DNA from: Nitrososphaerota archaeon
Lineage (GTDB): Archaea > Thermoproteota > Nitrososphaeria > Nitrososphaerales > Gagatemarchaeaceae
DNA length: 34,049 bases
Direction of reading: 5' to 3'
NCBI GenBank assembly: GCA_027886975.1
Contig: JAPCJK010000011.1
Span: 1 to 34,049, forward strand
Position 1 is the stretch's first letter; every line of letters starts with the position of its first letter. Below are positions 1-34,049 of this stretch, piece by piece. The notes under the pieces were generated by a model that saw nothing but the letters and a program-made list of their open reading frames with translations, searched no databases and was not told the origin of the DNA. The translations under genes were made by a program, and so were the position numbers.

Positions 1-1
1 C

Positions 2-163
2 ACGTCGGGCCATCCGTCGTTCTCGATCTTTGACGACGGCCGCGCTTTCAAGGATCACAATGCCGCGTACCTAGATCACAAGGGTGACAGCTTTGAGTTT
101 TATAAACTGGCGACCAATCAGGATGCTGTCGCCGTGGGCACCCAGAGTCATGCAGGAATCTAG
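2..163 (+). CDS. 3' end of an unrecognised protein (partial, cut by window edge)
   Basis: Frame 2 is open from the window edge to a TAG at 161-163 and gives about 53 codons, including SGHPSFSIFDDGRAF and GDSFEFYKLA. The composition is protein-like rather than low-complexity. No start lies inside the window, so this is at best the tail of a gene whose body lies to the left. It is too short and too truncated to assign a family. The reading frame is the only evidence, and a chance open frame is possible. Confidence 0.4.
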   Translation, partial: TSGHPSFSIFDDGRAFKDHNAAYLDHKGDSFEFYKLATNQDAVAVGTQSHAGI

Positions 164-240
164 ACTTGACCTTAGAGGGATAGGTCGCTGAAAGTAGCGG
201 TCACACGCGGGCGGGACCATTCCCAGATAGTATCCAAGGG

Positions 241-1881
241 TTGGAAGGGTTAGCCTTGGGCAATAGGGCGAGCCTCGCATCGGTTTTGATAGTTGCGGTT
301 CTTGTGTTAGCCGCACTCCCATCAATGACGGGGCAGAACGTAGTGGGGGCAGGAGGCGGTCAGCGACGTTTCGGATTCGCCTTCATGAACCCGGGCGGAC
401 TGATGCAGAGCGGATACTCTGCTTCCACGTTCTTCAACGCAATGTTCCTAACTCCTCCCTACCCGTCCACGGCTGAAATCAATACCAACAACGGTATTGG
501 GGAAATCACTAGTCAGGCGACGATTGATTTTATCCTTTCATTGATGCAGCAGGCTTCTGCCTATCCAAACATCAAGCTGGTGTGGCATTTTTCATTCAAT
601 CTTTGCAGTCCCACCGAGATGAGCCAATTCCTTTCCGCTCTAGCAAAACTCGGCACCAGCCCTTACAAGTCTGCAATCGGTGCCGCCGGAGTCTACGATG
701 AGACTGCCAATGTGATTGCTGGCAATGAAGGAGTCAACTGTTCTGGCGCGGCCGAGGACGCCGCCTTCGGCCAGCTTAGCTCTGCCATAACCTCCAACGG
801 CTGGCAGTTCGTTTCAACATATTATGCGTTCCAGGGGACCAACTCGAACAACTGGAACTTCATTTACCAGACCAATTTCCCTGGCGGCGATTCGCAGGGC
901 GCCCTCAATGGCGGAGTGGGCAATCCCAGCATCGTGGGTCTGTTCGCGGGAGACGAAGACGATGCACCATTTCCCAGCCCCGGATGTTCGAACACCTTCA
1001 CAGGCGGCGCGAGTGCGACCTTTGGACTGCCCTACTGGACTACGCAATCCTTCGCGGAAGGATACACCGGTTCGTTTCCAAGTGCGGCGCCATGCCGCAA
1101 CGTGAACACCAACGCTGGCTTTCCACCTACGATTGGTCTGGTTCTTTCGACGGCTGCAACTCAACCGGCGGCCAACAGCCAGTACGTCGTGCTAGACTCG
1201 GGTCACATGGCCACTCAATTCTATCCTAGTTCGGGATGGCAGTATCAGTACTTCACTGGTGTGTCTGGAGTTTCGACCCATTGGCTATGGGATAACCCGG
1301 CGTTCAGAGCCGCCATGACCAATGAAATTGCGGCCCTTCCTGGAGCCTTCATCACAAGTACGGGCGCCACGGTCGTATCGACTTCGACGATTTCAACCGC
1401 TCCCACCACTTCAACCGCCACCACCTCCACCACCTCCTCCACACTCGGGACTGCGACCTCGACAACGACAACTGCGCAGGGAGGCACGGTGACCTTGACC
1501 CTCTCGACTACTGTAACAGTGGTCTCTCAGCCCGTGGTTTCGACGACCACCGCCACGGTAACCCGGACAACTACCTTGGCACATCAGGGTCCACCTTCCA
1601 CCATAACTTTTACGCAAAGAGAAACATCAACCGTTACGGTTACTACTTCCTACTCTACACAATTGGCGGGAACTGGGACTTCAACCCAAAATCAATCGCA
1701 GGATTCGCGTTCTCTGGGTCTAGGGACTAGTGTTGCTTATCCCTCGATGCCGATCTTCCCGCTCCAAGCCATACTTGTCGGCTTGGCAGCCGCAACCATG
1801 GGAGTAGTCTTACTTTCGAATGGGGCATTGACAAGGAGTATCAGGAAAAGAGTCTCGAGACTGGCGAAGTTTCATTCGTAA
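241..1881 (+). CDS. Secreted, Ser/Thr-stalked, C-terminally anchored surface protein (paralogue 1 of 3)
   Basis: Predicted extracellular membrane-anchored protein of 546 aa. A Sec-type signal (SVLIVAVLVLAALPSM) is followed by a globular domain at about residues 45-375. Next come a Thr/Ser-rich stalk (about 378-500), one membrane helix (QAILVGLAAATMGVVLL) and a basic cytoplasmic tail (RKRVSRLAKF). The globular domain is homologous to those of the genes ending at 19615 and 22625, with shared motifs such as FLTPPYPST, NGWQFVS, FAEG and SGVS-H-WD. It lacks the SCGC cysteine motif of the other two but has extra cysteines (FNLCSP, VNCSGA). The track start is TTG at 241. A second TTG at 256 follows GGAAGGG by 6 bases and would still keep the signal peptide. 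The enzymatic or structural role is unknown; I recognise no named family. The gene is convergent with the GNAT gene. Confidence 0.85.
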   Translation: MEGLALGNRASLASVLIVAVLVLAALPSMTGQNVVGAGGGQRRFGFAFMNPGGLMQSGYSASTFFNAMFLTPPYPSTAEINTNNGIGEITSQATIDFILSLMQQASAYPNIKLVWHFSFNLCSPTEMSQFLSALAKLGTSPYKSAIGAAGVYDETANVIAGNEGVNCSGAAEDAAFGQLSSAITSNGWQFVSTYYAFQGTNSNNWNFIYQTNFPGGDSQGALNGGVGNPSIVGLFAGDEDDAPFPSPGCSNTFTGGASATFGLPYWTTQSFAEGYTGSFPSAAPCRNVNTNAGFPPTIGLVLSTAATQPAANSQYVVLDSGHMATQFYPSSGWQYQYFTGVSGVSTHWLWDNPAFRAAMTNEIAALPGAFITSTGATVVSTSTISTAPTTSTATTSTTSSTLGTATSTTTTAQGGTVTLTLSTTVTVVSQPVVSTTTATVTRTTTLAHQGPPSTITFTQRETSTVTVTTSYSTQLAGTGTSTQNQSQDSRSLGLGTSVAYPSMPIFPLQAILVGLAAATMGVVLLSNGALTRSIRKRVSRLAKFHS

Positions 1882-1946
1882 TCATCTTCCCGAGTCATTT
1901 CCGGAATTCCGCCTGTTGCCTCCTTGTTTCGCAATTATTCTCTCAA

Positions 1947-3005
1947 CTACAAGTAATCTCTGTCCCCAAAAGAGTGGTACACCCGCGCCTGCTGCAGTTG
2001 CAGGTCATGGTCGCTTTGATACGAGTGGAGCATGTACCTTCCCCTTTTTCCGAACCTCCTAAAACCCATATCCCTTAGGCTCGCTAGGCAACCTTCTGAC
2101 ATTGAAGCTGAGATTGAAATGTACGCCGATCCCAGCCCACTGGATCTCCTGATGGTAGCATCCAGCATGCTGGTGTAGGTGCGGGCGTCGTCGTCTTTCG
2201 CGATCAGCTCGTAGATCCTCATGAGGATTCTGCCCCTCTTCGTAGTCATCCCCGTAACCACATACCCCAAGGTTTCATCACCATTCCTGGCGCATCGAAC
2301 CTCGTAATCTCCCCACCTGGGGTCGTATCGCCATGTCAAGTATTGCCTTTTCCTTTCAAGGCCCAAATCGAACCTGTCTCGAATCGAATTCCAAATCGAA
2401 TCAACCTCGCCTGTGAATCCTTCCCGGGAGTCAGGAGGAACAGCCGTGGTAATGTCCGAGCGCGATATCCGTGAAGCTTTCAGAGCCAAGTTAACTCGGC
2501 GCAGAAACCTGCGAATCCTGTTTCTTCCTATGGCATTCACGTAGGCACCCGGATCTAATATCAGGTGAAGTTCATCGAGACTGCCTAGGTCAAAATGCGA
2601 AAACTTGCTTACAATAGGAGACGACATGTCATTTGGGAATCCAAAATTTAGGACTATCCCATTCTTCTCAGCATCTACATTCGCAGAAGTTAGAAGCTGG
2701 GTGGCGATTCCCTGGCCCCTGAATTGCGGATGCGTGGCCATGTTTAGCCCCTGGGAAGCCAGAACACTTCTTCCAAAATAGCGCACCGGGTAGCGGACCT
2801 TGGCGTAATAACCGACCAAATCTCCGCTTTCCGTCTCCGCCACCCATATGTCGCCCTCAGGACCATGGAACCCCATGGGACCATGTTTGCAAATCCAATC
2901 CCATCTTTCGATACCCTCGTATCCTGGGAAAGTAGCCTGAAGGAGGTCGTTGATCTTTGAATCGTCCCCTTGATCGTATCGTCTTGCCCTCCAGGATGAG
3001 ACCAA
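1947..3005 (-). CDS. GNAT-family N-acetyltransferase
   Basis: Cytosolic 352-aa protein whose N-terminal half is a GNAT fold. A β-strand run (IWVAETESGDLVGYYA) precedes the acetyl-CoA pyrophosphate-binding motif RGQGIA at about residues 96-101. At 352 aa it is longer than a minimal GNAT (about 150 aa). The C-terminal half (about 190-330) may be a second, degenerate GNAT-like lobe (WRYDPRWGDYEVRCARN, GYVVTGM), as in two-lobe acetyltransferases. The start is TTG at 3005, chosen because a TATA-like box sits about 27 bases upstream. The substrate is unknown. The neighbours (FemAB-like transferase, glycan genes) suggest acylation of a sugar or amino-sugar precursor, which is inference. Confidence 0.75.
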   Translation of the reverse strand: MVSSWRARRYDQGDDSKINDLLQATFPGYEGIERWDWICKHGPMGFHGPEGDIWVAETESGDLVGYYAKVRYPVRYFGRSVLASQGLNMATHPQFRGQGIATQLLTSANVDAEKNGIVLNFGFPNDMSSPIVSKFSHFDLGSLDELHLILDPGAYVNAIGRNRIRRFLRRVNLALKASRISRSDITTAVPPDSREGFTGEVDSIWNSIRDRFDLGLERKRQYLTWRYDPRWGDYEVRCARNGDETLGYVVTGMTTKRGRILMRIYELIAKDDDARTYTSMLDATIRRSSGLGSAYISISASMSEGCLASLRDMGFRRFGKRGRYMLHSYQSDHDLQLQQARVYHSFGDRDYL

Positions 3006-3027
3006 ATGTTTCGGAGTAGGCGAAGGC

Positions 3028-3036
3028 CTAATATTA
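3028..3036 (-). promoter_or_regulatory. TATA-like box of the GNAT gene
   Basis: On the minus strand the box reads TAATATTAG, centred about 27 bases upstream of the TTG at 3005. This is the spacing expected for an archaeal leaderless transcript. The 147-bp gap to the upstream FemAB-like gene is A/T-rich, consistent with independent transcription. Confidence 0.45.
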
Positions 3037-3152
3037 CTTGTTTCTTTGATGATAATATCACGGTGACTGGCGTCTCATTTGCAACTCTTGGATTGTGATT
3101 GTAGATTGAATTATGTTTGTTACCAAATTCGTTGGTCTGTTCTATGGGTGAT

Positions 3153-4151
3153 TCAGCGGCGGCCAAGGATTGACCTTAGCCCCCGAACCAAGGGGCTCAG
3201 GTAGATGTTACACCAGTACCTCGTAACAAACGCGCCTCCGAAGCGCTTCTTGGACCGAAAGTTAGCGTGATTGGGGTTTGAGGACCCGTTCCCCATGTTG
3301 ATGAACCTGAAGCCGTTCTCACGGGCCCAGTTCATTGTAACCCAGTCGCTAAATAACAGGATTGAATGTGAGGGCGGACGCTCATACCCAACTTGCATCA
3401 AGTGAACGGTGCCCCTATCACGGTCGAGCAGGAGCGCGCCAGCGGCTTTCGCGGCCCTTGTCCTTACAAAAAGAATCTTGAAAGAATCCTGAAACTCCTT
3501 GCTGACAGCCGTCAGGAATGGGAGTGGCTCGACTGCGTACCCCTTTCGAAGCATGGACTGACTATACAGAGCATGAAATTCTTCAATGCTCCTTTGATCC
3601 CCCGTCACAGAAACATTGAGATCGTTCTCTTCAAAGTATCTCAGGGTCTGGCGCTCGTGCTTCTTGAAAAATTTTGCTCGTATGGTTTCTGGAGGAGTTT
3701 CCTGAAGGTCAACGAGAAAGAAACCCGCGCTGTCGTGGATTCTGACCCCAGATTTGGAGAGGTAGTCAGCGATGTTCTTGTTCGTGGTCCTGATGTGGAT
3801 GCCAGCTAGACTGATGGACGTGGGAATTGAATGCAGAAGGCTCTCGACGAGTTCGCTTGCCCTAGATGATGCCTCAGGTGAGAACAGAGGCCCAGAAGGC
3901 TCGGAGTATTCTGGCCACGTCGTCAACATCCAAGTTGGCCCGCGGTAGCGTTCATAATAGAAGGGGCAACATCCCTGAACTGCTCCACGCGCGTCCGTGG
4001 CGAGCAAGTAGATAGGCCGGTGCCCTTGTGACTCGAGAACGTTCCTCCACTTCCAGCTGTCGTAGATGGTGCCTTGAGCTTTCGTCCTTGTGAAACCGTC
4101 CCATACAGCCGCGTCTTCCGTTTCGTTCCATTTCATGCGAGAGGACAACAC
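3153..4151 (-). CDS. FemAB/CelD-like acyl- or aminoacyl-transferase (GNAT superfamily)
   Basis: 332-aa protein with the two-lobe GNAT pattern of the FemAB/FemX and BcsL/CelD group. Diagnostic stretches are the N-terminal DSWKWRNVLESQGHRPIYLLA, the mid-region KKHERQTLRYFEEN, and the C-terminal GALLLDRDRGTVHLMQVGYER followed by NGFRFINMGNGSSNPN. In polysaccharide loci, members usually transfer amino-acyl or acyl groups to surface-polymer precursors; the donor here cannot be read from sequence. The start GTG at 4151 overlaps the last base of the M48 stop codon (TAGTG), pointing to translational coupling. An ATG five codons in (4136) is an alternative. The gene lies between the M48 protease and the GNAT gene on the same strand. 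Confidence 0.75.
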   Translation of the reverse strand: MLSSRMKWNETEDAAVWDGFTRTKAQGTIYDSWKWRNVLESQGHRPIYLLATDARGAVQGCCPFYYERYRGPTWMLTTWPEYSEPSGPLFSPEASSRASELVESLLHSIPTSISLAGIHIRTTNKNIADYLSKSGVRIHDSAGFFLVDLQETPPETIRAKFFKKHERQTLRYFEENDLNVSVTGDQRSIEEFHALYSQSMLRKGYAVEPLPFLTAVSKEFQDSFKILFVRTRAAKAAGALLLDRDRGTVHLMQVGYERPPSHSILLFSDWVTMNWARENGFRFINMGNGSSNPNHANFRSKKRFGGAFVTRYWCNIYLSPLVRGLRSILGRR

Positions 4152-4816
4152 TAGGTGCTCCTAAGTGATGTCCCTTCGTCCATGGACGGACGTCGAAACT
4201 CATGCAATCTCCTAATTCTCTCGGAGATCGGAGGGTGGGACAAGGCTCCGAAGGCTCTTTCCAGCTTTGACCCAGCGCTCATCCTGCCCAGGGCGGAGGC
4301 CAACGAAGTGGGGTCGACATACCTAGCAGCCAAGAGGTCTGCCTTGTACTCTGTATGTCTCCTATAGTAGACCATAGCGAGGAAGAAAATGAACCATATT
4401 CCCGTTGGAAGTTCTAGGCTCCCGTAGGGTGCCATCAACAATGCAGACAACATCCCGACTACAAGGAACGTGCTGGCGAAAAGAGAGTGTCGACTCTTCA
4501 AATGAGCGAGTTCGTGGGCCACTATTCCTGACCGTTCATCGGCAGAAAATCTATAGAAGATTTTCTCATTGAAGACTATCTGTCTCCGAAGGGAGTTTGA
4601 CAGCGCAATCCCAGGCGAGCTAGACATCCCCCATCTCTTGATACTCGCCAAGCGCACAGCCATAGTCTGAGCCAGCTTGTCGTATTCGGGGAACTGCACC
4701 CACTTCAATGAGCGAGGGTACTGCAGTAGGAGCCATAGACTCTTGGCAGCGAGCAAGATTGTGACAGAGAAGGGGATGGAGAGTGAAATCGCATAGGTCA
4801 ACAGCCCCAGAATCAT
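4151..4816 (-). CDS. M48-family membrane zinc metalloprotease (HtpX/Ste24-like)
   Basis: 221-aa integral membrane protein. A hydrophobic N-terminus (residues 1-31) precedes the zinc motif HELAH at 101-105. Two further membrane segments follow (about 113-130 and 138-152), then the third ligand region TEYKAD (Glu157). ALSHPPISERIRRL near the end matches the conserved C-terminus of M48 peptidases. It is shorter than a typical HtpX (about 290 aa), mainly at the N-terminus. Members degrade or process membrane proteins. The start ATG at 4816 is preceded by GGAGG with 9 bases spacing. The 3' end is coupled to the FemAB-like gene by a one-base overlap. A role in processing exported surface proteins is plausible but unproven. 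Confidence 0.88.
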   Translation of the reverse strand: MILGLLTYAISLSIPFSVTILLAAKSLWLLLQYPRSLKWVQFPEYDKLAQTMAVRLASIKRWGMSSSPGIALSNSLRRQIVFNEKIFYRFSADERSGIVAHELAHLKSRHSLFASTFLVVGMLSALLMAPYGSLELPTGIWFIFFLAMVYYRRHTEYKADLLAARYVDPTSLASALGRMSAGSKLERAFGALSHPPISERIRRLHEFRRPSMDEGTSLRST

Positions 4817-4853
4817 CGGGAATATCCTCCGACCAATGACTTGTATCCCCGCA

Positions 4854-4878
4854 TCCCCGGGATATTGATGCCCGGGGA
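4854..4878. other. Inverted repeat (8-bp arms) upstream of the M48 protease gene
   Basis: Perfect arms TCCCCGGG and CCCGGGGA flank a 9-base loop, ending 38 bases upstream of the M48 start codon. It could be an operator or an RNA hairpin in the 5' leader. No T-run follows on either strand, so it does not look like a terminator. Confidence 0.35.
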
Positions 4879-4994
4879 AATCCGCGCAAACAAATCGCGC
4901 TTCATGGGATAGGATTGTAGGCCTCTGCTTTCTTAAGGAGTTCTAGCGTTCTCGCATCATTAACCCCAAGATATTGCATTCTAACTCGTGAAAC

Positions 4995-5001
4995 AAAAAA
5001 A
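4995..5001 (-). terminator. T-run, candidate terminator downstream of tiny gene A
   Basis: The minus strand reads CTTTTTTTG at 5002-4994. It is the first T7 run downstream of the tiny gene ending at 5102 and precedes the inverted repeat and the M48 gene. Archaeal intrinsic termination commonly uses T-runs without a hairpin. The ~100-base distance from the stop lowers confidence. Confidence 0.35.
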
Positions 5002-5101
5002 GAATCCCCGTTCTACTGCCAATGGAACAGGTTTGCGAACTCACCCATCTAAGGACAGCTGACCAACACGCCGCAGGGCTTGCCGCGCGGAGCTATCCTG
5101 T

Positions 5102-5230
5102 TTACGCGAATACGCAATCTTCGCCGATTTTGACGCAGGTTGCTGTTTCCGTCTGCCAGTGCTCTCCAAGTGGTAAGACGTTCCAGGCGAGGACCACTGC
5201 AGATCGGATTTTCCGAACGAGGTTCAACAT
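5102..5230 (-). CDS. Tiny protein A, 42 aa (tandem family, member 1)
   Basis: This small ORF is not listed in the track. Read on the minus strand it is ATG at 5230 to TAA at 5102. It begins MLNLVRKIRSAVVLAWNVLP and ends with CVKIGEDCVFA. The N-terminal ~20 residues could form a cationic amphipathic helix (R6, K7, R9 against V/L/I/W). Two cysteines six residues apart flank KIGE. Members A and B conserve RK-RSA-V-AWNV-P and CVKIGE-C while their codons differ, as expected of selected protein. A TATA-like box lies about 24 bases upstream of the ATG, so the mRNA is probably leaderless. I recognise no family. Membrane association, metal binding through the cysteines, or a toxin/peptide role are all possible. 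Confidence 0.72.
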   Translation of the reverse strand: MLNLVRKIRSAVVLAWNVLPLGEHWQTETATCVKIGEDCVFA

Positions 5231-5249
5231 GGTTCTTTGAGGCCGGTTT

Positions 5250-5258
5250 CTACTTAAG
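5250..5258 (-). promoter_or_regulatory. TATA-like box of tiny gene A
   Basis: The minus strand reads CTTAAGTAG, centred about 24 bases before the ATG. It is embedded in GAACAAGGCTTAAGTAGAAA, which is identical upstream of tiny gene B. Conservation across copies and the leaderless spacing support it. Confidence 0.6.
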
Positions 5259-5381
5259 CCTTGTTCAGGTGAGATTCACGATTCTGATTTTCGCATCAAT
5301 GTTCAAGTGCGCAGATGATATAGATTTCACCCTTCTTTTACTCCTCATTTCACTCTTCAAGAACGTATGATGCTAATGACC

Positions 5382-5388
5382 AAAAAAA
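5382..5388 (-). terminator. T7 run, candidate terminator of tiny gene B
   Basis: The minus strand reads GATTTTTTTGG, about 18 bases downstream of the TAG stop at 5407. This fits an archaeal T-run terminator and isolates gene B from gene A as a monocistronic unit. Confidence 0.5.
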
Positions 5389-5406
5389 TCGGCAAGTGCC
5401 TTGGTA

Positions 5407-5532
5407 CTAACCCCAGACGGGTAGGCACTCTTCGCCGATTTTGACGCATTGGCCGTCCGTCCACTGGTCCCCTGTTGGGATGACGTTCCAAGCCATTACA
5501 AATGCGGACCGGAACTTTCGGATGATGTCCAT
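5407..5532 (-). CDS. Tiny protein B, 41 aa (tandem family, member 2)
   Basis: Not listed in the track. It runs ATG at 5532 to TAG at 5407, beginning MDIIRKFRSAFVMAWNVIP and ending with CVKIGEECLPVWG. Against member A, the Arg5, Lys6, Arg8, Ser9, Val12, Ala14 and Gly21 codons differ synonymously, and the length difference between Pro19 and the first Cys is a multiple of three. Both point to selection on the protein. It has the same cationic amphipathic N-terminus and Cys-x6-Cys pair as A. A TATA-like box is centred about 28 bases upstream, with a T7 run just past the stop. The function is unknown. This is the copy with the most complete set of signals and the best one to study. Confidence 0.75.
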   Translation of the reverse strand: MDIIRKFRSAFVMAWNVIPTGDQWTDGQCVKIGEECLPVWG

Positions 5533-5555
5533 CTTAATTAATTCAGGAGCGGTTT

Positions 5556-5564
5556 CTACTTAAG
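5556..5564 (-). promoter_or_regulatory. TATA-like box of tiny gene B
   Basis: The minus strand reads CTTAAGTAG, centred about 28 bases before the ATG at 5532. The flanking 20 bases are identical to those of copy A. Confidence 0.6.
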
Positions 5565-5700
5565 CCTTGTTCAGGCAGGATTCAGAATCATGAATTTGAC
5601 ACCAATGTTCAACTGAGCAGATGTTATTGATTTCACGCCACCATTCCTCAACAGCACATCTAGCAACACGACATGGCGCTTGGGAAGAAAGACGGGAAGT

Positions 5701-5835
5701 CTATTGTGATGAGGTCAGAGGCACACGAGTTCTTCGCCGATCACGGTGCACCCCGGTGGTACTTGATGGCTGCTGGGGAGGCAGGGCGTTCCAAGCCAGG
5801 CCAAATGCAGACCTTACCTTCCTGATGAAATCCAT
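5701..5835 (-). pseudogene. Tiny protein C, family member 3 with a frameshifted C-terminal half
   Basis: ATG at 5835 opens MDFIRKVRSAFGLAWNALP, clearly homologous to members A and B; the Arg codons here are AGG rather than CGN. After the prolines the spacing to the next conserved cysteine is 28 bases, against 27 in B. The encoded 44-aa frame therefore loses the CVKIGE motif and ends in an Arg-rich tail, at a TAG at 5701. In the shifted frame the homologous CTVIGEELV is still present. The track lists this frame as part of a 78-aa ORF starting at 5937, but the homology begins only at the ATG at 5835. It is either decaying or has acquired a new C-terminus. A TATA-like box remains upstream. Confidence 0.6.
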
Positions 5836-5857
5836 CGCGATAATATTGAACAAATTT

Positions 5858-5866
5858 CTACTTAAC
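5858..5866 (-). promoter_or_regulatory. TATA-like box of tiny gene C
   Basis: The minus strand reads GTTAAGTAG, centred about 27 bases before the ATG at 5835. It differs by one base from the boxes of copies A and B, and the AAA that follows is kept. Confidence 0.5.
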
Positions 5867-5910
5867 AATCTGAGCCTCACATTCATTCGTGTGAATCCCG
5901 GCTCCATGAG

Positions 5911-5918
5911 TTTTATGA
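5911..5918 (+). promoter_or_regulatory. Possible TATA box of the CapK/PaaK-like gene
   Basis: TTTTATGA is centred about 32 bases upstream of the ATG at 5946, implying a ~5-base leader. There is no second copy to compare, so this rests on position and composition only. Confidence 0.3.
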
Positions 5919-5945
5919 CCACGTCGACCAGGTGCAATCTCTCTC

Positions 5946-7265
5946 ATGAGGCTTGAAAGGCAGCGAATTGGCCACGCAGTCAGGACGAACCAGTGGCTTG
6001 CACCCTCCGAACTCAGGGCTCTCCAGGTCCAGAAGCTCAAAGCCCTTCTTTCGCATGCTTACGCCTCAGTCCCTTACCACCGGAGACGTCTCGACGAACG
6101 AGGAATTCGTCCAGATTCCATTAGGTCATTGGCAGATCTTGACAAGGTTCCAGTAATGTCGAAACAGGATCTCAGGGAGAACCCGCTTGAGGACCTGGTG
6201 CCGAAGGGGTTGAAAATCGAGACTTGCAGACGAGCATATACCTCTGGGACAACGGGTACCCCGGTTTTCGTACTTGTTGACCGGGACGCCTTCGCTTGGC
6301 GCCGAGCCTATCTTGAAAGAGTTGCCGATGCCCTGGGCCTTGACCCATGGGAACACAGAGCTACTCTGCGCTTTACCTTTCCGAAGTTCGACCCCCGGGG
6401 CGACCCAGCCAATTTGAAGCTGAAGAAGTGGCTGTCGAGGAGAAGAAATCGGTATTCGCGTGAGTTCTTCTTCACATACGACTGCTTAGAAATCCTCTAT
6501 GATTTGTTGAAGTTCAAGCCCAAGGTGATTCAAGGGAATCCTGCGTACCTGATGAATCTGACCCACGCTCTCAAGGATTCTATGCGGCCCTCACTCAAAA
6601 TGTTGGGTTCAAGCGGGGACACACTGGACCTGGCGACACGCCGAGAGCTGGAGTCATTCTTCGGATGCCCCCTCTATGAAGCATACGGTTCACAGGACCT
6701 TGGTCCGATGGCGTGGCAGTGTCGGAACCGAGAGGGGTTGCACATGAACGTCGATGGATACGTATTCGAGATTGTCGGCAAGGATGGAGGTCTGGCCTCT
6801 GGAGAGTCAGGACGCCTGCTGGTCACATGCCTCGACAACTATGCTATGCCTGTCATAAGATACGAGGTGGGGGACGAAGTGACCCTAGACCCCGAACCAT
6901 GCTCATGCGGGAGGGGCCTCCCACTGATGAAGCGCGTGGATGGGAGGCAGTCAGATTTCCTTGATTTACCCGGAGGAAAGAGGATATCGCCCCAGGCGTT
7001 TGTTTCTTGCATCAATCAGGTAGCGGGCCTTCCTAGATTCCAGCTTGTCGTGAAGACTCCCGCAGACCTAGAACTCCGGCTTTATGCGCAGAATGTCTCA
7101 TCCCTACTCGTGCAGGAATCCCTCAGGAGGTGCCACGAACTTTTTGGAAGGGTCGTCAGTCTGAATGTTGTCCTTGTCAAGGAAGAGCCGAGGGCCAAAC
7201 TCAGAAGCGTGATCCCAAACCCAGACGCTCAAACGTTGGGAATAACAACCTCCCCCGTGACCTAG
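5946..7265 (+). CDS. Phenylacetate-CoA ligase (PaaK)/CapK-like adenylate-forming enzyme
   Basis: 439-aa ANL-superfamily enzyme that should activate a carboxylic acid with ATP to an acyl-adenylate. The A3 motif YTSGTTGTP is at about 98-106, the A5-type motif EAYGSQDLGPM lies mid-protein, and RYEVGDEV is followed by the PaaK-typical CSCGRGLP. A C-terminal lid domain follows (from about 345). Length is normal for PaaK (430-440 aa). Relatives called CapK or coenzyme F390 synthetase-like recur in capsule and polysaccharide loci, where their substrates are mostly unknown. That context fits better here than phenylacetate breakdown, since no paa genes are present. It is transcribed away from the tiny-gene array and converges on a GT4 gene. 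Confidence 0.85.
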   Translation: MRLERQRIGHAVRTNQWLAPSELRALQVQKLKALLSHAYASVPYHRRRLDERGIRPDSIRSLADLDKVPVMSKQDLRENPLEDLVPKGLKIETCRRAYTSGTTGTPVFVLVDRDAFAWRRAYLERVADALGLDPWEHRATLRFTFPKFDPRGDPANLKLKKWLSRRRNRYSREFFFTYDCLEILYDLLKFKPKVIQGNPAYLMNLTHALKDSMRPSLKMLGSSGDTLDLATRRELESFFGCPLYEAYGSQDLGPMAWQCRNREGLHMNVDGYVFEIVGKDGGLASGESGRLLVTCLDNYAMPVIRYEVGDEVTLDPEPCSCGRGLPLMKRVDGRQSDFLDLPGGKRISPQAFVSCINQVAGLPRFQLVVKTPADLELRLYAQNVSSLLVQESLRRCHELFGRVVSLNVVLVKEEPRAKLRSVIPNPDAQTLGITTSPVT

Positions 7266-7386
7266 ATCATCGCCCTCCCACATCTATCCATAGCCGGCCC
7301 TTTCAGACTTCACTTCGCCAACATGGAGGACCCTAGAACGTGGACCCCTGGCTGCCTGCCCGAATTCACATTCTGGCTCTCAAGCC

Positions 7387-8529
7387 TTATCTGTTCATCG
7401 CATCAATCATCTTCCTTGCCACTACCGGCCATTTGAAGCGGCTCACAAAGGTTAGCCCTTTCTGCCCGCGGATCCGCCGAAGCTCGTCGTTCTCCAATAA
7501 TGTCAGAATCGCACGAGAATAACCGACAGAATCATCCTTCGGCACGAACACTCCCACCTCGCCGTAGACCTCTCTAAGCACTGGAATGTCCGAGAGAATG
7601 CAGGGCAAGCCACAGGCCAGGCCTTCCGCCACTACCCTCGCGAAACCTTCAACCATGGAGGGGAGCACAAGGATTTTTGATGCACTAAGCAAATCACGCA
7701 TTGACATCCGGTCGGAGACGTACCCTTCAAAAGCGACATTCTCCGAGATTCCCAGTCTTCGGCTTTTCTCAATCGCCTCGGGCAGATATGGTCCTGACCC
7801 GACCACAAGAAGTTTGGATTCCTTTCTCTTGCTCACGACTTTGCTCCACGCATCGAGGAGGATGCCAACGCCCTTGGCCGGATGGATTCGCCCGACAAAG
7901 ATAGCGTCATACTTCTTAGTCTGCGAAGTCGGAGTGAACCACACGTCCTCGAGTCCGCGTCCTATTACAACTACTCTTCGCGCCCGTAGAACTTCCTTTG
8001 CATAGTTTGCCATTTGATCAGTAGCAGCCAGAGCGACACAGGACGTCCGAAAACCAAACCTCCGAATCAGGTGGAAAGCCACATACCCAAGCATGCTTCG
8101 CCTATGCCTCCGATAGGAATACTTCATGAGACCGAAAAAGCCCTTGGAGTCAACGTGCCTTTTTGCATCGTCCAACACCGAGGTAAGGAACGTCTTCCTC
8201 GTAATCACGCTCGCGAAATATGCAGGCAAGAACGACTTTTCCATATAATCACCGTAGGCGTAGATAGCGTCGCACTTCAACCTCAGGCACAGTCTAAGCG
8301 CTATCAAAGATATCCGAATCATGCTTAGGCTTCCGGAAAATACATCGCGAGGCACTTCAAAGGATTGGAAGTTCAACTGATGAGTTCTTCCGAAGGCGGG
8401 CTGCCGCTCCAGAGTGTATGCGTGGACTCCTAGTCTTGTTAATTCACTCATGAGCTCAATGCAGGTTCTTTCCGCCCCATATGGTGAAAGGGTGGGGTTC
8501 GGTGTTATGAGTACCGAGAGCAGTCTCAT
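7387..8529 (-). CDS. GT4-family glycosyltransferase
   Basis: Retaining GT-B enzyme of about 380 aa. An N-terminal Rossmann lobe begins MRLLSVLITPNPTLSPYGAE, and the nucleotide-sugar lobe starts at YDAIFVGRIHPAKGVGILLDAW. The EX7E motif is intact (EGFARVVAE) and is followed by GLACGLPCILSD. I trimmed the 417-aa track ORF to the ATG at 8529. The first 37 residues would overlap the upstream membrane-protein gene and lie outside the GT fold; the trimmed start lies 29 bases after that gene's stop. Donor and acceptor are unknown. Its C-terminal lobe closely resembles that of the GT4 ending at 16061. Confidence 0.88.
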   Translation of the reverse strand: MRLLSVLITPNPTLSPYGAERTCIELMSELTRLGVHAYTLERQPAFGRTHQLNFQSFEVPRDVFSGSLSMIRISLIALRLCLRLKCDAIYAYGDYMEKSFLPAYFASVITRKTFLTSVLDDAKRHVDSKGFFGLMKYSYRRHRRSMLGYVAFHLIRRFGFRTSCVALAATDQMANYAKEVLRARRVVVIGRGLEDVWFTPTSQTKKYDAIFVGRIHPAKGVGILLDAWSKVVSKRKESKLLVVGSGPYLPEAIEKSRRLGISENVAFEGYVSDRMSMRDLLSASKILVLPSMVEGFARVVAEGLACGLPCILSDIPVLREVYGEVGVFVPKDDSVGYSRAILTLLENDELRRIRGQKGLTFVSRFKWPVVARKMIDAMNR

Positions 8530-8557
8530 GCTTGGAAACGAAGAAGTTTCGTCGTAT

Positions 8558-9061
8558 TTATGAGAATGACGTCGGATCCGGCCGAAGTCGAGCCGAATCG
8601 TGACATACGCGGTTTCTCTCATGGTACCGGCCGTTGACAAGCAGCAGAAAATTGAGAATTGTGAAACTCAGTGCCAGAAAGGCCGCTTCGTGAAGCATCA
8701 AAGGAATGAATGATAGCATGGAAAGTAACTCCCAATAGACAGAAGCGAAATAGATGCTCGCTGCGCACAACAAAACGAATCTTGTTGCTGGCAACTGGCG
8801 CTTCCTCAAGCATGCAAATATGATTCCGGTCGCACTAATCGAGATTAGTGTCTGTAGGGGCTTCGCAAGCGCGAGGCCGGACGAATTGGAGGTAACCCCC
8901 ATTACCCCTCCTGGGAGTAACCCAGCCATCACAAGCGTTGGACTAACTCCTACAATTGTCAAAGAGACCCAATTGGCAAGCTCGTAGAGCCAAACCGAGA
9001 GATAGACGATGGAAGCCGCTCCCGTGAGGTCAGCAAGAATCATAGCTTTGGACGAGAGCAT
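8558..9061 (-). CDS. Unrecognised small integral membrane protein
   Basis: 167-aa hydrophobic protein with about four membrane segments: an N-terminal stretch around VYLSVWLYELANWVSL, then LQTLISISATGIIFACL, FVLLCAASIYFASVYW, and FLALSFTILNFLLLV. It has a charged tail (GRYHERNRVCHDSARLR). No catalytic motif is evident. It could be an accessory membrane subunit for the downstream GT4, with which it is probably co-transcribed. The start ATG at 9061 is used; a second ATG six codons later is possible. Confidence 0.6.
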   Translation of the reverse strand: MLSSKAMILADLTGAASIVYLSVWLYELANWVSLTIVGVSPTLVMAGLLPGGVMGVTSNSSGLALAKPLQTLISISATGIIFACLRKRQLPATRFVLLCAASIYFASVYWELLSMLSFIPLMLHEAAFLALSFTILNFLLLVNGRYHERNRVCHDSARLRPDPTSFS

Positions 9062-9114
9062 TGATCATGCACCCGGAGAAGACGAAGTTATGTCCTTAGG
9101 CATCGAATCGAAGA

Positions 9115-9121
9115 AATATAC
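9115..9121 (-). promoter_or_regulatory. Possible TATA box for the membrane protein/GT4 pair
   Basis: The minus strand reads GTATATTT in the 166-bp gap below the dehydrogenase gene, about 57 bases before the ATG at 9061. This would give a leader of about 30 bases. It is single-copy evidence only. Confidence 0.3.
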
Positions 9122-9227
9122 GTCGTGGATTTGCTATTCCTTACGTTCAGGAATAGGAAGGCTGTCCTTCAATGCCCGACCGCCGTTTTCATCTCAGTCA
9201 TGGCGGCTATTCTTGGACCAGAAATTC

Positions 9228-10601
9228 CTAGCGCCCTCGTCCTACCCCTCGATAAGCAAACCCAGCCCGGATTGCGGCCTCGGGGTCCACCAGGTTACGA
9301 CCGTCAACCAGAACTCTGCTCCTCATCATCTTTGCCAGGCCTTGGAGGTTCAGGGACTTGTACTCCCTGTGTCCGGTCGCGATCACGATGCAATCGGTTC
9401 CCCGGACAGCCTCGTCCATGCTCTTCACCTTCGTCCCGAACACTACATCCCCCTCGTACATCGGGTCATGAATCGACATTTCTCCGCCCATCTCTGCCAA
9501 TCTTCTCCAAATCCCTTCGGCAGGGGTAAGTTGGACGTCTTTGATGTTGGGCTTGTACGCCACACCCAGAAGGGCGATTTTAGACCCTCTGACTGTCTTT
9601 CCAACCTCGTTCAACGCTTCTGATACCAATTGTACCACGTGATCGGGCATCCTATCGTTGATTTCCCTTGCCATGCGTATCATGTACGGAATGTTACCTG
9701 CCCTGACCCCTTCGCTGATCAGATAGTACGAATTCGAGGGCAGACAAGGTCCACCAACCCCCGCCCCGGGGTAGTGCGGAAGGAAGTTGTACTTCGAAGC
9801 GCAACCGTTGATAACTTCTATCGCGTCGATGCCGAGCTTCTCGAAAAGGAGACTGAACTCGTTTGCAAATGCAATGTTCACGTCTCTGAAGAGGTTCTCG
9901 GTGAGTTTGATTGCATTGGCGGTCTTCGGATTGCGAACCTGAATCACTTTCACCCCCAGCGCGGTCTGGTAAAGGGCCGACACGACCCCTAGAGACCGAG
10001 AATCTGTTGCACCGACTACCCTGGGGATGGTTCCCATGTTTGCCAGTATGTTGCCTGGGTCCGAACGCTCCGGGGCGCTGGCGAGGCCGAAGTCCCTACC
10101 TCCTTTCAGGCCCGACTCCGCCTCAATCAAGGGTTGTATCAAGTTCTCCGCCGTCCCTGGCCCTACAGTGCTTTCGACGACAACAATACTCCCCCTCCTT
10201 AGACTTCGTCCTATGGTACTCGAAGCTGACTTCACTGCCGAGTAGTCCGGTGACTTCCTGTCGTCCACCGGAGTAGGAACGCTGATGATGCTGATGTCTG
10301 AGCGCGAGACAGCCTTCCCGATGTCGGTCGTTGCTTGCAGCCTCTTTGCTTTGACCTGTTCTCGTACCATTTTGGGAAGGCCGGGTTCGTCAACGAATTT
10401 GCATTTGCCTCGGTTCACGGATGACACGACTGCGGCGCTAATGTCGGCCCCAAAAACGCGAGCGCCTGCCCTTGCGAGGATGGCAGCTGTGGGCAGCCCG
10501 ATTCTGCCGAGGCCAACCACTGCAATTGTGATTTTCCCTTGTTTCAGTAGCGAGGGCACTCTCGACGGGGAAAGAGAATGTTGTTTGATTGATGCTCTCA
10601 T
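9228..10601 (-). CDS. Nucleotide-sugar 6-dehydrogenase, WecC/UDP-ManNAc type
   Basis: 457-aa NAD-dependent enzyme oxidising C6 of a UDP-HexNAc (ManNAc, GlcNAc or GalNAc) to the uronic acid. The NAD-binding GLGRIG is at 30-35, SAPERSDPG at about 175-183, and the catalytic cysteine is Cys286 in GVGGPCLPSN. A C-terminal UDP-binding domain ends LVDGRNLVDPEAAIRAGF. The SAPER region and GGPCL place it in the UDP-N-acetylhexosamine branch, unlike the neighbouring UDP-glucose-type enzyme. SNS replaces the frequent (K/V)DP after the active site. The first ~25 residues are an extra basic leader, so a later start is conceivable. It lies 27 bases downstream of the DUF457-like gene in the same operon. Confidence 0.88.
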   Translation of the reverse strand: MRASIKQHSLSPSRVPSLLKQGKITIAVVGLGRIGLPTAAILARAGARVFGADISAAVVSSVNRGKCKFVDEPGLPKMVREQVKAKRLQATTDIGKAVSRSDISIISVPTPVDDRKSPDYSAVKSASSTIGRSLRRGSIVVVESTVGPGTAENLIQPLIEAESGLKGGRDFGLASAPERSDPGNILANMGTIPRVVGATDSRSLGVVSALYQTALGVKVIQVRNPKTANAIKLTENLFRDVNIAFANEFSLLFEKLGIDAIEVINGCASKYNFLPHYPGAGVGGPCLPSNSYYLISEGVRAGNIPYMIRMAREINDRMPDHVVQLVSEALNEVGKTVRGSKIALLGVAYKPNIKDVQLTPAEGIWRRLAEMGGEMSIHDPMYEGDVVFGTKVKSMDEAVRGTDCIVIATGHREYKSLNLQGLAKMMRSRVLVDGRNLVDPEAAIRAGFAYRGVGRGR

Positions 10602-10628
10602 GCGTCGTTTCGACCAGATGGTCGTATA

Positions 10629-11219
10629 TTAGTTTCTTACGAAGTTGGGTGGACGAGTGTTGAACCTTGTTAGGAGTCCGGCCATTATTGCCAAGACGAA
10701 CGCCGACACGTAGAGCCAGGGATAGATTGAGTTGAGTGCGTAGTATTGCATCGAGAATGGGTAAAACAAGGGAAAGAGGCCGGTATCGACTGCCAAATGG
10801 CCCAAGAAAGCAGCGCCAATGAGGACTCCTGTTTCAATGGGCTTTTTCAACAGTATCAACTCGGCGAGGACAACGACCCCCAAGAATAGAAGCGAGTGGG
10901 CGGGTCTTATCGGCTGTGGAATTCCAAGAGCCGCGGGGATATGGTCTAGGTCGAACAGCAGCATAAGAACGACAGAAAGTATTACAGGTCTCATACTAAA
11001 TCGGATTGAAAAGAGACTCGTTGCGAAGCCGACGGCCAAACCCATCGCCGAAAGAGCGACCAAATGGGGCGGGATGGAGTAGATGGGCCGAAAAGTACCT
11101 ATCTTGAAATGAATGTCGCTTGTTAGCACTGAGACGGCCGTAAAGGTAAGCCCGACGGCAATGAAGACTGCGCTCACCTCGAGGACTTCCCGAATTGAGC
11201 CTCTAATGCTGTTCATCAT
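10629..11219 (-). CDS. DUF457/YdjM-like membrane-bound metal-dependent hydrolase
   Basis: About 196 aa from the ATG at 11219. The hydrophobic protein has roughly five membrane segments and the metal-ligand pattern of the family: DLDH at 90-93, RPAHS with His108, and GHLAVD with His141 and Asp145. The 237-aa track ORF starts inside the upstream dehydrogenase gene, so I used the ATG 46 bases after that gene's stop; a second ATG lies one codon later. Family members are usually described as putative membrane hydrolases of unknown substrate. Its place between two nucleotide-sugar dehydrogenases suggests a lipid-linked glycan or membrane role, which is inference. Confidence 0.68.
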   Translation of the reverse strand: MMNSIRGSIREVLEVSAVFIAVGLTFTAVSVLTSDIHFKIGTFRPIYSIPPHLVALSAMGLAVGFATSLFSIRFSMRPVILSVVLMLLFDLDHIPAALGIPQPIRPAHSLLFLGVVVLAELILLKKPIETGVLIGAAFLGHLAVDTGLFPLFYPFSMQYYALNSIYPWLYVSAFVLAIMAGLLTRFNTRPPNFVRN

Positions 11220-11265
11220 TGAATGGTTACCCTGGACCCAGGAAGACGAGAAACCTTTGGTCTCC

Positions 11266-12609
11266 CTAGTCCGCGCTTCCGATTCTCGCGTATTGAACAC
11301 CCCCCTTAGCGAAGGTTGAAGGTCTGTAGAGCCGTCTGCCATCGACTATGACGGGGGTAGCCATCAAACTCACGTAGTCCTTGGGGGTGAGCCGACGGAA
11401 CTCATCCCAATCTGTTCCTATGATACAACACTCTGCCCCTTTTAGCGATGCCTTTGCGGAAGTCCCGTACCTGACCCTAGACCCGAGGATTTCAGCAGCC
11501 TTGTCCATGCCCTGGGGGTCGTAAACGGTCACGACTGCTCCTTCCTTGATGAGCTTACGTGCTATGAGCATTGCTCTGGATTCTCTCAGATCATCACTGT
11601 TCGCCTTGAAGGTGAGACCTAGCAAGGTCACTTTCTTTCCCTTGATAGAGACACCGAGGTTCTTCGCCATTTCCAGTGTCTTTTCCGGCTGTGTGTCATT
11701 GATGCGTAGCGCCGCCTCCAGAAGCCCAGCGTTTTCACCCAGTTCGGTTGCCCTGGCTGCGAGGGCGCGCGTATCTTTCGGCAGGCAGCTTCCCCCGAAG
11801 CCTATTCCCGCCTTCGCGTATCTCCTGTCAAGTTTCGCTATGTCGACAAGCCCCCGTGCGACTGAATCTATGTCTCCTCCAGGAGTGCGGGAACAGATGT
11901 TTGCGATTGTGTTGAGGAAGGTGAGAGTAACGGCTCGGTAGGCGTTTACTGCGTACTTGATGAACTCGGCGTTCGTCGCAGAAGTCACCAGGTAGCGCGA
12001 CCTGCCAAGGTTCAGATTGCGGTAGAATCCCTTGAGGGCTCGTATCGAAGTGGGGTCAGAAGACCCTATCAGAACGGTTGATTGGTGCTTCGAATCCCAG
12101 ATGGCGCTTCCCTCTCTCAGGAACTCCGGGTTGGCAGCCAAGCCGAAACCTGTCCCCTCCTCCTTCCTGGATTCCTTCTCTAGGATCGTCTTCACCAATC
12201 CATCCGTCGAACCAGGGAGGACCGTGCTCTTGACGACAACTAGGCGGTAATCGAGGGTCCTCAACGACTTTCCAATGCTCGAGGCCGCGTCCCTGACGTA
12301 GCGGAGGTCGATTGCGCCGTTGGGGCCGCTCGGAGTTCCAACTGTTATGAAGACCATGTTCGAGTCTCGCAGTGCATCTTCATAGCTTGACGTAAGCGAA
12401 AGTCGCCCACTCCGCAGGGCCGTCTTGAGCATCCCCTTGAGGCCCGGCTCATGGATGGGTGTTGACCCACGGTTGATCATTCTGACCCTCTTCCGGTCGA
12501 TTTCGAGGCCTTTCACGCGAAATCCCCGGTCTGCGAAGACCACGGCGCTGCAGAGCCCAACGTAACCCAGCCCCACGACTGCGACGCTCTGCTTCGGATT
12601 ATCTGCCAA
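11266..12609 (-). CDS. UDP-glucose/GDP-mannose-type 6-dehydrogenase (Ugd-like)
   Basis: 447-aa NAD-dependent enzyme producing a nucleotide uronate, most likely UDP-glucuronate. The NAD-binding GLGYVG is at 13-18, ANPEFLREGSAI at 159-170, and Lys218 lies in FIKYAVNAYRA. The catalytic Cys275 is in GFGGSCLPKDTRAL, and the C-terminal UDP-binding domain includes GLTFKANSDDLRES. Length and motif order are canonical. The start is TTG at 12609. A TATA-like box at 12640-12648 implies a leader of about 8 bases. First gene of a minus-strand block with DUF457-like and WecC-type genes. GDP-mannose as substrate cannot be excluded by eye. Confidence 0.9.
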   Translation of the reverse strand: MADNPKQSVAVVGLGYVGLCSAVVFADRGFRVKGLEIDRKRVRMINRGSTPIHEPGLKGMLKTALRSGRLSLTSSYEDALRDSNMVFITVGTPSGPNGAIDLRYVRDAASSIGKSLRTLDYRLVVVKSTVLPGSTDGLVKTILEKESRKEEGTGFGLAANPEFLREGSAIWDSKHQSTVLIGSSDPTSIRALKGFYRNLNLGRSRYLVTSATNAEFIKYAVNAYRAVTLTFLNTIANICSRTPGGDIDSVARGLVDIAKLDRRYAKAGIGFGGSCLPKDTRALAARATELGENAGLLEAALRINDTQPEKTLEMAKNLGVSIKGKKVTLLGLTFKANSDDLRESRAMLIARKLIKEGAVVTVYDPQGMDKAAEILGSRVRYGTSAKASLKGAECCIIGTDWDEFRRLTPKDYVSLMATPVIVDGRRLYRPSTFAKGGVQYARIGSAD

Positions 12610-12639
12610 GGCTAAGACCGAGACACCTCGGAAAATCGA

Positions 12640-12648
12640 TTCTTAAGA
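12640..12648 (-). promoter_or_regulatory. Possible TATA box of the Ugd-like gene
   Basis: The minus strand reads TCTTAAGAA, centred about 35 bases before the TTG at 12609. It sits in the 163-bp divergent region shared with the GT2 gene. It resembles the CTTAAG boxes of the tiny genes. Confidence 0.4.
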
Positions 12649-12772
12649 TGATTCCACGGCAAAGGTGTAGCGTTAGTAGGGAGCAAGACCAGACCCTGGA
12701 ACCTTCTGACGTCTGGCGTCTGAGGCACTGCGCGCCAATGGATAAGAGCCGCTCTTGGGGCTCTCAGACTCG

Positions 12773-13675
12773 ATGGTGAGCAACCCAAGGGTCTCAGTCG
12801 TCATGCCGAACTTCAACGAGGCAGAGTTCCTCGGGAAGGCCATCGAAAGCGTCCTTGGGCAGACCATGGCCGATCTGGAGTTGATAGTAGTGGATGGGCA
12901 TTCAACTGACAACTCGTTGAAAATCGCCCGTTCATACGCTGACGAGGACAATAGGGTCCGAGTCATAACAGAAGAGGAGCGAAAGGGAGTCTCTGCATCC
13001 AGGAACATCGGGATCCGGGAAGCGAAGGGGGAGGCAATCGCATTCCTCGATTCAGACGACCTGTACGCCCCCGAGAAACTCGAAAAGCAGTGGGCCCATC
13101 TCAAGGCCCAACCTAACCCTGTAATCGTTTATTGCGACCGATGGAAACTGGACATTGATGGGATGACGCTTCCTCCGGAAAGCTTGCAGCGACGCGCTGG
13201 GAGCGGAATGATTTTTGGGGACTTCGTCACGCGCGCTTTTGGGCACATTCACACTATCCTTGTGCCCGCACAGTGCCTCGGGCGAGTGGGATTGTTCGAC
13301 GAGTCTCTGAGATGGGCAGAGGACTACGACCTGCTCCTCCGACTTGCTCGGTCGTATCCTTTCGAATACGTTGATGAGAAGCTCTACGGGTACAGAAAGC
13401 ATCCTGGGAACACCCAAAACATCATGGACAGGCAAAGCCGACTCCGGAGCCAAGCCATAGTCCTCGAGAGGAATCTCCGGGTTGGTGGGAAACTGATGAC
13501 CCCTGATCAGAAGAAATCGGTTGTCAAAGAGCTTCTGAGGCTTTATTCCGAAACGAATCAGCGAGGAAGGTTGTTGAAGCTGGGGCTGACGAGCCGTCCA
13601 GGACCAAGATACGTCCTAAGATATTTCGGTCGCAGGGGCTTGAAACTCCTCGAGGGCACCAGAACAGCCGGGTGA
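12773..13675 (+). CDS. GT2-family glycosyltransferase
   Basis: About 300-aa inverting GT-A enzyme. It opens RVSVVMPNFNEAEFLGKAIESV, and LELIVVDGHSTDNS carries the nucleotide-binding Asp. The metal-binding DXD-like motif is FLDSDDLY, and WAEDYDLLLRLA is the ED-type acceptor-side motif. No membrane segment is present, so it is cytosolic. I used the ATG at 12773 rather than the TTG at 12755 because GT2 folds start immediately before RVSVV. AGAGCC and GGCTCT arms with an 8-base spacer lie at 12745-12764, just upstream. It is the only plus-strand GT here, and its stop is 3 bases from that of the convergent kinase-like gene. Confidence 0.9.
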   Translation: MVSNPRVSVVMPNFNEAEFLGKAIESVLGQTMADLELIVVDGHSTDNSLKIARSYADEDNRVRVITEEERKGVSASRNIGIREAKGEAIAFLDSDDLYAPEKLEKQWAHLKAQPNPVIVYCDRWKLDIDGMTLPPESLQRRAGSGMIFGDFVTRAFGHIHTILVPAQCLGRVGLFDESLRWAEDYDLLLRLARSYPFEYVDEKLYGYRKHPGNTQNIMDRQSRLRSQAIVLERNLRVGGKLMTPDQKKSVVKELLRLYSETNQRGRLLKLGLTSRPGPRYVLRYFGRRGLKLLEGTRTAG

Positions 13676-13678
13676 GGT

Positions 13679-14869
13679 CTAGGAAAGGACCTTCACCACC
13701 GCCCGTTCCAGGTCCGAAGGGCTGTAGCTAAGAGGTGCGTCGATCCCGAAAATCTTGGCGTTGCGCACCCCCGACTTTAGCACTTCGATTATTCTTGTGT
13801 GGTGCAGTGCTTCTTCGGCGATGAAATCGTTTCCCAAAGAGGCCGAGGAGCAATAGACGTATTGGCTGTGCCGCCACGGCGCCGCGGCGAACTCCCAGAA
13901 CAGCTCGGCGCCAAGCACTCTCACCAAGTCGTTACTGTCAACTTCTTTCACTGAGAAATCATTCCCGACCCCCCTTCTGATGAGGACGACTGTGCGGAGG
14001 GGGCAAGCATCCCCAATCTTGGCTCCTTCGAATATTTCGCCCAACGTCCGGCGTGGCTGGAGGTCGAGGGGCTCGTTTGGGGGGAGCTTCCGAGCAAGCT
14101 CGGGGAATGCCTCAAGATGCTGTGATTGTAACTTGACGGGTTTGGGGTACGAGAGAAGACCTCCGTTTTTCGCTAAGATGGCGAGGTCGTCCCCATAGTA
14201 GAGGAACCCCCTCTTGACCAGCTGAAGGGCCAAGGTCGTCTTCCCCACCCTGGCAGAGCCTACCACCAGCAGACCGGACCCCTCGGAAGAGAGCGCCGAG
14301 GCATGAACCAAAGAACAGCCCTTGAAGGGGAGTCGATAGTACAAGAAAGGCTCCAGGATTGCCAACAATATTCTCTCTGCCTGCTGTTCCAAACGCTCCT
14401 GTTCGAACAGGGGGCTGCCGGTGAGGGCTAGGAGACTTCTCCTCCAGCCGTGATTGGCGAGCTCTCTGAGGAGGCGCCTGAAACGCTTTTCCGCTGGCGG
14501 AAAGGTTGGCACGCAGACTTCCACCGGTTGTGTTCCTTCCTTTACCTCCCCTGTGATGGCATACTCAACCTCGTCCTTCTTTGGTTGAACACCAATACTC
14601 CGTCTGAAAACAGAGGTCTGTCTCATCTTGGCGTCGTATAGCAGCCTGTCACCAACGGTTGCTCCAGTTGGCTGCCAGTCATCTGATGGATAGGAGCCAA
14701 TCTTCAGCGTGATATCTGCATCTTCTCCATCTGCCCTGAACGGATTGAGCGTCCTGTCCAAGACATCGCCTAGTTTGGACCTAGGACTTTGGATGCCAAC
14801 GCTCAACAAGTCATGTATGTCGTAGTGTGTCAAGTCACCAACCTCGGGCGCTCCATGTGCGTTTTCCAT
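13679..14869 (-). CDS. HPr-kinase/phosphorylase-like P-loop protein with unknown N-terminal domain
   Basis: 396-aa protein. The C-terminal half matches the HprK-like kinase fold: LVHASAL at 188-194, Walker A GSARVGKTT at 204-212, and the Asp-rich YYGDDLAIL at about 224-232. LLSYPKPVKLQ then follows, as in HprK-related proteins of peptide-modification and polysaccharide loci. The N-terminal ~180 residues are not recognisable to me. No PTS protein or HPr is in the window, so a small molecule or another protein is the likelier phospho-acceptor; that is inference. It is the last gene of the long minus-strand run, 16 bases after a GT4 start codon. It could act as a glycan-modifying kinase or as a regulator. 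Confidence 0.75.
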   Translation of the reverse strand: MENAHGAPEVGDLTHYDIHDLLSVGIQSPRSKLGDVLDRTLNPFRADGEDADITLKIGSYPSDDWQPTGATVGDRLLYDAKMRQTSVFRRSIGVQPKKDEVEYAITGEVKEGTQPVEVCVPTFPPAEKRFRRLLRELANHGWRRSLLALTGSPLFEQERLEQQAERILLAILEPFLYYRLPFKGCSLVHASALSSEGSGLLVVGSARVGKTTLALQLVKRGFLYYGDDLAILAKNGGLLSYPKPVKLQSQHLEAFPELARKLPPNEPLDLQPRRTLGEIFEGAKIGDACPLRTVVLIRRGVGNDFSVKEVDSNDLVRVLGAELFWEFAAAPWRHSQYVYCSSASLGNDFIAEEALHHTRIIEVLKSGVRNAKIFGIDAPLSYSPSDLERAVVKVLS

Positions 14870-14885
14870 TTACCGAAATCAACAT

Positions 14886-16064
14886 TCATCTGAGGGTCTC
14901 CAGAACTCGGTCTACGATAGGGGGAATCCTAGACTTGATGTCGAACTCGCCCATTCGGAGCGCTTGGTCTCTTGCATCGCTGCTGAGCGACTCCCATGTT
15001 TCATACGCGAGCTTGATGCTGTTTTCGAATTCTTTCAGGCTCGAGCCTGTCCACACTACCCCACGGAGGTTCTTGAAATCGAGGTCTGAAGTTTCTGTTC
15101 GTGTGGCAATCACAGGTTTCCCTACCGCAAGGGCCTCCGTAATCTTGAGCCATGCGCTGTGGCGAGAAAACCTGGACTTCGTGCTCGATGGGCAAAGGAG
15201 GACGTCGCAGGCTGCCAGATACTTGGGGAGTTCTTCGTAGGGCACCAGCCCCAGGTAAGCACACGCCGCCTCGGGAAACTCTTTCCTCAGTCTGACGAAC
15301 TCGCCCTGTAGGGGACCCTTCCCACCGATTATCGCGTACCCCCTGGGAACTAGACTTCCTATCTCTTTGGCAAGCGGGACAAGAACTTCTTTAATCAATC
15401 GATGTGGCTGCATGATTCCGAACCAGCCAACAACGAATTTCCCCTCCAACCCAAGACGATGTCTGATTTGGCTTCCGTCGACGTCAGAAGAAAAGCGTTC
15501 GGTGTCCACACCCCTGAAGTATCCGGCAGTCTTCTTCACAGAGAAGCCCTCCCCAACAAGCCTTCTAGCGTAGGCCTCAGACGGAAGAATCAACAGGTTT
15601 GAGAGTGAGACCATCGCTCTCTCCTCAATTGCCGAAAGCCTTTGCTCAGTAGTGCCCTCTATCATCCTTCCCTCAGCGATCTCGAAATCGGTGTATGGAT
15701 CTCTCTGGTCAAGGACGACCTTGATCCCCGCGACTCTCAGAACCAGTTCGATTGGGACTCTGCGAATGGGGGAATGACGGAAGAAGAGCCACTCATCAAT
15801 GTACACCAGCCTAACGCCGCTCCGCAGGCAGTAGACGAATATCCGTGCTGCGGAAAGAAGGGCTGCTCCAACTCCCACGGCAGGGACGCGGAGGGTCGCA
15901 AATAGGATGCCATCCCTCCGGGAAATCGAATTTTCCTTCCCCAATTGAATCCAGCTCACGCCTATTCCTCGGCGCATTATCTCCTTCGAAACGTAATACC
16001 CTTTGATATTGTCAAAGGTAGGGGGGAACCTAGCCTCTCTATCAAAGAGAAGGCCGACCCTCAA
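14886..16064 (-). CDS. GT4-like glycosyltransferase
   Basis: 392-aa GT-B protein. The N-lobe begins MRVGLLFDREARFPP and includes VVLDQRDPYTD. The donor lobe has KFVVGWFGIMQPHRLIKEVL and ends LKITEALAVGKPVIATRTE. The usual first Glu of EX7E is replaced (RHSAWLKITE), as in the subset of GT4-like enzymes with a Ser/Lys-rich version of this loop. It starts at TTG 16064 and overlaps the upstream GT4 stop by four bases (TTGA), so translation is probably coupled. The substrate is unknown. Confidence 0.85.
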   Translation of the reverse strand: MRVGLLFDREARFPPTFDNIKGYYVSKEIMRRGIGVSWIQLGKENSISRRDGILFATLRVPAVGVGAALLSAARIFVYCLRSGVRLVYIDEWLFFRHSPIRRVPIELVLRVAGIKVVLDQRDPYTDFEIAEGRMIEGTTEQRLSAIEERAMVSLSNLLILPSEAYARRLVGEGFSVKKTAGYFRGVDTERFSSDVDGSQIRHRLGLEGKFVVGWFGIMQPHRLIKEVLVPLAKEIGSLVPRGYAIIGGKGPLQGEFVRLRKEFPEAACAYLGLVPYEELPKYLAACDVLLCPSSTKSRFSRHSAWLKITEALAVGKPVIATRTETSDLDFKNLRGVVWTGSSLKEFENSIKLAYETWESLSSDARDQALRMGEFDIKSRIPPIVDRVLETLR

Positions 16065-17338
16065 GGATTCCGCAACTTCCGCTTTCTGGCAAGGCCGTAG
16101 TTCAATATGGCATGGGAAATCTCATCCGACTCCTTGTCCACCACTTTCTCCCAGCTGAATTGTTGTACATGGGCCCGGCCACGCGCGCCTAACTTTACCC
16201 GTTCCCCGTCGTCGGCGAGAACTGACAGAACGGCGTCTGCCAGCTCGACTGGCCTATCTGGTGGAACGAATATTGCGACGTCATCGTAGACATCTTTCAG
16301 AGGTGGGATATTCGAGAGCACGCAACATAGACCGCACCCCATGGCCTGTGAAACCGCCTGCGCAAATCCCTCATTCCTGGACGGAAAGACGAAAACCTTC
16401 GAACTATTCAGGAGTTCCACGAGTTCCTTGTCTCCCACGAATCCCTTGAATATCACGGCATCGTCGATGCCAAGGTCCCTTGTCATCGCCCGGTATGTTT
16501 CAATATTATTCTTCTCTCCCCCTCCGAGCAGGAGTAGCTTGGCCTGCGGGAGTTTTCCACGCACGATAGACCAGCTTTTGAGGAGGATGTCAATCCCCTT
16601 TTGAGGGGTCAGGCGCCCGAGGAAGACTGCTTCAAAGACCTGGCTCCGCCTACTTTCACTAAACTTCTCGTGATCGAGCCCATTCCCGACCACCACGCAA
16701 TCATGAATTCCCAGAGACTTTGCGACATCGGTTCTTGTGGCCTTGGAGAGCGCCAGGTGCCCATCCGCGCGAATTGCAGAGAACCGGTTTACTGCTGGCA
16801 CAATGCTACGCCAAATGGAGCTAGCTAGACCGTAACCCCTTTGTCTCCTCGACGCTATGCCGACTTGGAGGGATGCGAAGGCATCCTCTAAGAGGTGGTG
16901 ATATACTATCACCAGCGGCCGATGCAAGATTATCTTGAGTAGATAACCGGTAATGACGTTCTCGGGGTCCTGATTGTATGCGTAAATCGCAGAGGGCTTT
17001 TCAAAACGAGCGAGCACCAATCTTGGGATTGACATGAAGAGAACTGTCGCCAAGTCGAGGGGACTCCGGATAGGAAGACGACACTTCCTCATTTCAAACG
17101 AGTCATATGCGTTTTCACCCATGTCACGCTGAAATGAAGGGGGCATTTCGACTGTTAGAAGGCAGATTCGCCTTGCCTTGTAGACCCTTGCCTTTTCGAG
17201 AAAGCCCCTCTCATCTCCTCGTATCTGCCTGCCCCACCGGTATCTGTGGATGAAAAGGCAGAGCATCGTTCTACAAGGGCCTTGGTCCTTGTGTCTCCCT
17301 GGTGCCTTCTCGAGCGTGTCCATTGCCTCAGACTCCAC
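16061..17338 (-). CDS. GT4-family glycosyltransferase with altered EX7E motif
   Basis: 425-aa GT-B enzyme. The donor lobe starts FEAVFLGRLTPQKGIDILLKSW, and the active-site loop is EGFAQAVSQAMGCG. The second glutamate of EX7E, which normally contacts the donor nucleotide ribose, is Gln here. The related GT4 ending at 7387 keeps Glu at that position. The start GTG at 17338 shares a base with the upstream TAG stop (TAGTG). However, the first ~24 residues are hydrophilic and lie outside the fold, so the ATG at 17266 (MLCLFIHRYRWG) is a fair alternative. Confidence 0.85.
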   Translation of the reverse strand: MESEAMDTLEKAPGRHKDQGPCRTMLCLFIHRYRWGRQIRGDERGFLEKARVYKARRICLLTVEMPPSFQRDMGENAYDSFEMRKCRLPIRSPLDLATVLFMSIPRLVLARFEKPSAIYAYNQDPENVITGYLLKIILHRPLVIVYHHLLEDAFASLQVGIASRRQRGYGLASSIWRSIVPAVNRFSAIRADGHLALSKATRTDVAKSLGIHDCVVVGNGLDHEKFSESRRSQVFEAVFLGRLTPQKGIDILLKSWSIVRGKLPQAKLLLLGGGEKNNIETYRAMTRDLGIDDAVIFKGFVGDKELVELLNSSKVFVFPSRNEGFAQAVSQAMGCGLCCVLSNIPPLKDVYDDVAIFVPPDRPVELADAVLSVLADDGERVKLGARGRAHVQQFSWEKVVDKESDEISHAILNYGLARKRKLRNP

Positions 17339-18396
17339 TAACTCGCGTGTCGCAGAGCGGCTTCGTAGGCGCTAAGCGTGGCAGATGCACTTCTAGACCA
17401 CGTGAACTTTTCGAGGACCGCTTGTCGTCCTCTATTCCCAAGGCTTTCTGCAAGTTCGTCATCTTCACAGAGTGACCGCAGGGCCTCCGCCAGGGCGGGC
17501 ACGTCCCCCGGGGGCGTCAACAGTCCTGTCTTCATGTCCTCGATTAGCTCCGGGAGACCCCCAGTCCGAGAAGCAACTACGGGGCGCCCGACGCTCATTG
17601 CTTCGAGGGGCACTATCCCCATCGGCTCGTAGACGCTGGGGACTGCTACAACGTCTGCGATTGAATAGTAGAGGGGCAGGTCATTCTGCGGAACGACCCC
17701 GGCGAAGGTCACTTTGGAATTGAGGGCCAGCTTCTGTGCCAATGACCTCAGTTCGCCTTCCATCTCGCCCCTGCCACAAACGACCAAGAAGAGGCCCGGG
17801 AGTCGTTCGCTAAGGATGGAAAAGGCACCTAGGAGATGATGGACCCCTTTTTTTGGAGCGAGGCGACCCACATACAGAATTACCTTCTTGTTCATGAGGC
17901 CCATCTTTTGCTTCAGCGCCCGCTGATCGATGCTTGGGCTGAAGAAGTTCGCATCTACCCCGTTGTATACGGTGAAATGCCTGGGTGCGTCCTTCCCAAG
18001 GAAGTTAGAAAGCCTTCTTCCCACGAAGTTGGAAACTGATATCAAAGCGTCGTAATGTCCAAGGGTGAACTTCATGAGCTGTCTCTTTGTCTTGCTTGGA
18101 TACCAGTAAGGCGGAGTGAACCCGTGTGCTGTGCAGACACAACATCCCGCCAGGATACGTGAAGCGAGAAGTCCCGAAATTACTGGAGGAATGCTCTTGA
18201 TACCCTGGATGTGTACTACGTCGAATCCCTTGCCAACCTTAGCTGTATAGTATCCTAAGGCTAGCAAAGAAGGCATGTCGACTAATGGAAAGATGGTGAC
18301 CTGATGGTTTCGCTTACGGAACTCCCTGGACAACTCGCGCGTGGCTGTGCTGACACCTCCGATTTCCTTGAAAGTGCTTATGAAAGCGATTCTCAT
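17338..18396 (-). CDS. GT4-family glycosyltransferase
   Basis: 352-aa GT-B enzyme with canonical features: MRIAFISTFKEIGGVSTATR at the N-terminus, VSNFVGRRLSNFLG, and VYNGVDANFFSP. The donor lobe has VILYVGRLAPKKGVHHLLGA and an intact EX7E (EPMGIVPLE) followed by GRPVVASRTGGLPELI. The VYNGVD and GRLAPKKG stretches are typical of mannosyl- and glucosyltransferases of the archaeal/bacterial PimA-like GT4 group, but specificity cannot be read. It starts at ATG 18396, 13 bases after the stop of the preceding GT4 gene. Confidence 0.92.
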   Translation of the reverse strand: MRIAFISTFKEIGGVSTATRELSREFRKRNHQVTIFPLVDMPSLLALGYYTAKVGKGFDVVHIQGIKSIPPVISGLLASRILAGCCVCTAHGFTPPYWYPSKTKRQLMKFTLGHYDALISVSNFVGRRLSNFLGKDAPRHFTVYNGVDANFFSPSIDQRALKQKMGLMNKKVILYVGRLAPKKGVHHLLGAFSILSERLPGLFLVVCGRGEMEGELRSLAQKLALNSKVTFAGVVPQNDLPLYYSIADVVAVPSVYEPMGIVPLEAMSVGRPVVASRTGGLPELIEDMKTGLLTPPGDVPALAEALRSLCEDDELAESLGNRGRQAVLEKFTWSRSASATLSAYEAALRHAS

Positions 18397-18409
18397 CGGA
18401 CCGAACCTA

Positions 18410-19522
18410 TCAATCGGAGCCGTTTGGGGGACTCAAAGCCATTTCGAGCTTGTCAACGGCCTTGTCAATGCTGAACTCTGAGATTGCCCGCTCTTGGGCT
18501 TTTTTCCCCAATTTTCTGCGAAGCTCCGGGTCGATCAGGAGTTTCCTGATTGCTTGTTCGAGAGCCTGGGCGTCATCCTCGGGAACCAGCAGACCAGTCT
18601 TGCCGTCGAGGACCGCTTCAGAGATCCCACCGGTCCTCGTGCCGACAGAAGGCATCCCGAATACTCCAGCCTCTAAGAATACAGTCCCGAATCCCTCTAC
18701 GTCGCCTCCTGTACTTCTCGCTGGAAGGACGAGCACATCGGCCATGGCGAACCGGTCGTACAGCTCCGAGCCCACCAGTGCTCCGTGGAACTTGACCCTT
18801 CCGCCAAGAGAAAGGTCCGCTGCCAGGCGTTTGAGGGTGGGCATTTCCGGCCCGTCCCCTACGATGTCAAACTCAATGTCCGGCATGTCGACCTGTAAGG
18901 ACTTGAAGGCTTTCAAAAGGAGGTCCACCCCCTTCCTCAACACCAGCCTTCCGACAAAGAGGACTCTTGGCCTGTCTTCCTCCCGACGGGTGAAAGTCGC
19001 CTCCTCGCGGATCTTGGGATCGACTGACGGATAGATGACCATGTACTTGTTTCCTCTCGAAAGGATGCTCTCGGTGAACCTTGAATTGACGGCTACAACG
19101 CTCGCAAGTCTCAGAGCGAAGAGAAGGAGTATCTTCTCCGCCATTTTCGTTCTTGCTTGCAATACGTCCCGGCCGTAAAGGAAGACCACAACACGACGCC
19201 CGCTTGCGCGGCAGTAGGCCGAGAGCGCCAGCCCGTAGAGCGTTATTGATCCGCTGACGAGGAGCAGAGCACTCAGAGAGTCTTTTATGACCATACTTAT
19301 CGAAGTGTAGAGTGAAGAAGGCAATCGCGCGGTCGACGAATTCAACCTGACGATGCTGGGGTCGCCTTCCACTCTTTTGACTTGCAGGTATCCTGGGGAA
19401 AGACTGGCAGTTTCCACAAAGTGCCCTCTTCTCCGGAGCTCTACGGCATAGTGCCTGGACCGGCCCTCAATCCCACCTATGTTCTCCGGCGGGTCGAACG
19501 TTACCAGCAGGAGCCTCGTCAC
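18410..19522 (-). CDS. GT4-family glycosyltransferase
   Basis: 370-aa GT-B enzyme. It opens TRLLLVTFDPPENIGGIEGR, the glycine-rich acceptor loop that starts many GT4s. It contains VFLYGRDVL, VAVNSRFTESIL and VIYPSVDP. The donor lobe has VLFVGRLVLRKGVDLLLKAF and EX7E EGFGTVFLE. ALLLVSGSITLYGLALSAY in the N-lobe is hydrophobic enough to suggest peripheral membrane contact. The start is GTG at 19522. The 92-bp gap upstream separates it from the stalked surface-protein gene. It heads a tight four-GT4 set ending in the kinase-like gene. Confidence 0.9.
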   Translation of the reverse strand: MTRLLLVTFDPPENIGGIEGRSRHYAVELRRRGHFVETASLSPGYLQVKRVEGDPSIVRLNSSTARLPSSLYTSISMVIKDSLSALLLVSGSITLYGLALSAYCRASGRRVVVFLYGRDVLQARTKMAEKILLLFALRLASVVAVNSRFTESILSRGNKYMVIYPSVDPKIREEATFTRREEDRPRVLFVGRLVLRKGVDLLLKAFKSLQVDMPDIEFDIVGDGPEMPTLKRLAADLSLGGRVKFHGALVGSELYDRFAMADVLVLPARSTGGDVEGFGTVFLEAGVFGMPSVGTRTGGISEAVLDGKTGLLVPEDDAQALEQAIRKLLIDPELRRKLGKKAQERAISEFSIDKAVDKLEMALSPPNGSD

Positions 19523-19614
19523 GTCAAGTTGTCTCTAGGCAAGCGACGCAAGGACTGCCACGCTGGGCCGAATCTGGAAACGAGTCAGTTTTGGAAACGC
19601 CGTGCTCAGCTGAG

Positions 19615-22479
19615 TCACCATTGGGATTCTAGCTTTCTGCGATTCAAGAATCCTCTGAGGAGATATAGAGAAGCACCGCTCCCCAATAGCGCGACCAGAG
19701 CGAGCATCGGGTAGCTCAAAGCGACTGCCACGGCGAGGGTGTTTGAGCCAGCCGAACTCTGGGCCACATCGTAGGTTAGGCCCATGTAGCTGACGTGAGC
19801 GGTGTAGGTCCCGAGAGGCACGTGTGTGAAGCTCGCCAGTCCGGCGCTGTCGGACCGAGACGCCAAGACTTGGCCGTTCGCGGTTGTAATCGATACCAAG
19901 GCTCCTTGAAGGGGCATCCCGAACATGTCTGTTATCTTTGTGGTAACGTCATAGACAAGGAGAGGGATCGTCCGGGTAGTCGGGGTAGTTGAAGGGATGA
20001 CGCTGGACTGTCCCCCCGGCCCGACGTCGATTCCCATATAGAATACGCTCTGAAGAGTGTATCGCGCCCCCTCCACAATCCAGACCTGGCCGCTCGCCGG
20101 GACGTCAACGCTTCCCGAAGGCCCATACAGGCTAGCGCTGTCTGGCCTTATTGGCGCACCTGCAGAGTCCGTGAACCTGAGTTGCAATAGGACCTGGGTC
20201 TGGTATTCGGCGATGACATCCATCGAGGAACTCACCTTCAGGGTGGCCTGTGGCGAGCTGCTCTTGATTGAACCAGACCATCGCTGGAATACCCACCTAG
20301 TCTGGTCGGACGTGGAGGATGTGGCGGTGATGCTGTGGTTGGAGCCCACTGGCCAGGAGAACACGGTGGGAAGTGTGTAGCTGGACCCGTCGACCTGTAT
20401 TGTGTGCGAGCCCTCCAAAGACCAGAAGGTCACTTCGGCTAGTGCCAGGGAGCCGGCGCTGAGCGGCCTGAAGATCGCCGCAAGAGCAGAATTGTTGTGT
20501 CTGATCGTAGCTGTGATTACTGTTGAGCTCCCAACGGACTGCCCGTCCAGTGTCCAGTGATCCAGCGTGTACCCCGCCATTGGGGAGGCAGTTGCCGAAA
20601 ACGAGCTGTTGGGCGCTGAAAGGTATCTGCCCGGGGCTGGAATCGTAGTTCCTCCACTTGACGGCAGGCTTTCGAGCAGTAAGTAGTATTGCATGGGCGC
20701 CGCCGAGACATACAGCGTATAAGTAACCGCGGCTGAGATTCCGCCCGAAGTTAGCGATACTATAACGAAGTAGGTCCCTGTGGATACCGCGGAAGAGACT
20801 TGGACCTGCATCGTAGAAGAGAAACTGCTAATGCTTTGAGTTGGTGAGAAGCTAACCGTAAATCCTGGGGCAAGGTTCGGGGCAGATAGAACTCCCATCT
20901 GGTTTGTTCCGTGCATGAATGCGGCCAAGTTGACAGTTACGACTCCGCCTTGAACGACCGACCCGATGGAGGGCGAGAGGCCCAGAGCTAATGAGGGTTG
21001 GGAAACAGAAGTGATTGTCGTTGTCGTGACTATCGTGGTTGTCGTCGTCGTGACACTAGTCGAAGTGGAGGTTGCAGTCGAGGACTGAGTCGACGTAGTG
21101 GTGCTAGTAGTCGATGACGTTGGGGAGCTTGTGGTGCTCGTCGAGGAGGAGCTCGTGGTCGTTGACGAAGCTGAGGTGGAGGAGCTCGAGGTCGTGGAGG
21201 TGGCGGAAGTGCTCGAGCTGGAGGAGGTCGACGTCGAAGTTGTTGTGGTTGGAGAAGTCGACGTTGTCGTCGAGGAAGTCGAAGTTGTGGGTGGCTGCGC
21301 TCCGGTGGAGGTCAAAAACACGCCGGGGTTAGCGGCAATCCAGCCGGAGACAGTGGCCCTGAAGGGAAGGTAGTCCCACATGAAGTGGCTGCTGACCCCT
21401 GACGCACCGGATTGGTAGGTGTAGGAGCAGCCGCAGGAGCTGAGGGCACCGTAACCGTTCGCCGTGTTGCCTCCGAGCAGGTAGACCCATTGACGGTTAA
21501 ACGCCGAGACAGAAGCCGCTGCTGCGACCGCTTGGTTGACGGTCGGGGGATAGCCGGCATTGGTGACCGGATTGTGACACGGGCCAATGTTGTTGTAACC
21601 AGTCCCGAGGTAGCCTTCCGCAAAGCTCAGGGTCGACCATGCGGGTTCGTTGTATCCATAGACTGTAGAGCACCCGATACTCGGGTACGGTTGGAGTCCG
21701 TCGCTCCCGATGGTCTGCCCGACGATGTTGGAGGAGCCAGACCCATCGTTGAGGTTCGCCTGGGTGTCCCCTGTCGGATAATTTGTGTGTGCTGTGAATT
21801 GATAGTTATTCGAGCCGCTATTCGTGCCCTGCCATCCCTGCGGGTAGTAGCTGACGAACTGCCATCCATTTGCTGTGATGACCCCTTTGGCCTGGGCGAA
21901 GGCGTTGTCCACCGTTGAGCCAGTCGCTCCGTTATCCACAATGTTGAGCTGCTCGACGGCGAAGCCGACGAAGCCAATGGATGAAGAATAGGGCGAACTG
22001 TGGAGGGTGGTCATGGTGTTGGTGAAACCCGTCCATTGGGATGGATTCGTTATGTCAAATGCGACCTCCAGCCCTACCTTGACGTTTGGGTACGCGTTTG
22101 CCTGCTGCATCAGCGAAAGGAGGAAGTTGATATTATTCTGATCGGTGATTTCTTGAATCCCATTGTTCATCAGAAGCTGGACTGTGGATGGGTAGGGTGG
22201 AGTCAGGAACATCCCATTGAAGAAAGAACTGGCAGAATATCCTGCTATCCTGAGGCTCCCGATTCCAATGAAACCGAATCCGAAGCGCTGGGGGGTCGAT
22301 GGGGTCAGGGGGCTCGAGGAGAACTGTGCCCCTGACCCGTGCCCGATTGCGTTCTGAAGCGCTTGAGCGAAGGCGGGGGAAGCGTAGGTCGAGGAGAGAA
22401 TCACGAGGAGTACAACGAATCCAGCTGACACGAGTTTCCGAGCGCGGACCCAATCGTTTCCCTTCGAGTCTGAATCCAA
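19615..22479 (-). CDS. Large stalked surface protein with C-terminal β-domains (paralogue 2 of 3)
   Basis: 954-aa exported, membrane-anchored protein. The order is a signal helix (VSAGFVVLLVILSSTYASPAFA), the shared globular domain (about 65-400), and a Thr/Ser stalk (about 402-495). An Ig/NEW3-like β-domain follows (about 500-600, with APGFTVSFSPTQ). Next are two InlB-B-like repeats marked by AGYTLDHWTLDGQ and WVFQRWSGS. A carboxypeptidase-regulatory-like module (MFGMPLQGALVSITTANGQ) precedes the membrane helix (YPMLALVALLGSGASLYLL) and RRKLESQW. The shared domain has IGCSTVYGY, IGPCHNPVTNAGYPP and LSSCGCSY cysteines that could form disulfides outside the cell. The start is TTG at 22479. It could be a glycan-binding, glycan-processing or S-layer-associated protein; the function is not established. 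Confidence 0.87.
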   Translation of the reverse strand: MDSDSKGNDWVRARKLVSAGFVVLLVILSSTYASPAFAQALQNAIGHGSGAQFSSSPLTPSTPQRFGFGFIGIGSLRIAGYSASSFFNGMFLTPPYPSTVQLLMNNGIQEITDQNNINFLLSLMQQANAYPNVKVGLEVAFDITNPSQWTGFTNTMTTLHSSPYSSSIGFVGFAVEQLNIVDNGATGSTVDNAFAQAKGVITANGWQFVSYYPQGWQGTNSGSNNYQFTAHTNYPTGDTQANLNDGSGSSNIVGQTIGSDGLQPYPSIGCSTVYGYNEPAWSTLSFAEGYLGTGYNNIGPCHNPVTNAGYPPTVNQAVAAAASVSAFNRQWVYLLGGNTANGYGALSSCGCSYTYQSGASGVSSHFMWDYLPFRATVSGWIAANPGVFLTSTGAQPPTTSTSSTTTSTSPTTTTSTSTSSSSSTSATSTTSSSSTSASSTTTSSSSTSTTSSPTSSTTSTTTSTQSSTATSTSTSVTTTTTTIVTTTTITSVSQPSLALGLSPSIGSVVQGGVVTVNLAAFMHGTNQMGVLSAPNLAPGFTVSFSPTQSISSFSSTMQVQVSSAVSTGTYFVIVSLTSGGISAAVTYTLYVSAAPMQYYLLLESLPSSGGTTIPAPGRYLSAPNSSFSATASPMAGYTLDHWTLDGQSVGSSTVITATIRHNNSALAAIFRPLSAGSLALAEVTFWSLEGSHTIQVDGSSYTLPTVFSWPVGSNHSITATSSTSDQTRWVFQRWSGSIKSSSPQATLKVSSSMDVIAEYQTQVLLQLRFTDSAGAPIRPDSASLYGPSGSVDVPASGQVWIVEGARYTLQSVFYMGIDVGPGGQSSVIPSTTPTTRTIPLLVYDVTTKITDMFGMPLQGALVSITTANGQVLASRSDSAGLASFTHVPLGTYTAHVSYMGLTYDVAQSSAGSNTLAVAVALSYPMLALVALLGSGASLYLLRGFLNRRKLESQW

Positions 22480-22624
22480 CTAGAACCGAAATCAAAAGTT
22501 TTCACTTCGTTAATGATACTTGCCGACTCATAAGATAGATTTTGGACATATCTTCCAATTCTATCATTGCAATATTTTTTCCTCGCACTGCATACAGCTA
22601 CCAAGCCTTCAAACTGAAAGTGTC
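22480..22624. other. A/T-rich spacer between the two tandem surface-protein genes
   Basis: This 145-bp gap is clearly richer in A/T than its surroundings (for example ATTGCAATATTTTTTCC) and sits upstream of the 954-aa protein. Most gaps in the run are under 30 bases. It probably holds a promoter for the gene starting at 22479, but no single TATA box at the expected spacing stands out. Confidence 0.35.
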
Positions 22625-24073
22625 TCAACCGTTTCCAGCCAAGTTATTGCTTCTGGACCGACTCCCGCGCCGGGCCAACAACGAAGGTCGAGCCAGGACA
22701 GCGAGCACCCCGAGGTCAACGATGAGGGCTATTGAGGCGATGGTGAAGACGGTACCGTCTGGCCCTGATTGGCTTGGGGTCGTAGAGGTCTGTGTACTTC
22801 CGCTTTCGGTCTTCCCAGTGCTGATGGTTGTCGTAGACGTCGTCGGGTATGAAGTTGTCCTAGTACTTGTGGTGGCCGACGTGGAACTAACAAATGACAC
22901 CGTTGTCGCGGAGTCGCTTGTCTGGCTCGCGGATGAACTACTTGTCGTGGTAGAGGAAGTCCTCGTCAGATTTCCAAGCAAGAAGATCCCTGGATTGGCC
23001 TGGACCCAGCTGTTCACGGTTCCTCTGAATACAACGTTGTCCCAGAGGAAGTGTGAGCTCACCCCCGAGGCTCCGACTGAGTAGGTGTAGATGCACCCGC
23101 AGGAACTTAATGCTCCGTAGCCGTCGGCAGAGTTTCCACCAAGTATCAGCACCCATTGGCGGTTCGACGCAGGGAGTGAAGCCGCTGCTGAAATCGCCTG
23201 GTCTATCGTGGGTGGGAAGCCGCTGCTAGTCACGATGTTGTGGCAGGGCGCGGGGCTGTTGTAACCGCTCCCCAGAAAACCTTCGGCAAAGGTCTGAGTC
23301 GACCAGGCCGGCATATCGTATCCGTATACGCTCGAACATCCAACGCTGGGGAAGGGCTGTAATCCATCCGAGCCGATGGTCTGCCCTACGATGTTGGTGG
23401 AACCCAATCCGTCGTTAAGGTTGGCCTGCGTGTCGCCAGTGGGGTAGTTTGTGTGGTCGGTGAAAAGCCAATTGTTGGAGCCTCCAATGGTGCCTTGCCA
23501 GCCCTGGGGATAATAGCTGATGAACTGCCATCCATTCCCAGTGATGATCTCATTGGCCTGAGAGAATGCGTTGTCGACCAAGACCCCAACTGCCCCGCCG
23601 TCTATGATGTTGAGTTGTTCGACGGCGAATCCTACGAAGCCAATGGAGGAGGAATACGGGGAACTTTTCAATATGTTGATTGTACTAACAAACACCGACC
23701 ATTGGGTCGAGTCACTAACGTTGAACGCAACTTCCAAGCCGATCTTGATGTTGGGATAGGCGCTTGCATACTGCATAAGCGAGAGGATGAAGTTCACGTT
23801 ATTCTGGTCCATGATTTCGCCGATGCCGTTGTTTTCGAGCAGTTGGACCGTCGAAGGATATGGAGGGGTGAGAAAGTAACCCTTGAAGAATGAGCTCGCA
23901 GAGAAGCCCGCTCCCCTGAGGCTCCCGATACCAATGAAGCCGAATCCAAGTCTTCTTTGCGGTGACGAAGCGGCGCCGGACTGGGGCGCGAGATAGAGGA
24001 AGGCGGGAATTAGCAAGATAATCACGACTCCAAGGGAGAAGGCCGGGCGGGCGATACCTCTAGAAGTAATCAT
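22625..24073 (-). CDS. Stalked surface protein (paralogue 3 of 3)
   Basis: 482-aa exported protein. The signal helix is FSLGVVIILLIPAFLYLA and the shared domain spans about 38-375 (SPQRRLGFGFIGIGSLRGAG to ANPGIFL). A Ser/Thr stalk (about 378-440) is followed by the helix VFTIASIALIVDLGVLAVLA and a basic tail (RRGSRSRSNN). The shared domain is closely similar to that of the adjacent 954-aa protein, including VGFAVEQLNI, SYYPQGWQGT, TIGSDGLQP, LSSCGC and SGVSSHFLWD. This is the short architecture without extra β-domains. The start is ATG at 24073, 22 bases after the stop of the upstream GT4, so it is probably co-transcribed with glycosyltransferases. I recognise no named family. Confidence 0.87.
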   Translation of the reverse strand: MITSRGIARPAFSLGVVIILLIPAFLYLAPQSGAASSPQRRLGFGFIGIGSLRGAGFSASSFFKGYFLTPPYPSTVQLLENNGIGEIMDQNNVNFILSLMQYASAYPNIKIGLEVAFNVSDSTQWSVFVSTINILKSSPYSSSIGFVGFAVEQLNIIDGGAVGVLVDNAFSQANEIITGNGWQFISYYPQGWQGTIGGSNNWLFTDHTNYPTGDTQANLNDGLGSTNIVGQTIGSDGLQPFPSVGCSSVYGYDMPAWSTQTFAEGFLGSGYNSPAPCHNIVTSSGFPPTIDQAISAAASLPASNRQWVLILGGNSADGYGALSSCGCIYTYSVGASGVSSHFLWDNVVFRGTVNSWVQANPGIFLLGNLTRTSSTTTSSSSASQTSDSATTVSFVSSTSATTSTRTTSYPTTSTTTISTGKTESGSTQTSTTPSQSGPDGTVFTIASIALIVDLGVLAVLARPSLLARRGSRSRSNNLAGNG

Positions 24074-24095
24074 TGCGGGATGTGCAGTTTCCGGA

Positions 24096-25286
24096 CTATG
24101 GGACCGTACCTATCTGTCGTGATTCTTCCTGGGCCTTCGCTAAGAGCTGGGTCCTCCCTCCTCGCTCCAGCCCGACGAGTGACTCATAGGCCTCCACTAC
24201 TTGAGGGGCGACCTTCTTGATATCGTAAGATGATTCCGCCAACGCCCTGCTCTCTTCCGCCAGCTCTTGGAGCCTGCTTGGATCCCGTGACAGCTCAAGG
24301 AATGCTCGCGCGAGGGCTCCTGGGTCCTCCGGCGGTGCGAACACTGCGTTCCCGCAGGTCACCTCCCTGAAGATGGGATTGTCCGAGCAGACTATTGGAA
24401 GGCCCATTGACATCGCTTCCGCAAGGGCCACCGGAAATACCTCCCCCCCGGCGAATCCAGTAGTGTAGATGCAGAAGGCGTCAGCCGCCGCATAGAATGG
24501 CCTGGGATCCTCGACCCTTCCAGTGAAAATCACCCCCGGGTAACGCTCGCTGAGATATCTCGCGAATTTGTCAGTGGCAGTGGGAGCCCCTCCGATAATC
24601 AGCGCGGAGTCGAGCTTATCCCTGAGCATCTCGTAGGCCCTGCAGATGTCCTCGATGCCCTTTGTCCGCTTGATCTTCCCGAAGTACAGAATGACAAACT
24701 TGCCATCTAGACCAAGGGTCTCACGAACGGAACTCCTGACGGCCCTTCTTGAATAATATCGGGTATCGACCATGTTGGGGATGACCCTTATCTTATCGGC
24801 GTTGATGCCCGAAACACTTTCGACCAGGTCTCTCTTGGCGACCGATGTAGGGGAGATGATTAGCCCCGCATGTCTGAACGAATTCGTCACAATTTGCTGG
24901 CCCATGTTGTGCCTAATGAAGTCCTGGGCGTACCAGGCATCCTCCCTTGTAACCGAGTTGTGAATGTGCACCACCCGGGGCGCACCGAGCAGAGGGAAGA
25001 GTGAGAGGATTTGTCCCTCGAACCCGTTGAAATGTATGATGTCATAGTCTCCGCCTCTGAGCTCTCTCCAAGCTCTAATCGCCCACTGGGAGTAGCCTCC
25101 GAACTCCCCCGTCCCTCCGCGTACCTGGTGGACCTGCGGGTCTTTGATATGGGTGCGATGGAACCGTGTTACCACGCTTACAGAGTGGCCGTCGAGTCGG
25201 AGCTCATTGCAGAGCATCTTGACTACATTCTCTACCCCCCCGGTCCCGTCAGGGGGGAACTTGGGCGCAACGAGGAGGATTTTCAT
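24096..25286 (-). CDS. GT4-family glycosyltransferase
   Basis: 396-aa GT-B enzyme: MKILLVAPKFPPDGTGGVEN, DIIHFNGFEGQ, VVHIHNSVTRED, and the donor lobe KFVILYFGKIKRTKGIEDI. EX7E is EVFPVALAE followed by AMSMGLPIVCSDNP. The start ATG at 25286 overlaps the upstream GT4 stop by four bases (ATGA). The next gene downstream is a stalked surface protein only 22 bases away, which ties glycan assembly to the surface-protein family. Donor and acceptor are unknown. Confidence 0.92.
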   Translation of the reverse strand: MKILLVAPKFPPDGTGGVENVVKMLCNELRLDGHSVSVVTRFHRTHIKDPQVHQVRGGTGEFGGYSQWAIRAWRELRGGDYDIIHFNGFEGQILSLFPLLGAPRVVHIHNSVTREDAWYAQDFIRHNMGQQIVTNSFRHAGLIISPTSVAKRDLVESVSGINADKIRVIPNMVDTRYYSRRAVRSSVRETLGLDGKFVILYFGKIKRTKGIEDICRAYEMLRDKLDSALIIGGAPTATDKFARYLSERYPGVIFTGRVEDPRPFYAAADAFCIYTTGFAGGEVFPVALAEAMSMGLPIVCSDNPIFREVTCGNAVFAPPEDPGALARAFLELSRDPSRLQELAEESRALAESSYDIKKVAPQVVEAYESLVGLERGGRTQLLAKAQEESRQIGTVP

Positions 25287-26296
25287 CTGTTTTCGTTGTC
25301 GCCTGCCCCGCTCAAGACTTCTTCGTAGAGCTGGGTCAATATTCTGGTCTGCTTCATCAGGTCGAATTTCTCAAGGACGTTACGGCGACCCGCCTCTCCC
25401 AGCCTAAGCAGTAGCTGCCGGTCCCCCGCAGTCCTTTCAAGCGCCGCCTGAAGAGCCGAAGGATCATTTGGAGGCACCAGGAGTGCCGATTCGCCCGGGA
25501 GGACGGTCTCTGGAATACCCCCTACACTCGACCCGACCCCTGGAATCCCACACGCCTGCGCTTCTATCATTACCATCCCCAGTGCTTCGGTTATCCCGCT
25601 GGGAAAGATTGTGCTGGGAAGAACGAACACGTCGAGGCTTCTGTAAAAGTCTGGGAGCCCGCTCCTGGGTAGCCATCCGAGGAATTCGACCTTGTCTGCT
25701 ATTCCAAGCTTTGCAGCCTGTTCTTGGACCCCAAGGTCGTTTCCGCCTCCTCCTGCTACCTTGAGCACCGCATTGGGAGCCGACTTCGTCAATCCTTTGA
25801 ATGCTTCGAGCAAAGTGCCGAGTCCCTTGACCTTGTCGAAGCGACCTGCCGCACCGAGCACGAACCTTCCGTCCTGGGAGCGAGGTGCGCCCGGACTGAA
25901 CAGTTTAGTGTCAACTCCGGGGCTGACTACGTTGGCGGCGAATCCGTTCCCCATGATGGAGCTTGCTCGGTCGCAAACATATTGGGAGACTGCGATGATC
26001 TCGTCTGCATAGCCGAGCGTCCTTCGGAGGACTTCGAGCGTATCAACGTCTGGCGACTTTTTCACACTGTCTTCTCCGTAGAGAGTCATGACCAAGGGAA
26101 CATGGAGATGTAGCTTGAGCTCATGGGAAGCTCGCCCCATCCACGAAAAGTGGCTGTGGATCAGACCCGGCTTTTCTCTCCTCGCCACTTCGAGCCAGTA
26201 GGGAACCCCAAACGATTCGCCCATCATCGCGGCCCTAGCCCTGATGGTGTTCTTCCTGAGGGCGCCCAAGGAGTGAAAGGCGAACACAGGGTCCAT
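25283..26296 (-). CDS. GT4-family glycosyltransferase, annotated from first ATG (N-terminus probably longer)
   Basis: From the ATG at 26296 the protein has 337 aa, with LVMTLYGEDS, VSPGVDTKLFSPG, the donor lobe RFVLGAAGRFDKVKGLGTLL and EX7E EALGMVMIE. That start removes the first β-strand of the GT-B fold. The same frame stays open upstream to a TAG at 26507-26509 and encodes KVAHVIDHFLPLNLPLIYDQ. This matches the β1-loop-helix start of WcaL-type GT4s, where a SETFI-like motif is usual. No ATG, GTG or TTG lies in that stretch. Either a non-standard codon is used (ACG at 26437 follows the purine-rich GGAAAGGGAAGAGAG), or the start has been lost, or there is a base error. The 3' end is coupled to the next GT4 by ATGA. 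Confidence 0.85.
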   Translation of the reverse strand: MDPVFAFHSLGALRKNTIRARAAMMGESFGVPYWLEVARREKPGLIHSHFSWMGRASHELKLHLHVPLVMTLYGEDSVKKSPDVDTLEVLRRTLGYADEIIAVSQYVCDRASSIMGNGFAANVVSPGVDTKLFSPGAPRSQDGRFVLGAAGRFDKVKGLGTLLEAFKGLTKSAPNAVLKVAGGGGNDLGVQEQAAKLGIADKVEFLGWLPRSGLPDFYRSLDVFVLPSTIFPSGITEALGMVMIEAQACGIPGVGSSVGGIPETVLPGESALLVPPNDPSALQAALERTAGDRQLLLRLGEAGRRNVLEKFDLMKQTRILTQLYEEVLSGAGDNENR

Positions 26297-26437
26297 CGGG
26301 AAGACATCTGCGTTGTCTCGCTTTAGACTCAGGACAAGAGGCGAGAAGTTGGATAAAGCAAGAGATTTAATTTGGTCGTAGATCAGAGGAAGGTTCAGCG
26401 GCAGGAAATGGTCGATGACGTGGGCTACTTTTGGCGT
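26297..26437 (-). other. In-frame N-terminal extension of the GT4 without a canonical start codon
   Basis: Translation in the GT4 frame gives TPKVAHVIDHFLPLNLPL and continues through SPLVLSLKRDNADVFP into the annotated ATG. The strand-loop-helix pattern and length fit the missing GT-B N-terminus. I checked codon by codon for ATG/GTG/TTG and found none between the TAG at 26507 and the ATG at 26296. An ATG with a GGGGAG just before it (at 26511-26513) is in a different frame and stops after 12 codons. Confidence 0.65.
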
Positions 26438-26519
26438 CTCTCTTCCCTTTCCAGAGTCAGACCGAGACTCTCGATCTAAGATGCCGAACCGTTGACTCGA
26501 GCACTTCTATGCATCTCCC

Positions 26520-27281
26520 CTATTGGATGAGCCATCGGCGTTCGTAGAACCTGGAAGGTCCCCTGGAGGATACTTTGCCTTGCTCTCCAATCCACCTTGC
26601 ATAGTCCCTGATGCGCTTCATGTCTTTACTTTGAAACTGAGACCGATACACACCCACTGCCTTCATCTTCATCGGAAAGACGCCGGTGATGTCCACGAAC
26701 TCAGGGCTGAGGCGCAGTCCGTAGTGGTGACTCAACTTCGCAATTCTTGACTCGACGCTCGAGGGGTTGGCGTAGGGGACATCTTCGTAAAGTCGCACTT
26801 GTTCCTTCGAGACGCTCCCCTCTTGCAAGAGTCCGATGAACGCATCGAACACGACTTCATGGTCTGGATGCCCACCTACTCCCATGGGGACCAGGACCAC
26901 ATCTGGCTTGTCCCTGGCGAGTTCTTTCCGCAAGATGGTCCCAAGACGTTGGACCATACTTCTCTCCTCTTTACTCCTGAGCGAGCTGTCCTGGAGAACG
27001 AAGAAGCGGGGAGAATATGAGATGAGCGTCGCAGCGATTTGCTCCTCCAGGAACCTCACAGTAGTCGCCAAGATAGTGCTACTGAACCTCGTGCTGCGGG
27101 TGTGGTCGGAAATGGAGAACAAATTGTAGACCGTCACACCATTCATTCTTCCGAGAAGAAGAATTGACCCCCCAACCGAAAGTGTGGCGTCATCAACATG
27201 AGGGGAAAGGACTACGATAACGGACTCCGGTCCCACTGATTTCGCCCGTTGATTGGCGGCCAATTGTGTTCCTCTCCACAT
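26520..27281 (-). CDS. PIG-L/LmbE-family N-acetyl-glycan deacetylase
   Basis: About 253-aa zinc-dependent deacetylase that removes N-acetyl groups from GlcNAc-type sugars or their lipid- or nucleotide-linked forms. The metal motif is SPHVDDATLSVGG (His28, Asp30, Asp31; Val replaces the usual Pro), with the downstream GGHPDHEVVFDAF providing the second His pair. The 339-aa track ORF begins inside the upstream GT4 gene. I start at the ATG at 27281, 13 bases after that gene's stop, which places the catalytic strand at the normal distance from the N-terminus. Its place among GT4 genes suggests that the polymer contains a de-N-acetylated amino sugar. Confidence 0.85.
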   Translation of the reverse strand: MWRGTQLAANQRAKSVGPESVIVVLSPHVDDATLSVGGSILLLGRMNGVTVYNLFSISDHTRSTRFSSTILATTVRFLEEQIAATLISYSPRFFVLQDSSLRSKEERSMVQRLGTILRKELARDKPDVVLVPMGVGGHPDHEVVFDAFIGLLQEGSVSKEQVRLYEDVPYANPSSVESRIAKLSHHYGLRLSPEFVDITGVFPMKMKAVGVYRSQFQSKDMKRIRDYARWIGEQGKVSSRGPSRFYERRWLIQ

Positions 27282-27294
27282 CAGACGAGCACGC

Positions 27295-28485
27295 TTACCG
27301 GGAGAGTTCCCTGTAGGCATCAGTGACGCGCGTCGCGACCGAATCCCAAGTGAACTTGGTCTCGACCTTGGCCCGTCCAAGCCTCCCCATCCGACGGGCC
27401 GTTTTCGTGTCCTGAAGCAGCGATAATATCGCGCCGGCAAGCTGACTCGCGGAGCCAAATCGAACGAGGATTCCCGTTTCGTTGTTGTCGACCACTTCGC
27501 GCAATCCTCCTCCATCCGTTGCAACCACCGGTATCCCACATGCCATCGCCTCTATCGCGACCTTGGAGAACGTTTCATAATAGGAAGGGAGGGCGAATAC
27601 CTCCGAAGCCCTGTAGAAGTCCACCAGCTCAGAGTTTGGGACCGCGTCCAAGAACGTCACCCTGCCGGCAACCCCAGCAGAATCCGCTTCCCTCTTTAGA
27701 ATCTTCAGATAGTCCACCCCGCCAAGCCACTTGGGGACTCCCCCCACGCAGAGGAGGTGGGAATCCTGGACCTCTTTCCCTATCGTTGCCATCGCCCTAA
27801 TCAGATAGGTTATTCCCTTCCTCAGGCCAAAATGCCCAACGTAGAGGATAGTGCGCTTGCCCCGGAGGTGGGCGATTGCGTCGGGGAGCTGGGTCGGGGT
27901 GCCGGGGTAGAATGTCTTCGCGTCCACTCCATTGTAGACTACGCTCACTTTGCTCTCCTTGATTTTGTAAAATCCTGTCACGTCTCCCTTGGAAGCTGCG
28001 CTGACGGTGAGCACCTTGTCGGCGCTGGACCAGAAGATTCGCTCGCGAAACATATGGTAGTCAACTGAGAGTGAATTTTGATTTCGAGTGATGGTACCCC
28101 CTCTAAGGGTCAGAGGGGTGTGGTGCGACCTCGAGGTCCCATGCACGTGGCAAACGAGAGGGAAAGACCTGAAGTACTTTGTCGTAAAGAGGGCGAAACC
28201 GCAGGTCGCATGGGCGTGGACGACCCACTCAGGCCCGGCGCCGGCCAGCCTTCTGACCAGTCTCATCGAATTCAGCGTAAATGGGGGAGGCACGCGATGC
28301 ACTCGGACTCCGCGGACCTCTTCCTCAGGGGGGCTCCCGTTGGAGGGAGACACAACATGGACATCGTACCCTTGCCTAACCTGTGCTTCCGAAAGACCGA
28401 CGAAGACAGGCTGGAGTCCATATGTTGAGCGCCCGCCTTGGGGGTAATCCCACACCAGCCTGCAGACCCGGGAAATCAAACTCAC
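27295..28485 (-). CDS. GT4-family glycosyltransferase
   Basis: 396-aa GT-B enzyme: LVWDYPQGGRSTYGLQPVFV, VVHAHATCGFAL, VCHVHGTSRSHH, VVYNGVDAKTFYPG, and the donor lobe TILYVGHFGLRKGITYLIRA. EX7E is ETFSKVAIE, followed by AMACGIPVVATDGGG. The start GTG at 28485 overlaps the epimerase stop by four bases (GTGA). The PIG-L deacetylase follows 13 bases downstream, so this enzyme may add the HexNAc that PIG-L then deacetylates; that order is inference. Confidence 0.92.
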   Translation of the reverse strand: MSLISRVCRLVWDYPQGGRSTYGLQPVFVGLSEAQVRQGYDVHVVSPSNGSPPEEEVRGVRVHRVPPPFTLNSMRLVRRLAGAGPEWVVHAHATCGFALFTTKYFRSFPLVCHVHGTSRSHHTPLTLRGGTITRNQNSLSVDYHMFRERIFWSSADKVLTVSAASKGDVTGFYKIKESKVSVVYNGVDAKTFYPGTPTQLPDAIAHLRGKRTILYVGHFGLRKGITYLIRAMATIGKEVQDSHLLCVGGVPKWLGGVDYLKILKREADSAGVAGRVTFLDAVPNSELVDFYRASEVFALPSYYETFSKVAIEAMACGIPVVATDGGGLREVVDNNETGILVRFGSASQLAGAILSLLQDTKTARRMGRLGRAKVETKFTWDSVATRVTDAYRELSR

Positions 28486-29507
28486 TGGCCTCGATTGCGC
28501 TTCGAAGGGACGGATGCTCCGCGGAAGAGGGATTCTGCCATCCTTTCAACCGCCTGTCTGCTATTCAATTTGGGAGACCATCCTAACTTTGTGATCTTGG
28601 TCGCGTCGAGTAGCATCGTCTTCACGTCCCCCATCCATCCCCTCCCTCCATCGACCCCCCCGGTGTACTTTACTTGCACGTTTTGCAGGCCGCTTTTCTG
28701 GACCACGATTCTTGCAATCTCCGAAACTTGGACTTGGTCGGATCCCCCAAGATTGTAAAGCGAAACCCCCGGCCCACTCCGAGTCACGGCAGCCATCAGC
28801 CCGTCGATGCAATCATCGATAAAGAGGTACGATTTGCTCTGAGTCCCGTCGCCGAGCAACTCCAGCTCATGCGGATTAGCACGCAGCTTCTTCGCAAGGT
28901 CATAGACGACCCCATGAGTGCTCCCGGGACCGACGACATTCGCAATGCGGAGGATGACCCCATTCATGCCTAGACTGCTGCAGTGGGACGAGACGAGCGC
29001 CTCCGACGCCAGCTTGGAGGCTCCGTAGGCGGATATCGGCAGGAGGGGGCCATAGTCCTCTGGAGTGGGGAGGACCTTCGGTTCACCGTAGACAGTGGAC
29101 GAAGAAGAAAAGACGAAGTCCTTCACGGATGTCCCCGAGGCACACTGGAGAACTACATGGGTGGCTAGGACGTTCTGCCGGAAGCAGTTCTCCATGTCGT
29201 TGAGCTCGAGCCTGACTTCGGGATTCGCCGCCAAGTGGAACACGGTGTCAACCCCTTGCAGGGCCTTGCTCACGTCCCGAGAAGAAGTACAATCGCCTCG
29301 GACGAGGGTGACCCTCCCTTTGGAGGCGAGGATGCGTATCGAGTCGGCCCTCGGGCCTGAAGACAGGTTGTCGAGGACAGTGACTTCCAACCCTCGACGG
29401 ACAAGCTCCTTCGTCAGGTGCGACCCCATGAACCCTACGCCCCCCGTGACAAGCGCATGATGGAGTCTTGCTTTCGAGGCGGTCCGTTTCGCTGCGGGCA
29501 TGTTCAA
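28482..29507 (-). CDS. NAD-dependent nucleotide-sugar epimerase/dehydratase (GalE-like extended SDR)
   Basis: 341-aa extended short-chain dehydrogenase. The NAD motif TGGVGFMGSH is at 21-30, HLAANPEV at about 91-98, and SSSSTVYGEP carries the catalytic Ser/Thr. The YGASK catalytic Tyr161-Lys165 follows, then ILRIANVVGPG and a C-terminal substrate lobe. It most resembles UDP-glucose/UDP-GlcNAc 4-epimerases; dehydratase activity is less likely because the dehydratase Asp-Glu pair is not apparent. The track start TTG at 29507 gives a four-base TTGA overlap with the upstream GT2. The ATG at 29501 (third codon) is equally good. Confidence 0.87.
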   Translation of the reverse strand: MNMPAAKRTASKARLHHALVTGGVGFMGSHLTKELVRRGLEVTVLDNLSSGPRADSIRILASKGRVTLVRGDCTSSRDVSKALQGVDTVFHLAANPEVRLELNDMENCFRQNVLATHVVLQCASGTSVKDFVFSSSSTVYGEPKVLPTPEDYGPLLPISAYGASKLASEALVSSHCSSLGMNGVILRIANVVGPGSTHGVVYDLAKKLRANPHELELLGDGTQSKSYLFIDDCIDGLMAAVTRSGPGVSLYNLGGSDQVQVSEIARIVVQKSGLQNVQVKYTGGVDGGRGWMGDVKTMLLDATKITKLGWSPKLNSRQAVERMAESLFRGASVPSKRNRGQ

Positions 29508-30517
29508 GCCCGCCCGAGGTCGCGGCTGCTCATCCCTGCCCTTGCCATCGAGAGGATGAGGAGGCCGTAGACTGCTCCCAAGCTGTAAGCCAGTTTTGCG
29601 GCGACGGCTATAGGGGAGGAAACAACTGTATCGCTAACAGAACCAGAACGTGTCCTGTGCCCCAAGACCGCCACCAGCATGTAGAGGATGACTCCGGCAA
29701 CAAGTACGAGACTCGCAGGCAGAAGTCCTGCCATGGGAATCACAGCAAGCACCAGAACAACGAAGGCAACAGGGGCAAGGTTGAGCAGCACCGAAAGCAC
29801 ATCCTTGCGCTTCGCTTCGAAGACCACCCTCCTTCGCCCCCCGGCGCACTCCTTCCGGATGAGCCCTGAGAAGGTCTCCGGCTTTCTGTGATACCAGTTC
29901 ACTCCTCCTACGTAGGAGATCTTGTAACCCAACTCCTTGACCCTGGCGCAAAGGTCTTTGTCCTCGGCCTGGGCGAGCGATTCGTCGAACCCCCCTACAT
30001 CGGCCAGGCACTCTCGTCTGTAAACCCAGGCCCATCCGGGGTCGGCCTGTACCCTTTCGTCGAACCTGGCGTCCGTCCCACCGAACGACCTGTAATACCT
30101 TCTCAGGACCGGGTTCGACGCCGGGAGGGCGGTACCTCCGACGGACACGCCACCCGCGTTCAAATTCGAGTCCAGGGACTCCACGGCTTTCGCAAGATAA
30201 TGACGCTCGAAAGTGTCATCCCCATCGGCGAACATAACTATCTCGCTGTCAGTACTCCTCCAGCCTTGGTTGCGTGCCTTCGACCTTCCGACCCCAGCGC
30301 ACTTCACCACTCTGCAATCATTGTACTTTGAGAAGCTATCCACAACCCCTGCGGTGTCGTCGGTAGAAGAAGTGTCTAGGACTATCACGATATCCTTCGA
30401 CTCGAAGGATTGGGCCGAGAGACTGGTAAGGCACTCTCCTAGAGACATGGCGTTGTTGTAGGCAGTCACCACGACGCTGACCCGGGCGGTTCCCTTCCCA
30501 CTTTCGGAGGCTGACAA
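29504..30517 (-). CDS. GT2-family glycosyltransferase with C-terminal membrane helices
   Basis: About 337 aa from the TTG at 30517. The GT-A domain opens RVSVVVTAYNNAMSLGECL and has DIVIVLDTSSTDD, the DXD-like MFADGDDTF and the acceptor-side QAEDKDLCARV. Three hydrophobic stretches follow (VLLNLAPVAFVVLVLAVIP, LPASLVLVAGVILYMLVAVL, YSLGAVYGLLILSM), so it is a membrane-anchored GT2 probably acting on a lipid-linked acceptor. The 358-aa track ORF starts at a TTG (30580) that would overlap the upstream gene by 59 bases. I prefer the TTG 4 bases after that gene's TAA. Confidence 0.87.
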   Translation of the reverse strand: MSASESGKGTARVSVVVTAYNNAMSLGECLTSLSAQSFESKDIVIVLDTSSTDDTAGVVDSFSKYNDCRVVKCAGVGRSKARNQGWRSTDSEIVMFADGDDTFERHYLAKAVESLDSNLNAGGVSVGGTALPASNPVLRRYYRSFGGTDARFDERVQADPGWAWVYRRECLADVGGFDESLAQAEDKDLCARVKELGYKISYVGGVNWYHRKPETFSGLIRKECAGGRRRVVFEAKRKDVLSVLLNLAPVAFVVLVLAVIPMAGLLPASLVLVAGVILYMLVAVLGHRTRSGSVSDTVVSSPIAVAAKLAYSLGAVYGLLILSMARAGMSSRDLGRA

Positions 30518-30521
30518 TCCC

Positions 30522-32687
30522 TTATTCGTCAGCTTTCCGTTCTTCGGCTGGATGACCTCTCGCCAGGGCCTCCACTTCAAAGGTTATCCGGGTGGATTCG
30601 AGTGCGTCGGCGAAGGTGACGATGGAAGAGGGGCGGCCTCTGATCATCTTCTCTATCTCCTGGAGCTCAGAGGCGTGCCCTTTGTCGGGAGAGTTCTTCG
30701 AGAATCTACGCGTCCCGGATGGCTCTATGACTTCGAGAGAAGCAAAGTCATCGAGCACGAAGGCGGTCCCCTGCCCGAAGACCTCCAGCCTCTCTCTTTC
30801 CATACGTCTGTTCCCCAAGGCGGAATATGTTAGAGACGCGACAGACCCCTCGGGGTATTTCAGTGCGACAACGAGGTTGTCCCTGGTCACCGTAGTTGAG
30901 TCTGTGATACCTGCAGTGGTGACCTTGATTTCCGGTCTCCCAGAGCCTAACAGGAAGTCGAAGAGATCGATGAAGTGGCAACACTCCGCGACAATCCTTC
31001 CCCCTCCTATCTCTGGGTCCTGGACCCAGCGCGACTTTGAAATGTAGTCAGCGTTTACCCGGTAACTAAGGAGGAAGGGCCCGTCGAGTTTCACCATCTC
31101 TTCCTTGAGTTTTTTGACAAGGGGCGCGTACCTGCGGTTGAAGCCAACGATTATGGTTGCCCCAGTTTCACGCTGGACGTCCGCGACCTCACGGAGCTGT
31201 TCCTCATTGATGCAGAGGGGTTTCTCTACGAAGACTGTCTTCCCCGCCTTTGCGGCCAGTGTGACCATCTCCGAATGGAGGTTGTTCGGGGTGGTAATCA
31301 CCACGAGGTCCACATCCTTGTCCTCAAGGACCTCCGAATAGTCGGTCCCGTATCTCTCGAACCTGTATCTTTCTCCAAGGCGCTTCGCGTTCAGCGGGCT
31401 GGAAGAAACAATCCAGCGAAGGTTGAACGAGGAGTCGCGCCGCAGGGCAGGGATAAGGACCTCCTTGGCGTAGTTCCCTGGTCCGACAAGGGCGACCTGT
31501 ATCCTCCCCTCGGCCTTTTGCTTGGCGCGCCCCAGCGAACCAAGTTCCTTGGCCTGACTGACGGACTGGTCGTATTTCAGGAGGACGGCCACCTTCGACT
31601 CGTTCACCAGGGAGGAGTAGGCTGCTCCTGCATCATCGACTAGATAGACTCCTGCGAGCAACTTTCTCGTATCTATCTTTTTCTCCGAGATCAGGGCCAG
31701 GAATCCCTCAAGGTTGCGCGCGAGTGTCCACCTTACGTAGCCAACGGGGTAGTCCTGCCCCTTCAACTCGTAGGCAGGGTCGAACCTCCCAGGCCCAAGG
31801 GAGCGGGACATCACGGCTTCCAGCTCCTTCTGGAAGTAGTCCTTCCGTTCGAAGTCCATACCCACTCTCCCGACAATGGTGATTTTCGCTCTGTCCCTGG
31901 CCAACCTGGACGCAAGGTTCACAGGCTCGCTGCTCGCGGTTGCCGCACAGACTATCACGCTGTCCAGGCCCTTCCCACCGGAAAAGTGAAGGACGTGGTC
32001 TGCGAGTCGGGGATCCTCTGATGAGAGAGTCAGGTCAGCCCCCACTGCCTTTGCGAGCTCGAGTCTGTCTTCCCTCAGGTCGATTGCCACCACCCTGCAG
32101 CCCGCAGCCTTTGCTATCTGGACGGTAAGGTTCCCCACGAGCCCAGCGCCTATGACTCCCACGGTCTCCCCGATCTGAGATCCGCTTCGACGGAAACCGT
32201 GAAGTGCGATGGCGCCGACGGTGGCAAAGGCCGCCTCCTCGAGGTCCACCCCGGCGGGGACCTTGGCAAGGAGGTTCCGAGGGACTGCTATGAACTCGGC
32301 GTGGCATGCCTTTCCCTCCCCGGCGCAGGCGACGCTCTCTCCCACTACAATGTCTGTCACGTTTCTTCCTACCTTCACTACCTGTCCGGAGACGCTGTAC
32401 CCCAACGCAACCTGAGGATTTCGCACGAACTTCACGTAGTCGATTACACCGCTCGTCCCCTCCGTCTTCCACACGTTCGCCGTAAGGTTCAGTGCCTTCC
32501 TCAACTTCGAGCGGTCACCCACGACTTCGCGCGTGGTCAGCGGTTCGGTGGCCTCGATGGTCCAGGACTCTGTCCCTGTGCTTATGAGCGAGAAGGCCGA
32601 CCGCACCAGAATTTCGTCGGGTCCACACGTTGGAGCTGGGACTACGAGAACCTTGACCTTTCCGGCGCTGGCGACTACCTGCTTCAA
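30522..32687 (-). CDS. Bi-domain oxidoreductase: MDR dehydrogenase fused to Gfo/Idh/MocA oxidoreductase
   Basis: 721-aa fusion. Residues 1 to about 375 are a medium-chain dehydrogenase/reductase with Rossmann motif GVIGAGLVGN (177-186). Residues 395-715 are a Gfo/Idh/MocA oxidoreductase with VALVGPGNYAKEVLIPAL (398-415), TTPNNLH and the signature EKPL (488-491). The MDR half lacks the catalytic-zinc ligands of classical alcohol dehydrogenases: STGTES replaces the Cys motif and GYSVSG replaces GHE. Fusions of this type occur in polysaccharide loci, and the zinc-less pattern seems usual for them. It probably oxidises or reduces a nucleotide-linked sugar with hydride relay between the two sites, but the substrate is unknown. 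The start TTG at 32687 is coupled to the upstream GT2 by TTGA. Confidence 0.88.
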   Translation of the reverse strand: MKQVVASAGKVKVLVVPAPTCGPDEILVRSAFSLISTGTESWTIEATEPLTTREVVGDRSKLRKALNLTANVWKTEGTSGVIDYVKFVRNPQVALGYSVSGQVVKVGRNVTDIVVGESVACAGEGKACHAEFIAVPRNLLAKVPAGVDLEEAAFATVGAIALHGFRRSGSQIGETVGVIGAGLVGNLTVQIAKAAGCRVVAIDLREDRLELAKAVGADLTLSSEDPRLADHVLHFSGGKGLDSVIVCAATASSEPVNLASRLARDRAKITIVGRVGMDFERKDYFQKELEAVMSRSLGPGRFDPAYELKGQDYPVGYVRWTLARNLEGFLALISEKKIDTRKLLAGVYLVDDAGAAYSSLVNESKVAVLLKYDQSVSQAKELGSLGRAKQKAEGRIQVALVGPGNYAKEVLIPALRRDSSFNLRWIVSSSPLNAKRLGERYRFERYGTDYSEVLEDKDVDLVVITTPNNLHSEMVTLAAKAGKTVFVEKPLCINEEQLREVADVQRETGATIIVGFNRRYAPLVKKLKEEMVKLDGPFLLSYRVNADYISKSRWVQDPEIGGGRIVAECCHFIDLFDFLLGSGRPEIKVTTAGITDSTTVTRDNLVVALKYPEGSVASLTYSALGNRRMERERLEVFGQGTAFVLDDFASLEVIEPSGTRRFSKNSPDKGHASELQEIEKMIRGRPSSIVTFADALESTRITFEVEALARGHPAEERKADE

Positions 32688-33463
32688 ACTGCTTCAGCTC
32701 TCCTCTGGACTTCGCTCTTTAGGGGTACGAAATATTTGGGGTCCGAGCAGCTGAAGTCTCGGTTGAACTTGTCATGATATGCTCCTTGGAAAGGTGCTGA
32801 AAGTCTGGCAACGAAGAATGCGCCCCTTTGGGCTACGCTGACAGTCTCGCCCACCTCGAAGACCCTTCTCCCAAGCCTGAGTTCATCCGTGTACTTCCTG
32901 ACACGGAACCTGAACAAACCCATCCCCCAACTCCTCTCCACGTGGCGGCCGGACCTTGCCACGATTGGGAATATCGTCCAGGAGTATTTCCCCAATTTCG
33001 CGGCCCTGCTCCACAGGTCCCAGTCTTCACCGTAGTGCAGATTCCTCCATCCCCCAAGCTCCGATATCAGCGAACGCGGGCCGATGGTGATGTTCGTAGT
33101 CCAGTCTCCCGGCCTTGACACCACGGCGAGGATGCGCCCCTCGGACGTTGAGTGGTAGATGCCGACGAGCTCAGGGAGGATGGGGTTGAACACATCGTCC
33201 ATGTCTAACTGAGCTATGATGTGCTCTCCGGCTGAGTTGACCATCGCCGCCTGACGCCCCAGGCCTCTTGACCACTTTCCCCGGACGAGTTTGATTGCGC
33301 CGCTCCTCGCGTACTCATCAAGGACAATTTCTGAGCCGTCGTCGCTCATGTTGTCAGAAATCACCACTTCGTAGGATGAGTCGAGTTGTGGGAGCAGGCT
33401 ATCCAGGGCTCCCTTCAATGTCTCCCTGTCATTGTAATGGGTTATGCAGATGCTGTACTTCAA
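32684..33463 (-). CDS. GT2-family glycosyltransferase
   Basis: 259-aa GT-A enzyme. It opens KYSICITHYNDRETLKGALD, with YEVVISDNMSDDGS and the DXD-like motif IAQLDMDDVF. LHYGEDWDLWSRA is the acceptor-side ED motif. No membrane helices are present. The C-terminal ~50 residues (FQGAYHDKFNRDFS) are not typical but contain nothing recognisable. The start is TTG at 33463, 27 bases after the permease stop, and the 3' end overlaps the fused oxidoreductase by four bases. It is small for a GT2 but complete. Confidence 0.88.
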   Translation of the reverse strand: MKYSICITHYNDRETLKGALDSLLPQLDSSYEVVISDNMSDDGSEIVLDEYARSGAIKLVRGKWSRGLGRQAAMVNSAGEHIIAQLDMDDVFNPILPELVGIYHSTSEGRILAVVSRPGDWTTNITIGPRSLISELGGWRNLHYGEDWDLWSRAAKLGKYSWTIFPIVARSGRHVERSWGMGLFRFRVRKYTDELRLGRRVFEVGETVSVAQRGAFFVARLSAPFQGAYHDKFNRDFSCSDPKYFVPLKSEVQRRAEAV

Positions 33464-33490
33464 CGGGGGGTCCCCCTGGATTCTTCCAAT

Positions 33491-34049
33491 TTAGAAGTGC
33501 CCGAGGGTCCCATCTCTCTTCGCCCTGGTGAGTCCCCAGCGGAAGACGTAGTAGCTAAGCGGGAGGAGAATAACTCCGAAGAGCGCCGCAATACCAAAGC
33601 TCAGTGCCACACCTGGGTCGAGGAGCGAGGCGTTCTCAAGGGTGGAGAGCCTCACAATGTGGTACACCCAGGTCTGGGGGAGGATCCAAGATATGTTCGA
33701 CAACCCGGGGACGTAGTCGTTCAGGTGCTGGACGGGGAAGGTTATCCCAGAGAACAGGTTCGCAGCGATGGTGAGCCCCCAGCTTACGGGGTCGCTTGTC
33801 TTCGTCACTATTCGGAAGGCGGTGCTTACCATCGCGAGAGAGAAGACAATCACGGATGAGATTGCCATGGCGAGTACGAAACTTATGGGGTTCACGAGAA
33901 GGTTTGCGTGAAAGTACACTATTCCCACGACGAGCTGGGGAATGAAAAGTATCACGGAAAAAATGTAAGGCCAGAGGACCGTGCCGAGAATGAATGTGGG
34001 GGTCCTGAGCCCCGCCATCAGAATCGTTTCCAAAGTGAAGGGGTTTATG
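33491..34049 (-). CDS. ABC-2-type transporter permease (partial, 5' end beyond window)
   Basis: The track ORF starts at an internal TTG (34033), but the frame stays open to the window edge (INPFTLETILMAGL), so the gene begins outside. The visible ~185 residues form about five membrane helices in the C-terminal ABC-2 permease order: TFILGTVLWPYIFSVILFIP, ISFVLAMAISSVIVFSLAM, the amphipathic ITFPVQHLNDYVPGL before HIVRL, and a last helix ALFGVILLPLSYYVF. Its neighbours make export of a polysaccharide or lipid-linked glycan the likely job, although ABC-2 permeases also export drugs. The ATPase partner would be expected upstream, outside the window. Confidence 0.82.
   Translation of the reverse strand, partial: INPFTLETILMAGLRTPTFILGTVLWPYIFSVILFIPQLVVGIVYFHANLLVNPISFVLAMAISSVIVFSLAMVSTAFRIVTKTSDPVSWGLTIAANLFSGITFPVQHLNDYVPGLSNISWILPQTWVYHIVRLSTLENASLLDPGVALSFGIAALFGVILLPLSYYVFRWGLTRAKRDGTLGHF

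Follow-up and report, generated by a model that had tools for sequence, protein, structure and literature searches.

The window analysed here is one entire contig of a Nitrososphaerota archaeon (34,049 bases), and among its genes for glycan synthesis it encodes three proteins (p1, p2 and p3) that share a domain, here called D1, raising the question of what this domain does. Our preferred answer, to which we give a probability of about one half, is that D1 is an extracellular domain of (beta/alpha)8 type, anchored to the membrane, which processes the cell's own surface polysaccharide. An earlier note on this DNA had aligned the three proteins over about 330 residues, and we recovered this alignment over approximately 332 residues at 49-72% identity. 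A search of the whole genome with p3 returned exactly these three copies (E-values of 0, 1e-171 and 4e-88), so the match among them is not due to chance. Positions of all features are collected in Table 1.

Table 1. Window positions of the three D1 proteins, their conserved residues and the neighbouring glycan genes
Feature	Positions	Strand	Basis and description
p1, 546 aa	241..1881	+	ORF and translation, hydropathy; signal segment, D1, Ser/Thr-rich linker, C-terminal transmembrane segment (residues 508-526), basic tail
D1 domain of p1	361..1368	+	Alignment; AlphaFold query
p2, 954 aa	19615..22479	-	ORF, hydropathy; signal segment, D1, Ser/Thr linker (residues 396-482), Ig-like scaffold, C-terminal transmembrane segment
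D1 domain of p2	21298..22293	-	Alignment
C-terminal display scaffold of p2	19618..20997	-	BLAST; homologous to the C-terminal part of a Spherulin4 protein and of other surface proteins of sister genomes
p3, 482 aa	22625..24073	-	ORF, hydropathy; signal segment, D1, Ser/Thr linker, C-terminal transmembrane segment (residues 442-460)
D1 domain of p3	22964..23959	-	Alignment; AlphaFold query
Strand-4 Glu (VGFAVEQ/VYDET)	p1 E154 700..702 (+); p2 E176 21952-21954; p3 E152 23618-23620		Kept in 8/8 relatives
FAEG Glu	p1 E273 1057..1059 (+); p2 E288 21616-21618; p3 E264 23282-23284		Not family-wide
Third Glu (NGIGE/NGIQE), after strand 2	p1 E88 502..504 (+); p2 E110 22150-22152; p3 E86 23816-23818		Alignment
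WD near domain end	p1 D351; p2 D369; p3 D345		Alignment
Glycan genes, one side	7387..19522		Pfam: five GT4, one GT2, two UDP-sugar dehydrogenases, HPr-kinase-like protein
Glycan genes, other side	24096..33463	-	Pfam: three GT4, PIG-L deacetylase, NAD epimerase, two GT2, ADH-GFO/IDH/MocA fusion

The three proteins have the same layout: a hydrophobic segment at the N-terminus is followed by D1, a Ser/Thr-rich linker, a C-terminal transmembrane segment and a basic tail. Hydropathy placed both a signal segment and a transmembrane segment in every D1 copy, and likewise in the one protein examined that carries the remote relative D1b (see below). The divergence between p2 and p3 (dN 0.21, dS saturated) is consistent with purifying selection. 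No Pfam or NCBIfam model matched D1 at E<=1 (Pfam gave no match anywhere in p1 or p3 and none within D1 of p2), no PDB sequence matched at E<=10, and phage, plasmid and viral-contig searches returned no relative. Likewise, none of Pfam, NCBIfam and the PDB sequences linked D1 by sequence to a known glycosidase.

A total of eight GT4-type and several GT2-type glycosyltransferases were identified in the window by Pfam, and we read the window as a surface-polysaccharide locus. By ORF coordinates, the stretch running from 26296 to 13679 has all its genes on the same strand and no gap between them longer than 145 bases. Within this operon-like run of glycosyltransferase genes, p3 and p2 sit between two GT4 genes, with p3 located 22 bases beyond the GT4 gene at 24096. 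Such a setting is the one expected of polymer hydrolases in the role of Sph3 or PelA, since the D1 genes lie among polymer biosynthesis genes and their products have a predicted export signal and transmembrane segment. The earlier guess of a glycan-active enzyme gained from this location within a glycosyltransferase cluster and from the predicted fold, and its chemistry stays a prediction.

The same location bears on whether D1 could be a foraging glycosidase that digests outside fungal or plant polymers in acidic soil, as proposed for the secreted GH135 of this archaeal family, which we consider quite unlikely. Secreted GH135 has been reported for the Gagatemarchaeaceae, with fungal wall degradation suggested (PMC10640624), and sister genomes have up to 7 Spherulin4 copies while the Spherulin4 model PF12138 has no match anywhere in the window genome or in Thaumarchaeota archaeon SubAcS15-15, the other genome with D1; both points would suit foraging. 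In total, PF12138 matched in 10 of 46 family genomes. However, the D1 genes occupy a biosynthetic glycosyltransferase locus common to two genera, not one with importers or catabolic genes, and their proteins are predicted to be anchored to the cell.

D1 was found in 2 of the 46 genomes of the same family, those of the window and of SubAcS15-15. No further credible match was found in overlapping samples of 400 class, 398 phylum and 300 order genomes. A scan of genome contigs matched SubAcS15-15 only; it used two strict peptide patterns, which could miss distant relatives outside the phylum. Weak profile matches in several genomes (G571, G168, G370 and others) were short and were taken as chance, and the one inspected (G571) lay, by eye, within a HypF-like protein. 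SubAcS15-15 encodes D1 in two proteins, of 487 and about 1200 aa, within a glycan locus syntenic with the window, the shared proteins being mostly 51-85% identical, with lower values (34-44%) for the PIG-L protein and a second GT2. Among the five D1 copies, that of p1 was 36-49% identical to the other four.

Two further observations were made in SubAcS15-15. A 575-aa protein encoded between its two D1 genes (L012:915-2642, minus strand) appeared by eye to be a NodU-type carbamoyltransferase, a candidate not seen in the window. The long D1 protein also carries a second domain, D2 (G032:C1:41596-42390), which has no Pfam family and is 34-43% identical to relatives in four further genomes of the order, one of these relatives adjoining a Spherulin4 gene (L024, L025, L026, L027). 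D2 was considered as a homologue of D1, and no homology was detectable in the comparisons, one of which was poor because of badly trimmed D2 alignment rows.

In a genome of the same genus as that of the window (G003), many of the window's glycan genes have homologues, and past these lie the genes of three proteins that carry a remote relative of D1, here called D1b. At about 265 residues, compared with approximately 332 for D1, D1b lacks the FAEG segment and has WN in place of WD, while the strand-4 Glu and the motifs FxTxP(F/Y)PS and LW(D/N)xxxxR are common to both. In the comparison of D1 with D1b by hhalign the score was 32.0, whereas 80 column shuffles reached at most 23.8, yet the hhalign probability was only 22%. 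One of the D1b proteins bears a scaffold of the p2 type. From the hhalign score, the shared motifs, the one shared scaffold and the shared locus, we take D1 and D1b, with moderate confidence, to be homologous.

These relatives allowed the conserved acids to be weighed. The glutamates of VGFAVEQ/VYDET and FAEG, together with the WD, aligned among p1, p2 and p3 just as the earlier note had stated, but its description of two invariant glutamates did not stand. A third Glu (NGIGE/NGIQE), which it had passed over, was kept in all five D1 copies (three in the window and two in SubAcS15-15), and the FAEG Glu was kept in 4 of 8 relatives, falling within a deleted segment of one SubAcS15-15 protein and being absent from all three D1b. 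Because the wider family does not keep the FAEG Glu, the argument from a glutamate pair to a glycan enzyme fails. In two of the three alignment settings used, the strand-4 Glu was the sole acid that stayed invariant across the eight D1 and D1b sequences; the remaining setting placed D1b differently, and there the invariance was lost. The same pairing of this Glu between D1 and D1b was given by hhalign. About 20 columns were conserved across the family in total. An Asp two residues before the strand-4 Glu, as in the GH18-type DxE, was present in 2 of the 5 D1 copies and in no D1b. The strand-4 Glu is the one carboxylate kept family-wide, and a second would have to lie in the C-terminal half, where the models have pLDDT <50.

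This pattern of acids can also be read without catalysis, D1 being a glycan-binding TIM-barrel lectin of the chitinase-like-protein type that would keep the surface polymer at the membrane or organise it there. A single acid invariant across the family, with the FAEG Glu and the GH18-type Asp not kept, would suit such a lectin, as would three divergent copies in one genome if they bound different glycans, and the Foldseek matches include the chitinase-like lectins 1hjx and 2esc. Yet the strand-4 Glu was retained in every relative though little else was, and it stands at the position where many barrel glycosidases have their acid. We regard the lectin reading as unlikely.

The fold was examined using AlphaFold models of the p3 and p1 domains, which had mean pLDDT values of 48 and 47, respectively. 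Both showed alternation of strands and helices in the first ~150 residues, best modelled around residues 40-110 (block means of 60-91), while the stretch directly after the strand-4 Glu and the remainder of D1 beyond those ~150 residues had pLDDT <50. In Foldseek searches of the PDB, one model matched TIM barrels that included GH84, GH5 and GH18, and the other matched GH18 chitinases. Glycosidases were prominent among these TIM barrels (GH18, GH84, GH5, GH20), all at E>0.001 and a TM of about 0.3, with no PDB match at E<=0.001, and the non-glycosidase barrels PdxJ and CLYBL were also among the top matches. A search of a viral library gave nothing convincing. The (beta/alpha) barrel guessed in the earlier note is thus favoured for the N-terminal half by both models and by these matches, and the C-terminal half has no confident model; on these models D1 is likely a barrel, half of which is seen.

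The poorly modelled half leaves room for a barrel-like domain with another chemistry on the surface polymer or on surface glycoproteins (such as a deacetylase, lyase or ligase step), or for a fold in the C-terminal half that is not a TIM barrel, and the non-glycosidase barrels among the top matches point the same way. We judge this distinctly improbable, however, as no conserved set of metal-binding His was seen in the D1 alignment and glycosidases were prominent among the structural matches.

The scaffold of p2 occupies roughly the last 460 residues of the protein, with a weak Ig-like match (PF24025), and is 39% identical over 223 aa (3e-30, BLAST) to the C-terminal part of the Spherulin4 (GH135) proteins of sister genomes. 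Scaffolds of this type were found in 17 of the 46 family genomes (L046, L052 and L112-L122, in addition to the window), each with a C-terminal transmembrane segment and with varied N-terminal cargo: Spherulin4, D1, D1b, Phi_1 and unknown domains. Because other cargo is also borne, sharing the scaffold with Spherulin4 is weak evidence for activity, and as an argument for a glycosidase function of D1 it was weakened once this cargo was found. The scaffold marks surface display, not glycosidase activity. Descent of D1 from Spherulin4 was also examined and found no support, as the hhalign score of 21.1 against the archaeal Spherulin4 barrels fell within column shuffles (maximum of 24.3) and no sequence homology was detected.

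Among known systems, the closest parallel is Spherulin4/GH135 (PF12138), which includes Sph3 and is, as predicted for D1, an extracellular TIM barrel, in the case of Sph3 encoded in the cluster of the polymer that it cuts. In Aspergillus, Sph3 belongs to the galactosaminogalactan cluster, folds as a TIM barrel and is required for galactosaminogalactan to be made (PMC12054363, PMC11356417). The likeness extends to p2, whose scaffold is homologous to the one carrying a Spherulin4 barrel in a sister archaeon. D1 differs in being about 100 residues longer and in having no detectable sequence homology and no PF12138 match. As for the closed (beta/alpha)8 barrel expected of this family, only the N-terminal half of D1 is modelled with any confidence. 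GH18 chitinases and GH84 O-GlcNAcases were prominent as partial Foldseek matches, covering a half-barrel only, and neither matched D1 in sequence (Pfam, PDB sequences). In GH18, as in D1, a Glu lies at the end of strand 4, whereas the DxE motif is incomplete in D1, with the Asp in 2 of 5 copies. The endo-galactosaminidases GH114, GH166 (PelA) and GH191 are barrel hydrolases tied to extracellular polymers (PMC12054363); D1 has no Pfam match, and these families were not among the top Foldseek matches listed.

For processing of the cell's own polysaccharide by a D1 enzyme, we counted the strand/helix alternation of the N-terminal half, the GH barrels found by Foldseek, the strand-4 Glu in 8 of 8 relatives and the operon-like run with GT4 genes, together with the locus shared with SubAcS15-15, the closeness of D1b in G003 to counterparts of the genes of this locus, the signal and transmembrane segments, the signs of purifying selection on p2 and p3, and a Spherulin4 barrel on a p2-type scaffold. 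Counted against it were the Foldseek values, the high rank of PdxJ and CLYBL, the low-confidence C-terminal half, the missing sequence link to glycosidases, the other scaffold cargo, the single family-wide acid and the DxE Asp in 2 of 5 copies. As read from the sequence, the signal segment would export p1-p3, the C-terminal segment would hold them outside the cell, and the Ser/Thr linker would space D1 off the membrane. There the barrel would bind the polymer that the glycosyltransferases encoded nearby make, and cleave or transfer its glycosidic bonds, with the strand-4 Glu as general acid/base plus a second carboxylate. By analogy, D1 would act as do Sph3 and other hydrolases whose genes belong to the locus for the very polymer that they trim, and the divergent D1 copies may serve different linkages or sites. 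The closed barrel, the catalysis and the substrate are what we infer beyond the data above.

Taken further, D1 and D1b could together be a new family of glycoside hydrolases or transglycosylases that occurs only in a few soil Gagatemarchaeaceae. Its barrel would be one of several alternatives exchanged on a shared cell-surface scaffold as each lineage's surface polysaccharide changes, a proposal that we hold tentatively and at less than even odds. We know of no description of the surface polysaccharides that these uncultured soil Thaumarchaeota make. Linking an orphan barrel family to a biosynthetic locus would help to identify the polymer, and a scaffold on which barrels are exchanged would illustrate one route by which archaeal surfaces diversify.

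Base composition was compared for both loci. The G003 glycan locus (L051-L052, G003:C1:138000-176000) has a GC content of 55%, compared with 60% in three sampled stretches of that genome, and in tetranucleotides it is closer to the window. These features hint that such glycan loci move between lineages by horizontal exchange. The composition of the window fits its own genome, with a tetranucleotide distance of 0.080 to the other contigs pooled, while pieces of that genome differ among themselves by 0.089-0.137; the first 20 kb of the window compared with two long contigs alone gave 0.162. As the distance of 0.080 is no larger than those within the genome, there was no sign of a misbinned contig, and the window could still have come from a close relative.

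Two minor observations concern individual glycan genes. The protein encoded at 13679-14869 (minus strand), inside the glycan locus, has a weak HPr-kinase-C match below cut-off, and homologues at 76% identity in SubAcS15-15 and about 40% in G003. With its start as listed, the PIG-L ORF shares 245 bases with the GT4 ORF (26520-27539 and 27295-28485, minus strand); since the Pfam match to PIG-L begins only at residue 109, its true start probably lies downstream.
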